Shown here: positions 1-64,000 of the stretch, one piece after another | Position numbering within the stretch: the stretch's first letter is position 1 | How the letters are laid out: every line of letters begins with the position of its first letter | Origin: Ruminococcus sp. | Lineage (GTDB): Bacteria; Bacillota; Clostridia; Oscillospirales; Ruminococcaceae | Direction: 5' to 3' | DNA length: 64,000 nucleotides | Assembly: GCA_017622925.1 (NCBI GenBank) | Contig: JAGAQC010000076.1 | Coordinates: 1 to 64,000, forward strand | Position numbers and translations under genes: made by a program | The notes under the pieces: model-generated | Seen by the model: only the letters and a program-made list of their open reading frames with translations | What the model was told of the DNA's origin: nothing | Databases searched by the model: none

Positions 1-10
1 GACAAAAGGA

Positions 11-103
11 ACTGAATAAAAATTTTTCATAGCAAGGCGGAGGAGGAAAGCGTGCTGTCGCACGGTGACGACGACAACGCTGCTATGGGAAATTTTTATC
101 AGT
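11..103. repeat. Inverted-repeat (MITE-like) element
   Basis: Bases 11-39 and 78-103 are near-perfect inverted arms: AT-rich outer parts, then a CATAGC/GCTATG core. Between them is a GC-rich centre with its own small GTGC/GCAC hairpin. It lies just past the stop of the phosphatase gene that reads leftward, so it could fold as a 3' hairpin on that transcript. I see no ORF in it. It resembles a small non-autonomous element, but the window holds only one copy. Confidence 0.5.
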
Positions 104-131
104 GAACTTGTTTGGTTTTCAAGCAGGGTTA

Positions 132-818
132 CTATAATATATGCTTTTCATAAATATTGTCAGACGCTTCGATAATTTCAGGCTTCTTTCTGAATTCCTT
201 TTTCAGAATATCAAAATTCGGACTTCTGACTGCGATATTGTGGCAATCGCTGCCGAAAACGTACCTGACACCGTTTTTTATGAGCTTTGCAGCAAATTTT
301 TTCTCCCTGAATCCTGCAAAAGCTTCATTGTTTATCTGAAATATCGCTTTCATTCGAAGCACTGCTTCCATTTCCTCTTTGCTGAAGATCGAGACATATC
401 GGTGCAAATGAGCTATTATGGGAACAAGTCTGAATTCGCAGGCGATATTATGCACTTCCTCCGGCATCCAGTCTTTAAACCCCGTATATGGAAATTCCAG
501 AAGAATAAGATCAGTTCCCTCGACAGCAAGCTTTTCAATGCCGTCAAGCTCCGAAATTCCCTTTTCGATAGAAATTTCCGCCCCAAGGAAAACATTTGTC
601 AGATCGACTTCCGAGCCGATCAGTTTTTTATATGAATTATCTCTTTTTTTCAAGAAATTATCTACACTTTTTTCTCGGTGGGCGTAAAAGTGGGGTGTTG
701 CAATGATTCGTTCAACTCCCTGCTGCCTTTGAAGACCGAGCATTTTAACAGACATTTCCGTATTTTCCGAGCCGTCATCAATTCCCGGAAGTATATGGCA
801 ATGATAGTCTGTCAGCAT
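132..818 (-). CDS. CpsB/CapC-type protein-tyrosine phosphatase (PHP family)
   Basis: This is a metal-dependent phosphotyrosine phosphatase of the PHP superfamily. In capsule and exopolysaccharide loci such enzymes dephosphorylate the partner BY-kinase. The N-terminal DYHCHILPGIDDG motif is the metal-binding signature of CpsB/YwqE proteins, and a C-terminal GSDCHN supplies further metal ligands. At 228 residues it is slightly shorter than the usual 240-260. The ATG is preceded by AAGGAG, which overlaps the end of the kinase gene 6 bp upstream, so the two are almost certainly co-transcribed from the promoter near 2441. No glycosyltransferases follow in the window; the gene ends at an inverted-repeat element. 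Confidence 0.88.
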   Translation of the reverse strand: MLTDYHCHILPGIDDGSENTEMSVKMLGLQRQQGVERIIATPHFYAHREKSVDNFLKKRDNSYKKLIGSEVDLTNVFLGAEISIEKGISELDGIEKLAVEGTDLILLEFPYTGFKDWMPEEVHNIACEFRLVPIIAHLHRYVSIFSKEEMEAVLRMKAIFQINNEAFAGFREKKFAAKLIKNGVRYVFGSDCHNIAVRSPNFDILKKEFRKKPEIIEASDNIYEKHIL

Positions 819-824
819 TTACCA

Positions 825-2399
825 TTACTCCTTTTCCGTATCTTTTTCGTCATCGCTTGATTCGGCAGATTCTTCCATTTCTGCCTTTTCCTTTTCAGCA
901 TCATAGTCGCTTACTATTGAGGCGTAGCCGTATCCCGATTTATAGGCGTACTTATCATGGTACTTGTAGCTGTGGGCAGAGCCGTTTTTCTTTGTTATGT
1001 CATTAAGCACAAAGCCCATGATATTCGTATCTGAAAGCTCTGTATTCTTCATGGATTCGGTTACTTCGTCAAATGTCGTTACGCCGTATCTCAGCACGAG
1101 AATTACTCCTGCAATATATTTGTTCAAGCCGAGGGTATCGCTTACGACATTTATCGGGGGGGTATCTATTATGATGTAGTCGTACTTTTCGCTGACTTCT
1201 TCAAGAAGCTTTTCAGTCTGCGCGGAGGCAAGAAGCTCCGAGGGATTAGGCGGCTTCGGACCTGATGTGATTATATCGAGATTATCGAGAGAAGTTTTCT
1301 GTATACAATCCTCGATCTTTTTCATTTTTCCGAGTATGTTTGACAAACCGTTTTTATTGTTTACTTCAAATGTTTTATGCTGTACGGGACGTCTGAGATC
1401 TCCGTCTATAAGAAGTACCTTGCTGTCTGTCTGCGCAAGAGCTATAGCGAGGTTTGCGGCTGTGGTGGACTTACCCTCGCCGGGCATCGAGCTTGATACC
1501 GCTATTATTTTTTTATCTGATGTGGAAAGAGAAAACGTCAGATTTGTACGTATTGCCTTGTAGCTTTCGGTTATATAAAAGGGGACATCGTCATTTAACA
1601 AAGTATTGCGGGGATAATCTTCACAAGAAACGTTCTTTTTTCTTCTTTTGTGTTTTCTGTCATGGGAGAAAAACTGGACTTCGCCTAAAATAGGCTTATC
1701 GAATCTGTTGGAGAGTTCATCATTGTCTTTGACTGTATTATCGAAAAAGTCAATAAGGAATATAACAGCTACTGCAAGAACGATGCCGAGAAGAAGTCCG
1801 ATAGCAGTATTTTTCATTATATTAGGTGAAACAGGATTTGGATTCACATCGGCTGAACCGATTTCCTCAACAGAACCTGCTCCAACGACTCTGATAAGAA
1901 ATTCGGGAGCTATATCTGCCAAAAGATTGCATATATCGGCTGAAAGCTCAGGCGATTTTGTTGTAGCCGTAATTTTTATTACCTCGGTTTCTTCGACAGC
2001 GTTCATAACGATACAGTCAAGGAGCTGTGAAGCGGAAATAGTCATTGAACCGCTGTTATTTTCTTTTACATTGAAATACTTGGAAATTTCCGTGATACCG
2101 TATTTTTTGATAAGAGCGGAGGAAAGCTCGTTCATAACAGCGTCGTCACGCATGACAACAATATAAGTTGACGCAAGGTTTCTTGCCGTATTGATGTCAT
2201 AAGAGTTGATATTCGGAGCCATATTCTGCTTTTCGGTACTTTTGACAAACAGCGAGGTGTACGATTGGTATTGCAGAGGCATCATAAACTTAGACACGCC
2301 GAAAGCTGCCGCCGCACCTATAACAGCTGCCAGTATTACGAGCCATATTTTGGAAATTATCAGCTCAAGCAATTTTTTTATTGAGACCGTTTCATTCAT
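825..2399 (-). CDS. Wzz/BY-kinase fusion, polysaccharide chain-length and tyrosine kinase protein
   Basis: This single 524-residue chain joins a Wzz-type chain-length domain (membrane helices near residues 15-38 and 195-220) to a cytoplasmic bacterial tyrosine kinase. Walker A (SSMPGEGKST), Walker A' (LLIDGDLRRP) and Walker B (YIIIDTPP) are all visible. The tail has a tyrosine cluster (YKYHDKYAY, YGY) that would be autophosphorylated, followed by an acidic end. In many Firmicutes these parts are split into CapA and CapB; here they are fused, as in proteobacterial Wzc. The partner phosphatase follows after 6 bp. The likely role is control of exopolysaccharide polymerisation. The start is the ATG nearest the promoter. 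Confidence 0.9.
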   Translation of the reverse strand: MNETVSIKKLLELIISKIWLVILAAVIGAAAAFGVSKFMMPLQYQSYTSLFVKSTEKQNMAPNINSYDINTARNLASTYIVVMRDDAVMNELSSALIKKYGITEISKYFNVKENNSGSMTISASQLLDCIVMNAVEETEVIKITATTKSPELSADICNLLADIAPEFLIRVVGAGSVEEIGSADVNPNPVSPNIMKNTAIGLLLGIVLAVAVIFLIDFFDNTVKDNDELSNRFDKPILGEVQFFSHDRKHKRRKKNVSCEDYPRNTLLNDDVPFYITESYKAIRTNLTFSLSTSDKKIIAVSSSMPGEGKSTTAANLAIALAQTDSKVLLIDGDLRRPVQHKTFEVNNKNGLSNILGKMKKIEDCIQKTSLDNLDIITSGPKPPNPSELLASAQTEKLLEEVSEKYDYIIIDTPPINVVSDTLGLNKYIAGVILVLRYGVTTFDEVTESMKNTELSDTNIMGFVLNDITKKNGSAHSYKYHDKYAYKSGYGYASIVSDYDAEKEKAEMEESAESSDDEKDTEKE

Positions 2400-2440
2400 T
2401 TAAATAATCCCTTTCATTGAATAGTATAGTTCACTTTCAA

Positions 2441-2469
2441 ATTATATCACAGTCTTTAAAAAAAGTCAA
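2441..2469 (-). promoter_or_regulatory. Sigma-A promoter of the kinase/phosphatase pair
   Basis: On the minus strand TTGACT is followed after 17 bp by TATAAT. This sits about 40 bp upstream of the kinase start codon. Confidence 0.75.
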
Positions 2470-2550
2470 TAGTGAACAAAAAAACCATATATTTTTCGTC
2501 AATATATATAAACTGAATGTATAACATTTTACATAATTATACAAGAAATC

Positions 2551-2593
2551 GTTCTCACAGGCTTTAAATAGGAGTTTAAAGCCGTATGAGAAC
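2551..2593 (-). terminator. Terminator after the arabinanase gene
   Basis: An 18-bp stem with one mismatch/bulge and a short loop lies just past the stop of the GH43 gene, followed on the minus strand by a T-rich stretch. Confidence 0.6.
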
Positions 2594-2621
2594 AATTTTA
2601 TAATTTTTTTAATAATTACGC

Positions 2622-5363
2622 TTATTTAACAAGCTTTCTCATTGCAATGAGGTCAAAGGTATCGAATACGCCGTCCTTGCAGAGATCGCCGGCTTCCCAA
2701 TCGGTAAGCTCGCTGCTGCTTCCGAGGAGGAACTTCTCCGCCATAACGAGGTCTGCCACAGAAAATTTTCCGTCTGCATTGACATCTCCGATGATTTTTT
2801 CGGGAATTTTTGCAGGTTCGATAACGAATTTCTGACCGTCGCCGCCCCAGAAATTCCATTGGCAGATATTAGCGCCGTCCTCGGAGCTTATTTCATAAAC
2901 ATCAAGGCATGATCTACCGTCCGAAACAGCAGAAAGAACCGAATACGACCCGTCCTCGTTACATTGTATAGAGAACTTCTGCGCGGCAACTCCCGTATAT
3001 GCGGAAACAGAGATATTATTTCCGTCATCGCCGTTTTCGTTTTCAACCGTAAGGGCATTTCCGTTTTGATCGGTAATCGAGTATGTACCGTCCCCGAGGT
3101 TTTTAAATGTCCATATATCGGCGCGGCTGTCCTGAATAACATTGCCGTCCGACACAGAAACATATTTGCTTGAATTTACGTTGCGGAGCGTGTATGTACC
3201 GTCGTTTACCGCAGGATAAACTGGAGCGATCTTCCAAAGCTGACAATCTCCGCCCCAGTAGTTCCACTGATTGACATTTCCGCCGTTTTTGACGCTCCAT
3301 TCATATACGTCAAGTCCGGCAGTATCATCGGAACACTTTGAAACAATGCCGTAGTATGAACCGTTTTTGATAAGCTTGAACTGCTGATTGTCTGCTCCCG
3401 AATACTTTTTCAGCAGGATATTAAGTCCGTCATCAGAACCGTTTCCGTCAACAGTAATAGCCATTGATTCGTCCGACATAAGAGCTATCTTGCAGTAGCC
3501 GTTTCCGAGGTCTGTGATTCGCCATTCGTGATGAGGACCAACGTTTTTCTCCCATTGCTGAACGTTCGTTCCGTCGGCTGTAAGTCCGTTTTCAACTTCA
3601 AGAAGAAGTCCGCTGTTTTTGTTGGATATAAAGTATGATACGCCGCTGAGAAGCTCCGTATCGCCGATATTCTTCACGCTGCTGCCGTCCGATACGGAGT
3701 CGGAGTTATAAACAAGGCGGCTGTCGGCGTTTGTATGGTCGGCAAGTCCGTCACGGTCTGTTCCCGTATACTCCTTTGTCTGAACGCCCCAGACCGTTTG
3801 GTTGTTGCTGCCGACTGCGGTAAAAGACATGACTTTCTTTTCCTTGCCCGTTTCGTCCTGAGCGGCAAGGAAAACGCCGTCATACCGCTGTCCGCCTATC
3901 ACAAAGCTTGCCTGCGCCGAATCCTCTGACTGCTCCCATGTACCTGATGCATCTCCGCTGACAGTGCCGTCCTCATTCAGCTTGATATTGACGTAGTTGT
4001 GAATGGTCTTGCTTGTATCGCTGCCGTGGTTGATAAATTCGTAATCGCCGACAATATCGGTAACGTTATAGCCGCTTTCGGATATTTCATCGCCGCTGTA
4101 CTCATAAGGAGCGACAACAGGCCAGCCCTCGCTGTTGAAGTACATTGAACGCACACGAACCTCATGAAATTCATAACCATCGTCAAAACGTGTGTGATTG
4201 ATAAGATACCATTTTCCGTCATCATCTTTCAGAACTGAGTTGTGACCGGGAGCCATATACGCTTTGCTGAGCGAGCTGAATTTGTAGTTTCCCATGACTT
4301 TAAGTCCGATGCTGTCTAAATTTGAATTTGAGCCGAGTACCGCAGGATTTCCGGCTGCATCGAGATACGGACCTTCGGGAGCTTTCGAGCGGAAAACACG
4401 CATATTATAGCCGCCTTCTGACGTAAGTCCGCCGTAGGTCACCCATAAATAATAGTAGCCTGTTTCATCGTTATACTCAATAAACGGACCTTCGCCCGAT
4501 TTGCCGTAGCCGCCCGAGATTTTAGTTCCGAAATAGCTGTCAACAAGCCGTTCGTCGGAAGTCTTACCTGTTTTCGGGTGAATGACCCTGCCTGTAGCTT
4601 TGTCGATCTCAAGAGTAAAAATTCCGCCCGACCAAGAGCCGTAGGTCATATACATTTTTCCGTCGGGACTGTAATAAATAGTCGGGTCGATCGCATTGGG
4701 GAATTGCTGATTGTTGAATGCGTCGCCTCTGAACCAACTATCGTTCCATGTGATCTGTCCGCCTGCAATAAGCTCGTCAACGTTTGTCGAGGTATATTTT
4801 CTGTTGACATTTTTAGTGGAGCTTGTGGCGTAGCTGTCGTTTTTCGTAAACCCCGAGTAGATCAGTGTGTCTACAAACTCGTAAGGTCCTTCGGGCTTTT
4901 GCGATACTCCGAATGCGATAACGGAACGAATATAGGTTGACGTTGTGCAGAAGTACATCATGTATGCGCCTTTTGAACCGTCTTTATTTATGTAATCGGG
5001 ATTGTAGACCACATCGGGCGCCCATACGGAGAAGCCGCCTTCGCAGTCCTCAAGATTTTCGCCTGCCCATGAGAACGCGCCTGCAAGATTTTGAGAGAGA
5101 TTTCCGAAAAGAGCGTTATCGGTCGCTGCGTAGCCGTTTGAAAATCTGTACCAGCTTTGCAGATCGGACGATCTTGCGGCTTCGATATGAGAGCCGAAAA
5201 TGAAGTATTCGCCGCTTTCGTCCTTGAAAATTGACGGGTCGTGAACTGATACGCGGGCTTTATTAGCCGCCGCAAACGAATTGGAATGTATCGGAGAACA
5301 AGTCTGTCCCGTCATCACAACAGCCGCAGCGAGTATCCCCGAAATAGTTTTCCTTATATTCAT
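2622..5363 (-). CDS. Secreted GH43 endo-arabinanase with ricin-type lectin repeats and dockerin
   Basis: This is a 913-residue secreted enzyme. A signal peptide covers about residues 1-32. The GH43 five-bladed propeller covers about 35-420, with the three catalytic acids in recognisable contexts: HDPSIF, AIDPT and GEGPF. This pattern fits arabinan endo-1,5-alpha-L-arabinosidase. A small beta domain typical of arabinanase C-termini follows (about 425-540). Next come two ricin-type beta-trefoil segments with repeated QxW-like motifs (about 565-700 and 710-850). A type I dockerin ends the protein, with Ca-binding repeats GDVNADGKFSVADLV and DLCKDGVFDTFDLIAM. It probably docks on a cell-surface or cellulosome scaffold and debranches plant arabinan. 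It appears monocistronic. RBS AAGGAGG. Confidence 0.9.
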   Translation of the reverse strand: MNIRKTISGILAAAVVMTGQTCSPIHSNSFAAANKARVSVHDPSIFKDESGEYFIFGSHIEAARSSDLQSWYRFSNGYAATDNALFGNLSQNLAGAFSWAGENLEDCEGGFSVWAPDVVYNPDYINKDGSKGAYMMYFCTTSTYIRSVIAFGVSQKPEGPYEFVDTLIYSGFTKNDSYATSSTKNVNRKYTSTNVDELIAGGQITWNDSWFRGDAFNNQQFPNAIDPTIYYSPDGKMYMTYGSWSGGIFTLEIDKATGRVIHPKTGKTSDERLVDSYFGTKISGGYGKSGEGPFIEYNDETGYYYLWVTYGGLTSEGGYNMRVFRSKAPEGPYLDAAGNPAVLGSNSNLDSIGLKVMGNYKFSSLSKAYMAPGHNSVLKDDDGKWYLINHTRFDDGYEFHEVRVRSMYFNSEGWPVVAPYEYSGDEISESGYNVTDIVGDYEFINHGSDTSKTIHNYVNIKLNEDGTVSGDASGTWEQSEDSAQASFVIGGQRYDGVFLAAQDETGKEKKVMSFTAVGSNNQTVWGVQTKEYTGTDRDGLADHTNADSRLVYNSDSVSDGSSVKNIGDTELLSGVSYFISNKNSGLLLEVENGLTADGTNVQQWEKNVGPHHEWRITDLGNGYCKIALMSDESMAITVDGNGSDDGLNILLKKYSGADNQQFKLIKNGSYYGIVSKCSDDTAGLDVYEWSVKNGGNVNQWNYWGGDCQLWKIAPVYPAVNDGTYTLRNVNSSKYVSVSDGNVIQDSRADIWTFKNLGDGTYSITDQNGNALTVENENGDDGNNISVSAYTGVAAQKFSIQCNEDGSYSVLSAVSDGRSCLDVYEISSEDGANICQWNFWGGDGQKFVIEPAKIPEKIIGDVNADGKFSVADLVMAEKFLLGSSSELTDWEAGDLCKDGVFDTFDLIAMRKLVK

Positions 5364-5418
5364 AAAATTCCTCCTTGATAATTCCGCACAGATGAAAAAT
5401 AAATTATTAATTTGTTTT

Positions 5419-5447
5419 ATTCTATCATATTTTATTCAAAATGTCAA
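5419..5447 (-). promoter_or_regulatory. Sigma-A promoter of the GH43 gene
   Basis: TTGACA, a 17-bp spacer and TAGAAT on the minus strand, with a leader of about 50 nt before the AAGGAGG ribosome-binding site. The rest of 5364-5553 is AT-rich and holds no other feature I can see. Confidence 0.7.
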
Positions 5448-5553
5448 TTCATTATTGTGCTTTTATACAAATATGTAGATACACGATATTACACATTAAT
5501 GTGTAATATAATATTATTTTTGCGTTATTTAAAAGATTATATTGAACGCTTCG

Positions 5554-6957
5554 TTACAGACGGGTCGGCGAAAGCTGCTTTTTGTTCAGGTGAGCGAAGT
5601 GAACGGTGAACAGCACAAAAAGTACCATATTATGAGCTATCATACAGCCCCATGCGGATACAAGACCAAGACCTATGAAACGGGTGCATATAAATGTTCC
5701 GACGATCCTTACAGCCCACATTCCGACTATATTGTATACAAAAGGAGCGGCAGTTTTTCCCATTCCCTGCATCATACCCTCTATAACTATAGGAACGCCG
5801 TAAAAGGGTTCTGAGACTGCAACCATTCTCAGCACTGTAACGCCAAGTGAAATGACTTCATTATCGTCGGAAAATATTTTCATAAGCTGAGGAGCGAATA
5901 TAAAGAGCATTCCTCCCGATACTGCCATAAGAATCAGTTCAAGAGGTATTACGGTTTTTGAAAGTTTACGGAGCTTCAACTTATTTCCCTCGCCCCATGC
6001 GTTGCCCGAGAGAGTTGCAGCCGCAGTCTGCATACCGTATCCGGGAATGTAAAAAGCCAATTCTACGGTGTTTGCAATAGTATGAGCAGCAGTAGATATT
6101 TCGCCCAAGGAATTTATCATTGAAGCGAAAGCGACATATCCCAACGACGTTGCGAAACGCTGAAGCATATTCGGAAACGCAACTCGGAAGCATGGTCTGA
6201 GTATCGACATATCGGGACGAAGCCGCTGTCCTTTCGGAGAAATTTTCTTATGCCGCCAAAGTACGCAGGTTATGGTTATTCCGCCGAAAACAAAGGAAAC
6301 TGCGCTTGCCGCCGCCGCGCCCTCGATACCGAAGCCTGCTCCGTATACGGTTATTTGTTTACCGAACACATCGACAATGCGAGTAGAATAAATAAGGAAA
6401 AAATTGAGAATAATATTTATCAGATTAACGCCCATCCCTACCAGCATGGGAGTTTTGGTATCGCCCGAAGCGCGAAGTACCGTTCCGAAAATTATGCTTG
6501 CCGTTCTGAAAAGCATAGGGGAGTAGAGAATAAGAAAGTACCTCGAAGCAAGCTTGCGGATCTCGGGAGCAACGTTCATCCACACAGGTATAACGCCGCT
6601 TAGAGAAACCGTGACAGCCGTGAAAAGCAGACCTGCAATAAGCACAAGGGTTACTGCCTGACCTGCCGCTTTTCTTGCTTTGTCTGGCTTTCCTGCGCCT
6701 ATCGCCTGTGATATTACGGCGAGCAGACCTACTCCGAGAGCTGAAACGGTACTTCCGATAAGCCAGTTGACCGTAGTTGTAGCTCCGACAGCGGCGGTCG
6801 CGCGAGTTCCGAGGGAGCCTACCATAGCCGTATCTATGTACTGCACCGCTGTCTGGAGCAGTTGTTCTATCATTGTAGGCAATGCAAGGGTAAGTATTAC
6901 AGGCAGCATTTTTCGCTCATTAGCGTCGAGAAGTCGTTCTTTCTTATCAGGTATCAT
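5554..6957 (-). CDS. MATE-family multidrug/Na+ antiporter
   Basis: This 467-residue integral membrane protein has about twelve hydrophobic helices in two homologous halves. It shows the MATE pattern of LALPTMIEQ in helix 1 and repeated G-rich segments such as NWLIGSTVSALGVG. It would export cationic drugs or metabolites using a Na+ or H+ gradient. The length is normal for NorM/DinF-like proteins. It stands alone under its own promoter (6990-7018). The substrate cannot be told from sequence. Confidence 0.85.
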   Translation of the reverse strand: MIPDKKERLLDANERKMLPVILTLALPTMIEQLLQTAVQYIDTAMVGSLGTRATAAVGATTTVNWLIGSTVSALGVGLLAVISQAIGAGKPDKARKAAGQAVTLVLIAGLLFTAVTVSLSGVIPVWMNVAPEIRKLASRYFLILYSPMLFRTASIIFGTVLRASGDTKTPMLVGMGVNLINIILNFFLIYSTRIVDVFGKQITVYGAGFGIEGAAAASAVSFVFGGITITCVLWRHKKISPKGQRLRPDMSILRPCFRVAFPNMLQRFATSLGYVAFASMINSLGEISTAAHTIANTVELAFYIPGYGMQTAAATLSGNAWGEGNKLKLRKLSKTVIPLELILMAVSGGMLFIFAPQLMKIFSDDNEVISLGVTVLRMVAVSEPFYGVPIVIEGMMQGMGKTAAPFVYNIVGMWAVRIVGTFICTRFIGLGLVSAWGCMIAHNMVLFVLFTVHFAHLNKKQLSPTRL

Positions 6958-6989
6958 GCTATATTGACCTTTCTTTTGGCATTTTTTTT

Positions 6990-7018
6990 ATTATATCATA
7001 AGCTTAACTTTTTTTCAA
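6990..7018 (-). promoter_or_regulatory. Sigma-A promoter of the MATE gene
   Basis: TTGAAA, a 17-bp spacer and TATAAT on the minus strand, about 35 bp upstream of the ATG. Confidence 0.6.
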
Positions 7019-7126
7019 GTTTTTATTGATATCGTTATTTTACTTTCTCTGATTTGTCTTTGCGGTATTCGATAAAAAATCTCTTGAAGTTATTTGTGAA
7101 AATTTGAAGAAAATAATTAAATGCTA

Positions 7127-7155
7127 TTGCATTTATTCAAAAAAAATGCTATAAT
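7127..7155 (+). promoter_or_regulatory. Sigma-A promoter with a palindrome in the spacer (candidate metal operator)
   Basis: TTGCAT and TATAAT are spaced by exactly 17 bp. An imperfect palindrome, GCATTT...AAATGC (7129-7149), fills the spacer, so a bound repressor would block polymerase. The downstream genes are COG0523 metal-related GTPases, which in Firmicutes are often repressed by Zur-type regulators. The palindrome does not match the classic Bacillus Zur box, so the regulator is unknown. Confidence 0.6.
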
Positions 7156-7207
7156 AAATATTGTATACCGTAAAATCGGCACTATTAATTTGAAAGAAGT
7201 GGATCAA

Positions 7208-8365
7208 ATGACTAAGATTACAATTTTCTCCGGCTTCCTCGGAGCAGGTAAAACTACGCTCATAAAGAAGCTCATAAAGGAAGGCTACAACGGTGAAAAG
7301 CTTGTTCTTATTGAAAATGAATTCGGACAGATCGGTATTGACGGCGGTTTTCTCAAAGACGCAGGTATCGAGATAACCGAAATGAACTCCGGCTGCATTT
7401 GCTGTAGTCTTGTGGGCGACTTCGGAAAGGCTCTTGTCAAGGTGCTTGACGAATACAAGCCCGACCGTATTCTTATCGAACCTTCGGGCGTCGGCAAACT
7501 CAGCGATGTTATTAACGCCGTTCGCAATATAGATGTTCACGATGTTGAGCTTGACGGCTTCACAACAGTTGTGGACGCTAAAAAATGTAAGATGTATCAG
7601 AAGAATTTCGGCGAATTTTTCGATAATCAGATCGAGTATGCAAGCTGTATCATTCTCAGCCATACCGCAGGACTTTCACAGGAAAAGATCGCCGAAGCAA
7701 TAGAGCTTCTCAGAAAATTCAATGCAGACGCTCCTATCGTTACGACAGATTGGGACGAGCTTGACGGTTCTCAGATAATAGCAGCCATGACAAGAAAAAA
7801 TACTCTTGAGGGCGAGCTTAAAGAAATGCTCGAGCATGAGCATCATCACCACCACCATGATGACGATGAGCATTGCTGCTGTCACGATCACGAGCATCAC
7901 CACCACCATGATGAGGACGATGAGCATTGCTGCTGTCACGACCATGACCACGAGCATCACCACCACCACGATGATGATGACGAGCATTGCTGCTGCCACG
8001 ACCACGAGCATCATCACCATGACGACGATGACGAGCATTGCTGCTGTCACGATCACGACCATGAGCATCATCATCACCACCATGCAGACGAAGTATTTAC
8101 GAGCTGGGGCGCGGAAACTCCCAGACCCTATACCGTTGAAGCTGTAACAGCGGCTCTTGAAGCTCTTTCGGACGAAGAAAAATTCGGCGTTGTTCTTCGA
8201 GCTAAGGGCATCGTAGCAGGGGAGGACGGCAAGTGGATTCACTTTGACTATATCCCCGGAACTCCCGATGTTCGCTACGGCAGCGCAGAAACTACCGGCA
8301 GACTTTGCGTTATCGGCTCAAAGCTTAACGAGGAAGCTGTCGCAAAGCTTTTTTGCATTGAATAA
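7208..8365 (+). CDS. COG0523 (CobW/ZagA-like) GTPase with His/Cys/Asp-rich metal-binding tract
   Basis: This is a G3E-family P-loop GTPase of the COG0523 metallochaperone group. It shows Walker A GFLGAGKTTL, the diagnostic GCICC metal site (CxCC), Walker B-like ILIEPSG, and a C-terminal CobW domain (about residues 290-385). Between the two domains sits a tract of about 84 residues made of His runs, Asp/Glu runs and four EHCCCH units, a likely zinc, nickel or cobalt sink. The start is placed at the ATG at 7208, behind GAAAGAAG and just before the P-loop (385 aa); an earlier in-frame ATG at 7121 overlaps the promoter. It probably forms an operon with the next GTPase and possibly proC. The metal served is inferred, not shown. 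Confidence 0.9.
   Translation: MTKITIFSGFLGAGKTTLIKKLIKEGYNGEKLVLIENEFGQIGIDGGFLKDAGIEITEMNSGCICCSLVGDFGKALVKVLDEYKPDRILIEPSGVGKLSDVINAVRNIDVHDVELDGFTTVVDAKKCKMYQKNFGEFFDNQIEYASCIILSHTAGLSQEKIAEAIELLRKFNADAPIVTTDWDELDGSQIIAAMTRKNTLEGELKEMLEHEHHHHHHDDDEHCCCHDHEHHHHHDEDDEHCCCHDHDHEHHHHHDDDDEHCCCHDHEHHHHDDDDEHCCCHDHDHEHHHHHHADEVFTSWGAETPRPYTVEAVTAALEALSDEEKFGVVLRAKGIVAGEDGKWIHFDYIPGTPDVRYGSAETTGRLCVIGSKLNEEAVAKLFCIE
7832..8083 (+). repeat. Coding tandem repeat, His/Cys/Asp-rich linker
   Basis: Four degenerate copies of a unit encoding (H)n-(D/E)n-EHCCCHDH lie within the COG0523 gene. The CAT/CAC and GAC/GAT alternation makes the DNA itself a microsatellite-like tract, so its copy number may vary between strains. 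Confidence 0.85.
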
Positions 8366-8376
8366 GGAGAAAGAAT

Positions 8377-9342
8377 ATGCCTAATTTTAATCAGGAACCT
8401 ATCCCCGTATTTCTTTTTCTCGGTTTTCTTGAAGCCGGCAAGACCCGTTTTTTGCAGGAAACTCTTGAAGACAGGCGTTTTAACTCGGGCGAGAAAACTC
8501 TGATACTTTCTTTTGAGGAGGGTATCGAGGAGCTTGATTTCACGAAATTCCCGAACAAGGGAAAAAATCTCACTATGAAGATGATCGAAGACAAATCCGA
8601 GATGAACGTGCCGAACCTTGCCCGAATCGCTTACGAAACAAGAGCGGAAAAAATCATTATCGAGTATAACGGAATGTGGCAGGTGAGCGAGCTTTTCTCC
8701 AATATGCCCGATAACTGGGGCGTTTATCAGGTCATGTTCTTTGCGGACGCATCAACTTTTATGGCTTACAATGCAAACATGAGAAGTCTTGTGGTCGATA
8801 AGCTCAATATCGCTGAGCTTACCGTGTTCAACCGCTTTGAAAAAAGCATGGACGTTAAGGAGTTCCACAAGATAGTCAGGGGAGTAAGCCGAAGAAGTGA
8901 AATATGCTATGAGTATACCGACGGTCAGGTCGCTTATGACGATATTGAAGACCCTCTGCCGTTCGATATTGAAGCCGATCACATCGTCATAGAAGACCGT
9001 GATTATGCCCTTTGGTACAGAGACATCATGGACGAACCCGAAAAATACGACGGCAAGACAGTGACCTTCAAAGGACTTACGGCGAAAAACAGGAAGTTCC
9101 CCGAGAATTCCTTTGCTTTCGGCAGACACATAATGACCTGCTGTGTTGAGGATATTCAATATTGCTGGGCGGCGGCTGTCTGGGATAAGCCTGTTGACTT
9201 TGATCCGAAAAAATGGCAGAAAATTACGGCTGTTATAAAGGTCCAGAAGCATAAGGTCTACAAGGGCGCAGGTCCTGTGCTTTATGTACAGTCGCTTGAA
9301 GCGGCGGACGCTCCCGAGCAGGAAGTTGCTACATTTTATTAA
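8377..9342 (+). CDS. COG0523-like GTPase fused to a YcgQ/TIGR03943-type C-terminal domain
   Basis: The first 200 or so residues resemble a G3E GTPase: P-loop-like FLFLGFLEAGKTRF and a Walker B-like IIIEYNGMW. The CxCC metal site of the preceding protein is missing, and the P-loop has Glu where Gly-Ala is usual. From about residue 215 it changes to a domain with YDGKTVTFKG, FGRHIMTCC and a basic end (KKWQKITAVIKV). This resembles the soluble C-terminal domain of YcgQ/TIGR03943 proteins, whose genes often neighbour COG0523 genes with the permease YcgR. The start is 12 bp after the previous stop, with AAGGAG. It is likely a partner of the upstream chaperone in metal delivery. The function is unproven. 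Confidence 0.72.
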   Translation: MPNFNQEPIPVFLFLGFLEAGKTRFLQETLEDRRFNSGEKTLILSFEEGIEELDFTKFPNKGKNLTMKMIEDKSEMNVPNLARIAYETRAEKIIIEYNGMWQVSELFSNMPDNWGVYQVMFFADASTFMAYNANMRSLVVDKLNIAELTVFNRFEKSMDVKEFHKIVRGVSRRSEICYEYTDGQVAYDDIEDPLPFDIEADHIVIEDRDYALWYRDIMDEPEKYDGKTVTFKGLTAKNRKFPENSFAFGRHIMTCCVEDIQYCWAAAVWDKPVDFDPKKWQKITAVIKVQKHKVYKGAGPVLYVQSLEAADAPEQEVATFY

Positions 9343-9357
9343 TATTAGGTGATTTTT

Positions 9358-10164
9358 ATGGATAAAATTAAAATTGGATTTATCGGCGCAGGAAATATGG
9401 GTACGGCTATAATGAAAGGCATCGCTTCAAGCAGTGTCGGAGAAAACACGGAGCTTTTTGCTTTTGATCCGGATTCGGCTAAGGTCAGCGCGCTTTCAAA
9501 GTTCGGCGTATCCGCTTGTAAAAGCGAAGCGGAGCTTACCGAAATGTGCGAGTATATTTTTCTTGCCGTAAAGCCACAGATCATTGAAACGGTAATAGAA
9601 GCGGCTGCGCCTGCTGTAACTTCCGAAAAGGTAATAATTTCCATAGCGGCAGGAATTTCCGATGAATTTATTGCTTCAAAGACTATTCCCGAAGCTAAGG
9701 TAATACTTGTTATGCCGAACACGCCTCTGCTCCTTGGCGAGGGCGCGTCTGCGCTTTCAAGAAACGATCGTGTCAGCGACGAGGAATTTGACGTTATTCT
9801 TAACGTTTTCCGTTCATGCGGAAAGGCTGCCGTTATCCCAAAGGATAAAATGAAGGAAATTATTGCGATAAACGGCAGCAGTCCTGCGTTTATTTACCTT
9901 TTTGCCAAAAGCTTCATTGATTATGCGGAGGCTGTAGGGATACCGTCCGAATCAGCCGCCGAGCTTTTCAGTCAAAGCCTTATCGGTTCGGCAAAAATGA
10001 TAAGCGATTCGGGATATACAATTGACGAACTGATAAAAATGGTGTCCTCTCCCGGCGGTACGACTCTTGCAGGTCTTGACAAGCTTTACGACGGCAAGCT
10101 TGAAGACACGGTAAGAAGCTGCTGCGAAAGTTGCACCAAGCGAGCATACGAGCTTTCAAAATAA
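9358..10164 (+). CDS. proC: Pyrroline-5-carboxylate reductase
   Basis: This enzyme reduces 1-pyrroline-5-carboxylate to L-proline with NAD(P)H in the last step of proline synthesis. The N-terminal Rossmann motif GFIGAGNMGTAIMKG, the VMPNTP segment and the C-terminal SPGGTT signature are all present. The length (268 aa) is standard. The ATG at 9358 follows TAGGTGA; an upstream GTG at 9349 lies inside that ribosome-binding site and is unlikely. It follows the COG0523 pair by 15 bp, probably by read-through. No other proline gene is nearby. Confidence 0.93.
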   Translation: MDKIKIGFIGAGNMGTAIMKGIASSSVGENTELFAFDPDSAKVSALSKFGVSACKSEAELTEMCEYIFLAVKPQIIETVIEAAAPAVTSEKVIISIAAGISDEFIASKTIPEAKVILVMPNTPLLLGEGASALSRNDRVSDEEFDVILNVFRSCGKAAVIPKDKMKEIIAINGSSPAFIYLFAKSFIDYAEAVGIPSESAAELFSQSLIGSAKMISDSGYTIDELIKMVSSPGGTTLAGLDKLYDGKLEDTVRSCCESCTKRAYELSK

Positions 10165-10186
10165 TTAAGCATAAAACCTGTCCGAA

Positions 10187-10226
10187 CCGCATATCCTTGA
10201 ATATGTTTATTGAAAGGATGATGCGG
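10187..10226 (+). promoter_or_regulatory. Hairpin covering the ribosome-binding site of the SpoIIM-like gene
   Basis: CCGCATATCCTT (10187-10198) pairs with AAGGATGATGCGG (10214-10226) with one bulged base. The 3' arm contains the AAAGGAT ribosome-binding site of the next gene and ends one base before its proposed CTG start. No U-run follows, so a translational switch fits better than a terminator. Confidence 0.5.
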
Positions 10227-10227
10227 T

Positions 10228-10806
10228 CTGAAGCGGACTATTTATACATCGGGCGAAGGCGGCGGCGTTAAACTGCTGCTCCTTTGTACTGCCGAGCTTA
10301 TCGGTATTGCAGTTGGTTCTTATTTTGCGGTTAATTCTGAGAACAGCGAATTGCTGCGTAAATACTTTTGCGCCGAACTTTACGGCGGAACGGCTTTGGA
10401 GATATTTGGATTCTCGCTTTTGACATTGACAATATTTCTCGGGACGGCGTTTCTTTTGGGCTTATTTGCTTTGGGACAGCCTTTCGGGATCGCGCTTTTA
10501 ATGGGTATGGGAGCTGAACTCGGATGTTCTGCGGCTATGCTGTATTCCGAAAAGGGGATCGCCGCCATACCTGCCGTACTTGCGCTGTATCTGCCGAAAA
10601 CTGCGGCAGTATCTGCTGTAGCGATTCTTGCGGCAAGGGAAGTTCTCAGAAATTCATCTTCTTTATTGAGGAGTATGCTCGGCACGGCAGATCCGCCGAG
10701 TTTTAAAAGCTTCTGCATAAGGTATGCCGTACTTTTCGCTGCCGCATTGATAATTTCTGCGGTCGATTCTCTGTTGATTTTTTTCTTCGGGAGATTTGTA
10801 TTATAA
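10228..10806 (+). CDS. SpoIIM-like membrane protein, apparent CTG start
   Basis: This is a small integral membrane protein with about four or five helices. Its pattern recalls the stage II sporulation protein M family: AVGSYFAVNSE, then a hydrophobic FLLGLFALGQPFG segment. The first usual start codon in this frame (TTG at 10351) would delete the first helix and loop. The frame is open back to a TGA at 10219 and encodes LKRTIYTSGEGGG followed by a good helix. The only sensible initiator is CTG at 10228, placed 9 nt after AAAGGAT, giving 192 residues, near the family length. A frameshift or sequencing error is the alternative. It precedes a DUF624-type gene by 21 bp. Confidence 0.6.
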   Translation: MKRTIYTSGEGGGVKLLLLCTAELIGIAVGSYFAVNSENSELLRKYFCAELYGGTALEIFGFSLLTLTIFLGTAFLLGLFALGQPFGIALLMGMGAELGCSAAMLYSEKGIAAIPAVLALYLPKTAAVSAVAILAAREVLRNSSSLLRSMLGTADPPSFKSFCIRYAVLFAAALIISAVDSLLIFFFGRFVL

Positions 10807-10827
10807 ATTAATTGGAGGAAGTTTAAA

Positions 10828-11748
10828 TTGGGTTTATTCAGCAGCTATGAAAATTCCGGTCCGGGCATTCCGAAATATGCTCCCAAGAAAAAGGGGCTTG
10901 CTCTTTTTTTTGATTTGTTTTTCAGAAAAATATGGAAGATAGCAGAACTGAATATGCTGTTTTTCATTTTTTGCACTCCTCTTGTGGCGGCTTTGTTTAT
11001 CGTAAGCTTTATGAAAAATTATGAGCTTATGCTTATACTGTTGATTGCCTTGTTTATTGTTTTTACGATAAATATAGGACCTGCTATGGCAGCAATGACA
11101 AAGGTAATCAGAGCATTCCTTATTGAAAAGCACGTTTATATTGTTCGTGATTTTTTCCGCGGGTATCGTGAGAATTTCAAAAAAGGCTTAGTTGTCGGAA
11201 TACTTGATGTTGTGGCTGCCTTATCGGTATTCTCGGGATATAACCTCTATCCTGACTGGGCGGAATTTTATCATAACAAGCTGTTCTATATTCCTTTGGT
11301 AATAACGCTCAGCGTAGGGCTTGTAGTATTTATGATGAACTATTACATTTTCCTTATGATGGCGGCTACCGATCTTTCTCTGAAAAATCTGATAAAAAAT
11401 TCGTTTGCTCTTGCGTTTGTCTCTTTAAAGCAGAACGTTATTACAACGTTTTTTATAATTATTTTCGGAGTGTTGGAGTTCCTGCTGTTCGCCTACACGC
11501 CGCCGCTTTTCCTATTGATACTGCCGTTTTTCCCGGCTGCTTTGGTATGGTTTATTGTGTGCTTTAACAGTTATCCCGTAATTCAGAAATATGTTATTAA
11601 CCCGTATTACGAGAGTATCGGCGAAATTAACCCCGAGCTTACGGACGGTACGGACGACATTGAAGAAGAAACTCTTTTTGAGGATATGGGCGGAAAGGAA
11701 AAACCCATCGAAAAGCGAAAGAGGGGAAAGGGCAAAAGAATTTCTTAA
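10828..11748 (+). CDS. DUF624/YesL-type membrane protein
   Basis: A 306-residue protein with five or six predicted helices. A positively charged N-terminal segment (PKYAPKKKG) precedes the helix FFRKIWKIAELNMLFFIF, which resembles the DUF624 (YesL) family often found with carbohydrate-uptake genes in Firmicutes. The start is TTG at 10828, supported by GGAGGA 8 bp upstream; no ATG suits the frame. The C-terminus is charged (KKRGKGKR-like). It closes the rightward gene group, before a strong hairpin. The role is unknown. Confidence 0.65.
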   Translation: MGLFSSYENSGPGIPKYAPKKKGLALFFDLFFRKIWKIAELNMLFFIFCTPLVAALFIVSFMKNYELMLILLIALFIVFTINIGPAMAAMTKVIRAFLIEKHVYIVRDFFRGYRENFKKGLVVGILDVVAALSVFSGYNLYPDWAEFYHNKLFYIPLVITLSVGLVVFMMNYYIFLMMAATDLSLKNLIKNSFALAFVSLKQNVITTFFIIIFGVLEFLLFAYTPPLFLLILPFFPAALVWFIVCFNSYPVIQKYVINPYYESIGEINPELTDGTDDIEEETLFEDMGGKEKPIEKRKRGKGKRIS

Positions 11749-11831
11749 ACGGACTTCCTCATGGATGCTATTGACAAGTCTGATGATTTCAAATTCATTT
11801 CATCACAATATGGTAATCAAATATTAACAAT

Positions 11832-11869
11832 ACGCCCCGAAGCAATTAATGATAACTGCTTTGGGGCGT
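11832..11869. terminator. Bidirectional terminator between convergent genes
   Basis: A 13-bp GC-rich stem (ACGCCCCGAAGCA with its complement, one G-U pair) with a 12-nt loop. It separates the rightward membrane gene from the leftward dockerin gene. Flanks are AT-rich but lack a clean U-run. Confidence 0.65.
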
Positions 11870-11896
11870 AAACTTCTTTATAAGTGTCTATAAAAT

Positions 11897-14401
11897 TTAC
11901 TTATCATCAGCGGTCAGAGGAAGCTGCGAAACATCAAGAAGTCCGGCGTCAACTTTCTGCAAAGTGAGGGAATCCGAGGTCGTAATTCCGTTTATGCCGT
12001 CAACGTCTCCATTTTTGAGACCCTGTTCAGAAAGACCGTATTTATCCTGATTGCCAAGATGCTGTAAAATTGCAGTTGAGTCGGCAATGGTGACCTTTCC
12101 GTCGCAATTTGCATCGCCTGCAAGATATTCTGAGCTGTCGGAAATAACGTTCAATTTAAAAGCGCTGACAGTTTTTTCAATACCTGACGAAGAAGTGATC
12201 TTCACAGAGTATTCGCCCTCGTCATTGGTGGAAATATCTTGAAGTATCAGTTTATTTGAAGTCGCTTCGGGAATAATTTCACCGTTTCGCATCCATTCGT
12301 ATTGCGAAGAATCGTCAAGCTCCGTGATAGCTGTGTATTCATAGTTTTCGCCCTCATTAAGGCGAACCTCCGTAAGAGCCGATAATACGACAAAATCAGA
12401 GGGGATAGTGCATTCTGCCGTTCTGATGTCGCTCATAAGTTTCCAATCATTTCCGCTGTCCTGCATAAAAATACGCAGATTGTCAAGCTTCATGCCGGGT
12501 TCAAGAGCCATGACCTCAAAAGGTATACGGAACTCTGTCATATTATCGCTCCACTTGCATTGACAGCCGTTGTAGTCTCCGTGATTAAAGTAAATAAAGC
12601 CGTTTGACGCATAATAGAGCCAATAATTTTCCGAATTGACAGGGTTTTTAAGCTGCAAGTTATATACGGGAGCAGCAGCGTTGTTCTCAATATTGCTCAT
12701 AACGTAAAGGTACTTATCATCAGACTTTGCATAGAGCTTTACACCCGATTCATATTCGCCGACGATCATATCGTTAGTCCATTCACGGGGGGACGACTGC
12801 ACTCCGTCAACCACCGTCTTTCCCTCAGCCGAATAAAACTGAGAAGGCGTATTGTCCGTATTTTCGGAGGCTTTAAGCGTGTTGTTCGTACCTTTGATGC
12901 TGCTTTCCGTTACCTTGACCGTTCCAAGTCGATTTGCTCCCAACGACGGATTCCATACACCCTCGTTGGCAAATCGTATGCTTCGGCTGCTCATGTTGGC
13001 AATTTCAAGGGGAGTTCCCATGCTCAGCTTTAAATATACATTCCAGTCGCCCTCGGGAAGACAATCGGGGAGCTTGATATTAAGCTGATTCTCGGTTTCA
13101 GTGCATGAAAGCCATTGGCGGCAATTCGTATCAGCCTCGGCATAGGTGAAAACTCCGTCTTTTTCGAGCAGTACATACGACTGAACCGACGGAATAACAT
13201 TGGCAAATCCTGTGTTTTCTATTTTGAAATTTACCTGTATGTCTCCGCCTTGTTCAACAGCTCCCGTAAGCTTTGAGTCACGAAGCACAAAACGATAGCC
13301 GATGTGGTCACGCATGAATTTAAAGACAGTTTGTCCGTAATATGCAGAATTATCTGCACCACTTGTATCATATGCTTCCGAAAATGTATAATCTTTGTAA
13401 AGATTAAAAATGTTGCTGTTTATATAACTCAGATGAGTTTTGTACATTTCGGGTATTGCATTTTCAGGAAGATAGGTATCGTACTTCTTTGCAAATTCGA
13501 TATTTCCCGAAAATTCGCCGCCAAAGTAAGAAGTAAGAGTCTGATGAGACAGCCAGTCCGTTTCGATCTCACGGTTCGCATATGTACCAAGGTCTGAATT
13601 ACTGCCCATGTAGCCATCGTCAAAAAGACCTATTCTGTCCTTGTTTTTCTGAATGTCAGAGGTATATTTACTTTCGGTAAGACTGTCAATAAGCTCTCTG
13701 TCAGCGAGTTCGGCACGGGTTATTCCTGCCCATTCAGCGAATATATCGGGAGTTCTGACAGTTACGGGTATCGGTGCTGGAACTGCCTGAAGCAGAGCCT
13801 CCAACACCTGAGCCTTGTGCTGAACAGACGTATATTTTCCGCCGTGCATTTCGCCCCATTTTCCAACGAAACCGCATTCCACAAAGGCGATAATATCGGA
13901 GTACTTCTCGAAAAGTCCGCTGTTTTTCAGTTGCTCTATATGACGGAGAACCTGCTCAAAGGACGCAGGCTCGGGATTATCCTTGCCCTCATCGTCATAA
14001 CGGAAACGAAGTGCAACCATACAGCCGTTGTTGCGGCAGTTTTGGAGCGTTTCGTCCCATGCTTTGAAAAAAGCATCGTCGAAGTCATAGTCAACACCCT
14101 CTGTATAAGTTCCGTCCTCGTTTTTCGTGCCGTTGACGCCGCATGAAAATGCGCCTATATCAATGAAAAACAGCATAAGATTACCTGTCGGATTATAAAC
14201 GGGCGTTTTCTCGGGTTTGCAGTTAGCCCATACAGTTGAGCTGTAGCCAACTCCGGGATTACCAATAGTTTCAATTGATTCGGTATAGTTTATGCCGCTG
14301 TCCTTTAAATCAGATCCTTCGGCATATATCGGGAAACATACCGCGCCCGAGGTTATTGTTGAAGCAAGTAAAAGTGAAAATATTTTTTTGTTCAGATCCA
14401 T
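11897..14401 (-). CDS. Secreted DUF4874/DUF4832 glycosidase-like protein with Ig-like and dockerin modules
   Basis: This is an 834-residue secreted protein. The start is placed at the internal ATG at 14401, which has AAGGAG and opens a clear signal peptide (MDLNKKIFSLLLASTITSGA); earlier codons lie in the leader. Residues of about 40-480 look like the DUF4874 plus DUF4832 pair, a presumed TIM-barrel glycoside hydrolase (VALRFRYDDEG, IAFVECGFVGKWGEMHGG). About 540-690 resembles a CBM9-like beta domain. About 700-770 is an Ig-like fold (YEWMRNGEI, DEGEYSVKI). The end is a dockerin (GDANCDGKVTIADST, NGDVDGINGITTSDSL). The substrate is not known; plant polysaccharide is inferred from the dockerin. 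Confidence 0.75.
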   Translation of the reverse strand: MDLNKKIFSLLLASTITSGAVCFPIYAEGSDLKDSGINYTESIETIGNPGVGYSSTVWANCKPEKTPVYNPTGNLMLFFIDIGAFSCGVNGTKNEDGTYTEGVDYDFDDAFFKAWDETLQNCRNNGCMVALRFRYDDEGKDNPEPASFEQVLRHIEQLKNSGLFEKYSDIIAFVECGFVGKWGEMHGGKYTSVQHKAQVLEALLQAVPAPIPVTVRTPDIFAEWAGITRAELADRELIDSLTESKYTSDIQKNKDRIGLFDDGYMGSNSDLGTYANREIETDWLSHQTLTSYFGGEFSGNIEFAKKYDTYLPENAIPEMYKTHLSYINSNIFNLYKDYTFSEAYDTSGADNSAYYGQTVFKFMRDHIGYRFVLRDSKLTGAVEQGGDIQVNFKIENTGFANVIPSVQSYVLLEKDGVFTYAEADTNCRQWLSCTETENQLNIKLPDCLPEGDWNVYLKLSMGTPLEIANMSSRSIRFANEGVWNPSLGANRLGTVKVTESSIKGTNNTLKASENTDNTPSQFYSAEGKTVVDGVQSSPREWTNDMIVGEYESGVKLYAKSDDKYLYVMSNIENNAAAPVYNLQLKNPVNSENYWLYYASNGFIYFNHGDYNGCQCKWSDNMTEFRIPFEVMALEPGMKLDNLRIFMQDSGNDWKLMSDIRTAECTIPSDFVVLSALTEVRLNEGENYEYTAITELDDSSQYEWMRNGEIIPEATSNKLILQDISTNDEGEYSVKITSSSGIEKTVSAFKLNVISDSSEYLAGDANCDGKVTIADSTAILQHLGNQDKYGLSEQGLKNGDVDGINGITTSDSLTLQKVDAGLLDVSQLPLTADDK

Positions 14402-14470
14402 AAGAAAACTCCTTTTATAATAATTGATAGCCATTAGCTTTATGGTGTCCGCCGTAATAATGATATAATA

Positions 14471-14499
14471 ATTATAACTCATTTACATCAAAATGTCAA
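14471..14499 (-). promoter_or_regulatory. Sigma-A promoter of the DUF4832 dockerin gene
   Basis: TTGACA, 17 bp, TATAAT on the minus strand. The leader downstream (14429-14453) carries an AGCCATT heptad and the ATGGTGTCCGC core found in the repeat arrays at 32-46 kb. Confidence 0.75.
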
Positions 14500-14583
14500 T
14501 TAAATTGAAGAAACATATTCGGGGAAGTATTGATATAATAGTTCGTATAATCACAATTATAAGAACTAAACAGTTACGTTTTT

Positions 14584-14626
14584 AAGCTCTGTCTGTATTG
14601 GCGTATTTCGCTAACAGACAGAGCTT
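14584..14626. terminator. Perfect 13-bp hairpin downstream of the acyl-CoA synthetase fusion
   Basis: AAGCTCTGTCTGT and its exact complement enclose a 17-nt loop. There is no strong U-run on either strand, so terminator activity is only likely. Confidence 0.45.
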
Positions 14627-14631
14627 TACTA

Positions 14632-14794
14632 AGAGCCTGTTCAGAATCTCTCCGCGCACGTCTTTTCGGCAAATTTTGCCGAATCCTGCGTCAAAAATCC
14701 TTGCCATACACAAAGTATTCCTACGAATTTTTTCCTTGACTTCGACAAAATTATGCTCGAAAATCCGCACACGCCGAGATTGTGAACAGGCTCT
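14632..14794. repeat. 163-bp inverted-repeat element, copy 1
   Basis: The ends are AGAGCCTGTTCA...TGAACAGGCTCT, with roughly 19-bp terminal arms, and the interior is partly self-complementary. Read on the minus strand it aligns along its whole length with the element at 38914-39076, and more loosely with 18746-18907. It has no ORF. It lies between the stop of the fusion gene and a hairpin, where it would be transcribed as a long 3' hairpin. Confidence 0.8.
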
Positions 14795-14804
14795 AAAACT
14801 GCGC

Positions 14805-17333
14805 TTATGCAGTAATTATGTCGTTTGCTTTATGGAGTCCGAGCTTCTCGACAGCCTGTTCTCTCATTTTATATTTCAATATCTTGCCTGCGGCGTTCAT
14901 CGGGAAACCGTCCACAAAGTCAACGTATCTCGGACATTTGTGCTTTGCCATTTTTTCAAGGCAGAAATTTCTGATCTCCTCCTGCGATGACGTTTCGCCC
15001 TCCTTGAGAACGATACACGCCATTATTTCCTCGCCGTAATCAGCGTCGGGAACGCCGATAACCTGTACGTCCTTGACCTTCGGATTAGTATACAGGAAGT
15101 CCTCTATCTCTTTGGGATAGATGTTTTCGCCACCGCGGATTATCATATCCTTGATACGTCCTGTGATCTTGTAGTAGCCGTCAACGGAACGTCTTCTTGC
15201 AAGGTCGCCTGTATGCAGCCAACCCTCGGAGTCAATGGCTGCCGCCGTAGCTTCGGGCATTTTGTAGTAGCCCTTCATGATATTGTAACCTCTTGCTACA
15301 AATTCGCCGTCCACATCGTCGGGAACTTCCTCGTTCGTTTCAGGGTCAACGATACGGCACTCTACGCCGAATATAGGACCTCCGACAGTATTAACGCGCT
15401 GTTCTATGGTATCGGTAGTCTTGCTCATGGTGGTTGCAGGAGAAGCCTCGGTCTGACCGTATGTGATACATATTTCAGTCATGTTCATCTTTTCCAGAAC
15501 TTCTTCCATAGTCTTTATGGGACACGGAGAACCTGCCATAATACCCGTTCTCATATGAGAAAAGTCCGTTTTTTCAAAATCAGGATGACCCAGCATTGCA
15601 ATAAACATCGTAGGTACGCCGTGGAAACAGGTTATCTTTTCTTTATTGATACACGCAAGACCCTTTCTCGGTGAAAATCTTGTGATCGGAGACATTGTAG
15701 TACCGTGGGTCATAGAAGCTGTCATAGCAAGAACCATGCCGAAGCAATGGAACATCGGGACTTGTATCATCATGCGGTCGGCTGTGGAAAGATCCATGCA
15801 GTCACCGATAGCTTTTCCGTTGTTTACAACGTTGTAGTGAGTGAGCATAACGCCCTTTGGAAAGCCTGTAGTACCCGAAGTATACTGCATGTTGCAGACG
15901 TCATGAACGTTTATCGTTTTTCTGATACGTTCAACTTCGCTGTAGGGAACGTCCTTTGAAAGAGCTACAGCCTCGTCCCATGTGAAGCAGCCCTTATTTT
16001 TTGAATCAATTGTTATAACATTTTTAAGATACGGAAGCTTGGCGGAATTTAATTTACCGGGTTCGCAGTTTTCAAGCTCGGGACAAAGCTCCCTGATTAT
16101 ATCAACGTAGCTTATGTCCTTGATACCGTCGATCATAACAAGGGTGTTTGTATCCGACTGTCTCAGCAGGTACTCGGCTTCGTGTATCTTGTATTCTGTG
16201 TTTACCGTAACAAGAACAGCGCCGATTTTTGTTGTTGCCCAGAACGTGATATACCATTGCGGAACATTTGTCGCCCATATCGCAACGTGGTCGCCTTTCT
16301 TTACGCCCATTGCAAGGAGCGAGCGTGCGAACGTATCCACATCGTCCCTGAATTCGGGATACGTGCGGTTATAGTCAAGCTCGGTATATCTGAAAGCGTA
16401 CTGATTCGGAAATGCATCGCACATGCGGTCAAGAACATCGGGGAATGTATAGTTGATGATTCTTTCCTTTGGCCACGGATAATGCCCTGTTCCCTTAATA
16501 CTTGTCTGGAGAGGGTGTTTGTGTTTCTTCTTGTATGGCGACATATACTCGGCAAACTGCGGAATAACGATACCTGCGTCGCTGAGGTCGGACGACCATC
16601 TTTTTACCCATTCGAGAGAAATATATCCGTCATAGTTTATAGTGTCAAGGGCATCTATCATTTTTCTGACGGGAATATCACCGCTGCCCATTAATCGGTA
16701 TTCAACAGTACCGTCGTCTTTCATAACGCTGTCCTTGACCTGTATGTACTTGATGTACTGTCCGAGATTGGCAACAGTCGTTTCGGGAGATTCGTTGTTG
16801 TAGCGGTAAGGGTGGTGCATATCCCAAAGAGCGGCTACCTTGCGGCTGCCGACCTTATCGAGAAGTCTTGCAAGACGTGCGGTATCGCAGTATACGCCGT
16901 TTGTTTCGACTAAAAGCGTGACATTGTATTTCTCAGCGGCAGGAACAAGCTTCAACAGAGCCTCGGCAATATAATCGTCATCGACTTCGCCATTCGGGGC
17001 AGGCTCAAAGTCCGCTAAAATTCTTATATAGGAAGTGCCGAGTTTATTGGCAAGCTGCGCATAGGCAGTGATCTCAGCCTCAGCCTCCGCAAATTTTTCC
17101 TTGTCTTTCAGGCATGCTCCCGAGGAAAGGCAGGAAATTTCAAGTCCGAGAGAATCCAGCTTTTCAATTGTCTTTGGAAGCTGCGCCTCGGTAAACGGCT
17201 GCGCTTTCACAGAAAAGATCTCGTCCCCGAGACCTCTTATCTCAATGCCGTTGAAGCCCAGATCTTTGGCAGCTCCGTAAATATCCTGCCATGACCAGCT
17301 GGGACATGCAAGAGTTGAAAAACTTATCTTCAA
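14805..17333 (-). CDS. Sugar-phosphate isomerase-like TIM barrel fused to an acyl-CoA synthetase
   Basis: An 842-residue two-enzyme chain. Residues of about 1-270 form an AP-endonuclease-2/xylose-isomerase-like TIM barrel (FNGIEIRGLG, LLVETNG, ALWDMHHPYR, ISLEWVKRW), with the Glu, Asp and His ligands expected of a metal-dependent epimerase or isomerase. From about residue 300 it is an AMP-forming acyl-CoA synthetase of the medium-chain type, with YTSGTTGFPKGVMLTH, TYGQTEASP, GWLHTGDLA and the C-terminal AGKILKYKMR lysine. Both halves look intact and the junction (KKKHKHPLQTS) is basic. The fusion is unusual. It may couple a sugar-derived or hydroxy-acid substrate to CoA activation, but that is inference. 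It has its own promoter at 17369. Confidence 0.85.
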   Translation of the reverse strand: MKISFSTLACPSWSWQDIYGAAKDLGFNGIEIRGLGDEIFSVKAQPFTEAQLPKTIEKLDSLGLEISCLSSGACLKDKEKFAEAEAEITAYAQLANKLGTSYIRILADFEPAPNGEVDDDYIAEALLKLVPAAEKYNVTLLVETNGVYCDTARLARLLDKVGSRKVAALWDMHHPYRYNNESPETTVANLGQYIKYIQVKDSVMKDDGTVEYRLMGSGDIPVRKMIDALDTINYDGYISLEWVKRWSSDLSDAGIVIPQFAEYMSPYKKKHKHPLQTSIKGTGHYPWPKERIINYTFPDVLDRMCDAFPNQYAFRYTELDYNRTYPEFRDDVDTFARSLLAMGVKKGDHVAIWATNVPQWYITFWATTKIGAVLVTVNTEYKIHEAEYLLRQSDTNTLVMIDGIKDISYVDIIRELCPELENCEPGKLNSAKLPYLKNVITIDSKNKGCFTWDEAVALSKDVPYSEVERIRKTINVHDVCNMQYTSGTTGFPKGVMLTHYNVVNNGKAIGDCMDLSTADRMMIQVPMFHCFGMVLAMTASMTHGTTMSPITRFSPRKGLACINKEKITCFHGVPTMFIAMLGHPDFEKTDFSHMRTGIMAGSPCPIKTMEEVLEKMNMTEICITYGQTEASPATTMSKTTDTIEQRVNTVGGPIFGVECRIVDPETNEEVPDDVDGEFVARGYNIMKGYYKMPEATAAAIDSEGWLHTGDLARRRSVDGYYKITGRIKDMIIRGGENIYPKEIEDFLYTNPKVKDVQVIGVPDADYGEEIMACIVLKEGETSSQEEIRNFCLEKMAKHKCPRYVDFVDGFPMNAAGKILKYKMREQAVEKLGLHKANDIITA

Positions 17334-17368
17334 AAAATCATTCCTTTACTAAAATCTATTCAAAACTT

Positions 17369-17397
17369 ATTATATCATATTTGCCGAAAAAATGCAA
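17369..17397 (-). promoter_or_regulatory. Sigma-A promoter of the fusion gene
   Basis: TTGCAT, 17 bp, TATAAT on the minus strand, about 35 bp upstream of the start codon. Confidence 0.65.
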
Positions 17398-17484
17398 TAG
17401 GCGCGGAAAAATTTTTCATTTAATATTTTTTAGCGTGAATACTGTATATTTTTCAATAGCGGTGAGTATATATAATTAAACAAA

Positions 17485-17573
17485 AAATCTGCACCTCACA
17501 GCAATTTCTGTAGTGTGCAGATTTTCTGATTTGTCCCTTTATCAAACCGCAGAATGAGTGCAGCATTCTGCGG
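17485..17573 (-). terminator. Double terminator after the 380-aa dockerin gene
   Basis: Two hairpins in series. CCGCAGAATG with CATTCTGCGG (17547-17573) is followed by AAATCTGCAC with GTGCAGATTT (17485-17524). On the minus strand the second ends in a TTTTTTGTTT tail. Confidence 0.75.
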
Positions 17574-17581
17574 ATATGACC

Positions 17582-18724
17582 TTAATTGATTTTTTCCGTA
17601 TCGTTTCTTTCGACTTTTGAAACGCCCTCAAAATAAGTTTTGCTTACAGCTATAAATCCTCTGTAGTATGCCATATCGGGAGTTGCAATTTTCGGATTCT
17701 CCGTAGTTGTGTACACCGTGAGCAGATCGTTTGTCTTTTCGATCTTATCTATCGTCAGAACTTTATTTCCTGCTCCCACGCTGTTGTAAACTGCAATAAG
17801 AACATTATTTTCAAAGAAGCTTTCGTCAATTCCGTTCGGAACGAGCGACTGTACGTCATGAAAATCGCATTTGCATCCGTCATATTCGCACAATTCCGCA
17901 GTTTTGAGCAGCGTATGAAGCTCGGACATTGAAGCCGCCGTATAAACGCCGTTCTTAATCTTTTCCATGCCGTTGTTTCCTCTCATTGCTTCAACGCTCA
18001 TAACGGTATGATCGGGCTTGCTTTCCGAAAATTCCTTTCTCATAACGCATAGGTCGTATACGTCTATCACCTGATCTTCGCAAAGGTCGGCGTTTTTCCA
18101 ACAGGTAAGCTTATCCTCGCCGAGAAGCCATTTTTCCAGCATAACGAGGTCAGCTACGGTAAAATCGCCGTCGCCGTTCGCATCGCCTCTGACGGGAGGA
18201 GTGAATTCTTCCTCGCTTATTTCTGAAACGTTCATTTCTTCGTTTACCATATAATAGCCGTGATCTTTGAGTACATGGCTTTGTTCCCACTCCCAAGGCA
18301 TACCCTGAGAAATTGTTATCTCTACAGTTCCCGAAGAAACAGCTTCATAAACAATGATCGTGTGGCTTTTTGCTCCCGGTGGCAGCGGTTCGTCAGGTTT
18401 GATATTATACTCGAACGCTTTCTTTACCTCAGCCGTTCCGAGCTGTTCCATAACGACCTCTGCGCCTGTACTGTAGTTTATTTCGTCACAGTAAACTATG
18501 TATTTTCCGTGAATTGAGACCATTCCGTTTTTCTCGGTAAATTCGTTGAATTCCGTCATGGTCTCAGGCAACATTTCACGAAGCTTTTCTTCCGTTAAGC
18601 TTTCGGTTTCAGTCTCTGCCGAAATGCTTTCGGATTCCGCAAAGCTTGTGGAAATTACGGTACTTCCTCCAAACGCGCCGAATATTCCGGCAGCCGTAAG
18701 CAGCGATATGATTTTTTTGTTCAT
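17582..18724 (-). CDS. Secreted protein with an internal dockerin, function unknown
   Basis: 380 residues with an N-terminal signal peptide (MNKKIISLLTAAGIFGAFGG). An N-terminal domain (about 40-180) has no family I recognise. A complete type I dockerin lies in the middle (about 182-240: GDANGDGDFTVADLVMLEKW, ADLCEDQVIDVYDLCVMRK). A C-terminal domain (about 250-370) has FFENNVLIAVYNSVGAG and a YDGCKCDFHD loop, a layout that recalls small protease-inhibitor-like beta domains. Dockerins usually sit at the end, so the trailing domain is notable. It lies downstream of the sigma/anti-sigma pair with only the 162-bp repeat between, so read-through is possible. I see no convincing separate promoter. 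Confidence 0.7.
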   Translation of the reverse strand: MNKKIISLLTAAGIFGAFGGSTVISTSFAESESISAETETESLTEEKLREMLPETMTEFNEFTEKNGMVSIHGKYIVYCDEINYSTGAEVVMEQLGTAEVKKAFEYNIKPDEPLPPGAKSHTIIVYEAVSSGTVEITISQGMPWEWEQSHVLKDHGYYMVNEEMNVSEISEEEFTPPVRGDANGDGDFTVADLVMLEKWLLGEDKLTCWKNADLCEDQVIDVYDLCVMRKEFSESKPDHTVMSVEAMRGNNGMEKIKNGVYTAASMSELHTLLKTAELCEYDGCKCDFHDVQSLVPNGIDESFFENNVLIAVYNSVGAGNKVLTIDKIEKTNDLLTVYTTTENPKIATPDMAYYRGFIAVSKTYFEGVSKVERNDTEKIN

Positions 18725-18745
18725 TGCGATTTCCTCCGTTTTCTT

Positions 18746-18907
18746 AGACCTGTTCAGTAACCTGAAAAATGCCGAATGACGTAGGATTTTTTGTGCTGTG
18801 CAAAGTCGGGTTTCCGCAGGAATACTGTATGTATTTCAAGGAAAGCCGGCAAAGCACAGCGCAAAAAAGACAAGTCAGGCTGCGTTTTGAAGGTTATGAA
18901 CAGGTCT
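18746..18907. repeat. 162-bp inverted-repeat element, copy 2 (divergent)
   Basis: The ends are AGACCTGTTCAGTAACCT and its near-exact complement. The length and architecture match the copies at 14632 and 38914, and the centre keeps a related AGGAATACTGTATGTAT stretch, but much of the rest has diverged. It fills almost the whole gap between the anti-sigma gene and the dockerin gene. Confidence 0.7.
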
Positions 18908-18950
18908 TTTTTATTTCAGGCATTCAGCCAAAATAAGCGGTATTTTGTTA

Positions 18951-20093
18951 TCAAAAGCATTCAGCCAGTTCCAACATTTCATCATAATACATTTGTAAGT
19001 CGAACATGAAAGATACATGGCAGCCGTCGTCCCACATCAACATTATATAATCGTATTGTTCGTCGGGCTGTAATCTGTCGTTTTCATAAAGAGCGGGTCT
19101 GCCGTTGATTTCAAAATATTCAAAATAATGCTTGAATTTAGGAGTCCAGCCTATCGAAAGCTCCTCATAATCATAGGTATAAACAAGGTATGTACGACCG
19201 CTTTCCTCCGACTTTATCTTCATAGAATGATTATAATCCGAATTGTCAGCATATATAGAAAATTTCTCGCTATCCATGCCGTGTATCTTTTTCTCCTCGG
19301 GAGCGTCGTGCGGCGGAACATAAATCAATTCATCGTAGTTTTCATAAATGTCCGTAATGTCGTTATGATAACTGCCCTTGTTGATCTGAAAATATCCTCC
19401 TTTATCAGGCGATACCGTAGTGGTAGGAATTTCTGTTGTCTGCTGCGATTCAATTTCCGTTGATACTGTTGTCTGTGATGATTCGGCTTCTGTCGTTTCA
19501 ATAACGTCTGTCTGTATCGGAGCTTCCGTCTGTTCGGAATATTCCTCCTCATCATATGTTTCAGATACTTCAACGTCTGATGCGGTTATATCAGGAACGT
19601 CCGTTTCCAACGCCGCAGTTGTAAGGACAGTATTATCGGCAGAAGTAACGTCGGAATACGATACGGCAGAGATCGGAACGTCTTTCTCCTTAGCGGACGT
19701 AGTCCGTTTTTCTTGTGACGATATGGGATTCTGTTCAATAATATCGGGCGGCTGCTCAATATTTTTTGAGGGGATAAACGTCATTTTTATAAGCAGAATG
19801 ACTGCCGCCGCGCATACTGCCGCTATAATTTTATTCATTGTGAAAATACGGAATACAGACTGTTTCCGCGCCCTTTCGGTTTCGGTAAATTCAAGTATAT
19901 CCCCTTCCACTGTCGTTTCGAGGTCAGCCTCGGATACGGTATTTTTTTTTAGCTCAAGGTATTTCCTACAGCTTGCTTCAAATACCTTATCCATATTCCA
20001 TTCGGCAGGATAATTTTCCGAAATTTTATCGGCTGACACATTATCAATGTCTTTCAGAAATGATTTTCTCAGCTTCACAGAATATCGCCTCAC
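18951..20093 (-). CDS. Membrane-anchored anti-sigma factor-like protein
   Basis: 380 residues starting at a GTG that overlaps the sigma factor stop by four bases (GTGA), so translation is coupled. The cytoplasmic N-terminus (about 1-88) would bind the sigma factor, and a single helix follows (about 89-108, IIAAVCAAAVILLI). Then comes a Ser/Thr/Glu-rich extracellular linker (about 120-220) and a compact C-terminal domain rich in Tyr and Asp. The pairing and topology are those of ECF anti-sigma factors. The extracellular domain does not match a carbohydrate-binding RsgI module that I recognise, so the signal is unknown. The neighbouring dockerin genes are possible targets. Confidence 0.7.
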   Translation of the reverse strand: MRRYSVKLRKSFLKDIDNVSADKISENYPAEWNMDKVFEASCRKYLELKKNTVSEADLETTVEGDILEFTETERARKQSVFRIFTMNKIIAAVCAAAVILLIKMTFIPSKNIEQPPDIIEQNPISSQEKRTTSAKEKDVPISAVSYSDVTSADNTVLTTAALETDVPDITASDVEVSETYDEEEYSEQTEAPIQTDVIETTEAESSQTTVSTEIESQQTTEIPTTTVSPDKGGYFQINKGSYHNDITDIYENYDELIYVPPHDAPEEKKIHGMDSEKFSIYADNSDYNHSMKIKSEESGRTYLVYTYDYEELSIGWTPKFKHYFEYFEINGRPALYENDRLQPDEQYDYIMLMWDDGCHVSFMFDLQMYYDEMLELAECF

Positions 20094-20641
20094 TTCAATG
20101 AAATGTCTTTTAAGAGTTCTCTTAATTTTTTCAAGGCACGGTTCAAACGTACTCTTACAGCTCCGGGAGTCATATTGAGATCCCTTGCTATGTCCTTTGA
20201 CTTGCGGTCATAATAGTATTTTTGTATTATCAAAGAGGCATCGGGTTCGCCAAGGGAACGTATTTTTTCGTAAATAAGCCTGTTGCGTTCCAGAGTTTCC
20301 GAGTCGGCAGCTATATCCGTATCATCGGGCAGATTCAGCAGTTCCCCGTCATCTGCTAATACGGTTTTCTCCGAACTCAGCTTACGGTATTTATCTATTG
20401 CCTTTCTTTTGGCTACAGTTCCGATGTATGCCTGCAAAGAACCACTATTTATCGTTGAAAAATTAAGAAAAACCTCGGCAAAAGTATCGCTGACAGCTTC
20501 CTCTGCGTCCTCTGCCGAACCGATCTTTCTTATTCTCCCCCATACTATTGTATATACATAATTCTGATATTGCTTGAAAAGTACTTTGAAACCGTCCCTT
20601 TGTGATTCTGCAATAAGCGCGCGCAGCTTCTCCTCGGTCAT
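20090..20641 (-). CDS. ECF-type RNA polymerase sigma factor
   Basis: This 183-residue sigma-70 family protein of the extracytoplasmic-function class contains only regions 2 and 4. Region 2 shows FKQYQNYVYTIV and DAEEAVSDTFAEVF, and region 4 shows IQKYYYDRKSKDIARDLNM followed by the helix-turn-helix TPGAVRVRLNRALKKL. It would direct polymerase to its own promoter class when released by the membrane partner encoded next. The start is an ATG after GAGGTGAAG. It faces away from the condensation-enzyme operon. Confidence 0.92.
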   Translation of the reverse strand: MTEEKLRALIAESQRDGFKVLFKQYQNYVYTIVWGRIRKIGSAEDAEEAVSDTFAEVFLNFSTINSGSLQAYIGTVAKRKAIDKYRKLSSEKTVLADDGELLNLPDDTDIAADSETLERNRLIYEKIRSLGEPDASLIIQKYYYDRKSKDIARDLNMTPGAVRVRLNRALKKLRELLKDISLK

Positions 20642-20713
20642 AACGGCTTCACCTCGTTTTAAAACTTACAGTCCGTTTTCCAAACGGGAAAAATTTTTCC
20701 TTTCACTATATAC

Positions 20714-20741
20714 TATCGCAGCAGAATTGAAAAGTGTTACA
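20714..20741 (-). promoter_or_regulatory. Candidate ECF-type autoregulatory promoter
   Basis: On the minus strand TGTAAC is followed about 17 bp later by CGATAG, a spacing and sequence type seen in ECF promoters, upstream of the sigma gene. One weak match only. Confidence 0.25.
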
Positions 20742-20866
20742 TGATAATAAAATATTTTCCCCCCTCTCCCCTGCCATATGATAATGATAACATAAATAAC
20801 TAAGAAGTTCAATACCGATCCACATTTTATTTTCTTGTTCCAAAAGTGCTTTTGTGCAATAAAGCA

Positions 20867-20895
20867 TTGACATTTTGACAAATTTATGTTATTAT
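20867..20895 (+). promoter_or_regulatory. Sigma-A promoter of the condensation/carrier/adenylation operon
   Basis: TTGACA, 17 bp, TATTAT. A second TTGACA starts at 20875. The predicted leader is about 155 nt (20902-21058); I see no known riboswitch in it. Confidence 0.65.
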
Positions 20896-21058
20896 AAAAT
20901 TGAAACATATACTTCAAGAAACGAAGGACATAATCTGCGGTTATATGCGATTTGCAATAGAGTCAAGTATAAACAGCAATTTTACATAACATCAGTTCAA
21001 TTTTATCATTCGGAGCTTTTCTCATATGAAAGAGTTCCGAGCAACCGGAGGTGTATCT

Positions 21059-22459
21059 ATGGAAAAAATCATCGGCGGCATCAAGCGTGAATGCTATCCT
21101 CTCACAGCAGCGCAAATGGTGCATATCTACACGCTTTCTTTAAGTCCGACCCACGAGATCGTGAATATCGGCACAGGACAATACCTGAAAACGGAACTTA
21201 ACATTTCGGTTCTTCGTGAGGCTTTGAATCGCGCTGTGGAACGCTGCGAATCTATGCGTATGCGTATCTGGAAGGACCCCGATACGGGCGAGCTTTTGCA
21301 GTATGTCATGCCCTATGAAAACAAGTATTTTGAGTATTACGACTTCTCTGCGCTGACAGAGGAAAAAGCCCATGCAATTCTTGACCGCTGGACTTCTCAG
21401 CCGTTCGATACCTTTGGCGGTGAACTTTCGCGAATCGTTATCGTGTCAATGCCCGACGGCTACAACGGCTATTATTTCAACGTTCACCACTGCTGTATGG
21501 ATTCATGCTCCGTTATTACTTTCACAAAAGACGTAATGGACATTTACTGTCATCTCATGTACGATCTGCCGTATCCTAAGCCGATGGCGTCCTATATAGA
21601 ATCGGTAAAGAAAGACCTTGAATACAACGGCAGCAAAAAGCAGCTTCGTGACGCTCAGTTCTGGCAGAATATCCTGAATCAGCCTGAACCGATGTATACC
21701 GATTATACAGGCTTTGGAAGAATGATACAGTGGCGTAAGGAGAACCCCGAACAGCGATGGGGCGTGCTTTCCACAAAAACAGGAGCAGGAAAAACCGTGA
21801 CCTATGATCTGAGCGTGGATTCCACCAACAAGATACTGCGTTTTTCCGAGGAATATAATATTCCCGTAAGCGTTGTGATACTCCATGCTATCAGAACGGT
21901 TCTTTCAAAGTTCAACAACAATGAGACAGATGTCACTATAAAAGACTTCGTAAGCCGACGTTCCACGCTTCAAAACAAACGCAGCGGCGGCGTCAGAATG
22001 CACTGCTTTGATTTGCGGACTATCATTGATCTCGACAAAACGGTACTGGAATCTATGGAGATCATCAATAAGGCTCAGCAGGAATTGTTCCTGCATGCCG
22101 ATTATCCCACATTGGGATTCTACGGTCAGCAGCGTCAGATATTCGGTTATCCGCAGGGCGGCTGCTATCAGAGCGTCAGCTTCACATATCAGAATGCGAC
22201 GCTTAAAAGCCTTGTACCGTATCTGAAAGACATTCCCGTCAAGAGCAGATGGTACAACAGCGGCAGACAGCCTCAGCCGCTTTATATAACCGCTATGCAC
22301 CGTTTCGGCGACGGCGGTCTGACGTTCCACTTCGGGTATCAGTCCGAGCTTGTTACGCCGCAGGAAATCGAGTTCCTGTATTACTTTACGGGACGAGTTC
22401 TGTTCCGCAGCATCGAAAACCCGAATAAAACTATTCAAGAGATAATTGATATGACCTGA
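21059..22459 (+). CDS. Stand-alone NRPS-type condensation enzyme
   Basis: This 466-residue protein spans a single condensation-domain fold and has no other module. The active-site motif is HHCCMDS, a variant of HHxxxDG that keeps both histidines and the aspartate. The N-terminal CYPLTAAQM matches the C1 core motif (LTxxQ), and a later KTVTYDLS-NKILRF segment resembles the second half of condensation domains. Such proteins form amide or ester bonds between a carrier-bound acyl group and an acceptor. The start is the ATG after GGAGGTG at 21047. A carrier protein gene follows after 14 bp and an adenylation enzyme after that, so this is the bond-forming member of a three-gene set. Substrates are unknown. 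Confidence 0.8.
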   Translation: MEKIIGGIKRECYPLTAAQMVHIYTLSLSPTHEIVNIGTGQYLKTELNISVLREALNRAVERCESMRMRIWKDPDTGELLQYVMPYENKYFEYYDFSALTEEKAHAILDRWTSQPFDTFGGELSRIVIVSMPDGYNGYYFNVHHCCMDSCSVITFTKDVMDIYCHLMYDLPYPKPMASYIESVKKDLEYNGSKKQLRDAQFWQNILNQPEPMYTDYTGFGRMIQWRKENPEQRWGVLSTKTGAGKTVTYDLSVDSTNKILRFSEEYNIPVSVVILHAIRTVLSKFNNNETDVTIKDFVSRRSTLQNKRSGGVRMHCFDLRTIIDLDKTVLESMEIINKAQQELFLHADYPTLGFYGQQRQIFGYPQGGCYQSVSFTYQNATLKSLVPYLKDIPVKSRWYNSGRQPQPLYITAMHRFGDGGLTFHFGYQSELVTPQEIEFLYYFTGRVLFRSIENPNKTIQEIIDMT

Positions 22460-22473
22460 TGGAGGTAAGAAAT

Positions 22474-22698
22474 ATGCTTGAAAAACTGATAGAACTGATA
22501 ACACAGTATATAGACATTGAACCCGATGAGATAAAAGAAGGATCGCGTTTTATGGAGGATATAGGCTTTAATTCCTACGACTTCATGTGTATGCTCGGCG
22601 ACTGCGAGGACGCTTTTGACGTTGAGATTGACGAGGCAGAAGCGGCAGGCAACAAGACTGTCGGCGCATTGCTTGCATATCTCGGAGGACTGAAATAA
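22474..22698 (+). CDS. Acyl/peptidyl carrier protein
   Basis: A 74-residue acidic four-helix carrier protein. GFNSYDF contains the serine expected to carry 4'-phosphopantetheine (consensus GxDS; here Asn replaces Asp). The ATG at 22474 has GGAGG 8 bp upstream; an earlier ATG overlapping the condensation gene stop is less well placed. The stop overlaps the next start by one base. It would carry the substrate loaded by the adenylation enzyme encoded next. No phosphopantetheinyl transferase gene is in the window. Confidence 0.9.
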   Translation: MLEKLIELITQYIDIEPDEIKEGSRFMEDIGFNSYDFMCMLGDCEDAFDVEIDEAEAAGNKTVGALLAYLGGLK

Positions 22699-24206
22699 TG
22701 GCTGAAATTGCAACATTAAAAGAACTCGTCTACCGCGCCGATGCGGTATTCGGGGACGAGCCTTTTGTACGGGAGTATCTGCATCGTGAACTGCGTGACA
22801 AGAGCTTCCGCACGTTCCGTCAGGACTGCGACTGCTTTGCTGTGTGGGTTCAGGAGCATTTTCCGAACGGCGTACACGCTGCCGTTATAGGCTCTACAAG
22901 CTACGAGTATCTTACGGCGTGGTTTGGTATCCAGTGCAGCGGAAATGTGACCGTACCGCTGGACAACGCAAATCCTGCGGAGAAGATAGCCGACGAGGTA
23001 AATCGCTCGGACAGTGAGATCGTCATTGTGGATAAGCGTCACGAGGGAGATATTGAGCAGTTCAGAAAACTCTGTCCGCAGGTGAAATATTTCATTCATC
23101 TTCATGAAAAGCAGGATAATATGCTCTGTCTCGCCGATATAATCAGCGAATACAGCGGAAAAGTCCCCGACAGCTCTCCAAAGGAAAACGACCTTGCGGC
23201 AATTCTTTTCACCTCGGGAACAACGGGACAAAGCAAGGGCGTTATGCTAAGCAACGGAAATCTTATAGATAACGCTACATGTGAACCCGATCGGAATTAT
23301 CGAGGTCAAAAGCGTATGACGGTTCTGCCGATACATCATGTGTTCTGCTTCACATGCGACGTTCTCTGCGCATTGTGGTACGGCAGGATACTTTGTGTAA
23401 ACGATTCCCTCATGCGTATCCCTAAGAATCTGAAAATATTTCAGCCTGACGATACTACATTCGTGCCGATGATAGCGGCTTCTATTCTGTCGAAAATGCA
23501 GCTTGCCGCAGAGAAAAATCCCGATAAAATTGCGATAGGCAAAGAAACGTTCGGCGAGAATTTCAGCGTTATCTATACGGGCGGAGCGTATCTGAGTCCC
23601 GAGATAATCAAGGGCTACGAGGAATTCGGTATCGACATTGCGCAAGGCTACGGAATGACGGAATGTTCACCGCGTATCTGCACAGGCGTTAAGGGCTGCC
23701 CTAAGCCCTCGTCCGTGGGCAGACGAGTTCCCGGCTGTGATATTCGCATTGTGGACGGCGAAATTTGCGTAAAGAGCCGCTCCGTTATGCAGGGATATTA
23801 CAAAAATCCCGAGGAGACCGCCAAAACGCTGACCGAGGACGGCTGGCTGAAAACAGGCGACCTCGGCTATGTCGATGACGACGGATACGTCTACATCACG
23901 GGCAGAAAAAAGAATCTTATCATTCTATCCAATGGCGAAAATGTTTCGCCGGAGGAAATTGAGAATCAGTTTGCCTGCTGCAAGCCCATAAAGGAGATCG
24001 TTGTTTATGAAAAGGACAACCTGATAACTGCGGAGGTATATCCGAATCCCGATTACGCGTCTGAAAATATTGAGGCTGAGATTCAGCAGAAAATTGACGA
24101 TGTAAATTCGGGTTCTCCGCCTGCAAAGCGTATTGCGAAACTGGTTATCAGGGATACCGAATTTCCTAAAACAGCTTCTAAAAAAATCATTCGCAGCTTG
24201 CTGTAA
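22698..24206 (+). CDS. AMP-forming adenylation enzyme (loading partner of the carrier protein)
   Basis: A 502-residue ANL-superfamily enzyme. Motifs in order: LFTSGTTGQSKGVMLS (A3), PIHHVFCF (A4 region), QGYGMTECSP (A5), GWLKTGDLG (A7), ITGRKKNLIILSNGENVSP (A8) and a C-terminal TASKKI with the catalytic lysine (A10). The A4 region looks more like fatty-acyl synthetases (HHVF) than amino-acid-selecting domains, so the substrate may be a carboxylic or fatty acid. It overlaps the carrier gene by one base. It most likely loads the carrier protein for the condensation enzyme. Confidence 0.85.
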   Translation: MAEIATLKELVYRADAVFGDEPFVREYLHRELRDKSFRTFRQDCDCFAVWVQEHFPNGVHAAVIGSTSYEYLTAWFGIQCSGNVTVPLDNANPAEKIADEVNRSDSEIVIVDKRHEGDIEQFRKLCPQVKYFIHLHEKQDNMLCLADIISEYSGKVPDSSPKENDLAAILFTSGTTGQSKGVMLSNGNLIDNATCEPDRNYRGQKRMTVLPIHHVFCFTCDVLCALWYGRILCVNDSLMRIPKNLKIFQPDDTTFVPMIAASILSKMQLAAEKNPDKIAIGKETFGENFSVIYTGGAYLSPEIIKGYEEFGIDIAQGYGMTECSPRICTGVKGCPKPSSVGRRVPGCDIRIVDGEICVKSRSVMQGYYKNPEETAKTLTEDGWLKTGDLGYVDDDGYVYITGRKKNLIILSNGENVSPEEIENQFACCKPIKEIVVYEKDNLITAEVYPNPDYASENIEAEIQQKIDDVNSGSPPAKRIAKLVIRDTEFPKTASKKIIRSLL

Positions 24207-24220
24207 TAGACCTCTAATAT

Positions 24221-24249
24221 AAACACCGCACGCTCTCTGTGCGGTGTTT
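24221..24249 (+). terminator. Terminator after the adenylation gene
   Basis: An 11-bp stem AAACACCGCAC with its complement and a 7-nt loop, followed by TGTTTAT. It separates the biosynthetic trio from the transporter genes and could be leaky. Confidence 0.7.
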
Positions 24250-24275
24250 GTTTATATTGATCAGCGGATATTTTC

Positions 24276-24313
24276 AGGATTTAAGGATTATTTAATAATT
24301 TCTGTGCTACAAT
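24276..24313 (+). promoter_or_regulatory. Possible activator-dependent promoter of the ABC transporter operon
   Basis: TACAAT (24308-24313) is a fair -10 box without a -35 box. Two AGGATT half-sites in direct repeat (24276-24291) occupy the -35 position, as expected where an OmpR-type regulator recruits polymerase. The operon's own response regulator is the natural candidate. Confidence 0.3.
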
Positions 24314-24343
24314 GTGAATACACCAAAGAAAGGCGGTAGGAAA

Positions 24344-26710
24344 ATGTACATAAACATTCTCAAAAAAGACCTGAAACGCAAGAAAACCATGAACGTGATA
24401 CTGCTTATGTTTATTATCCTTGCGGTAATGTTCGTTTCAAGCGGTCTGAACAACGTATTAACTGTAATGAACGGCACGGATTATTATATGGATAAAGCAG
24501 GCGTGGGAGACTATGCGCTCATCACAATGGGCAAAGATTCCACAGGACACGCCGCTCCCATTCTTGATAAGGCTGAATGTGTGAAAAGCTACAAGCTCGA
24601 AAACTCTATTTTCGGTTCGCAGAACAGTGTAAAAAGAACTGACGGAACAGACGTGGAAACAAGGAATGTTGCCCTGTTTCAATCAATTTCGGACGTAAAG
24701 CTGAACTTCTTTGATGTGGAAAACGCTCCCGTTACAGAAGTAAAGCAGGGCGAGGTCATGATAGCAGGAAAGTTCATACAGAAAAACGGTTTTGAGGTCG
24801 GCGATCATATCCTCATAAAGCTTGGCGATGTTCAGATGGAGCTGAAAATTGCAGGCAAGGTGAAAGACGCTTTTTTAGGCGGCGATATAATGGGCAATAC
24901 AAGATTTTTGCTGAATCAAAGGGACTATGACAAATTCCTGTCCGATGATATGATAAGAGCGCACTATCAGGGAGAGATAGCTTATATCGAAACCGATGAT
25001 GTAACGGCAATAAAATCCGTGATAGCAAATATACCGGGAGTTTTGTTCGACGGTACAAGAAGTATGCTTCAAACTGCCTATGTCATGGATATGCTCGTGG
25101 CGTTTATCGTGCTTATATTAAGCGTGTGCCTGATAGTCGTATCATTTGTTGTACTTCGTTTCTCTATCAACTTTACCATTTCCGAGGAATACAGAGAGAT
25201 CGGCGTTATGAAAGCTATCGGTCTGAAAAACCGCAAGATCAGGGGACTTTATATTGCCAAATATCTGATAATGGCGGTAGTCGGCGGAATTATCGGCTTT
25301 TTTGCAAGTATTCCCTTTGGCAATATGCTGCTTAAATCAGTAAGCGAAAATATGGTTCTCGGCAATAACGCAGGTCTGCTTATAAATATTGCAAGCACAG
25401 TCGGTACAATATTTATAATTCTTCTGTTCGCTTACGGCTGTACGGGCAAGGTGAAGAAGCTTACTCCGATTGACGCTATTCGTTCGGGACAGACAGGCGA
25501 ACGTTTCCGCAAAAAGAGCTTTTTCAGAATCGGTAAAACAAACGCTAAGCCTGCGTTCTATATGGCGGTAAACGACATTTTAAGCGCGCCCAGACGCTTT
25601 ATGACGGTTATTGTTTCATTCTTTATCTGCACTCTGTTTGTGCTGATACTGGTAAACACGGTCGCTACCATGAAAAGTTCCAATCTTATCACCACATTCG
25701 GTACGAAAAGCGACATCTACATAACAGATATTGACAGCGCAACAAAGCTTATGAGTGAGGGCGACCGCGAAAGCGTCGAGGATAAACTGAATGACATTGC
25801 CGATTCGATTTCGGAGAAAGGTATGCCTTGTGAATTAAGCCTTGATATTCAGTATAAATATAAAATTATTTCCAAAGGAAACAGCTTTTCTTTAAGCTGC
25901 TCCCAGAGCGTCAATATTCCTGCGGACAAGTACGAATATTACGAGGGTACATCGCCGCAGAATAAAAACGAAATTGCAATAACTCCGCAGGTTTCCGAAA
26001 TGCTTGACGCTGAGATCGGAGATACGGTAACGATAGACTTCGGCACGGAAAAAATCGACTGCATTATTACCGCATACTTTCAGACGATGAACCAAATGGG
26101 CGAGGTTATCCGTCTTAGCGATGAAGCCCCCACCGATATGAGCTTTGTTGCGAATTTCAGGCAGTATCAGGTCGATTTCACCGATTCCCCAACTGATAAA
26201 GAAATTGAAAACCGCAAGGAAAAGATAAAGGAGCTTTTCGATAATGCCGATGTAATGAACGCTGCGGAATACTGCATGGACTGCATATCGGTCGTTCCCA
26301 CTATGGAGGCTGTTCAGTATATGCTCCTCGCAATAACCATAATCGTTGTGATACTTGTTACGGTCTTGGTGGAACGCTCGTTTATCTCCGATGAACGCAG
26401 TCAGATCGCTCTACTGAAAGCTATCGGCTTCAAGAACGGCGCAATAATCAAATGGCATACGCTGCGTTTCGGCATAGCTGCGCTTGCGGCGGCGATTCTT
26501 GCGGCGGTAGCTTCCATACCCATGACTAACCTTTGCATTTCGCCTATTTTCGGAATGATGGGCGCAGTTGATATTGACTTCATGATCGACCCGTTAAAGG
26601 TATTCCTGCTCTATCCCCTGATTATTTTTGCCGTAACTGTCCTGACAGCGTGGCTTACCTCGCTTTACACCAAAACGATAAAAACTTCCGAAGCTGCTAA
26701 CATTGAATAA
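24344..26710 (+). CDS. ABC transporter permease, double FtsX type
   Basis: 788 residues with an N-terminal helix (MNVILLMFIILAVMFVSS), a large extracytoplasmic domain, an FtsX permease domain (about 255-390, EYREIGVMKAIGLKNRKI), a second helix and extracytoplasmic domain, and a second FtsX domain (about 655-780, DERSQIALLKAIGFKNGAI). Both permease domains are in one chain, as in MacB/LolC-like and peptide-resistance exporters. The ATG at 24344 follows AAAGGCGGT and removes a short unlikely extension. The matching ATPase follows after 12 bp. It probably exports the product of the upstream enzymes or confers resistance to it; that link is by position only. Confidence 0.88.
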   Translation: MYINILKKDLKRKKTMNVILLMFIILAVMFVSSGLNNVLTVMNGTDYYMDKAGVGDYALITMGKDSTGHAAPILDKAECVKSYKLENSIFGSQNSVKRTDGTDVETRNVALFQSISDVKLNFFDVENAPVTEVKQGEVMIAGKFIQKNGFEVGDHILIKLGDVQMELKIAGKVKDAFLGGDIMGNTRFLLNQRDYDKFLSDDMIRAHYQGEIAYIETDDVTAIKSVIANIPGVLFDGTRSMLQTAYVMDMLVAFIVLILSVCLIVVSFVVLRFSINFTISEEYREIGVMKAIGLKNRKIRGLYIAKYLIMAVVGGIIGFFASIPFGNMLLKSVSENMVLGNNAGLLINIASTVGTIFIILLFAYGCTGKVKKLTPIDAIRSGQTGERFRKKSFFRIGKTNAKPAFYMAVNDILSAPRRFMTVIVSFFICTLFVLILVNTVATMKSSNLITTFGTKSDIYITDIDSATKLMSEGDRESVEDKLNDIADSISEKGMPCELSLDIQYKYKIISKGNSFSLSCSQSVNIPADKYEYYEGTSPQNKNEIAITPQVSEMLDAEIGDTVTIDFGTEKIDCIITAYFQTMNQMGEVIRLSDEAPTDMSFVANFRQYQVDFTDSPTDKEIENRKEKIKELFDNADVMNAAEYCMDCISVVPTMEAVQYMLLAITIIVVILVTVLVERSFISDERSQIALLKAIGFKNGAIIKWHTLRFGIAALAAAILAAVASIPMTNLCISPIFGMMGAVDIDFMIDPLKVFLLYPLIIFAVTVLTAWLTSLYTKTIKTSEAANIE

Positions 26711-26722
26711 AGGAGAATTTAT

Positions 26723-27490
26723 ATGAACAAAGTATTAATAGCAAACGACCTCTGCAAAACGTACATTGTCAACAAGCGTCAGAACAACGTGCTGAAAAAT
26801 GTGAATTTCAGCATCGACGAGGGCGAAATGGTCGCTGTAATGGGTCCGTCGGGTTCGGGCAAGTCTACCCTGCTGTACGCCGTTTCGGGCATGGACAGCA
26901 TTACCGCAGGCGAAGTGCAGTTCTGCGGCAGGAATCTCTCTGAATTAAAGGAAAAAGAGCTTGCCGACCTCAGACTTGACGAAATGGGGTTCATCTTCCA
27001 GCAGATGTATATGCTGAAAAATCTCACCGTTCTTGACAATATTATTCTTCCTGCATGTCAGTCCGAAAAAAGAAAGGAAACTCGCAAAGAGACCGTACAA
27101 AGGGGCGAAACGCTTATGCGTAAGCTCGGCATTATAGATATTGCGGATAACGATATTACCGAGGTCTCGGGCGGTCAGCTCCAGCGAGCCTGCATCTGCC
27201 GAAGTATGATAAACGACCCGAAGATAATTTTTGCAGACGAGCCTACAGGCGCGCTGAACCGCACCTCCTCCAACGAGGTCATGGAGGAGCTTACCAAGCT
27301 GAACAACGAGGGTACTACGATAATGCTTGTTACTCACGATGTGAAAGTCGCCGCAAAATGCACAAGAGTGCTTTACATAGTTGACGGAAACATAAAAGGA
27401 GAGTATAATATAAGTAAGTACAAAAATGCTTCCCAAATGCGGGAGCGTGAACGCGCTTTAAATAACTGGTTAATGGAAATGGGTTGGTAA
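26723..27490 (+). CDS. ABC transporter ATPase (MacB/LolD-like)
   Basis: 255 residues with Walker A GPSGSGKSTLL, Q-loop FIFQQMYML, signature VSGGQLQRA, Walker B IIFADEPTGAL and a switch histidine (VTHD). This is the standard ATPase partner of FtsX-type permeases. The start has AAGGAG. A response regulator starts 2 bp after its stop, so transporter and two-component system form one operon. Confidence 0.93.
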   Translation: MNKVLIANDLCKTYIVNKRQNNVLKNVNFSIDEGEMVAVMGPSGSGKSTLLYAVSGMDSITAGEVQFCGRNLSELKEKELADLRLDEMGFIFQQMYMLKNLTVLDNIILPACQSEKRKETRKETVQRGETLMRKLGIIDIADNDITEVSGGQLQRACICRSMINDPKIIFADEPTGALNRTSSNEVMEELTKLNNEGTTIMLVTHDVKVAAKCTRVLYIVDGNIKGEYNISKYKNASQMRERERALNNWLMEMGW

Positions 27491-27491
27491 T

Positions 27492-28154
27492 ATGACCGAT
27501 ATTCTGATTGTTGAAGATAATAAAGAGCTTGCAGACCTGCTGTGTGATTTTCTTCGCGCCGAAAATTACACGGTATCGACTGCGGAAAGCGGCGAAAAAG
27601 CCTTGTCCCTGTACGAAAAATACGGGGCAAGGCTTATCGTGCTGGATATTATGCTGCCGGGAGTGGACGGATTTTCCGTGTGCGGTAAGATACGTGAACA
27701 AAGCAATACTCCGATACTTATTGTAAGCGCAAAAACGGATAAGGATAACAAGCTTAACGGGCTTATTCTCGGAGCTGACGACTACATAGAAAAACCCTAT
27801 GATATTGATATTCTCCTTGCTAAAATAGCAGGTATTTTCAAACGCCGATACGCTCTCGATGAAATTACCGAGGGCGATCTGACGCTTAATAAAGCGAACA
27901 AGACCGCCTGTAAAAACGGCGTTCCGATAAATATGACGGCTAAGGAGTTTGAGCTGCTCCGCCTGCTTATCGAAAATAAGGGGAAAACCCTTAACAAGGA
28001 ATATATTTTCAACACGATATGGGGAAGCGACAGTTTCTCTGAAATTCAGACTCTTACGGTGCATATAAAATGGCTGCGGCAGAAAATCGAGGACGACCCC
28101 AAGAAACCGCAGCATATCCAAACAGTATGGGGCGTGGGGTATAAGTTTGTATGA
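27492..28154 (+). CDS. OmpR/PhoB-family response regulator
   Basis: 220 residues. The receiver domain has the acidic pair in LIVEDNKEL, phospho-acceptor Asp in IVLDIMLPG, and the lysine in DDYIEKP. The winged-helix domain shows MTAKEFELLRLL and TLTVHIKWLRQKI. It is translationally coupled to the kinase (4-bp overlap). It probably controls the transporter genes just upstream, and possibly the biosynthetic trio. Confidence 0.93.
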   Translation: MTDILIVEDNKELADLLCDFLRAENYTVSTAESGEKALSLYEKYGARLIVLDIMLPGVDGFSVCGKIREQSNTPILIVSAKTDKDNKLNGLILGADDYIEKPYDIDILLAKIAGIFKRRYALDEITEGDLTLNKANKTACKNGVPINMTAKEFELLRLLIENKGKTLNKEYIFNTIWGSDSFSEIQTLTVHIKWLRQKIEDDPKKPQHIQTVWGVGYKFV

Positions 28155-29392
28155 AAGCTTTTAACAGAATTTTTATCGGTATGCTGCTGCTTATCGCTAT
28201 AATTTTTGCAGGGGCAAATCTGCTGCTCCTGAATATTGATAATATCGGCAGCGGCAGACCGTATCGCGTTGAGATAGAACGGCTTTCAAGACTTATCGAA
28301 ACGGACGCTGCTACAGCCGCCGCCGCTCTTTCAGACTGCGAGTATATAACGGGGATCGTAAAGCTTTCGGACTGTCCCGACAGCTTTTATAAAGCCGACA
28401 GCGACTATGCAATACGTGAGATAAACGGCGAGCTTTATCGGTTCGACTATACCATGTCACGCAAAAACAACGGCGATGTTGTTATCATAGTTAATTTGAT
28501 TCTGACCGTCATGTCGGCGGTAATTGTCGGTATACTGGTCTATGTCCGCGCGAAAGTTCTTACTCCTTTTGAAAGGCTTACCAACGTTCCCTACGAACTC
28601 TCAAAGGGCAATCTCACCACGCCTGTCAAGGAAAACAAAAACCGATTTTTCGGCAAATTTATTTGGGGCGTTGACCTCCTGCGTGAAAATATTGAGGAGC
28701 AGAAAAAACGCGAGCTTGAACTTCAAAAGGAAAAGAAAACCCTGCTGCTGTCTTTGTCTCACGATATAAAAACTCCGCTGTCCGCCATAAAGCTGTACTC
28801 AAAGGCTCTTTCAAAGGGGCTGTATCCCGATAAGGCGAAGCAGCTCGAAATTGCCGAAAGCATAAACGACAAGGCTGACGAAATAGAGGGGTATATCTCC
28901 CAGATCATCAAGGCGTCAGGCGAGGATTTTTTAAGGCTTGAAGTAAATAACGGCGAATTTTATCTCTCGGAGCTTATAAACCGCATTTCGGCTTATTACA
29001 GCGAAAAATTACGGCTCGTACATATTCGTTTCAGCGTTGGCAAATACGGGAACTGCCTTATCAAGGGCGACATCGAACGCAGCGTTGAGGTACTCCAGAA
29101 CATCATTGAAAATGCTATAAAATACGGCGACGGAAAGCTGATAGAAATAATGTTCAGCGAGGAGGACTGGTGTCAGCTTATAACCGTGAAAAACAGCGGA
29201 AATACGCTCCCCGATTCGGAAGTTATCCACATTTTCGAGAGCTTTTGGCGCGGTTCAAATGCCGATAACCAAAAGGGCAGCGGTCTTGGACTTTACATCT
29301 GCCGTCAGCTTATGAGAAAAATGAACGGCGATGTTTTTGCGGAAACCGAAAAGGGTCATATGAACGTTACTTGCGTTTTTCAGAAAGTCTAA
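28151..29392 (+). CDS. Sensor histidine kinase
   Basis: 413 residues. Helix 1 (about 8-28), an extracytoplasmic sensor of about 85 residues, helix 2 (about 115-137), a HAMP linker, a HisKA domain with SLSHDIKTPLSAIKLYSKAL (His is the phospho-acceptor), and a HATPase domain with IIENAIKYG (N box) and GSGLGLYICRQL (G2 box). The sizeable external loop separates it from the intramembrane-sensing BceS type and suggests direct ligand sensing. Its stop overlaps, on opposite strands, the stop of the convergent epimerase gene. Confidence 0.92.
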   Translation: MKAFNRIFIGMLLLIAIIFAGANLLLLNIDNIGSGRPYRVEIERLSRLIETDAATAAAALSDCEYITGIVKLSDCPDSFYKADSDYAIREINGELYRFDYTMSRKNNGDVVIIVNLILTVMSAVIVGILVYVRAKVLTPFERLTNVPYELSKGNLTTPVKENKNRFFGKFIWGVDLLRENIEEQKKRELELQKEKKTLLLSLSHDIKTPLSAIKLYSKALSKGLYPDKAKQLEIAESINDKADEIEGYISQIIKASGEDFLRLEVNNGEFYLSELINRISAYYSEKLRLVHIRFSVGKYGNCLIKGDIERSVEVLQNIIENAIKYGDGKLIEIMFSEEDWCQLITVKNSGNTLPDSEVIHIFESFWRGSNADNQKGSGLGLYICRQLMRKMNGDVFAETEKGHMNVTCVFQKV

Positions 29393-30405
29393 TTAAAAAT
29401 CTCTTTTTTGGTTTTCTCGATAGCGGCAATCACCTTATCGCACCAAAGGTCAAATTCGGGGTCGCTTATCTGATATTCGGGGTGTCTGAGAATGTATTCT
29501 ATAGTTCTTCTTATTCCCTCGTCAAATCGAACCTCCGCCTTAAAATCGGGAACTGCCCTTTTCAGCTTTTCGTTGTCAAAAACGACTGAGTTCGCCTTGT
29601 CGCCTATAAGACTGCCTTTGAAGTCATAGTCGCTCACCGAACACAGAAAATCGGAAGAAACATGATACGGGACAAGTTCAACTCCCAATGCGTTTGCGAT
29701 AGAACCATATATCTGATTCCATGTTAGCGTTTCGTCCGAAGTTATCTGGTACGCTTCGCCTATTGCATGGATATTTCCCATAAGTCCGACAAAGCCCTTT
29801 GCAAAATCGCTGTTGTGGGTCATAGTCCATAAGGACGCGCCGTCGCCGTGGATAATTACGGGCTTTCCCTCTATCATACGCTTTATTACCTGCCAACTTC
29901 CGTTTCTGCCGTGTACTCCGAGCGGAACGGAACGCTCGTCATACGTATGGCTGGGTCGAACTATCGTTATCGGAAAACCGTTTTCACGATACATCTTCAT
30001 AAGAAATTCTTCGCAGGCTATCTTGTTTCTCGAATACTCCCAGTAAGGATTCGCAAGCGTTGTCCTCTCGCTTATTATATAGTCGGAAACGGGCTTATGA
30101 TATGCGGACGCCGAGCTGATATACATAAACTGTTTCGTTCTGCCGTTAAACAGTCTGTAATCACGCTCCAACTGTTCGGGAACAAATCCGATAAATTCGC
30201 ATACGGCGTCAAATTTCATTCCGTCAAGCTTTTTTGCCGCCGCAGCTTCATCGTTAATATCCGCATTTATTACATTAACGCCCTGCGGAAGTTCCCTTTT
30301 CTGCGTTCCGCGGTTAAGAAGATAAACCTCCCATTCCTTTTCTGCAAGCAGCTTTGTTACAGCCATACTGATAGTTCCCGTTCCGCCGATAAGTAATGCT
30401 TTCAT
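29389..30405 (-). CDS. NAD-dependent epimerase/dehydratase-like protein (extended SDR)
   Basis: 338 residues with the Rossmann motif LLIGGTGTISMAVTKLL, a YISSASAYH strand and a YWEYSRNK segment at the position of the YxxxK catalytic pair. It resembles atypical SDRs that act on nucleotide sugars or as isoflavone-reductase-like proteins. It follows the alcohol dehydrogenase gene by 13 bp and is likely co-transcribed. The substrate cannot be given. Confidence 0.75.
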   Translation of the reverse strand: MKALLIGGTGTISMAVTKLLAEKEWEVYLLNRGTQKRELPQGVNVINADINDEAAAAKKLDGMKFDAVCEFIGFVPEQLERDYRLFNGRTKQFMYISSASAYHKPVSDYIISERTTLANPYWEYSRNKIACEEFLMKMYRENGFPITIVRPSHTYDERSVPLGVHGRNGSWQVIKRMIEGKPVIIHGDGASLWTMTHNSDFAKGFVGLMGNIHAIGEAYQITSDETLTWNQIYGSIANALGVELVPYHVSSDFLCSVSDYDFKGSLIGDKANSVVFDNEKLKRAVPDFKAEVRFDEGIRRTIEYILRHPEYQISDPEFDLWCDKVIAAIEKTKKEIFN

Positions 30406-30418
30406 ATCCTTATTCCTT

Positions 30419-31600
30419 TCAAACTTCCGCTTTAGCCGCTATTTTATATATATTTGAAATATCCTCGGACGAAAGCGATACGAAGCCTCCTGTTCTGCCG
30501 TCGCCAAGTCCGAATTTCCGTACAAGCTCGGGAATGTCTTCCTCCCTTGCGCCAAGCTGCTCAAAGTTTATCGGCATACCTATCTCCGAAAGGAACTTCC
30601 TGAATCTGCGGATACCCTTTAACGCCGTTTCCTCGGGGTTCTCAAAATTCATTTCGCAGCCCCATATGCGAACCGCCGTCTGCGCAAATCGCATTACGTT
30701 ATGCTTGTAAACGTATTCCATCCACGCAGGCATTATTACCGCAAGTCCTGCGCCGTGCGCGCAATCGTAAAGTCCCGAAAGCTCATGCTCGATAGCGTGG
30801 CTGTTCCAATCCTGACTTCTGCCTACTCCCACAATATCGTTATGGGCGACTGTTCCTGCCCACATTATATTCGCTCTTGCCTGATAATTATGAGGGTCTG
30901 CTATGACACGGGGCGTTTCCTTTATCATTGTTAGCAGAACCGCTTCGCACAAACGGTCAGTTATCTCGACCTCCGTTGTGTTCGTAAAATAGCGTTCAAA
31001 TACATGCGCCATTATATCCGTTGCTCCGCAGGCTGTCTGATACGGACTGAGCGTTTCGGTCAGCTCGGGGTCAAGAATTGAAAACCTCGGACGCAAGAGG
31101 TCGGAGCTTGTGTCGCGTTTCAGCATTCCGTTTTCCTTGGTAATTACCGACGCTCCCGAACCCTCGCTGCCTGCCGCTGCAATAGTCAGGACTGTTCCCA
31201 ACGGAAGCGCCTTTTCAACTACGGCTTTTCCGCTGTAAAGCTCCCAAAAATCACCGTCGTACATAACTCCTGCCGCAATTGCCTTTGCCGAATCTATACA
31301 CGAACCTCCGCCGACCGACAGTATAAAGTCCACCTGTTCTCTGCGGCAAAGCTCTATCCCCTCGTACACCTTTGTGTCGCGCGGATTCGGCTGTACCCCT
31401 CCGAGAAGCACGCAGCTTATGTTCTCGGCTTCAAGGGACGCTTTCACTCGCTCGATAAGTCCCGAACGTACTGCCGAGCCTGTACCGTAATGCACGAGTA
31501 CCTTTGTTCCTCCGTACTTTTTTACGTATTTTCCGCACTCGCTCTCGCTGCTCTTTCCAAATATAAATTCCGTCGGACTGTAAAACTGAAAGTTCTCCAT
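30419..31600 (-). CDS. Iron-containing alcohol dehydrogenase (BdhA/YugJ-like)
   Basis: 393 residues of the Fe-ADH family. Features are SVGGGSCIDSAKAIA (NAD(P)-binding), the metal histidines in ATDIMAHVFERYF, and the AHGAGLAVIMPAWM stretch near the third histidine. It interconverts aldehydes and alcohols; the closest type is the NADPH-dependent butanol dehydrogenase YugJ. It has its own promoter at 31649 and an AAGGAG ribosome-binding site. It probably serves fermentative redox balance. Confidence 0.88.
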   Translation of the reverse strand: MENFQFYSPTEFIFGKSSESECGKYVKKYGGTKVLVHYGTGSAVRSGLIERVKASLEAENISCVLLGGVQPNPRDTKVYEGIELCRREQVDFILSVGGGSCIDSAKAIAAGVMYDGDFWELYSGKAVVEKALPLGTVLTIAAAGSEGSGASVITKENGMLKRDTSSDLLRPRFSILDPELTETLSPYQTACGATDIMAHVFERYFTNTTEVEITDRLCEAVLLTMIKETPRVIADPHNYQARANIMWAGTVAHNDIVGVGRSQDWNSHAIEHELSGLYDCAHGAGLAVIMPAWMEYVYKHNVMRFAQTAVRIWGCEMNFENPEETALKGIRRFRKFLSEIGMPINFEQLGAREEDIPELVRKFGLGDGRTGGFVSLSSEDISNIYKIAAKAEV

Positions 31601-31648
31601 ATTTTTTTCTCCTTTTAAAATTTTTTTATCGTATGTTTTGCTCTTTTA

Positions 31649-31677
31649 ATTATATCATAATTCCTCTAAATATTCAA
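31649..31677 (-). promoter_or_regulatory. Sigma-A promoter of the alcohol dehydrogenase operon
   Basis: TTGAAT, 17 bp, TATAAT on the minus strand, about 45 bp before the start codon. Confidence 0.6.
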
Positions 31678-31797
31678 GTGATTTTTAATAAAAATTTTGT
31701 GCATTTCTTGCTGTTTTTTTGCATAATTCAAGAAGTCTCCGTTAAGGGGAGATACAAAACAGGCTCTCAAACATATAATAATCAAGAGGTGATTTAA

Positions 31798-32547
31798 ATG
31801 ATAATATGTGCCGAAGTTATCGGAACAGAAGATAACAGACTTATTGTGCTTGACAAAGCGTCGCAGCAGGAGGTCGCCGTCAATACGCGCTGCCTTAACT
31901 TTAACAAAGGCGACAAAGTTAAAATAACGTACAACGGAATCATGACACGCAGCATTCCGCCGCAGATATGCGCAGAAAGTATAGTCAGATTGCCCGACAA
32001 TTCCGCCGATGCCTATTTGCTCAGATACAATGAGATACTGAATACAATGACAGAAGAAATGTGCAGCGCGGAACTGACAGACAGTATTTCCCGAAATTTT
32101 ATCGTTCAGATGATTCCTCACCACAGGGCGGCTGTCGAGATGTCCGAAAATATCCTGAAATACACCAATAACGCCGAGCTTATTTCAATTGCGCAGAATA
32201 TCGTATCGGAACAAACAAAAAGCATCGAGAATATGCAGGCGGCTTTAGAAACTTGCAGTTCCCTCGCAAACTGCCCTTGCGATGTGAATTCCTATCAAAG
32301 TAAGTTCCGCTGCATAACTAAAACAATGTTTTATAAAATGCGTAACGCTTGCTCCGACTGCTGCGTAAACTGCGATTTTATTCGGGAAATGATACCTCAT
32401 CACGAGGGCGCGGTCAGTATGTCCCTCAACGCTTTGAGCTTCGAGATATGCCCCGTTTTAAAGCCTGTTCTGAACGCTATCATCGTTTCTCAGGAAAACG
32501 GCATTCGCCAAATGAAATGTCTCGCTAAAAATCTGAATTACAAATAA
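31798..32547 (+). CDS. Tandem DUF305 (ferritin-like four-helix) protein with Cys-rich linker
   Basis: 249 residues. An N-terminal beta segment (about 1-65) is followed by two DUF305-type units, marked by QMIPHHRAAVEMS and EMIPHHEGAVSMS. The HH pairs and nearby acids are typical metal ligands of this ferritin-like family. Between them lies a Cys-rich stretch (TCSSLANCPCD, ACSDCCVNCDF), so metal binding is likely; copper and iron are both plausible. There is no signal peptide, so it is cytosolic. It has RBS AGAGGTGA, with a TATAAT so close (31774-31779) that the mRNA leader would be very short. Confidence 0.75.
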   Translation: MIICAEVIGTEDNRLIVLDKASQQEVAVNTRCLNFNKGDKVKITYNGIMTRSIPPQICAESIVRLPDNSADAYLLRYNEILNTMTEEMCSAELTDSISRNFIVQMIPHHRAAVEMSENILKYTNNAELISIAQNIVSEQTKSIENMQAALETCSSLANCPCDVNSYQSKFRCITKTMFYKMRNACSDCCVNCDFIREMIPHHEGAVSMSLNALSFEICPVLKPVLNAIIVSQENGIRQMKCLAKNLNYK

Positions 32548-32558
32548 ACAGTTATATT

Positions 32559-32586
32559 TGTAGGGGACGGCGCCCTCGACGTCCCG
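32559..32586 (+). repeat. 28-bp GC-rich repeat, copy 1
   Basis: It starts TGTAGGGGACGGCGCC. The same 28 bases occur at 36187-36214 and, inverted, at 36316-36343. Here it stands alone, just after the DUF305 gene. Confidence 0.8.
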
Positions 32587-32590
32587 TTTC

Positions 32591-32720
32591 CTGTGAATTG
32601 CGGCTACGGGGACGCATATCCCGTACATAAGAATACGGTCGGCAATGGGTGCAGCGACACGCTGCCGCAAGCTCGCTAATATTTTTAAACTCAAATTTAT
32701 CTCCGCGCCTGTTGCAATTA
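32591..32720 (-). repeat. 130-bp dispersed repeat, left inverted copy
   Basis: This is the near-complete reverse complement of 33591-33720; differences are scattered single bases. The two copies face each other across the permease gene 32801-33481. Short ORFs inside it are not genes. Confidence 0.85.
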
Positions 32721-32754
32721 TTAAGCCGAGCCGTTAGCAATCGCTGTCTTTTAA

Positions 32755-32800
32755 AGCTAAAAGCTAACAGCTAACAGCTAAAGGCTAATAGCTAACGGCT
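32755..32800 (+). repeat. Heptanucleotide tandem array (GCTAANN)
   Basis: Six or more 7-bp units of the form GCTAACA/GCTAAAG/GCTAATA/GCTAACG end exactly at the stop codon of the permease gene. The inverse form is AGCCNTT, seen in other arrays of this region. Confidence 0.85.
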
Positions 32801-33481
32801 CTACTGTCCTCCTATGGCGTTCGCTGCGAATCTATTCGGCATGGTAAATCTGTCGCTTTTCTTCCACCAAGCGTTTACAACAACAAGAGAGATACCTACA
32901 CTGACAGCATATACGCCTACCGTTATTACTGCGGACGCTCCCAATGACAGCTCCGATATTCCGTCTATAATTCCCGATTTTTGAATAACTTTCGGAATGA
33001 ACAAAAAAACAAAATAGGGAATAGCAAAGCACCATGTCAGCTTTTTCTTTCCGTAGAACGCTGCTGAAAAAATCAACAGAGAGCTGCCTACAGAATCAAT
33101 TATAAGCACATATGAAAGTCCCGTGACACCTAAATTGACTGCGGCGACTGCGGCAAAAACAATATCATATATCAGCGTCATTGCAAGTCCCGTTACTATG
33201 GGCGCAGCCGTGTAAAGAGCTTTTCCGCAGCTACATGACGTATAAAACTTATTCTGATATATCTTCAAATTGCCTATCATTGCCATTAAGAAAAATCCGA
33301 TTTTTCCCATTTGTATTGCGCCGAGCATGGACGAATGATCCTTGCTTCCCACAGGCTCGGGAGATATGATAAGTAATGCCAGCATTGCTCCCGAAAATAG
33401 AATTGTAAAGCCTATTATAAACGGATTTGCTGCCGCTTTTAAATATAGCTTCATTGCTCTTAAAAAAATATTTTTATTCAT
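32801..33481 (-). CDS. Polytopic membrane protein, probable ABC permease subunit
   Basis: 226 residues with about six helices, no family motif I can name, and an ending (SDRFTMPNRFAANAIGGQ) of mixed charge. It lies downstream of, and co-directional with, the GntR-ATPase-membrane protein operon, so a second permease subunit is likely. It is separated from that operon by 364 bp of repeats and is enclosed by an inverted pair of 130-bp repeats, as if the repeats had inserted around it. Start ATG with AAAGGAGAG. Confidence 0.6.
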   Translation of the reverse strand: MNKNIFLRAMKLYLKAAANPFIIGFTILFSGAMLALLIISPEPVGSKDHSSMLGAIQMGKIGFFLMAMIGNLKIYQNKFYTSCSCGKALYTAAPIVTGLAMTLIYDIVFAAVAAVNLGVTGLSYVLIIDSVGSSLLIFSAAFYGKKKLTWCFAIPYFVFLFIPKVIQKSGIIDGISELSLGASAVITVGVYAVSVGISLVVVNAWWKKSDRFTMPNRFAANAIGGQ

Positions 33482-33504
33482 TTTTCTCTCCTTTATTATA
33501 TGAT

Positions 33505-33539
33505 AGCCTTTAGCTGTTAGCCATTAGCCGTTAGCCATT
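33505..33539 (+). repeat. Heptanucleotide tandem array (AGCCNTT x5)
   Basis: Five perfect 7-bp units: AGCCTTT, AGCTGTT, AGCCATT, AGCCGTT, AGCCATT. The following GGTAGATGAATTT also follows the array at 40223. Confidence 0.88.
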
Positions 33540-33590
33540 GGTAGATGAATTTAGTGCGGCGGCTCGCCCTCTTATGTCATTAAAGTTTCA

Positions 33591-33720
33591 AAATTGCAAC
33601 AGTCGCGGAAAAAATTTGAGTTTAAAAATATTAGTGAGCTTGCGGCAGCGTGTCGCTGCACCCATTGCCGACCGTATTCTTATGAACGGGATATGTGTCC
33701 CCGTAGCCGCAATTCTCAGG
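33591..33720 (+). repeat. 130-bp dispersed repeat, right inverted copy
   Basis: Inverse of 32591-32720. The core reads GTGTCGCTGCACCCATTGCC and so on to GTCCCCGTAGCCGCAAT. With the next copy it fills the gap between the permease and the membrane-protein gene; nothing else is visible in 33482-33845. Confidence 0.85.
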
Positions 33721-33740
33721 GAAAGGCAAATAACAAAAGA

Positions 33741-33818
33741 AGCGTGTCGCTGCACCCATTGCCGACCGTATTCTTATGAACGTGATATGTGTCCCCGTAG
33801 CCGCAATACGCAGGGAAA
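33741..33818 (+). repeat. 130-bp dispersed repeat, partial third copy
   Basis: It repeats the second half of 33591-33720 in the same orientation (about 78 bp) with few changes. Confidence 0.82.
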
Positions 33819-33845
33819 TGCAAATACGACACGCCGACACGCTGC

Positions 33846-34541
33846 TTAGGTATTCCAACGACGTTTTCTGTAGCTTGCAAGCATGAGCTTATGCGATACG
33901 GGGATAAGCAAGATTGCAAGAATCGCCGCTGTGATATGCACGATACCGAGTTCCCCTTTAGTGATATGAACGGTAAACGCTCCGACAAGGCTAATTCCAA
34001 ACATCTGCATGAAACTTAACAGCGTTCTTGCAAGGTCATTTTTGATAACGCTTATAAGATTTACAATGCCTACTCCGAGCAGAAGAAATACTGCAACAGA
34101 AACGCAAGTAGCCGCGCCGTACCTCATGAAAGGTATAACAGCGTTCAATGCGCCGATAATGCCTATATACAGGCATATGCCGATAATGACAGACAAAACT
34201 AACGCCGTTCTCGCCTTTTTATACGTATCAAATCCGCCCTTGACCGAACGAAAAAATTTACCTCCCGGAAGCTTTTTTTCAAAGGTCTGAACGGAGAGCA
34301 ATGCAACTCCGATTCCGCCGTCTATTGCCAAAAACATATTGCTCATAAACGATTCGCATACCTCGTTACGGGCTGCCGCAAAGCCGCTTTCGGCGCATAT
34401 CATTAAAAAGAAAAAAGCGATAGTGACTACATATATTACTGTCATTATACACGTAAACTGTAAGGTCTGCTTAAAAAAACCCGAACCGATATATATTTTA
34501 ACTGCCTGCGACATGGTAAGCGACGTTTTATTTTTCTGCAT
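33846..34541 (-). CDS. Polytopic membrane protein, probable ABC permease subunit
   Basis: 231 residues with about six helices. It overlaps the upstream ATPase gene by 14 bp, so it is very likely the membrane subunit of that transporter. The family is not recognised beyond a general ABC-2-like pattern. The C-terminus is basic (SYRKRRWNT). RBS GGAGG. Confidence 0.6.
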   Translation of the reverse strand: MQKNKTSLTMSQAVKIYIGSGFFKQTLQFTCIMTVIYVVTIAFFFLMICAESGFAAARNEVCESFMSNMFLAIDGGIGVALLSVQTFEKKLPGGKFFRSVKGGFDTYKKARTALVLSVIIGICLYIGIIGALNAVIPFMRYGAATCVSVAVFLLLGVGIVNLISVIKNDLARTLLSFMQMFGISLVGAFTVHITKGELGIVHITAAILAILLIPVSHKLMLASYRKRRWNT

Positions 34542-35418
34542 TTTCCTCCGCCTTTCTGAGTATGCCGACGCTAAGCTGCTGTAATGTCGGCGTTTCTATC
34601 GCTGTATCGTATGTACGGAGCATTTCGGCATTCTCCGCAAGAGCTATCCCCTCAAAGCTCGTTTTGTTTCCCGTGAACGAGAGCATAAGGGGCTTTGCTT
34701 TGTCCGCGATCATTCCGTCGCCGTGAACGAGTATGTATTTCTGCTTTAAGTCCTCAACGAATCCCTGCTCTATGACCTGTCCGTGCGCCATAAATATCGC
34801 GTGGTCTGTGGCAAATTCCATATCCGCGATATTATGCGTGGAGAACAGCACCGACCGTTCGCCGTCACGTTCCGAAAGGTACTCCCTGAACATATCGCAC
34901 AGCAGGTCGCGCGCAAGAGGGTCGAGCGAGGACGCAGGTTCGTCAAGCACCAAAAGCTCCGTATCTCTTGCAAGTACAGCCGCAAGGTATGTCCGCATCT
35001 TGTTGCCGTCCGAAAGCTTCATCAGCTTCTTCTGCTTCTTCGCGGCAGGGTCGCCGAGCTTGAATCGCTTGCAAAGCTCCGCAAATCTCGCCCTGTCAAA
35101 ATTATCAAAACCAAGCTCCATTGAATTTGCTATCGTTTTGAGCGTCCAATCCATTGGGAAAAAATTTGCGGACGAACAGTAGCCTATCCTGTTGCGGAGC
35201 GAATCGTCGTCTATATCGGTCATGCTGCCGAAATATTCGGCTTCACCGCTTGTTTTTCCCGTAACGCCGCACAGAATATCAATAAGCGTGGTCTTGCCTG
35301 CGCCGTTCGCGCCTATCAACGCCGTTGCGAATCCGCAGGGTATCTCCGCATGTACCTCACCCAGCGTAAAATCCTTATATTCCTTTGTGATACCTTTGAT
35401 TTCAATTGCTTTTTTCAT
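34528..35418 (-). CDS. ABC transporter ATPase
   Basis: 296 residues with Walker A IGANGAGKTTLID, Walker B LLVLDEPASSLD, switch histidine in FSTHN, and a C-terminal extension of about 90 residues. The signature loop is degenerate (MKLSDGNKMRTYLA in place of LSGGQ), a pattern seen in YtrB-like and antibiotic-responsive ATPases. It lies 15 bp downstream of a YtrA-type regulator, the usual order in such operons. Export or sensing of a cell-wall-active compound is the usual guess. Confidence 0.85.
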   Translation of the reverse strand: MKKAIEIKGITKEYKDFTLGEVHAEIPCGFATALIGANGAGKTTLIDILCGVTGKTSGEAEYFGSMTDIDDDSLRNRIGYCSSANFFPMDWTLKTIANSMELGFDNFDRARFAELCKRFKLGDPAAKKQKKLMKLSDGNKMRTYLAAVLARDTELLVLDEPASSLDPLARDLLCDMFREYLSERDGERSVLFSTHNIADMEFATDHAIFMAHGQVIEQGFVEDLKQKYILVHGDGMIADKAKPLMLSFTGNKTSFEGIALAENAEMLRTYDTAIETPTLQQLSVGILRKAEENAEK

Positions 35419-35433
35419 TGTCCGTTCTCCTTA

Positions 35434-35805
35434 TCATTCTTCCATATTCCACAGCGTTTCGAGGGTTTGCTGCACCTCGTCAAGCCCCACTCCCGCTATT
35501 CTTGCCGAATATATCGCGTCCGTCAGATTCTTTTCAAGCTGCCGCATATGCTGCTCTTTGAGCATTCGTTCGTCCTGCGCGTTCACGTAGTATCCCCTGC
35601 CCTTTGACGCTGTTACCAAGCCCTCCGCAGACAGCTCCTCGTATGCTTTCATTGTCGTTATAACGCTGATTTTCAGGTCTTGCGCAAGTCCCCGTATCGA
35701 CGGCAGAGCTTCCCCTGCTTTGAGTTTCCCCGTCAATATCTGCTCCCTTATCTGCGCCGCTATCTGCTTGTAGATCGGTTCGCTTGAATTCTGATAGATT
35801 TTCAT
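35434..35805 (-). CDS. GntR-family repressor, YtrA subfamily
   Basis: 123 residues. The winged helix (PIYKQIAAQIREQILTGKLK, ALPSIRGLAQDLKIS, KAYEELSAEGLV) is followed by only a short helical tail, as in YtrA. The ATG at 35805 has GGGAGAT; the longer form starting at 35835 would overlap the operator. It is probably autorepressing through the palindrome at 35836-35857. Confidence 0.9.
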   Translation of the reverse strand: MKIYQNSSEPIYKQIAAQIREQILTGKLKAGEALPSIRGLAQDLKISVITTMKAYEELSAEGLVTASKGRGYYVNAQDERMLKEQHMRQLEKNLTDAIYSARIAGVGLDEVQQTLETLWNMEE

Positions 35806-35835
35806 ATCATCATCTCCCTTTGTCAAACTGTTCAT

Positions 35836-35877
35836 GTGTTATATATACAGTATACACCACTTGCTCCGTTTTGTCAA
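35836..35877 (-). promoter_or_regulatory. Promoter and operator of the first GntR/ABC operon
   Basis: On the minus strand TTGACA (35872-35877), 17 bp, TATACT (35849-35854). An imperfect palindrome with GTGT...ACAC ends (35836-35857) covers the -10 box and start point. Confidence 0.7.
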
Positions 35878-35939
35878 TGTTCAAATGCTACAATTCTCGA
35901 TGACGATATTGCGGCTCTTTTGACAAATTTATACAATTG

Positions 35940-35960
35940 AGCCGTTAGCTGTTAGCCTAT
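35940..35960 (+). repeat. Heptanucleotide array, three units
   Basis: AGCCGTT, AGCTGTT, AGCCTAT. It borders the long inverted structure that starts at 35973. Confidence 0.7.
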
Positions 35961-36186
35961 TACGTTGTTTTTGGAGTTTTGGCACCTTTTGGCACTTTTC
36001 TAATAATTGCCGTTTTTGCCTATATTATGTGGTTTTGGGGACTTTTGGCACTTTTGGCACTTTGGCACGGGGGGGTAAATCTTGAAAAACAGCATACAAC
36101 AATTTTTATTTACGCTGTAATCTGCCGATGTAGGGACATGACATGTTGTGTCTTTGGAGGGTTTCAATTAAATAAACATTCCACGA

Positions 36187-36343
36187 TGTAGGGGACGGCG
36201 CCCTCGACGTCCCGCTCAAAAAGATTACAGTATCATATAATTATAGACAGAAATGTACAGCCGAAATAACGATATATCCGCATTTTTACGTGTCACATAA
36301 TGCTACGTGCGAAAACGGGACGTCGAGGGCGCCGTCCCCTACA
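36187..36343. repeat. 157-bp element with perfect 28-bp terminal inverted repeats
   Basis: TGTAGGGGACGGCGCC... at 36187-36214 and its exact complement at 36316-36343. This is MITE-like in form. It sits inside the larger inverted structure. Confidence 0.85.
36256..36310 (+). repeat. 55-bp direct repeat, copy 1
   Basis: It shares with 36450-36504 a sequence running from TACAG(C/T)CGAAATAACG to ATAATGCTACGTGC, with two differences. The second copy lies outside the 157-bp element. Confidence 0.85.
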
Positions 36344-36449
36344 AAAACAATCCGTTTATAAAGGGGTATCTTTGACGCTCTATGCAGAGAAATTAAAATT
36401 GAAATCTATATAATAAAGGGATTTGATTAAAAGATATATATAAAGTTTA

Positions 36450-36504
36450 TACAGTCGAAATAACGATATATCCGCATTTTTACGTGTTACATAATGCTAC
36501 GTGC
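36450..36504 (+). repeat. 55-bp direct repeat, copy 2
   Basis: Matches 36256-36310. A further direct repeat around GGGATTTGATTAAAAGATAT lies at about 36419 and 36524. Confidence 0.85.
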
Positions 36505-36679
36505 AGGAACAATATTAATAAGGGGATTTGATTAAAAGATATATATATAACCGTTTTTCAAGATTTACCCCCCGTGCCAAAGTGCCAAAAGTGCCAAAAG
36601 TCCCCAAAACCACATAATATAGGCAAAAACGGCAATTATTAGAAAAGTGCCAAAAGGTGCCAAAAGTGCCAAAACTCCT

Positions 36680-38296
36680 TTATATAAATGGATTGATTAT
36701 GTATTTGATACTTGGTCTGCCTTTATTTGTGTCATTCTGAATTTGCTTGATATACTTCATATCTTCCAAAAATTCAAGGAGTTCATCAAATTTCTGTTCT
36801 TCTTTAATAGCTTTACAAAGTCTCCTGATCTCTCTCCTGCTCAGTTCAGGCTTATCAGAGGTCTTAATTCTGCTGATAATATACATTGCATTTTGGGTGA
36901 TTACATCTTCTTCCAAGCCGTTAAAAGCCGAAAGAGCCTGATTTTCAGCCCAAAGACCGATCGTCACGGCGTTCAAAGCGGTCTGACCGTTGATAGGCTC
37001 GTTGGGGGAATGCTCGCACAGATGAAGCAGTCCTGCTATCTTCAAGACCTTACCGAAGTGTTTGCTTGCGTATTCTTTCATGTTCTCGAACATACCGCCG
37101 CTGTGCATTTTGGATTGCAGCATGTCGTGATAATCGTGAAAAATGTTGTAGCTTTCCTTGTCGTGAACGAGCTTTACGGGGGTGGGATTCTTAGGCATTC
37201 TCAGCAGCCTTGTGATAAGCTCGTCATAGGCTTTCTGCAAATTCAGGGGGATATTCTCGCTTTTATAGGCTTGCGAACCTGCGCGACCCTCGGGGAAAGA
37301 AAACAGGAAACGCTGCATAAGTCCGCGACCCGAAAACTGCGGATTGCTCATAGTTTGGCTGAAAAGCTGCGGCTGCGTCATAATACCTATCGTGAGGTAA
37401 GGCGAATCCAAGGTTATATTATCGGACGTTCGTCTGAAAATGGTGTGGGGCGAACCGTCATAAGCCTTTAGGAACAAGTTGATATTGCACTGACCGCCCG
37501 TGTAAATGCCCGAAATTACGTTAAATACGCTGCCCTCGTCGTCCATAACAGCCATACAGCCGCCCTGCTTGAACATCTCCGCCGCAAGAGCTTCGGGGGT
37601 GGTATCGGAGCAGATAAGGCTCAATTCGTGAACCTGTTCAAGCTCGCAAAGCTCTTTTGTAAGCTCCTGAACCCGTTGGAGACTTGCGTTTTTGCCGCTC
37701 ATTGCAGCCTGTTTCTGATGCTCGAGGAACTGCCGTTTGCTCCTGTATTCCTCGATGTCGCCGCGGTGAAGCTCGTTGTAAGTCCGCTGAAATTCCTCCA
37801 CGGGTCTGATAAGCTCCTTGAAAACGCCCGACTTTCGCTCTCCGGGAGGAGCTATAGTCAGGGTGTAGAGGTTAATTGATTCCGTGTGAGCGTTGGCAGG
37901 ATAAGCCACGATAGCTTTGCCCTGCAAGCACAGCGACAACACCGACAACATCGGCAAGGCTGCCATAGAGCTGTTTACCTGAACAAATTCGCATATCGCT
38001 TTCAGATAATCAGCAAGCGTTTTCGGCAGACTGCTCACAGGGAACGGCTGCGAATCGACTTCTTTTTCAAACTTTTCGGGCAGCTCCCACAGCTCAGGCT
38101 CGTTGAAGTCCTTGGCGGCTTTCTGAGCGATGTCGTAAATCTGCTGTTCGATTTGAAGCTCCCTTGCCTGTGTCATAATTCCCGTGAAAATCTCGGCTCG
38201 TTCGTGTAGGTCTCTTTTCAGAAGCACGTTTTCGATGATACTCGGCATTCTCGACAGAAGCTGTTCGGCTGTTAAATGAATTTCTTTTTCCTGCAT
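36680..38296 (-). CDS. DUF3987 (YfjI-type) protein
   Basis: 538 residues. The start is the ATG at 38296 with AAGGAGGT; a longer frame to 38389 lacks a ribosome-binding site. The family pattern is visible: a P-loop-like LTIAPPGERKSGVF, a Glu/Asp-bearing AVMDDEGSVFNVISG, YDGSPHTIFRRTSDN, and an arginine-rich FSGRGLMQRFLFSFP. DUF3987 proteins are found on phages, plasmids and integrated elements and resemble primase/helicase-type ATPases, but a function is not established. It stands alone here, with no integrase or phage gene nearby, and is bracketed by related GTGCCAAAA repeats, so it may be a relic or cargo of a mobile element. Confidence 0.8.
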   Translation of the reverse strand: MQEKEIHLTAEQLLSRMPSIIENVLLKRDLHERAEIFTGIMTQARELQIEQQIYDIAQKAAKDFNEPELWELPEKFEKEVDSQPFPVSSLPKTLADYLKAICEFVQVNSSMAALPMLSVLSLCLQGKAIVAYPANAHTESINLYTLTIAPPGERKSGVFKELIRPVEEFQRTYNELHRGDIEEYRSKRQFLEHQKQAAMSGKNASLQRVQELTKELCELEQVHELSLICSDTTPEALAAEMFKQGGCMAVMDDEGSVFNVISGIYTGGQCNINLFLKAYDGSPHTIFRRTSDNITLDSPYLTIGIMTQPQLFSQTMSNPQFSGRGLMQRFLFSFPEGRAGSQAYKSENIPLNLQKAYDELITRLLRMPKNPTPVKLVHDKESYNIFHDYHDMLQSKMHSGGMFENMKEYASKHFGKVLKIAGLLHLCEHSPNEPINGQTALNAVTIGLWAENQALSAFNGLEEDVITQNAMYIISRIKTSDKPELSRREIRRLCKAIKEEQKFDELLEFLEDMKYIKQIQNDTNKGRPSIKYIINPFI

Positions 38297-38436
38297 TTTA
38301 TACCTCCTTATATTTGGCAGCTCGGCAGAAGATTTCCACCGAAATTTAAAAAGCCTTTCACTTATAGACGGGAACAGCCCTTTTTTCAACGAAAAACCAT
38401 TGATTATCAGAAAAATTTACAGAATGTTAATAAATT

Positions 38437-38500
38437 AGCCTTTAGCCATTAGCCTTTAGCCGTTAGCTAAGTCGGACACCATAAGCTAAGGGCTAACAGC
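38437..38500 (+). repeat. Heptanucleotide array with inverted continuation
   Basis: AGCCTTT, AGCCATT, AGCCTTT, AGCCGTT, AGCTAAG, then GCGGACACCAT-like bases and GCTAAGG, GCTAACA. The array turns over onto its own complement, so it can fold. Confidence 0.8.
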
Positions 38501-38550
38501 TTTTTTCAAAACTTACCCCGTGTGACATGTGACAAAAGTGCCAAAATGGA
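38501..38550 (+). repeat. Diverged third copy of the 118-bp arm end
   Basis: TTTTTCAAAACTTACCCCGTG with GACAAAAGTGCCAAAA aligns with the start of the right arm at 36553, in the same orientation. The two copies bracket the DUF3987 gene. Confidence 0.55.
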
Positions 38551-38558
38551 ATAAAACA

Positions 38559-38589
38559 GCTAACGGCTAATGGCTAACGGCTGACGGCT
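38559..38589 (+). repeat. Heptanucleotide array (GCTAACG)
   Basis: GCTAACG, GCTAATG, GCTAACG, GCTGACG, GCT, in exact 7-bp register. Confidence 0.85.
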
Positions 38590-38597
38590 TTCTCAAA

Positions 38598-38702
38598 ATA
38601 AAAAAAGACTCTCCGTTGTCGGAAAGTCTCACAGATAAAAAATATTCAATTATTGCCCCGATAACAAGCAAACAGGCGTTCTCCCAAAGCAGGAAAACGC
38701 CT
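38598..38702 (-). terminator. Terminators downstream of tRNA-Thr
   Basis: First hairpin AGGCGTT/AACGCCT (38674-38702). Then a 9-bp hairpin GACTTTCCG/CGGAGAGTC (38607-38628) followed on the minus strand by seven or more T. The second is a good intrinsic terminator. Confidence 0.75.
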
Positions 38703-38720
38703 ATTTACCGTCATATATAC

Positions 38721-38796
38721 TGGAGCTGATGATCGGACTTGAACCGACGACCTACGCCTTACCAAGGCGTTGCGCTACCGACTGTGCCACATCAGC
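38721..38796 (-). tRNA. tRNA-Thr (anticodon GGT)
   Basis: The cloverleaf is complete: acceptor GCTGATG/CATCAGC, anticodon stem ACGCC/GGCGT with loop TTGGTAA (anticodon GGT, reading ACC/ACT), T loop GGTTCAAGTCC, and an encoded CCA end (38721-38723). It is 76 nt long. Its promoter lies at 38810-38838. Confidence 0.95.
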
Positions 38797-38809
38797 GCCA
38801 ACAATAAAT

Positions 38810-38838
38810 ATTATACAACATGGGACGGAAAAAGTCAA
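38810..38838 (-). promoter_or_regulatory. Sigma-A promoter of tRNA-Thr
   Basis: TTGACT, 17 bp, TATAAT on the minus strand, 14 bp before the mature 5' end. Confidence 0.8.
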
Positions 38839-38878
38839 GAGGGAAATAAATATTTTTTTATTTTAACTTTAAAATGAC

Positions 38879-38907
38879 TTGACATTTTTTGCTGTGTGTG
38901 TTATCAT
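38879..38907 (+). promoter_or_regulatory. Sigma-A promoter upstream of the T-box leader
   Basis: TTGACA, 17 bp, TATCAT. The 163-bp inverted-repeat element begins 7 bp after the -10 box, so the transcript would start in or at the element and then enter the T-box. Confidence 0.7.
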
Positions 38908-38913
38908 AACATT

Positions 38914-39076
38914 AGAGCTTGTTTAATATCTCGGCGTGTGCGGATTTTCGAGCATAAATTTGTCGAGTACAAGGCGAAAAGGCGAAAGCATACTTGATGT
39001 ATGGTGAGGTTTTTCAACGCAGTAATCGACGAATTTTGCCGAAAAGGCGTGTGCGACGAGATGTTAAACAGGCTCT
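38914..39076. repeat. 163-bp inverted-repeat element, copy 3
   Basis: The ends are AGAGCTTGTTTAATATCTC and GAGATGTTAAACAGGCTCT. It aligns over its full length with the minus strand of 14632-14794. It lies between a strong promoter and the T-box stem I. Confidence 0.85.
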
Positions 39077-39080
39077 TAAA

Positions 39081-39309
39081 TACTGTGAACGAATAAAACC
39101 TGTGAGCGCGCTTGTTCAGAGAGCCTTCGGTCGGTGCGAGAGGGAGAAGTCTCATAGGGAGCTACATTCGGGAGTTTCCGCATTGAATAAAGTAGGTGCG
39201 GACGTTTCGGCACGTTATAGCCTTTGAGGTCGGGTAATTCCCGATAAACCGAGGTGGTACCGCGAGTAAATTCGCCCTCGGACAGTTTTTACGCTGTCCG
39301 AGTTTTTTT
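39081..39309 (+). promoter_or_regulatory. Tyrosine-specific T-box riboswitch leader
   Basis: The antiterminator T-box sequence GAGGTGGTACCGCG (39251-39264) is followed by a terminator: stem CTCGGACAG/CTGTCCGAG (39277-39302) with a seven-T tail. In stem I, GAGCTACATTCGGGAG aligns with the specifier region of known T-boxes (specifier codon followed by AUUC), giving specifier UAC, tyrosine. Uncharged tRNA-Tyr would pair with UAC and with the T-box and allow read-through. The first gene after it is not tyrS but a radical SAM gene; tyrS begins 1.9 kb downstream. Confidence 0.9.
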
Positions 39310-39324
39310 GTATTTGGTGATATT

Positions 39325-40212
39325 ATGAAAACAGTCCCTGCAAAAACAATTCTGCAAAAAAACAAGACCTCCGACTGGTTCGGAAACGACTACAACATGA
39401 ACCTTTACCGAGGCTGCTGCCACGGCTGCATTTACTGTGACAGCCGTTCGGAATGCTACCGCGTGGAAAACTTCGATACCGTCCACGCCAAGGAAAACGC
39501 CCTTGTGATACTCCGTGACGAGCTGCGGCGAAAGGTGCGGTCGGGCGTTATCGGAACAGGCGCAATGAGCGACCCGTATAATCCTTTCGAGGAAAAAGAG
39601 CTGCTCACCCGTCATTCGCTGGAGCTTATCTCGGCTTATGATTTCGGCGTTACAGTAATAACGAAAAGTCCCCTGATAACGCGAGATATAGACGTTTATA
39701 AGGAAATAGCCGACCACTCCCCCGTCCTTTGCAAAATGACTGTAACGACCGCAGACGACGAGCTTTGTAAACTTATTGAACCAAACGTAGCCGTGTCGTC
39801 GGAAAGATTCAACGCGCTCGCCAAATTGTCGGACAGCGGAATTTTTACGGGAATCACCCTTATGCCTATCCTGCCCTTTATAAACGATACGGAGGACAAT
39901 ATACGGCGAATCGTCCGTACTGCCCACGAATGCGGCGTGAGGTGCGTTTATCCGTTTTTCGGGGTAACTCTTAGGACGAATCAGAGAGAGCATTTTTTTA
40001 ATATGCTTGACAAAATTTTTCCCGATTCGGGACTTCGGGAGCAGTATATTAAACGCTACGCAAACAGATACGAATGCGTAAGCCCGAACGTTAAAAAATT
40101 GCAGAAGCTTTTTACAGAAGAATGCGAACGTTTCGGCATACTTTATAATATGAAAAGCATTATTCGCGCCTATAAAATGGGCTACGGCGATATGCAGCTT
40201 TCGTTTTTCTGA
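39325..40212 (+). CDS. Radical SAM protein, SplB/COG1533-like
   Basis: 295 residues. The iron-sulfur motif is in YRGCCHGCIYCDSR (CxxxCxxC), followed by GVIGTGAMSDPYNPFE and TVITKSPLITRDID, typical of the spore-photoproduct-lyase-like group of unknown function (Rv2578c type). The start codon is 15 bp after the T-box terminator tail, so expression should respond to tyrosine tRNA charging. The ribosome-binding site is weak (GGTGA). The reaction is unknown. Confidence 0.82.
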   Translation: MKTVPAKTILQKNKTSDWFGNDYNMNLYRGCCHGCIYCDSRSECYRVENFDTVHAKENALVILRDELRRKVRSGVIGTGAMSDPYNPFEEKELLTRHSLELISAYDFGVTVITKSPLITRDIDVYKEIADHSPVLCKMTVTTADDELCKLIEPNVAVSSERFNALAKLSDSGIFTGITLMPILPFINDTEDNIRRIVRTAHECGVRCVYPFFGVTLRTNQREHFFNMLDKIFPDSGLREQYIKRYANRYECVSPNVKKLQKLFTEECERFGILYNMKSIIRAYKMGYGDMQLSFF

Positions 40213-40222
40213 ATATACTTAG

Positions 40223-40300
40223 AGCCATTAGCCTTTAGCCGTTAGCTGTTAGCCATTGGTAGATGAATTTTGTAGGGGACGGCGGCAGCGTGTCCCTACA
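40223..40300 (+). repeat. Heptanucleotide array (5 units) plus short GC-rich palindrome
   Basis: AGCCATT, AGCCTTT, AGCCGTT, AGCTGTT, AGCCATT (40223-40257). Then comes a 30-bp TGTAGGGGAC...TGTCCCTACA inverted repeat (40271-40300) related to the 28-bp repeat at 36187. It separates the radical SAM gene from the next gene. Confidence 0.82.
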
Positions 40301-40379
40301 TCGTGAAAAATGCCGGAATAATAGAAACGTTCAGCCGAAAGAACATTGGTATTGATGATTAGCTTATGGAGGGTTATTT

Positions 40380-41102
40380 ATGGAACAGCATAATAAGATA
40401 ATAAATGCTGTTGCAAAACAGTACTTAGCGTCCGAGGGACTTTTCAGGGTTGGTTCGTCAAGAAACTGGATAGATGACAATGGTTATTTTCTGACAATAG
40501 TTGAATTTCAGCCAAGCAGCTATTCAAGAGGTACATATCTTAATGTCGGAATAAACTTTATGTGGGAAAAATCAGAGGGTTTGAACGACACTTTATCTTT
40601 TGACTGCGGCGGCAGAGTTATAATAGGTAAAGGAACACAGTTTGCGGAATACAGAGAACGTCTTAAAAACGGCGATGAAATTTTTACGGCGGAAGTTGAA
40701 AAATTTGCTGCCGCTGCTTTGGAAAAAGTAAAGGAATACCGCAGGCTTTGTGATTTGGATAATGCAGAGAAACAACTGCTTGTAAAAACAAGGCAGACAC
40801 AAAAGGATTGCATGTTCTGGGAAATGTACGATTTAGCAATGCTTTGCTTTTTCAAGGGAGATTTTAACAGAGGAAAAAATTGCTTCAACAGTTTTCTTGA
40901 TACAGCAAAAAATTCTGTATTGGGCAATACATATTGTGAGTGGATTGAAGAATTTTATAATTATTGTATTTCGGAAATAGTACCTCAGATAGATTCTGCT
41001 GATACGGCTCAGAAAATGGTTTTTGAAATGATAAACAGAAGAAGAAAATATTTTAACAATAAATCTTCCTACAAAAAGATGAGGAAAGATATTATTTTCT
41101 GA
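40380..41102 (+). CDS. Hypothetical protein, unrecognised
   Basis: 240 residues, soluble, with no signal peptide. The N-terminal half (about 1-80: LFRVGSSRNWIDDNGYFLTIVEFQPSSYSRGTYLNVGINFMW, given here in parts: VGSSRNW, IVEFQPSSYSRGTYLNVG, NFMW) recalls DUF4304-like beta-rich proteins. The C-terminal half is helical and charged with scattered cysteines. RBS GGAGGG. It is AT-richer than its neighbours and bordered on both sides by heptad repeats, so it may be an insertion into the T-box/tyrS operon. No function is proposed. Confidence 0.65.
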   Translation: MEQHNKIINAVAKQYLASEGLFRVGSSRNWIDDNGYFLTIVEFQPSSYSRGTYLNVGINFMWEKSEGLNDTLSFDCGGRVIIGKGTQFAEYRERLKNGDEIFTAEVEKFAAAALEKVKEYRRLCDLDNAEKQLLVKTRQTQKDCMFWEMYDLAMLCFFKGDFNRGKNCFNSFLDTAKNSVLGNTYCEWIEEFYNYCISEIVPQIDSADTAQKMVFEMINRRRKYFNNKSSYKKMRKDIIF

Positions 41103-41125
41103 TATAGCTTTAAAAGACACCGATT

Positions 41126-41142
41126 GCTAACGGCTAACGGCT
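41126..41142 (+). repeat. Heptanucleotide array (two units)
   Basis: GCTAACG, GCTAACG, GCT, just ahead of tyrS. The 80-bp gap shows no good promoter. Confidence 0.7.
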
Positions 41143-41182
41143 TTAATGCTTATAAATAAATTAACATAAAGGAGAAAAAATA

Positions 41183-42400
41183 ATGACTACATTTGAAGAA
41201 CTCAAACGGAGAGGACTGCTTGCGCAGCTTACCGACGAAAAGGAAATTGAGGAACTTGTAAACGCAGGAAAAGCCACGTTTTACATTGGTTTCGACCCTA
41301 CGGCGGACAGCCTGCACGTAGGACACTTCATGGCACTTTGTCTGATGAAACGTCTGCAAATGGCAGGAAACAAGCCTATCGTACTTATCGGCGGCGGAAC
41401 AGCCATGATAGGCGACCCCTCGGGCAAGACGGACATGCGTAAGATGATGACCCCCGAGACTATCCAACACAACGTTGATTGTTTCAAGAAGCAAATGAGC
41501 CGATTTATCGACTTTTCGGAGGACAAGGCTATCATCGTCAATAATGCCGACTGGCTTATGAATCTGAATTATATCGAGCTTCTCCGCGATGTCGGAGCGC
41601 ATTTCAGCGTAAACCGAATGCTCTCTCACGAATGCTACAAGCAGCGTATGGAGCGTGGACTTACGTTCCTTGAATTTAACTACATGATAATGCAGAGTTA
41701 CGACTTCCTTGAATTGTTCCAGAAATACGGCTGTAACATGCAGTTCGGCGGCGACGACCAGTGGGCGAACATGCTCGGCGGAACTGAGCTTATCCGCCGC
41801 AAGCTCGGCAAGGACGCATACGCCATGACAATTACGCTGCTTCTCAATTCCGAGGGCAAGAAAATGGGTAAGACCGAAAAAGGCGCAGTATGGCTTGACG
41901 CCGAGAAAACGTCCCCCTACGAGTTCTACCAGTATTGGAGAAACGTTGCCGACGCGGACGTTATCAAATGCCTTAAAATGCTCACATTTGTACCCGTTGA
42001 GCAGATAGAGGAAATGGAAAAAACTATGGAGGGAGCGGAGTTCAACAAGGCTAAGGAGCTTCTTGCATACGAGCTGACAAAGCTTGTTCACGGCGAGGAG
42101 GAAGCTGAAAAAGCCAAAGCAGCCGCAAAAGCACTTTTTGGCGGCGGCGGTTCTGACGATAATATGCCTACGGTCGAAATAGATTCGGCAGACCTTACAG
42201 ACGGCACTATAGGACTTCTTACGCTTGTTGTCAAAGCAGGACTTGCGCCCTCTATATCGGAGGCTCGCCGACTTGTTCAGCAGGGCGGAATAACTGTAAA
42301 CGATGAAAAAATGACCGACGGCAAGGCGCAGATAAAGCTTTCGGGCGAAGTGATAGTCCGCAAAGGAAAGAAAGCCTTCAAAAAAGTTATCGTAAAGTAA
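41183..42400 (+). CDS. tyrS: Tyrosyl-tRNA synthetase
   Basis: A 405-residue class I synthetase that charges tRNA-Tyr. It shows the HIGH-type motif [11 protein letters not shown], substrate-pocket segments [12 protein letters not shown] and [12 protein letters not shown], the KMSKS-type KMGKTEKG, and a C-terminal S4 RNA-binding domain ([14 protein letters not shown]). RBS AAGGAG. No clear promoter lies between it and the previous gene, so its transcription probably depends on the tyrosine T-box at 39081, across two intervening genes. Two terminators follow. Confidence 0.95.
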
Positions 42401-42423
42401 ATATTTTCCCGATATGAGCTTAT

Positions 42424-42496
42424 AAGGGGACGTCCTGATTTGCAGGGCGTTCCTTGTTTTTATAATAAAAAACCGCACCACAATGGTACGGTTTTT
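42424..42496. terminator. Two terminators after tyrS
   Basis: AAGGGGACGTCCT with AGGGCGTTCCTT (42424-42454), tailed by TGTTTTTA, then AAAAACCGCACC with TGGTACGGTTTTT (42468-42496), which works in both directions. Confidence 0.75.
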
Positions 42497-42510
42497 ATTG
42501 TTAATTAGTA

Positions 42511-42540
42511 GTTAGCTTATGGTGTCCGCAGCTAACGGCT
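42511..42540 (+). repeat. Repeat core TTAGCTTATGGTGTCCGC plus GCTAACG
   Basis: The same ATGGTGTCCGC core occurs at 14442 and, inverted, near 38472, each next to heptad units. Confidence 0.7.
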
Positions 42541-42550
42541 TTAAATAAAT

Positions 42551-44782
42551 TTAATCCCAGCCGTTCACATCGCTATGCGTGACTTCACCGCTCGCAGTCG
42601 TTCCGACAGTGAAATTAACTTTTTCTTTTACTTTTTCCGCTTTATCTGATGAAGCTTTTTTGAAATCTTCAAGCAACTGCCTGTTATCGCCGCGGTCGGG
42701 AAGATAAAGCATAATATCGTTTACAAAAAATACCGCTATCGGCTTTTCTCCGAATACCATAGGCGTACATCTTTTAACGACCTCGACGATCTTGTCGTTA
42801 TCGCGCATTACCGAGTAAGCCGCATACGAATAATCTTTATACTGAACACGTACAGCGGTTATTGAATCGGCAACGCAATAATCACGTTCGTCATATTGAT
42901 ATTCCCATATCTTTTTATCTTGGGGCTTGAAAATATCTTGCGCATAGTTTGTAAATACAGGGTCGTCAATATAACCTATTCTGTAGGCGTCAAAATCGCC
43001 CTTGTTTATTTCATTGAACGAGATACCCCAGCTTTCAAGAAGCTCTATGGTGTTGCTGAACGAGGTAAGCACCCACTGTTCGTCAACGTAGCAGTAAACG
43101 TCCCCTCTAAGAAGCTCCTCCTCCGTCATTGCCGACATATCGTCGTAATATGCCTGACGCAGGTCGAGAACCATTTGGTCTTTAGCCCGAATATCACTGC
43201 GATTATACAGCTTATCTGTTACTTCTATCCTGTAATCTTCTTCATCATTATAATAATACTCGCATATATTTTGCGATATAGCCTCCGCGTATTCATCGGA
43301 AAGAAGTATTGCCTTTATAAGGTCGCCTGCCATTCCCGACGGAACATCATATCTTCTTAAAATTGTAGAACCCGTCAGCGTTGAGTATCTTAAACTTATT
43401 GTATTGCCGTAATCGTTAAGCGCATTGTTAGTGTTTTCCACAATTTCATAATTATAGTCGTCATAATTAAAGTAACGGTCTATTAATTCCTTTTGAAGCT
43501 CGACAGATTCTTTTATAACGTCCTTGTCGCTGAATCGTATATCTTCATAAATGCCGAGGAGATTACCTGTCCCGATATTTACGCTTTCAACAGTAAGAGG
43601 CAGGGGGACTTTTTTAGCCATACCGAAGCCGTTTGTGACCTCGCAAACCTGACAGACAAGAAGCACCGATATAACGGACGCCGCAAAGCCGATACCAGCC
43701 TGCCAGAACTTCTTGAATCCACGTCTTGTTATGACTTCCATTATGAACCAGCCTACGGCGCATATAACGATTCCTGCCACAATAAATGCTCCCATTGCAA
43801 TAAACAGCGAAAGCACGCAGAAAACAGCCATAGTCATAATCGCATAGAAAGCGGCTTTATATACATAGGGCTTTGAAACGTCCTCCGCCTTTCTGAAACG
43901 GCAGAGCAGATAAGCCGCCAGCATGTACAGCGCGCTTACAGCAAGTGTTATGAATATCCACTTGAAGTAAAGGGACGTGTAATAGCTGAATGAACCCGAT
44001 GAAAATCCTACTTCCGCCACGTAGTTTACAAAAAAGACGAACGAACCGATAGGCGACGTACTTGTAAAGATATTTTTCATCATAATAGCCGCTTCGTCGA
44101 TACCGTAAGGCTCGCCCTCGCACATAGCCATCCATAAACATGCTATAGCGGCAGGAATAAGAGAATTAAAAGCAATAATGCTGAAAATCGCTTCAAAGGT
44201 ATTTCCGCAAAAGCTTATTGCAAGTACGCTAAGGCTGTAAAACAGTATCATTGCTACAAGAACGATGAACACCAATTTCAGTATATCGGGGAAAGCTTCC
44301 CAAAATTCAGCCATTGGCGGCAAAAACGGAGTTCCTATTCCCATGATAGCGATAGAAAGTATGACCGCTCCGATAGCAGGCAGCATGTAGACGGTAAGTC
44401 CCGAAAGGAAATCGGCGAAAAATCGCTGAGTACCGCTGAGAGGGAGCGCATAGTTCATATCGGTAATGGTTTTCCTGTAAAGGTAAGAAAAATGGAACAG
44501 AGCTATTACCATGCCGAGAAACAGGCTTATGCAAATGGTGACTACCGCAAGAGAAATAAACGGCGTGCAGCCTGCCTCAACAGCGTTGCTCAGCATTCTG
44601 TTTGCTTCGGTATCTTCAAGAGTGTCCAAATAAAAGCCGATAAGAGCTATAACGGAAAGCACAGGCAGACCGAGTATTTGCAGTACGATATTAACGATAA
44701 GCAGCTTTTTGTTGCCTGAAATATCGTTCTTGTAACGTGTGCCGAAAAAGCTCTTAGGCTTACTTGATGTCGCTGCTGTCAT
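42551..44782 (-). CDS. Large ABC-2-type permease with extracytoplasmic domain
   Basis: 743 residues. The start is the ATG at 44782 with GGAGGT 9 bp upstream; it overlaps the ATPase gene by 23 bp. About eleven helices occupy residues 25-385 (repeated hydrophobic segments such as LPVLSVIALIGFYL and YLYRKTITDMNYALPLSG). A large soluble region (about 390-743), rich in Tyr and acidic residues, follows. The ALPLS segment is typical of ABC-2 exporters near GntR/YtrA regulators. Substrate unknown. Confidence 0.78.
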   Translation of the reverse strand: MTAATSSKPKSFFGTRYKNDISGNKKLLIVNIVLQILGLPVLSVIALIGFYLDTLEDTEANRMLSNAVEAGCTPFISLAVVTICISLFLGMVIALFHFSYLYRKTITDMNYALPLSGTQRFFADFLSGLTVYMLPAIGAVILSIAIMGIGTPFLPPMAEFWEAFPDILKLVFIVLVAMILFYSLSVLAISFCGNTFEAIFSIIAFNSLIPAAIACLWMAMCEGEPYGIDEAAIMMKNIFTSTSPIGSFVFFVNYVAEVGFSSGSFSYYTSLYFKWIFITLAVSALYMLAAYLLCRFRKAEDVSKPYVYKAAFYAIMTMAVFCVLSLFIAMGAFIVAGIVICAVGWFIMEVITRRGFKKFWQAGIGFAASVISVLLVCQVCEVTNGFGMAKKVPLPLTVESVNIGTGNLLGIYEDIRFSDKDVIKESVELQKELIDRYFNYDDYNYEIVENTNNALNDYGNTISLRYSTLTGSTILRRYDVPSGMAGDLIKAILLSDEYAEAISQNICEYYYNDEEDYRIEVTDKLYNRSDIRAKDQMVLDLRQAYYDDMSAMTEEELLRGDVYCYVDEQWVLTSFSNTIELLESWGISFNEINKGDFDAYRIGYIDDPVFTNYAQDIFKPQDKKIWEYQYDERDYCVADSITAVRVQYKDYSYAAYSVMRDNDKIVEVVKRCTPMVFGEKPIAVFFVNDIMLYLPDRGDNRQLLEDFKKASSDKAEKVKEKVNFTVGTTASGEVTHSDVNGWD

Positions 44783-45683
44783 ATCCAAGCACCTCCAGTT
44801 CATAGATAAATATTTCCTCGAGAGTAAGAGGTATCATTTCAAAAAGAACGGGCTTTTTCGGAGCGAAGAAAGCTTTCAGCACGTCCGCTTCACCCTTTGC
44901 GATGATGTAGTAGACGCTCTGACTGCGTTCAAAATGAAGAATTTCAAGACCCGTTTCCGCAAGCTGCTCACGGGTATACTCAACAGGCGAGCCGTCCTCG
45001 TTAGGCGGAAATACGATCTGCAGCTTGTGAACGCTCGATGTAACGCTGTCGAGTTCTCTTGAAAAAACTATCTTTCCGTTGTGGAGAAGCGCAGCCGTAT
45101 CGCAGACCTCGTTTATCTCGCGGAGATTGTGCGACGATATAACGGTAGTAAGCTGACGGTCGAGCATAGCGTCCACAAGCATTTTCTTCACGATAATTCG
45201 CATAGTCGGGTCAAGTCCGTCGAAAGCCTCGTCAAGAAGAAGATAGTCCGTCCTGCAAGCAAGCCCGATAATAACGACAGCCTGCCGCTTCATGCCCTTT
45301 GAAAACGTGTTTATCTTCTTATTAAGGGGAAGATTGACGCGTTTTCTCAGCTCCTCGAACATTTCCTCCGAAAAATTTCTGTAATAGCTTTTGTAGTAAT
45401 TTTTCAGGGCGTTAAGAGTATAGCTGCCGAACTGCACCGTTTCATCGTTTATGAAGAAAACCTTTTGCTTAGCGGCAACGTTGTCGTAAACAGGTTCGCC
45501 GTCTATGAGGACTTCCCCCTCCTCCTGCTTGTATATACCCGATAAAAGCCGCAGTATGGTCGATTTTCCTGCTCCGTTTGAACCCAAAAGACCGAACGCC
45601 GTGCCTTTTTCGATTTTCAGGTCTACGTGGTCGAGAGCAGTATAAGCGTCGAATTTCTTCACAGTATTTTTCAGCTCTATCAT
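44760..45683 (-). CDS. ABC transporter ATPase
   Basis: 307 residues with Walker A LLGSNGAGKSTILR, a signature-type FSKGMKRQAVV (as in YtrB-like ATPases), Walker B YLLLDEAFDGLD and the switch in ISSHNLREI. It is coupled to the GntR gene by a 4-bp overlap and to the permease by a 23-bp overlap. This is the energy subunit of the second GntR-controlled transporter. Confidence 0.9.
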   Translation of the reverse strand: MIELKNTVKKFDAYTALDHVDLKIEKGTAFGLLGSNGAGKSTILRLLSGIYKQEEGEVLIDGEPVYDNVAAKQKVFFINDETVQFGSYTLNALKNYYKSYYRNFSEEMFEELRKRVNLPLNKKINTFSKGMKRQAVVIIGLACRTDYLLLDEAFDGLDPTMRIIVKKMLVDAMLDRQLTTVISSHNLREINEVCDTAALLHNGKIVFSRELDSVTSSVHKLQIVFPPNEDGSPVEYTREQLAETGLEILHFERSQSVYYIIAKGEADVLKAFFAPKKPVLFEMIPLTLEEIFIYELEVLGYDSSDIK

Positions 45684-46048
45684 ATTTCCTCTCCTTTCTC
45701 AAAAATGCCGTCAACGTGCTGTTTCAGAACGTCCGCCGAAACTCCTCGTTTTTTTGCCGTTTTCGCCGCAGCGTCAAAGTCGGATAAAGCCGCTTCACGA
45801 AAAATTCCGCTGTCAAGGGCGGCAACAAAGCTCCCCCTGCCCGGAACGGAGTAGATAATGCCCCGTCGTTCAAGCTCCTGATATGCTTTCGCAACGGTGT
45901 TCGGATTTACTCTCGTATCCTTTGCAAGGCTGCGGACGCTGGGTAGCTGAGAGTTTTCGCTGAGAGTTCCCGATATTGCAAGTTCTGTTATCTTGCTGTA
46001 TATCTGCTCATAGATCGGAACTCTGCTTGTCAGATCAATAGAAAACAT
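45680..46048 (-). CDS. GntR-family repressor, YtrA subfamily
   Basis: 122 residues. The winged helix shows PIYEQIYSKITELAISG, QLPSVRSLAKDTRVNPNTV and KAYQELERRGIIYS, then a short tail. It is first in the operon, under a palindrome it probably binds (46082-46101). RBS AAAGGAG. Confidence 0.92.
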   Translation of the reverse strand: MFSIDLTSRVPIYEQIYSKITELAISGTLSENSQLPSVRSLAKDTRVNPNTVAKAYQELERRGIIYSVPGRGSFVAALDSGIFREAALSDFDAAAKTAKKRGVSADVLKQHVDGIFEKGEEI

Positions 46049-46081
46049 ATGCGCTCCTTTCTGTCCAATGCGTACTATGGT

Positions 46082-46134
46082 GTGTAATACAGTTATTACA
46101 CTTATACTATATCACATTTCCGCAGCTTTGTCAA
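46082..46134 (-). promoter_or_regulatory. Promoter and operator of the second GntR/ABC operon
   Basis: On the minus strand TTGACA (46129-46134), 17 bp, TATAGT (46106-46111). The perfect-armed palindrome GTGTAAT-N6-ATTACAC (46082-46101) lies over the start point. Confidence 0.8.
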
Positions 46135-46167
46135 GAGCTTTTTAAAAATTATTTTTTAAATTATGAT

Positions 46168-46268
46168 AGCCTTTAGCCGTTAGCCTTTAGCTTAAAATGT
46201 CCGCCATAAGGCGGACAGATTTAAAGAAGATTTTACGAAGCGAATACATTAGCTAACGGCTAACAGCT
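46168..46268 (+). repeat. Heptanucleotide arrays around a perfect hairpin
   Basis: AGCCTTT, AGCCGTT, AGCCTTT, AGCTTAA (46168-46195). Then the palindrome TGTCCGCC/GGCGGACA (46199-46218), then GCTAACG, GCTAACA (46252-46265). This is the rightmost array in the window. Confidence 0.8.
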
Positions 46269-46270
46269 TA

Positions 46271-46894
46271 TTACACAATATTATTTTTTATGGCGAACAC
46301 CGCAAGCTGTGTGCGGTCTTTCAGTTTAAGCTTTTCGAGCAGACGTGAGATACCGTTGCGGACAGTCCCCTCGGCAAGAAAAAGCTTTGAAGCTATCTCC
46401 TTGTTATCGCAGCCGTCGCAGATAAGTCTCAGGAACTCAGTCTCACGGTCGGTCAGATCGAAGTTTTTCGGCGTCTGCTTGGGAGCGTCGTTCTTTATGG
46501 ACTGAAAAACATTTCCGCTGAAAACGCTTATCCCCCCTGCCGCCGCCTTAATGGAGTTTATCACCTGACTGCTGTCCATTTCCTTTAGTATGTAGCCGTC
46601 CGCGCCGCTTGACACAGCCTTTTCGACCGTTTCCTTATCGTCGAACGTCGTCAACACGAGGACTTTTACGCCGCTGAGCTTATCCTTTATCTGACGTGTG
46701 CCGTAACCTCCGTCAAAATCGGGCATACGCATATCCATAAGGACTACGTCGGGCTTTAAACGTACCGCAAGCTCGAAGGCTTCCTTGCCGTTGCCTGCCT
46801 CTCCGACCACTTTTATTTCCTCGTCCTGACTGAGGACTGCTTTCAGCCCCGTGCGAAGTATCTCCACATCATCGGCTATTATAACTCTTATCAT
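46271..46894 (-). CDS. NarL/LuxR-family response regulator
   Basis: 207 residues. The receiver domain has the acidic pair in IIADDVEIL, phospho-acceptor in VVLMDMRMPD and the lysine in GYILKEMD. The LuxR-type helix-turn-helix is LTDRETEFLRLICDG and NKEIASKLFLAEGTVRNGIS. It overlaps the kinase gene by 26 bp. It ends at a repeat array without a recognisable terminator. Confidence 0.93.
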   Translation of the reverse strand: MIRVIIADDVEILRTGLKAVLSQDEEIKVVGEAGNGKEAFELAVRLKPDVVLMDMRMPDFDGGYGTRQIKDKLSGVKVLVLTTFDDKETVEKAVSSGADGYILKEMDSSQVINSIKAAAGGISVFSGNVFQSIKNDAPKQTPKNFDLTDRETEFLRLICDGCDNKEIASKLFLAEGTVRNGISRLLEKLKLKDRTQLAVFAIKNNIV

Positions 46895-48485
46895 TGCCGC
46901 TCCTCCCGTGTACCTTAACTATCGTTGTAAAACCCTCGCCCTCTATGGACGAAAATCTTACTGTACCGCCTATTTTTTCAATGCGTTCGCGTATTCCTCT
47001 CAGACCGTTGTTTTCCTTTATTTCGGCGCATCCCCTGCCGTTATCGAATATATAAAGCTCCAAACGGTCGTCAAGAAATTTAATTATAATGTCGAGCCTG
47101 TCCGCCCCCGAATACCTCATGGAGTTGGTGACAGTCTCCTTTACCGTGTCGTAAATCTCACGAATGCAAAAGCTGAATCTGCTGTCCTCCGTGCCTTGGA
47201 CGCATATTTCGGTTTTCATACTTCGCACAGCCGCAGTCACGGTATTTACGGCGCGGGTCACAGACGTCATAAACTCGTCGTCACGCAGATTGTTTATAGA
47301 ACATCTTAGCTGCGTTATACCGCTTCGGGATAATCCGTCTATCTCGGACGCATAGTTCAGAAGCTCCGCAGAATCGGCATTTTTGCTTTGAAGCTCCGCC
47401 TGCATTATCTTTGCGATAGAGCTTATCATGGTAAAGGTATGACCTGCGGAATCGTGTATCTCCTGAGCTATCCTGTTGCGCTCATGCTCGAGAGAAAGCT
47501 TTTTTTCAGCTTCGGTAAGCTCGTAGAACTCCGATACGTTGCTTATAAGGACTATTCGGGCGATCTCCGTACCTTTTTCATTGCAGATACGGCTTTTTTT
47601 GAGACTGTACCGTTCCTCGCCGACCACAAGCTCCGCAGAATCGGAATCAAAGTCCGCCGCATTGCCCGAAATTCTGCTAAGCTCCGCAATAAATCCTGAG
47701 TGATCCGTAAAATCCGCAGGGATAACCGATTTAGCCGACTTGTTTTTATATGTTACATTTCCGTCTGCGTCAAAAATTATCGCCGCAATATCTATGTTGT
47801 CTATAATATCACGGATAGCCATGCGGTTAATATTCAGCAGACCGTACCTTTGTATAGCGATAAGCACCATTATAACGGAAAATGCAAAAAACAGCGGTGT
47901 AAGCTCTATTTTGGACTTTATTACACCGCTTACGGTAAATATATTTATTATGAGCGGTACGGACGCCGCCAACGCAAGGAGCAGGGATTGATTTGACACA
48001 ATGCTGCTCCTTTTTGAATGACGTACAAACATCAGGGAAATGCCCGATATAATAAAAACATAAAACAAAAGCTGAAACACGTAAAACAGACAGCCGTATT
48101 CTATGCCGCTTTTGCCGAATTTCGCATAATACAGCCCGTGCAGAGGGTTTGCGGCGATACAGCCGAACATCAGGACGGCAATTGACGGTAGAAATGCCGT
48201 AAGTCTTTTCAGTTTTTGGGAAGTCTCCGAATACTCTGCCGAAAACATCAGCCAAAACGGGGAAAATGCGCATATTCCTGCATTTCCGATAAGATAGCTC
48301 ACGGAAAGCTGCGTATCGCTTACCGAAAAAAGTATCAGAAGCTGCGAAACGAGCCATAAGGCTATCGACAGCAGGCATACTAAAAACAGCCTTGTCATGC
48401 GATTATTGTTGCCGCGCCTGAGTATCCAGCCGACCGTCCCGAGCATTCCGAAAAGTCCAAACATAAGAAGCGCAGCCGATACCAT
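46869..48485 (-). CDS. Sensor histidine kinase with seven-helix N-terminus (HisKA_3 type)
   Basis: 538 residues. Seven helices (about 1-220) form a 7TM sensor. A PAS-like segment (about 225-300, IIFDADGNVTYKNKS) precedes the dimerisation domain HERNRIAQEIHDSAGHTFTM, whose His is the phospho-acceptor, and a HATPase domain (TNSMRYSG, DNGRGC, NNGLRGIRERI). This is the kinase partner of the NarL-type regulator. It follows the large membrane protein gene by 15 bp, so the three genes form one operon. Confidence 0.9.
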   Translation of the reverse strand: MVSAALLMFGLFGMLGTVGWILRRGNNNRMTRLFLVCLLSIALWLVSQLLILFSVSDTQLSVSYLIGNAGICAFSPFWLMFSAEYSETSQKLKRLTAFLPSIAVLMFGCIAANPLHGLYYAKFGKSGIEYGCLFYVFQLLFYVFIISGISLMFVRHSKRSSIVSNQSLLLALAASVPLIINIFTVSGVIKSKIELTPLFFAFSVIMVLIAIQRYGLLNINRMAIRDIIDNIDIAAIIFDADGNVTYKNKSAKSVIPADFTDHSGFIAELSRISGNAADFDSDSAELVVGEERYSLKKSRICNEKGTEIARIVLISNVSEFYELTEAEKKLSLEHERNRIAQEIHDSAGHTFTMISSIAKIMQAELQSKNADSAELLNYASEIDGLSRSGITQLRCSINNLRDDEFMTSVTRAVNTVTAAVRSMKTEICVQGTEDSRFSFCIREIYDTVKETVTNSMRYSGADRLDIIIKFLDDRLELYIFDNGRGCAEIKENNGLRGIRERIEKIGGTVRFSSIEGEGFTTIVKVHGRSGNDKSYNSR

Positions 48486-48500
48486 AGCTTTCCCTCCCTA

Positions 48501-50897
48501 TTACCAAGTCCAGTCGGAAAACTTTTTGGATACCGTAGACTTCATAGTTTCGCCCTTTTTCTTGCACGATTCGTTTACAGCGGCTATAATTATGAAAATG
48601 ATACCCACCGCAAGGAGATATACCCACCAACCGGCAGCGTTGAAGTATTTCTTTGTGGAAACGATCGTCATAATTACAAGCGATATAGACGACGCCGTGA
48701 ACCACGTTTTGCTCTTTACATAGAACGAAAGAACCAGTATTCCTGCCGTCACCGCAAGTACGAATATCCTGTTGAGCAGTTCGCCGTAAATAAGTCCGTC
48801 AAAGATAAGTCCCACAAACGAAAGAACGAAAACGATGGTAGATACGGTTTTTGAAGCTTCCTTGTGATTTCTCCAGATGTATTTGTACGCAACTCCCGAC
48901 AAAACCATTATCGCAAGAGTTATTTTACTGTTTATCATCGAGGAATCGGGATTTAGAAATGGACGGGCTATCGCCGCCATTGCCGTGAAAAATACGGAGA
49001 TCGAGAGAATCGCAGCCGCCGCGTCTTTTTTGGTATTTCTTTTAATAAATCCTGCAAGAAATACCGCGACAGACATAAGTCTCAAAAATAATGACGTCCT
49101 GTTAAATATTCCTATAGGGAGAGCCGCCGTCCATGAACTGAGCAGCAGCACGTCTATCTTGACGCGGTTATCGCTTTTGTAGACCAATGCCTCGGGGAAA
49201 ACCACTCTCGATGCGATTATAAGCAGTACAAACAGCGCAAACATGCAGTATCTTTCCATATCGGGACCATTGCTGAAATAATGCCTGAGTATATGGTCGG
49301 TCAGCGAAACAAGGCTTATAACAGAGCCTATAGCCGTAATGTTGCAGTTTGCGGAATAAGACACGATAAAGTGAAGAATACAAAGCGCGGCAATAACAAG
49401 GAAAAGCTCCGTATAATAGGTGTTGAACAGAAGCACTAATGCAGCCGCCGTCATTACGGAATAAATTACCGTCTGAGTTTGCAGCGGATGATGCGCATGG
49501 AGTTCAAAGGCAAACTTAGGCATATATAAGTAAAATGCCGCCATTGCAATGTAGATAAGAACAAGTCCGCCGTAGACAAGAGTTTTTATTTCCTTTGAAC
49601 CTGCGTCAAAAAATTCGTTGAACCTGTTGTTGACAAAGACAGCCGATATAAAAGGCATTATCGGAAGCGCAAGACCTGCCGCTGTCTGAATATCCCTTGA
49701 CCTGCTCATACAATGCCACGCAAGCGAAACAGTGACTGCGGCAGGCACGATAAGATTGACTGCAAAAAGCTCGCTGTTATCCGCAAGCAGCGATACGAAC
49801 GCGCCTACGACCATTCCGATAAACGAGATAACACGGACAGCCGTCTGATTCTTCGGCGAAAAAACGTTTATAATATATATCGCCATCGTTGCAAGGGCGA
49901 AAAAGAGCATTGAAGAATCCTTGCCGAACTCGTTTTCAAGCCTGCACGCAACGGTGAATGCAGTGTATATCCCGATAATATTGGAGAAAATGAACATCCA
50001 ACTCTGCTTTTTGTAAATGCCGTAGAAAATAAGCTGAGCAAGGACTATCCCAAGCACCGCAAATGTGTATATATCTGCGTTAAACGAATGAAATAAGACG
50101 TATGTTATTGAGATGAACTCAAATATAACAGCCGAAATATCGCCTATCATCACGACAGGTCTTTCAACGCTCGTTCCCTTCTGCGGTTTGAGCATGTGAA
50201 CGAGAGCCGTTATTATAAGCTGAACTGCCGCTGTTAAAACGGCAAATTCTCCGACGGTGTCGGTCAACTGAACGCATATAAATATCAAAGCTCCCGATAT
50301 AAAGGAGAATCCTGAATAATGAAACGCTGTATTTTTATAGATAGGAAAACCGATAAACGAAGCCGCCGCCGCGATAAGCATAATTACCGCTAAGAGTGCG
50401 CCCTTGCCGTCGCCGAAGAAGCTGAACCAACTGCCGAAAATTTTGTAATAGCCTGCCGTGGCGAACGATGTAATAGAAACAAGCGAGCCTATCATGTAAA
50501 ACGCAACGGAAGTACGTTCAAGACCTGCCGCCGCTTTCATAACGCCGCTTACGCCGAACGCAAGAGCCGCCGCCCCTGCAAGAGCGAAAATTCTGCCGCC
50601 GGGTTCCATTTTTACCCAGTTAGCAGCTACGAATGTAACGGCTGAAAGTATGATAAACGCCGTTCCTATAAGCAGCATTATCGTTGACGCGCTAAGTTTT
50701 TTCCTCGGCATCGGCGGTTTGACCTCCACAGGCTGATAGGAATACTGCGGAGTCTGCGTCGGATTTTGCATCGGATTCTGCGGCTGACGGGGCGTCTTAT
50801 TGTCCGAGCTTATCAGAAATACTATTCCGATTATGACCCCTGCCGGAACGCCTAAAAATATAAAACCGAAAATTATCACCATTATAATTCCTTCCAT
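48501..50897 (-). CDS. Large polytopic membrane protein, DUF2157-like N-terminus
   Basis: 798 residues with roughly twenty helices. A first helix is followed by a Pro/Gln-rich linker (QPQNPMQNPTQTPQ). The next region (IMLLIGTAFIILSAVTFVAANW) resembles the start of DUF2157 proteins, whose function is not established. No catalytic motif is visible. RBS AAGGAGG. It leads the operon with the histidine kinase and regulator, under a promoter with a strong palindrome (50930-50964). Confidence 0.65.
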   Translation of the reverse strand: MEGIIMVIIFGFIFLGVPAGVIIGIVFLISSDNKTPRQPQNPMQNPTQTPQYSYQPVEVKPPMPRKKLSASTIMLLIGTAFIILSAVTFVAANWVKMEPGGRIFALAGAAALAFGVSGVMKAAAGLERTSVAFYMIGSLVSITSFATAGYYKIFGSWFSFFGDGKGALLAVIMLIAAAASFIGFPIYKNTAFHYSGFSFISGALIFICVQLTDTVGEFAVLTAAVQLIITALVHMLKPQKGTSVERPVVMIGDISAVIFEFISITYVLFHSFNADIYTFAVLGIVLAQLIFYGIYKKQSWMFIFSNIIGIYTAFTVACRLENEFGKDSSMLFFALATMAIYIINVFSPKNQTAVRVISFIGMVVGAFVSLLADNSELFAVNLIVPAAVTVSLAWHCMSRSRDIQTAAGLALPIMPFISAVFVNNRFNEFFDAGSKEIKTLVYGGLVLIYIAMAAFYLYMPKFAFELHAHHPLQTQTVIYSVMTAAALVLLFNTYYTELFLVIAALCILHFIVSYSANCNITAIGSVISLVSLTDHILRHYFSNGPDMERYCMFALFVLLIIASRVVFPEALVYKSDNRVKIDVLLLSSWTAALPIGIFNRTSLFLRLMSVAVFLAGFIKRNTKKDAAAAILSISVFFTAMAAIARPFLNPDSSMINSKITLAIMVLSGVAYKYIWRNHKEASKTVSTIVFVLSFVGLIFDGLIYGELLNRIFVLAVTAGILVLSFYVKSKTWFTASSISLVIMTIVSTKKYFNAAGWWVYLLAVGIIFIIIAAVNESCKKKGETMKSTVSKKFSDWTW

Positions 50898-50929
50898 ATA
50901 AAAACCTCCTTATTTTGAATTTGATATTC

Positions 50930-50994
50930 AAGTCAACATCTGAAATTCTGTTTGATGTTGACTTAATTATACCGTTTTTTTCCTGAAATTTGAA
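50930..50994 (-). promoter_or_regulatory. Promoter with 11-bp-arm palindromic operator
   Basis: On the minus strand TTCAAA (50989-50994), 17 bp, TATAAT (50966-50971). Directly downstream, AAGTCAACATC and GATGTTGACTT (50930-50940, 50954-50964) form a perfect inverted repeat spanning the likely start point. No U-run follows, so an operator is more likely than a terminator. Confidence 0.6.
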
Positions 50995-51031
50995 GATGTC
51001 ATAAGTCACAAACACAGTGACAAATGTCACT

Positions 51032-52471
51032 TTATTGCTGTATCAGCTTTCTTATTTCGATGCCCTGCGATTCCGTAAGACTTTTGACCTTGTACCTTGA
51101 ACGGCTTTCACCGCTGAGCCATATAACTACATGGCACTTCCTGAAAAGCTTCTGAAAAATATTCTGCTTTATCTGCGCCATGACGACGTTTTCACGCCGC
51201 GCGATAACAGTGTGGAACGACGTTCCCTTTGAACATCTCAGGATAATTCTGTCGTCGTATACCGACAAGCCGCTTGTGCAAAGAGCGACCGTTTTCACCA
51301 TAGTAAGCCATGTAAGAGGAATTTCTGCCATTATTACAAGAAAAAGCGAAAGATCGGCTAAATTGGAAGGAAGCATATCCGCCGAGCGGTGCAGTAAGGC
51401 TGTTATAACGATGCCTGCCGCAGGAAGTCCCGCATAAGTGAAAAACGCCGTAAATCTCGGACGATATTTCAGTCTTCCGTCTCTCGGCAGGGACGGATAT
51501 TCGTTAATGCTGCCGAGACTTTTTTCACGGCTTATCGGCATAAGCACAGGCAAATGCGAATCGTAGCCGTATCCCGGACAGCTTATATTCACCGTTACCG
51601 CTCCGCAAAGCTTCATAATGAGATTCTGCCGCATATCAATGTAATTTATATGCTTTGTCATTATTCTGTGCCTGCGCCTTTTGACAAGTCCGAACGCAAC
51701 ATTTATGCAGTCCTTGTCGGCTGAAAGCTGAAAATGCGAATATCTCAGCAGATTCATAATAAACGAAAGCAGCCACGCTCCCATGAAAAACATTCCCGTC
51801 ATAGCCGCCGCCTTTGGGATACCGCTCAGAAGCTTTACGTAAATATGCTCAGCCTGCTCCGTGATACGGCTCATGGCGATAGAAAGAATGTCGTGGGCAA
51901 TGTCTCCTCCCTTGAAGAAAAACGCCGCAATATAGACTGCTCCCGAAAATCCGCTTGAAAAAAATACCGAAAAAAGCAGCACCGAAACAACGCTGGGCTT
52001 AGGCAGGCTTTTAAACGCCTTTTCTTTTTTTACATCGGGAATATGAGCCATTAAAGTCTCCCCTGCTCTTTGAGTTACCATAAGCTTCATATCCGCTGAC
52101 TTGAATAATCCTGCTCCCGTATCGCAGCGCACTGTCACCGCCCTTAAAGGCACGAGGTAAAATGGCGTTTCCGTTGACGCAGAACTGACCTTTTCAAACG
52201 GAATGGTACGTCTTATTTTAACAAGGAAGCCTTCGGTGTGTATTACAGCTTCGTCCGTAACGGTTATCTCCGAAAAATACCAGCGTATATAGCCGTAAAC
52301 AAGGATAACTCCCAAAACGGCTATGTCCATCCATGCGCCCTTGACCCACGCGTAAATTCCGGCAGGGTCAAAACGAAACACCGACACTCCTCGCAAAAGA
52401 GGAAAAATAAGCAGCCATATATTTTTCATTGAATAACGCAGAATGCGCAGGGGGTGTTCCCGACAGGTCAT
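51032..52471 (-). CDS. YdbT-like bacterial PH-domain membrane protein
   Basis: 479 residues with several bPH2 (DUF304) segments between helices. One has EGFLVKIRRTIPFEKVSS, another a KRRRHRIMTKHINYIDMRQ stretch, and a C-terminal one KCHVVIWLSGESRSRYKVKS. Pairs of such proteins (YdbS, YdbT) occur widely in Firmicutes and have been linked to resistance to certain bacteriocins. The start overlaps the preceding gene by four bases. Confidence 0.8.
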   Translation of the reverse strand: MTCREHPLRILRYSMKNIWLLIFPLLRGVSVFRFDPAGIYAWVKGAWMDIAVLGVILVYGYIRWYFSEITVTDEAVIHTEGFLVKIRRTIPFEKVSSASTETPFYLVPLRAVTVRCDTGAGLFKSADMKLMVTQRAGETLMAHIPDVKKEKAFKSLPKPSVVSVLLFSVFFSSGFSGAVYIAAFFFKGGDIAHDILSIAMSRITEQAEHIYVKLLSGIPKAAAMTGMFFMGAWLLSFIMNLLRYSHFQLSADKDCINVAFGLVKRRRHRIMTKHINYIDMRQNLIMKLCGAVTVNISCPGYGYDSHLPVLMPISREKSLGSINEYPSLPRDGRLKYRPRFTAFFTYAGLPAAGIVITALLHRSADMLPSNLADLSLFLVIMAEIPLTWLTMVKTVALCTSGLSVYDDRIILRCSKGTSFHTVIARRENVVMAQIKQNIFQKLFRKCHVVIWLSGESRSRYKVKSLTESQGIEIRKLIQQ

Positions 52472-52908
52472 GGCAGCTCCTTTCCCGAACCGTTTGCCAA
52501 ACGGATAAGTTCGTTGAAATCGTCATGCTTTAAAAAAAGAAGCCGAAGCTGTCCGCCGTAAACAAAAAGCACAAGGAAGTTCAGTCCCGTTCGCTTTGAA
52601 AACGGCGTTGTGACGGCGGCTGTATACTGAACAGTTGAAAGCTTGACTGATTTATGCGATCTGTAAACAACTCCGCTGCGCTTGGAAATGCTCTTTCCGT
52701 CGGTCTCATAGCTTAAAGCGGCAAAATACAGCGGCAGATAAACGCAGTCCGCAAAAATAACAGCCGTCAGAACTGCAATACCTATTATCGCAACAATGAT
52801 ATTTACAGGTATATAAAGCCTTACCGCCGCCATTATCAGCAGAGAAACGACCAAAACGCTCACTCTCATTGTAAGCAGAGCGTTTTTATCCGGCTTGAAT
52901 TTTTTCAT
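52468..52908 (-). CDS. YdbS-like bacterial PH-domain membrane protein
   Basis: 146 residues with two N-terminal helices (about 13-60) and one bPH2 domain (YETDGKSISKRSGVVYRSHK, TVQYTAAV). It is coupled to the YdbT-like gene by a 4-bp overlap. It is divergent from the symporter gene; a TATAAT lies at about 52963 on the minus strand but the -35 box is unclear. Confidence 0.8.
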   Translation of the reverse strand: MKKFKPDKNALLTMRVSVLVVSLLIMAAVRLYIPVNIIVAIIGIAVLTAVIFADCVYLPLYFAALSYETDGKSISKRSGVVYRSHKSVKLSTVQYTAAVTTPFSKRTGLNFLVLFVYGGQLRLLFLKHDDFNELIRLANGSGKELP

Positions 52909-53000
52909 TCCGACCTCCGAATTATCAGCAATTTACATACATAAATATATTATAACTCATTTTAAACAAAAAGTATACCTTTTTTTGTAAATTTTAAGGA

Positions 53001-53042
53001 GAATAATTATGATACTCGAAAGAATAATTATGATACTCGAAA
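53001..53042 (+). repeat. 21-bp tandem duplication of a translation start
   Basis: GAATAATTATGATACTCGAAA occurs twice in a row (given as the 21-bp units 53001-53021 and 53022-53042). Each copy carries an in-frame ATG (53009 and 53030). Only the first is next to the AAGGAG ribosome-binding site. Confidence 0.9.
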
Positions 53043-54280
53043 AAATCAACGGCTTCGTATGGGGCGGCGGACTTATATTCCTTCTTCTTTTCACGGGTAC
53101 GGTTTTAACGATACGCCTGAAATTTATTCAGCTCAGACTTCCGATACTGCTCTTAAAGAACGGCAAATCGCAGAATTCGGGTTTATCGCAGTTGAAAACC
53201 GTCTGCATGAGCCTTGGGACTACTATGGGTACGGGAAACATTGTCGGAGCAGCCTCCGCTCTTGCATTAGGCGGAGCAGGCTCGATATTCTGGATGTGGG
53301 TATCGGCTTTTCTCGGAATGAGCATAGTTTACGCCGAAAACGTGCTTTCCGCCAAATACAGCGATAAAACGCTTAAAGGTCCTATGGCGTATATTTCAAA
53401 GGGACTGGGCTTTCCTGCCCTCGGAGCAATATTTGCCGTCTTTTGCGTGCTTGCGTCTCTCGGCATGGGCGGTATGGTTCAAGTCAATACATTTACAGAA
53501 GCACTGGGAAACTGCACGGATTTCAGCCGACCTGTCGCCGCATTGGTGATATTTCTCTTAATTATGCTGACCGTTCACGGCGGCGGAGAACGTATCGGGA
53601 CAGCCGCGCAGTATCTTTTGCCTGCTGCTTCGGCTGCCTACGCCGCAGTATGTGTGGCAGCTATCGTCATCTACAAAGAACGGCTTCCCGAAGTTTTCCG
53701 CAGTATTTTCTCAGAAGCGTTCGATTTCAGATCGGCGGCAGGCGGAATATTCGGCTACGCCCTGTCCGTAGGCATTCGCCGTGGTATATTCTCCAACGAG
53801 GCAGGATTGGGCAGTTCCCCGATACTCCACAGCGCGGCAGAAACTTCTTCGCCGCACACTCAGGGACTTTGGAGCATGTTTGAAGTTTTTTTCGACACCA
53901 TTCTCTGCTGTACCCTTACGGCTGTTACGGTGCTGTGCGGTTCTGAAAGCTTTTCCGTTACGGAAGCGGTCTCCGCGGCTCTCGGTTCTTACAGCGATAC
54001 GTTTATAACAGCTGAACTCGGGATATTTGCATTCTGCACGGTCATAGGCTGGTACTACTGCGGTATGACCGCTTTCAGCCATATTTCAAAGGGACGGTAT
54101 ATCGGCATATTCGCCGCTGTCTACTCATGCTTCGCCGCTTCGGGCGCGATATTCTCCTCTGAGACCCTGTGGACGCTTTCCGATATTTTCAACGGACTTA
54201 TGGCTTTCCCGAATCTTTTGGCAATACTTCTTTTAATGCCGAAAATTAAAGACCATACGTCTAAAAATTCAAATGACTGA
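53009..54280 (+). CDS. Sodium:alanine/glycine symporter (AGCS family)
   Basis: 423 residues with about eleven helices. The AGCS signature GTGNIVGAASALALGGAG is clear, followed by FWMWVSAFLGMSIVYAEN and a second conserved region RRGIFSNEAGLGSSPI. It imports alanine or glycine with Na+. The start is the ATG at 53009, 7 bp after AAGGAG; a duplication gives a repeated MILE(R/K)I N-terminus, and the ATG at 53030 would match the normal family start. Monocistronic. Confidence 0.92.
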   Translation: MILERIIMILEKINGFVWGGGLIFLLLFTGTVLTIRLKFIQLRLPILLLKNGKSQNSGLSQLKTVCMSLGTTMGTGNIVGAASALALGGAGSIFWMWVSAFLGMSIVYAENVLSAKYSDKTLKGPMAYISKGLGFPALGAIFAVFCVLASLGMGGMVQVNTFTEALGNCTDFSRPVAALVIFLLIMLTVHGGGERIGTAAQYLLPAASAAYAAVCVAAIVIYKERLPEVFRSIFSEAFDFRSAAGGIFGYALSVGIRRGIFSNEAGLGSSPILHSAAETSSPHTQGLWSMFEVFFDTILCCTLTAVTVLCGSESFSVTEAVSAALGSYSDTFITAELGIFAFCTVIGWYYCGMTAFSHISKGRYIGIFAAVYSCFAASGAIFSSETLWTLSDIFNGLMAFPNLLAILLLMPKIKDHTSKNSND

Positions 54281-54347
54281 ATTTAGTACGACCTAACAAC
54301 TTTTTTTGGTCAATACTAACAATGTTGCATAGATTTTTTATTTACTA

Positions 54348-54376
54348 TTGACATATTATCTTTTTTTGGGTATAAT
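54348..54376 (+). promoter_or_regulatory. Sigma-A promoter of rnj
   Basis: TTGACA, 17 bp, TATAAT. This is a near-consensus promoter. Confidence 0.85.
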
Positions 54377-54382
54377 TATATT

Positions 54383-54665
54383 ATCTCAGTTTGTGACCGT
54401 GATTATTATTAAATTAATGAATTTATTGGCTATGCGCCATTAAAAAAGGCTCGGAATATAGTTTTATTCAATGCAGGAATTTAAGTTCAATAATATCGGG
54501 ATAAGACGTGAGACTATCGTTTCCGTTCTTATCTCTTGCTTTATTATCCCCATGAACCGTTGTATACAGCGGTTCTGAACATGATCTCTTTCATTCAAAC
54601 AAAAATCAAATTATTTTTTCCGAAGCCGATACATACAAAATTATATCCGATAAGGAGGAAATTCA
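54383..54665 (+). ncRNA. Long structured leader of the RNase J gene
   Basis: About 280 nt lie between the promoter and the GTG. They hold two nested inverted segments: GGGATAA with TTATCCC around an inner hairpin (about 54496-54554), and GAACCGTTG...CAGCGGTTC (about 54553-54575). I recognise no riboswitch class. It could be a 5' leader for autoregulation or a separate small RNA with read-through. Confidence 0.45.
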
Positions 54666-56501
54666 GTGAACGAAAACAATTCAGCCAAAACTCCACGCAG
54701 AAGCCATTCCGCCAAAAAAGAGGCGGCTTCACCCAAAAAAACACCAAGAACAGCTTCCGCAAAATCGACCTCGGCAAAGACAAAAGCCGTTGCTGACGCC
54801 CCCAAGCAGAAAAGAACTCGTCAGCAATCAAAGGAAATGAGAAAAACGCCCGTCAGGATAATCCCACTGGGCGGACTTAACGAGATCGGCAAGAACATGA
54901 CTGTATTCGAGTGTTCTAACGATATGTTCATACTCGACTGCGGTCTTGCTTTCCCCGACGCCGATATGCCCGGAGTGGACATCGTTATCCCCGATTTCAC
55001 CTACGTTGAACGTAATGCAGACAAAATACGCGGCATTGTTATAACTCACGGTCACGAAGATCATATCGGCGGACTTGCCTACCTGCTCAAAAAAGTCAAC
55101 GTGCCTGTCTATGCCACACGCCTTACAATAGGTCTTATCGAGGGCAAGCTTAAAGAGCAGGGCATTCTCAATATGGTCAAGCTGAACATAGTTGAACCGA
55201 GAAAAACCGTTAAAATGGGCTGCATGGCGGTAGAGTTCATCAAGGTGAACCATTCTATCCCCGACGCCGTGGGAATGGCTATCCATACCCCTGCGGGCGT
55301 TATCGTCCACACGGGCGATTTTAAGGTAGACTACTCCCCTATCGACGGAAATATAATAGATATTGCGCGATTCGGCGAACTCGGCAGCAAAGGCGTACTC
55401 GCTCTTATGGCGGACTCCACAAACGCCGAAAGAACCGGCTTCACACGCTCCGAACGCACTGTAGGCGAATCCTTTGACCGCCTGTTCAAAAAAGCCGAGG
55501 GCAAACGCATTATAATCGCAACGTTTTCGTCAAATATCCACCGTGTTCAGCAGATAATCAATGCCGCCGAACGATACGGAAGAAAAGTCGCGGTATTCGG
55601 CAGAAGCATGGTAAACGTCATCAATACGGCTATAGAGCTGGGCTACCTCGAAGTGCCTGATAACCTTATTATAGACATCGAAATGATGAACCGATACGAA
55701 AACGAACGCATTGTCCTTATAACCACGGGAAGTCAGGGCGAGCCTATGTCCGCCCTTACTCGCATGGCTATGAACGAACACAGGAAAGTCAACATCACTC
55801 CTATGGACTTCATTATCATTTCCGCCACGCCTATCCCCGGCAACGAAAAATACGTCACAAGAGTTGTCAACGAGCTTATGAAATCGGGCGCGGAAGTAGT
55901 TTATGAAGCAATGTACGAAGTCCACGTTTCGGGACACGCCTGTCAGGAGGAGCTTAAACTCATGCAGGCTCTTACTAAGCCTAAGTTTTTCATTCCCGTA
56001 CACGGCGAATACAAGCACCTTCAAAAACATGCCGACCTTGCCGTACAAATGGGAATGGCTCGTGAAAACGTGATAATTGCCGAAATAGGCAACGTTATCG
56101 AAACGGACGGCGTTTCCATGAAGATAGTATCGCAAGTACCCTCGGGACGCATTCTCGTTGACGGTCTCGGCGTGGGCGACGTAGGTTCTATAGTCCTCAG
56201 AGACAGAAAACACCTTGCTCAGGACGGTCTTATAATAATCGTTATCGGTATCGAGAGGGCTGCAAACGAAGTTGTCGCAGGACCTGATATTATTTCACGA
56301 GGTTTTGTGTACGTCCGTGAATCGGAGGAGCTTTTCGTACAGGCGAAGAACGTTCTGAACAACACTCTTGCCAACTGCTCATACTCCGAAATGCGCGAGT
56401 GGAATACGCTCAAAGGCAAGCTTCGGGATGCGCTTTCCGATTATATCTACCAGCAAACCAGACGCAGCCCGATGATACTGCCTATTATCATGGAGCTGTA
56501 A
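54666..56501 (+). CDS. rnj: Ribonuclease J
   Basis: 611 residues. This is a metallo-beta-lactamase/beta-CASP exo- and endoribonuclease that matures rRNA and degrades mRNA. A basic, Ser/Lys/Thr-rich tail of about 58 residues precedes the catalytic domain, which starts at RIIPLGGLNEIGKNM. The zinc motif ITHGHEDHIGG, HTGDFKVD and ADSTNAERTGFT follow, then the beta-CASP region (ITTGSQGEP, VSGHACQEEL, PVHGEYKHL). The start is GTG, well placed after AAGGAGG. The charged N-terminal extension is longer than in Bacillus RNase J and may bind RNA or partners. Confidence 0.95.
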   Translation: MNENNSAKTPRRSHSAKKEAASPKKTPRTASAKSTSAKTKAVADAPKQKRTRQQSKEMRKTPVRIIPLGGLNEIGKNMTVFECSNDMFILDCGLAFPDADMPGVDIVIPDFTYVERNADKIRGIVITHGHEDHIGGLAYLLKKVNVPVYATRLTIGLIEGKLKEQGILNMVKLNIVEPRKTVKMGCMAVEFIKVNHSIPDAVGMAIHTPAGVIVHTGDFKVDYSPIDGNIIDIARFGELGSKGVLALMADSTNAERTGFTRSERTVGESFDRLFKKAEGKRIIIATFSSNIHRVQQIINAAERYGRKVAVFGRSMVNVINTAIELGYLEVPDNLIIDIEMMNRYENERIVLITTGSQGEPMSALTRMAMNEHRKVNITPMDFIIISATPIPGNEKYVTRVVNELMKSGAEVVYEAMYEVHVSGHACQEELKLMQALTKPKFFIPVHGEYKHLQKHADLAVQMGMARENVIIAEIGNVIETDGVSMKIVSQVPSGRILVDGLGVGDVGSIVLRDRKHLAQDGLIIIVIGIERAANEVVAGPDIISRGFVYVRESEELFVQAKNVLNNTLANCSYSEMREWNTLKGKLRDALSDYIYQQTRRSPMILPIIMEL

Positions 56502-56534
56502 GCATTACGAATCAAAAGCGGGGTGTTTTGAGAA

Positions 56535-58514
56535 GTGAAGAAAAAGTTTCCGATCGTTGCGCTGCTGGTTATTGCAGCAATACTTTCAAGTCAGTTGTTT
56601 GTTTCGCTGTCGCTTTTTGAATACAACAGGTTATACGGCATTATCGGAATGACGTCCGCGGCTGTTCTTGCGGTCGTGCTTTTGATCCTGTATGCGGTAT
56701 TCTCAAGGAACTCTATACGCCATATAACTAAAATGAATACGCACCTCGAAAACTCCGCTGCCGAGTACATGAACACCCTGCCTGCCCCCATTGCCGTTAT
56801 AGGCGCGGAGGGCAAGCTCGTATGGTACAACAGCGCATTCACCGATAAAATATGCGGCGGCTGCGATGTTTACGGCATGAATTTCGAGGAATGCGTAAAG
56901 CTCAGCATCAAAGTCCTTACCGAAAACGGCTCGGCTGTATGTCATGTGAACGACTCGATATATAAGGTCGTGTACGAGGAATTTTCCGAAAATGACATTA
57001 CTTTTCTTATAACTTACTTTCAGGACGAAACAAAGTATTTCAACCTGAAAAAAAGCTCCGAAGAATCTCACCCCAACGTTGTAATTATAACCATAGACAC
57101 CTACGATGAAATAATGCAGAACGCCAAGGAAAGCGAAAAAGCCATTGCTTCTGTTGAAATAGAGCAGCTTATCGAGCGTTTCATGAGCAGCACCAACGGC
57201 TTTATCAAGAAAACCTCTCCAAACACATTCTATGCGGTCATTGAACGCCGACACCTTGAAGAAAAAATCAAGTCGAAATTCAAGATACTCGATCTGGCAA
57301 GAAACATAAAAATCGCAGGAAAATATCCCCTCACCCTTTCGATAGGCGTTGGAGAGGGCGCGTCGTCCCTTGAGGAAAGCGAAAAGATCGCCCGTCAATG
57401 TCTCGATATGGCTTTGGGACGGGGCGGCGATCAGGCTGTTATTAAAACCGACAGCGGATACCGATTCTTCGGCGGAGTTTCCAAGGGCGTTGAAAAAATG
57501 TCACGCACCAAAACACGTATTATAGCCAACGCAATGCAGGACATCATCATGGATTCCGATAAGGTCTACATAATGGGTCACCGCTTCGGCGACCTTGATT
57601 CGGTCGGAGCTTCGTGCGGACTTGCAGGTGCGCTGAGACTTCTGGGCAAGGAAGTCCATATTGTCGCCGACCGCTCAAAAAATCTTGCGGTAAACCTCAT
57701 TGATATGGTTGAGGAGCAGGCAGGTCAGGGGTTGTTTATTTCCCCGTCAGCCGCATTACAGACGGTCACGGACAGCGATCTGCTCATTATCGTTGACATA
57801 CACAACAAGGATTTCATTGAAAGCCGTGAATTATACGAGCTTTGCCGTCAGGTCGTCGTTATAGACCACCACAGAAAAACTGTCAACTATATCGACAATG
57901 CCGTTATCTTCCACCACGAACCCTATGCCTCGTCTGCTTCGGAAATGGTGACTGAGATAATACAATATTTCAGATTCAGCGGCGATGACAAGCTCCCCTC
58001 TTACTGCGCAGAAGCTCTGCTTTCGGGAATTATGCTCGATACAAAGAATTTCGTTATGCGGACAGGCGTGCGAACCTTTGAAGCGGCGGCTTTCCTTAAA
58101 AAATCGGGCGCAGACACGGTCGCTGTAAAGCTGCTGTTCTCCAATTCCTTTGAAGCTTACAAGCGTAAGGCGCAGATAGTTTCGGCGGCAAAAATACATC
58201 GTAACTGCGCTGTCGCAATAGCGGATTTCAAGTCCGATGACATAAGAATAGTCGCTCCGCAGGCGGCGGACGAGCTTCTCAATATCACTGACGTTGACGC
58301 TTCGTTCGTTATCTACAAAACGAATAATGTTGCGAATATATCCGCGCGTTCGCTCGGAGCTACCAACGTTCAGGTAATTATGGAAAAGCTCGGCGGCGGC
58401 GGTCATCAGACAATGGCGGCTGCTCAGCTCACCGACAAAACGCTTTCAGAAGCCGAAGAACTGCTTATCGAAGCTATTGACAGCCGTGAAGAAGAACTTG
58501 AAAACGACGACTGA
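56535..58514 (+). CDS. gdpP: Cyclic-di-AMP phosphodiesterase GdpP
   Basis: 659 residues. Two N-terminal helices (about 5-55), a PAS domain (about 80-160, PAPIAVIGAEGKLVWYN), a degenerate GGDEF domain (about 175-310), then DHH and DHHA1 domains (about 335-650) with GHRFGDLDSVGASCG, VVVIDHHRKT and GGGGHQTMAAA. It hydrolyses c-di-AMP at the membrane and so affects potassium and wall homeostasis. The start is GTG. It lies 33 bp after rnj and precedes rplI and dnaB, a conserved Firmicutes order. Confidence 0.95.
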   Translation: MKKKFPIVALLVIAAILSSQLFVSLSLFEYNRLYGIIGMTSAAVLAVVLLILYAVFSRNSIRHITKMNTHLENSAAEYMNTLPAPIAVIGAEGKLVWYNSAFTDKICGGCDVYGMNFEECVKLSIKVLTENGSAVCHVNDSIYKVVYEEFSENDITFLITYFQDETKYFNLKKSSEESHPNVVIITIDTYDEIMQNAKESEKAIASVEIEQLIERFMSSTNGFIKKTSPNTFYAVIERRHLEEKIKSKFKILDLARNIKIAGKYPLTLSIGVGEGASSLEESEKIARQCLDMALGRGGDQAVIKTDSGYRFFGGVSKGVEKMSRTKTRIIANAMQDIIMDSDKVYIMGHRFGDLDSVGASCGLAGALRLLGKEVHIVADRSKNLAVNLIDMVEEQAGQGLFISPSAALQTVTDSDLLIIVDIHNKDFIESRELYELCRQVVVIDHHRKTVNYIDNAVIFHHEPYASSASEMVTEIIQYFRFSGDDKLPSYCAEALLSGIMLDTKNFVMRTGVRTFEAAAFLKKSGADTVAVKLLFSNSFEAYKRKAQIVSAAKIHRNCAVAIADFKSDDIRIVAPQAADELLNITDVDASFVIYKTNNVANISARSLGATNVQVIMEKLGGGGHQTMAAAQLTDKTLSEAEELLIEAIDSREEELENDD

Positions 58515-58568
58515 AATTTTTCAGAAATATGTTAAAATTCAAACTATTTTTAAGAAAGGATATTTATT

Positions 58569-59015
58569 ATGAAAGTCATTTACTTACAAGATGTTAAAGG
58601 CTCAGGAAAAAAGGGCGAGGTAAAAAACGTGGCTGACGGCTACGCAAGAAATATGCTGCTGCCAAAGGGACTTGCGGTTGAAGCTACTCCTGCAAATCTT
58701 ACCAAGCTTGCAGGTCAGAAGTCCTCTGCTCAGTTCAAGATAGACACCGAAAAGAAAGCTGCTGAAGAAGCCGCCGCTAAAATGAAAGACAAAAAAGTCA
58801 TCATCAAGGCTAAGGCAGGCTCTAACGACCGTCTTTTCGGCTCAGTCACAGCCGCTCACGTTGCCGACGCTCTCAATGAACAACTGGGCATAAAAGTTGA
58901 CAAGAAAAAGATCAATCTGAATACGGAAATAAAGGCTTTCGGCTCGTATTCAGCCGTTGTCAAGCTGTTTACGGGAGTTTCCGAAAAAATAGACGTTGAG
59001 GTGATCGAGGGCTGA
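58569..59015 (+). CDS. rplI: Ribosomal protein bL9
   Basis: 148 residues. The N-terminal RNA-binding lobe has [18 protein letters not shown] and [15 protein letters not shown], then a long helix and the C-terminal lobe ([13 protein letters not shown]). It is a large-subunit ribosomal protein. The start follows AAGAAAGGAT. Its stop overlaps the dnaB start by one base. Confidence 0.97.
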
Positions 59016-60364
59016 TGGAAGCTAACAGCATACTCTCCGCAGCCGAACTCCCACACAGTATAGAAGCTGAACAATCGGTACTGGGAGCGGTACTTTCCGA
59101 CCCGTCCGTCATGCCCGTTGTCATAGAAAAGGTCAAGCCCGAATACTTCTTCAGCGACAGCCACAAAAAGCTTTTCGGCATAATCTACCGAATGTTTACG
59201 AGCGGTTCGCCTGTCGATCCGGTAACGGTGCTGAACGAATCGGAAAAGCTCGGAATCTTTGAGACTTCCGCCGAGGGAAAACGTTATCTTGCGGAAATCG
59301 CAAATACGCTCCCTACTACCGCCAATATCGAAAGCTACTGCAAAATAGTTGCCGATAAATATTTCATAAGAAGTCTCGGGTTTGTCGCGCGAAGCATCAT
59401 GGACGACATTCAAAGCGGCGAACAGGACGCGCAGCTCCTTCTCGATTCAGCCGAACAGAAGATATACGATATTCGTCAGGGACGAAACGTCAGCGGACTT
59501 TCCCCAATTGCGGACGCTGTTCTGGAGGCTTACGACAGACTGGGCAAGATAACCGGCGAGGATAAGGAAAAATATATCGGCGCAAGAACGGGTTTTACCT
59601 ATCTCGATACAATAACCTCGGGACTCAATAAGTCCGACCTTATTATAATCGCTGCTCGTCCTGCAATGGGAAAGACCTCCTTTGCCATGAATATAGCAAC
59701 AAACGTGGCGCGGCGGAACGATAAGGACGTTGTGGTTTTCAACCTCGAAATGTCCAAGGAACAGCTTGCGACACGACTTCTTTCCACCGAAGCCCTCATA
59801 GAATCGGGAAATCTCCGTAACGGCAGAATACAGACGGACGAATGGGTTCGCCTTGCCACAAGCGCGGCGTATCTGAGTACCCTGCCTATGTATATTGACG
59901 ATACCGCCAACATGACGGTTCAGCAAATGAAAGCGAAACTCAGACGTGTGAAAAACCTCGGACTGGTAGTTATCGACTATTTGCAGCTTATGGGTTCGAC
60001 CTCGCGTTCCGATAACCGAGTGACCGTAATTTCGGAGATAACCCGTCAGCTAAAGGTCATGGCAAAGGAGCTTAACGTTCCCGTAATTCTGCTCTCACAG
60101 CTTTCACGAGCGGTCGAAAGCCGTACAGATAAACGACCGATGATGTCTGACCTGCGTGAATCGGGTTCTATCGAGCAGGACGCAGATATTATCCTGTTCC
60201 TCTACCGTGACGCTTACTATAACAAGGACAGCACAAAACAAAACATCTCCGAGTGTATAGTTGCCAAAAACCGTCACGGCGAAACGGGAACGGTGGAGCT
60301 TATCTGGAACGGTCAGTACACTCGCTTCTCAAACCCTGAATACAATTCTCCGCCGGAGGCTTAA
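59015..60364 (+). CDS. dnaB: Replicative DNA helicase
   Basis: 449 residues. The N-terminal domain (LPHSIEAEQSVLGAVLSDP) binds primase. The RecA-like domain has Walker A ARPAMGKTSFAMN, Walker B LVVIDYLQLM, and motif H4 RPMMSDLRESGSIEQDAD. It unwinds DNA at the replication fork as a hexamer. The start overlaps the rplI stop by one base. tilS starts 1 bp after its stop. Confidence 0.97.
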   Translation: MEANSILSAAELPHSIEAEQSVLGAVLSDPSVMPVVIEKVKPEYFFSDSHKKLFGIIYRMFTSGSPVDPVTVLNESEKLGIFETSAEGKRYLAEIANTLPTTANIESYCKIVADKYFIRSLGFVARSIMDDIQSGEQDAQLLLDSAEQKIYDIRQGRNVSGLSPIADAVLEAYDRLGKITGEDKEKYIGARTGFTYLDTITSGLNKSDLIIIAARPAMGKTSFAMNIATNVARRNDKDVVVFNLEMSKEQLATRLLSTEALIESGNLRNGRIQTDEWVRLATSAAYLSTLPMYIDDTANMTVQQMKAKLRRVKNLGLVVIDYLQLMGSTSRSDNRVTVISEITRQLKVMAKELNVPVILLSQLSRAVESRTDKRPMMSDLRESGSIEQDADIILFLYRDAYYNKDSTKQNISECIVAKNRHGETGTVELIWNGQYTRFSNPEYNSPPEA

Positions 60365-60365
60365 T

Positions 60366-61721
60366 ATGCTTGATAAAGTCCGTCAATTTGCGGAAAAATA
60401 TAATATGTTCCATTCGGACTGCACCGTTGTATGCGGTCTTTCGGGAGGAGCAGACAGCGTTTGTATGCTTCGTGCAATTTGGGAGCTTTCGGCTGAGATC
60501 GGCTTTGCCGTAGAAGCTCTCCACGTCAATCATTGCCTCAGAGGTGATGAAAGCGACCGTGACGAATCGTTCTGCCGTGAGCTTTGCCGAGACCTCGGGA
60601 TCCCTTTTACGGCTGTTTCCTGCGATGTTAAGGGATATTCGGCTGAAAAATGTATTTCCTGCGAGGAAGCTGCAAGAGAACTTCGGTACGGTATCTTCCG
60701 CAGATATACCGAGGGAAAACTGCTTGCCACCGCTCACAACGCCGACGATAACCTTGAAACTATGCTTCTTAATCTTATACGTGGTACGGGACTTAAAGGC
60801 ATGGCAGGTATTCCGCCTGTTCGGGGAAATATCATTCGTCCCCTGCTCAGCGTTTCACGTTCTGAAATAGAGCAATATCTGAAAAAAATCGGGCAGACAT
60901 ATGTTACCGACAGCACAAATCTCACTGACGACTACACCCGAAACAAAATACGCCATAAGATAATACCTCTGATGAAAGAGCTTAACGGTTCGCTGACGGA
61001 AACTTCGGTACGCACGTCGCTTGTTTTACGCAGCGAAAACGACCTTATCGAAGCGGAAGTCGATAAAGCTATGGAAAAACGTTTTCAAGGCGGCGTATTT
61101 ACGGGTCTGAACGGGCATAATGAAGTTATCAGAAACAGATGTATTTCAAGATTTCTTTTAGAAAAGGGCTTCCCCGTTTCTCGGAAAAGACTGGAGGAAT
61201 GCGGCAGAATAGCCGTAAACGGCGGAAAACTCAATATTTCGGGAAATTATTACCTTGTCTCGGACGGAAAAGTCACGGAACTCAAAGAAATTCTTCCCGA
61301 TACCTGCAATGACATCATATCGAGGGAGCTTAAAATCGGCGAAAACAGCATCTTTCCCAACGCTAAGCTTGTCTGTGAGCTTGTCAATTGTGAAAATTTG
61401 AAGAAAAGCGATTTTGTTCACAAAAACTTAACATCTTATCTTCTTGATTATGATAAAATAATAGGAAGAGCTGTTGTCAGAAACAGGAAATACGGCGACA
61501 AGCTCCGTCTAAGCGGAAGAAGCTTCACTTCCTCCGTAAAAAAAATAATTAATGAAACAATTCCCGTGTCCCTGCGCAGTACCCTGCACTTCATCGAAGA
61601 CGAGGAAGGTACGATATTCGGGGAAAAAATTGGCATTGCAGACAGGGTATCCCCTGATGAAACAACGTCCCGTCTGCTGAAAATAACCGTCGAGCGGGAA
61701 GGAATGGAGTGTATGATTTGA
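60366..61721 (+). CDS. tilS: tRNA(Ile)-lysidine synthetase
   Basis: 451 residues. The PP-loop [12 protein letters not shown] is followed by [32 protein letters not shown] and [18 protein letters not shown], all classic TilS motifs, and a C-terminal RNA-binding region. It changes C34 of the tRNA-Ile CAU anticodon to lysidine, an essential step. The ATG at 60366 has GGAGG 7 bp upstream, overlapping the dnaB end; an upstream frame extension to 60261 is spurious. It runs directly into ftsH without the hpt gene often found between them. Confidence 0.95.
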
Positions 61722-63568
61722 CACCAAAAAAACACAGCGGCGTAGTTACTTACATTCTTATCGTTTTGATCTCGATATTTTGCGTATACTTTGTAATTTC
61801 AAAATTCTACGGAAATGCTGCAAAGACCGAATATACTAAGGTTATAACGTATTTTGACCAATATAAGGTGTCATATTACGAGCTTGACCTCGGTTCGGGA
61901 AAGCTGACCTATCAGCTCAGAGGCGAGGATTCAAAGCGGAAGTATGAAGTTCCTTATGTCAGCATATTCCTTGACGATACAAAGGAATACCGCAGGGAAT
62001 ACAACAAAATGTACCCTGACGAACCGCTGGTACAGAATTATATCCGACCAACGGACAACACGTGGCTGCTGACGCTCATACCCGTACTCCTTACGGTCGG
62101 CTTGGCAATATTCCTCTTTGTGTTTATGATGCGTCAGAACGGCGGAGGAAGCAAATACAACACCTTTGGCAAGGCAAATCTGAAAAATCATGCAGACGCG
62201 CGAAAAGCCACTTTCAAGGACGTTGCAGGCGCTGACGAGGAAAAGAAGGAACTCGAAGAAATTGTCGATTTTCTGAAAAATCCCGGAAAATATACCGAAA
62301 TAGGCGCAAAAATTCCAAAAGGCGTTCTGCTGTTAGGTCCTCCCGGTACAGGTAAAACGCTCCTTGCAAGAGCTGTCGCAGGCGAAGCGAAAGTCCCGTT
62401 CTTCCCCATTTCGGGTTCGGATTTCGTTGAAATGTTCGTGGGCGTCGGAGCTTCAAGAGTAAGAGACCTCTTTGAACAGGCGAAAAAACACGCTCCGTCC
62501 ATCATTTTCATTGACGAAATTGACGCTGTGGGTCGTCACAGAGGCGCAGGTCTCGGCGGCGGTCACGATGAACGTGAACAGACCTTGAATCAGCTTCTTG
62601 TTGAAATGGACGGCTTCACAGGAAACGAAAGCGTCATTGTTATTGCGGCTACAAACCGCCGTGATATTCTTGACCCTGCTCTGCTCCGTCCGGGACGTTT
62701 CGACAGACAGATAATGGTCGGATACCCCGATGTAAAGGGTCGTGAGGATATTTTAAAAGTCCACGCCAAAAATAAGCCCCTTTCCCCCGATGTTGACCTC
62801 CGCATAATTGCTCAGACAACTCAGGGATTTACAGGAGCGGACTTGGAAAATCTTCTCAACGAAGCGGCTCTTTTGGCTGCAAGAGCAAATCGCAACGCCA
62901 TTATTGAAAAGGATATCGAAGAAGCTATCATGAAGGTAATTGCAGGTCCTGAAAAGAAGTCAAGAATTGTTACCGAGCATGATAAGAAGATAACGGCTTA
63001 CCATGAAGCCGGTCACGCGGTCGCAGCATATAATCTGCCCACTCAGGATAAGGTGCATCAGGTCACAATTATCCAGCGCGGCATGGCGGCGGGTCTTACC
63101 GTAACACGTCCCGATACGGACGATATGCACGTTACACGGAATCAGATGCGTGAGAACATTGTAATGCTTCTCGGCGGACGCGCGGCAGAGGAAATATTCC
63201 TTGACGATATTTGTACGGGAGCTTCAAACGATATTGAGCGCGCAACCACTACCGCAAGAAATATGGTGACAAAATACGGATTTTCAAGCAAGCTCGGTAC
63301 GGTCGTATACGGTTCTGACAACGATGAAGTATTCCTCGGCAAGGATTACGGTCATACACGCAACTACAGTGAAGCTGTTGCGGCGCAGATAGATGAAGAA
63401 GTCAAAATCATCATCGAAAAAGCCTATGAGGACTGCGTTGCGATCCTTAAAGCCAACGCCGACAAAATGCACCGTCTTGCAGAATATCTGCTTGAACACG
63501 AAAAAATCAACGGCGACGACTTTGAACGTCTTATGAAAGGCGAGGATATTACGCCTGTGACAGCATAA
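61718..63568 (+). CDS. ftsH: ATP-dependent zinc metalloprotease FtsH
   Basis: 616 residues. Two N-terminal helices (about 8-30 and 107-130) flank a periplasm-side domain. The AAA+ domain has Walker [14 protein letters not shown], Walker [12 protein letters not shown] and the SRH with [20 protein letters not shown]. The zinc protease site is [11 protein letters not shown]. It degrades misfolded membrane proteins. The start is taken as TTG at 61718, overlapping the tilS stop (TTGA) with GGAG 8 bp upstream; GTG at 61709 is an alternative that adds three residues. A terminator follows. Confidence 0.95.
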
Positions 63569-63584
63569 TAAAATATCTCTGAAA

Positions 63585-63684
63585 AGTCCCGTTCAAACTA
63601 CGATGTTTGGACGGGACTGATTTCTATTTTATGTAAAATTTAATGCAAAACGGCTGTACCGCTTTATTGCGATACAGCCGTTTT
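63585..63684. terminator. Terminators between convergent ftsH and pheT
   Basis: AGTCCCGTTCAAAC with GTTTGGACGGGACT (63585-63618), followed by a T-rich stretch, serves ftsH. AAAACGGCTGTA with TACAGCCGTTTT (63647-63684) serves the leftward pheT. Confidence 0.85.
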
Positions 63685-63701
63685 CGGAACTATAATAAAT
63701 T

Positions 63702-64000
63702 TTATCCTCTTAACTCTGCGCCAATGTTTGCAAGAGCCTTGAGCGCTTTTTTCATAGCAGAATCAGCCTGCTCGTCTGTAAGAGTACCCTCGTGGGAACG
63801 CATGAAGATCGAGTACGAAACGGACTTTTTGCCGCTCTCTATCTGCTTGCCTTTGTATACATCGAAAAGCGTTACCTTTTCAAGTATCTTTCCTACCGCT
63901 CCTCTGATAGCCTTTTCAAGCTCGGCAACAGGAACTTCATCGTCAACGATAAGACTGAGGTCACGCGTTGTTGCAGGAAATTTCGGTAAGGGTCTGTATG
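63702..64000 (-). CDS. pheT: Phenylalanyl-tRNA synthetase beta subunit, C-terminal part
   Basis: The frame is open from the window edge to TAA at 63702-63704. The peptide holds the ferredoxin-fold anticodon-binding domain (FDX-ACB): PATTRDLSLIVDDEVPVAEL, KVTLFDVYKGKQI, SVSYSIFMRSHEGTLTDEQA, ending ALANIGAELRG. Only about 99 residues are inside the window; the start lies beyond 64000. Confidence 0.92.
   Translation of the reverse strand, partial: YRPLPKFPATTRDLSLIVDDEVPVAELEKAIRGAVGKILEKVTLFDVYKGKQIESGKKSVSYSIFMRSHEGTLTDEQADSAMKKALKALANIGAELRG

What the first reader, a model, noticed from the sequence alone, without database searches (positions are those of the whole stretch)
20867..29392. 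Minimal stand-alone condensation/carrier/adenylation system with exporter and two-component control
Seen: seven co-directional genes encoding a single condensation-domain enzyme (HHCCMDS), a 74-aa carrier protein, an adenylation enzyme, an FtsX-type exporter with its ATPase, a response regulator and a histidine kinase. The first three overlap or nearly touch; so do the last three. Known: NRPS logic needs exactly these three activities to activate, hold and condense a carboxylic acid. Inference: this is a one-bond natural-product pathway, for example an N-acyl amino acid, amine or lipid-like amide. The adenylation enzyme looks more fatty-acyl-like than amino-acid-like. No phosphopantetheinyl transferase or second carrier is present, so the acceptor is probably a free small molecule.
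Basis: partly seen in the sequence, partly recalled or inferred. Interest (0 to 1): 0.78.

Follow-up and report, generated by a model that had tools for sequence, protein, structure and literature searches.

The report
Fatty acid amide three-gene operon
A bacterium related to gut Ruminococcus carries a three-gene operon of a kind recently shown, in other gut bacteria, to join fatty acids to small amines; the exporter and sensor genes beside it look like a separate unit.

Summary
The seven genes are real, but they form two units. The first three (condensation enzyme C, carrier T, acyl-activating enzyme A; 21062-24206) belong to the known "CTA" fatty acid amide operons of gut Clostridia. The window's C has one match at E <= 1e-5 among solved structures: PDB 12KH, OaaC of Coprococcus eutactus (E 1.2e-88, 33% identity), whose motif class and 17-residue insertion it shares. 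In 86 of 87 distinct fetched relatives (window included) with a full C gene, T and A follow on the same strand. Likely chemistry: A activates a fatty acid, T carries it, C passes it to a free amine. The amine is unknown and no activity was tested.

The permease, ATPase, response regulator and kinase are not part of it: a terminator-like hairpin lies between, DNA similarity to the nearest relatives stops there, and the four genes recur together elsewhere without the trio. An Sfp-like phosphopantetheinyl transferase lies on another contig.

Less expected: a divergent "HH" branch, mostly in MAGs named Ruminococcus or Clostridia, that seems to move between genera (C 95% identical where two housekeeping proteins are 81% and 69%). 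New member of a known kind.

The parts
20867..20895 (+). sigma-70-like promoter, TTGACA-17-TATTAT with TG before the second hexamer
   Evidence: 11 of 12 matches (30 sites found in the region, shuffles 16.3 +/- 3.8, so consensus alone is weak); a 78-base stretch 20821-20896 is 82% identical in L054
21062..22459 (+). C: stand-alone condensation enzyme, 465 aa, OaaC-like
   Evidence: (PDB 12KH, E 1.2e-88)
21485..21505 (+). catalytic motif HHCCMDS (residues 142-148 of C)
   Evidence: second His and Asp are in 87 of 87 aligned relatives (window included)
22474..22698 (+). T: acyl carrier protein, 74 aa; candidate pantetheine serine in GFNSY, codon 22573-22575
22698..24206 (+). A: acyl-activating (ANL) enzyme, 502 aa, fatty-acyl-ligase-like
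   Evidence: core motif TSGTTG.SKG, LP.HH and Lys496 invariant in 19 of 19 aligned
24219..24251 (+). terminator-like hairpin (14 pairs) that closes the three-gene unit
   Evidence: 13 sites found, shuffles 8.9 +/- 2.9; this one has the longest stem; its T run is modest; within the stretch shared with L054 (20986-24260)
24344..26710 (+). FtsX-type permease: neighbour, separate unit, not part of the system
26723..27490 (+). ABC ATPase of the separate unit
27492..28154 (+). OmpR-type response regulator of the separate unit
28151..29392 (+). histidine kinase of the separate unit

Best explanation
21062-24206 is a CTA-type fatty acid amide operon, a relative of oaaC-oaaACP-oaaA. Steps, all inferred by homology for this window: a phosphopantetheinyl transferase encoded elsewhere arms T on Ser34; A adenylates a free fatty acid and loads it on T as a thioester; C, with the second His of HHCCMDS in its active site, lets a free small amine attack the thioester and releases an N-acyl amide. 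No second carrier or thioesterase is needed. The fatty acid probably comes from outside the cell. The likeliest use to the bacterium is to turn toxic free fatty acids into harmless amides, with possible effects on the host; which amine is used is unknown. The permease/ATPase/regulator/kinase block is an independent unit.
For: One PDB sequence at E <= 1e-5, 12KH, E 1.2e-88 over residues 6-463; 12KH is OaaC, shown to make fatty acid amides in vitro. 33% identity over 461 residues. Motif HHCCMDS fits the published (D/H)HxxxDS. The OaaC insertion stretch holds 31 residues in the window (33 median in 87) against 15 in each of 9 C domains taken as outgroup. 36 columns chosen as typical of the 87 relatives, without OaaC: OaaC has 32. 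C-T-A order on one strand in 86 of 87 distinct full C loci, the same order as published. A scores best against a long-chain fatty acid-CoA ligase model (222 bits, under its curated cut-off) and less against amino acid adenylation (128 bits). Sfp-like PPTase in the genome. Some relatives carry lipid-type neighbours: an SCP2 lipid-transfer protein (L045), alpha/beta hydrolases, a PPTase.
Against: Identity to the one characterised member that I could compare is only 33%, so acyl and amine choice may differ. In the tree the exact node that unites OaaC's group with the window's group has low support (0.365), because a few remote C proteins compete; only the wider clade is firm (0.971). The outgroup is 9 C domains from related genomes, not a full set of C-domain classes. 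No structure model was made. L047 has the C gene without T and A. The SCP2, hydrolase and PPTase neighbours are absent beside the window's own trio.
Confidence: 0.87

Rival explanations
1. Same machinery, other acceptor: C transfers the acyl group to a free amino acid, peptide, sugar or alcohol, giving an N-acyl amino acid or an ester rather than a fatty acid amine amide.
For: The window lies in an 'HH' branch (52 leaves, support 0.994) apart from the 'DH' OaaC branch; 33% identity leaves room for another acceptor.
Against: The published members tested prefer small amines and exclude amino acids (introduction of PMC13142362, citing Chang et al.); most columns typical of the group are shared with OaaC (32 of 36).
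Confidence: 0.09
2. One reading: the permease/ATPase exports the product and the response regulator/kinase controls it.
For: Same strand, 108 bases between A's stop and the permease ORF.
Against: Terminator-like hairpin between. DNA similarity to L054, L055 and L056 ends at 24260, 24199 and 24190. A permease relative of more than 150 bits was found in the window alone among the 87 loci examined. Among the 13 genomes other than its own that the listed results show with both a C relative and a permease relative, they are on different contigs in 12 and over 1.4 Mb apart in one. All four genes stand together in 9 of 12 permease loci examined, with no C, T or A in any of the 12. The permease is in 36 of 60 genomes of the genus, C in 16 of 60.
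Confidence: 0.02
3. A is only an acyl-CoA synthetase and C/T are decayed or do something else.
For: A's nearest solved relatives are CoA ligases and luciferases.
Against: Catalytic residues of all three are intact and conserved; the three genes travel together. OaaC gave no product with oleoyl-CoA, so a carrier step is expected.
Confidence: 0.02

Closest known systems
OaaA-OaaACP-OaaC, oleoyl aminovaleric acid cluster of Coprococcus eutactus (PMC13142362; structure 12KH)
   Same: Three free-standing proteins, stand-alone C with (D/H)HxxxDS, shared 17-residue insertion, carrier between C and A in relatives, fatty-acyl-like A.
   Different: C only 33% identical; HH instead of DH at the motif start; window falls in another, well-supported branch; acceptor unknown.
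CTA operon of Blautia wexlerae and other Lachnospiraceae (PMC13060934)
   Same: Order C-T-A, operon, patchy across species and strains.
   Different: That survey of 7,781 isolate genomes reports the operon in 36 species, Lachnospiraceae throughout, at a 70% identity cut-off. The loci here are mostly titled Ruminococcus (29 of 51) or Clostridia/Clostridiales (17 of 51), none Lachnospiraceae (a search that finds close relatives). Sequence comparison with the Blautia proteins was not made.
Vibriobactin VibE/VibB/VibH (recalled, no call beyond a mention of VibH in a figure legend)
   Same: Stand-alone C that passes a carrier-bound acid to a free amine.
   Different: Aryl acid, siderophore pathway, not recovered by sequence search at E <= 1e-5.
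FtsX-type permease + ATPase + OmpR-type regulator + kinase modules of Firmicutes
   Same: The window's second unit is one of these.
   Different: Not linked to the trio elsewhere; no family of known substrate reached its cut-off.

Membership tests
Fatty acid amide (CTA / FAA) operon | Free-standing C, T and A genes in that order on one strand | tested here: met
   window; 86 of 87 distinct loci with a full C gene, window included; 9 of the 97 loci examined were set aside before that count (short, cut off or remote C)
Fatty acid amide (CTA / FAA) operon | C motif (D/H)HxxxDS, second His and Asp near-invariant | tested here: met
   HHCCMDS; in 87 aligned: H 87, D 87, first residue H 52 / D 33 / Q 1 / Y 1, last residue S 74 / A 13; published rule
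Fatty acid amide (CTA / FAA) operon | C homologous to OaaC with its 17-residue insertion | tested here: met
Fatty acid amide (CTA / FAA) operon | C belongs to the FAA clade, apart from PCP-dependent C domains | tested here: inconclusive
   wide clade with OaaC, 91 leaves, support 0.971, apart from 9 outgroup C domains, but it also holds 3 remote C proteins; exact node 0.365. Starter and other C classes were not in the tree
Fatty acid amide (CTA / FAA) operon | Carrier serine that can be pantetheinylated, and a PPTase in the cell | tested here: met
   GFNSY in T; Sfp-like ORF of 186 aa at G000:C26:118-676 minus strand (Pfam ACPS 3.5e-19). Modification itself not testable
Fatty acid amide (CTA / FAA) operon | A activates a fatty acid and loads T | not testable with these tools
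   sequence only: best model is a fatty acid-CoA ligase, under its cut-off
Fatty acid amide (CTA / FAA) operon | Product is an N-acyl amide of a small amine | not testable with these tools
   needs enzymes and LC-MS
Fatty acid amide (CTA / FAA) operon | C forms the homodimer that blocks the carrier site | not tested
Multimodular NRPS | Several modules or fused domains, second carrier | tested here: not met
   each protein is single-domain; the two Condensation matches in the held genome are the same gene on redundant contigs

The most novel reading that the evidence does not exclude
The 'HH' branch is a self-contained, promoter-to-terminator cassette that passes between genera of herbivore-gut, fibre-degrading Ruminococcus-like bacteria and protects them from toxic free fatty acids by turning these into amides with an amine not yet reported for this family, thereby also supplying amide lipids to ruminant and rabbit hosts.
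Probability: 0.3. Interest if true: 0.6.

Novelty: new member of a known kind. Interest (0 to 1): 0.36.

Why it matters
Fatty acid amides made by gut bacteria are reported to act on host receptors and, in Blautia, to relieve fatty acid toxicity (PMC13142362, PMC13060934). A divergent branch in Ruminococcus-like bacteria of the rumen and rabbit gut would extend this chemistry to fibre digesters whose growth is said to be inhibited by unsaturated fatty acids (PMC7990791, passages), and makes a simple question testable: do carriers of the trio tolerate dietary fat better. For annotation, it also shows that a neighbouring exporter and two-component pair should not be counted as part of such a cluster.

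Tried and rejected
Rejected: the seven-gene system (see rivals); absence of a PPTase as evidence (one lies on contig C26); two gene copies (contigs C46 and C55 are the same stretch). An RNA regulator in 20000-30500: no Rfam match at gathering scores. A direct paper on rumen fatty acid amides or on Ruminococcus CTA operons: none found with the terms (0 papers; 3, listing seen; 434 with 3 of 5 terms, 10 listed; 7, listing seen); the key paper, Chang et al. 2021, is not held and is known here through PMC13142362 and PMC13060934 and from recall. First tree rooting used outgroup names that were not in the tree, so one search's grouping was redone. Regex counts of the C and A motifs caught wrong stretches; the column-based counts and the alignment replace them. 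The 36-row alignment A1 was made for a structure model that could not be run.
Full report
What is there. C is a lone condensation domain, T a lone carrier protein, A a lone AMP-forming acyl-activating enzyme; then a permease, an ATPase, a response regulator and a kinase. A promoter-like site lies at 20867-20895 and a 14-pair terminator-like hairpin at 24219-24251, just after A. Such pattern hits are common in shuffled sequence too (30 against 16.3 promoter-like, 13 against 8.9 terminator-like), so they count only together with the comparisons below. The region occurs twice in the assembly, on contigs C46 and C55; I take that as redundancy, so the two Condensation matches are one gene.

What it is. 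Among all PDB sequences, C has one match at E <= 1e-5: 12KH, 465 aa, E 1.2e-88. The data-availability section of PMC13142362 gives 12KH as OaaC of Coprococcus eutactus. I read that preprint's abstract, introduction, results, discussion, the first of two parts of its methods, figure legends and data statement. OaaC, with OaaA and OaaACP, makes fatty acid amides in vitro: A loads a fatty acid on the carrier, C joins it to a free amine. Free-standing A, T and C, the (D/H)HxxxDS motif and a 17-residue insertion mark the group. A second preprint, PMC13060934 (sections 6 and 7 and passages), calls the cluster the CTA operon, reports it in 36 species, Lachnospiraceae throughout, out of 7,781 isolate genomes at a 70% cut-off, links it to acyl ethanolamines and oleoyl dopamine in culture, and reports that amines rescue Blautia from fatty acid toxicity. 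Both rest on Chang et al. 2021, which is not held.

Tests of membership. The window's C is 33% identical to OaaC over 461 residues. I examined 97 loci (window, 17 from the family survey, 51 named contigs, 28 from the class and genus surveys). Nine were set aside before counting: L049, L050, L051, L052, L157, L158 (remote C, score under 300), L067 (C split into two reading frames), L103, L104 (C cut short). Of the 88 left, one repeats another (L055 = L036). Of the 87 distinct loci, 86 have T and then A downstream on the same strand; L047 has neither. Not every hit was fetched with flanks: for instance G486, G504, G537 and G584 were not. In an alignment of the 87, the second His and the Asp of the motif are present in 87; the first position is H in 52, D in 33, Q in 1, Y in 1; the last is S in 74 and A in 13; OaaC reads DHRLMDS. 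Across the stretch of the OaaC insertion the window has 31 residues and the relatives a median of 33, against 15 in each of nine C domains of related genomes used as outgroup. Of 36 columns typical of the 87 and rare in the outgroup, OaaC, which was not used to choose them, has 32 and the window 35. In a FastTree tree the 87, OaaC and three remote C proteins form a clade with support 0.971 apart from the nine outgroup domains; OaaC sits with six others (0.996), the window in an 'HH' group of 52 (0.994) inside a group of 80 (1.0); the node that would join just the OaaC group and the group of 80 has support 0.365.

The A enzyme. Its best NCBIfam model is a long-chain fatty acid-CoA ligase (222 bits), with amino acid adenylation at 128 bits, both under their curated cut-offs. 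In 19 aligned relatives the P-loop, an LP.HH stretch and Lys496 are invariant. From my knowledge of the family, the HH stands where amino acid adenylation domains have the Asp that holds the alpha-amino group, which suits a fatty acid. T ranks nearest to fatty acid synthesis carrier proteins with serine in GFNSY.

PPTase. The held genome (2.5 Mb, 87.8% complete) has one ACPS-family hit, an ORF of 186 aa on contig C26, nearer to HetI and AusB than to AcpS, that is Sfp-like. Four of 68 loci also have such a gene beside the trio: L038, L045, L101, L102 (Pfam checked for L038 and L045).

The other four genes. DNA similarity with the nearest relatives covers 20986-24260 (L054), 21046-24199 (L055) and 21047-24190 in two pieces (L056), that is the trio with, at most, its terminator. 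Among the 87 loci, a permease relative over 150 bits is in the window alone; weaker or scattered ABC, regulator or permease hits occur near a few others, such as L100, L143 and L162. The permease is in 14 of 148 genomes of the family survey and 36 of 60 of the genus survey at E <= 1e-60. In 13 genomes other than its own that show both, the trio's C and the permease are on different contigs in 12 and more than 1.4 Mb apart in G113. In 12 permease loci fetched, all four genes stand together in 9; L195 and L197 reach a contig end, L199 shows permease and ATPase only; no C, T or A is found in the 12. So this is an independent module.

Spread. C relatives occur in 24 of 148 genomes of the family at E <= 1e-3, 15 of these (own included) with a separate gene of 457-528 aa, the rest mostly within large NRPS frames; in 16 of 60 of the genus; in 35 of 391 of the class at E <= 1e-20, 20 of these (own included) as a separate gene of 416-505 aa at 29% identity or more. 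A scan of named genome contigs, which finds close relatives only, gave 51 loci: 29 titled Ruminococcus, 17 Clostridia or Clostridiales bacterium, 3 Oscillospiraceae, 1 Clostridium, 1 Alistipes; several titles name cattle, sheep, deer or buffalo rumen, others 'Lapin'. Transfer between genera is likely: in G126, of another genus, C is 95% identical while TyrS on the same contig is 81% and FtsH 69%; in G135, of the same genus, C is 41% while TyrS is 87% and FtsH 80%; in G569 C is 70% while TyrS is 98% over 277 residues. This rests on two housekeeping proteins in 13 genomes.

Neighbours in relatives. Upstream of C an alpha/beta hydrolase in L039-L046, with a TetR-type regulator beside it in four; a MarR-type regulator upstream in 11; another alpha/beta hydrolase downstream in 8; a small SCP2 lipid-transfer protein after A in L045 (Pfam 4e-15) and its relatives in L039 and L044. 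They fit a lipid substrate and control by a small ligand, but none stands beside the window's trio.

Use to the cell. Detoxification of free fatty acids is the use best supported by others' data: amines rescue B. wexlerae from oleic and linoleic acid, and linolenic acid is described as toxic to R. albus and R. flavefaciens (PMC7990791, passages citing Maia et al. 2007; the same abstract also reports early increases of these species with added fatty acids). For this window it is inference. Signalling to the host is possible but untested.

Verdict. It is an ordinary member of a recently described and still little-known kind, with an unexplored branch and a transfer signal that make it moderately interesting.

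Noticed in passing
window 14805-17333 (minus strand): 842-aa fusion of a xylose-isomerase-like TIM barrel (PF01261) with an AMP-binding acyl ligase (PF00501). In a family survey, 34 of 100 genomes matched at E <= 1e-100, some over nearly the whole length (for example 83% in G019), many over the ligase half alone.
   Followed up: partly
window 35958-36684 and 32584-33826: Inverted repeats: 117-nt arms 35958-36074 / 36568-36684 (94% complementary) rich in GTGCCAAAA, beside a 569-aa ORF (36680-38389 minus) and tRNA-Thr 38721-38796; 115-nt arms 32584-32698 / 33612-33726. Possibly a small mobile element.
   Followed up: partly
G000 contigs C46 and C55: The window is held twice in the assembly; the genome's copy counts are inflated here.
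   Followed up: yes
window 2622-5363, 11897-14482, 17582-18724 (minus strand): Secreted proteins with dockerin-like ends (read by eye, not checked with a model), which suggests a cellulosome-type fibre degrader.
   Followed up: no
window 7121-8365: Putative metal-handling GTPase with long runs of His/Asp/Glu and repeated EHCCCHDH.
   Followed up: no
L038 12010-12654, L096, L100 12172-12816: 214-aa membrane protein of unknown family starting a few bases after A; no Pfam match, weak NCBIfam MAGa3780 hit in L038.
   Followed up: partly
L089, L090, L092, L094: Rabbit-gut relatives with a gap of about 560-615 bases between C and A, T lying inside it.
   Followed up: no
L067 and L047: C gene split in two reading frames in L067; C gene without T and A in L047: possible decay or sequencing error.
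   Followed up: no
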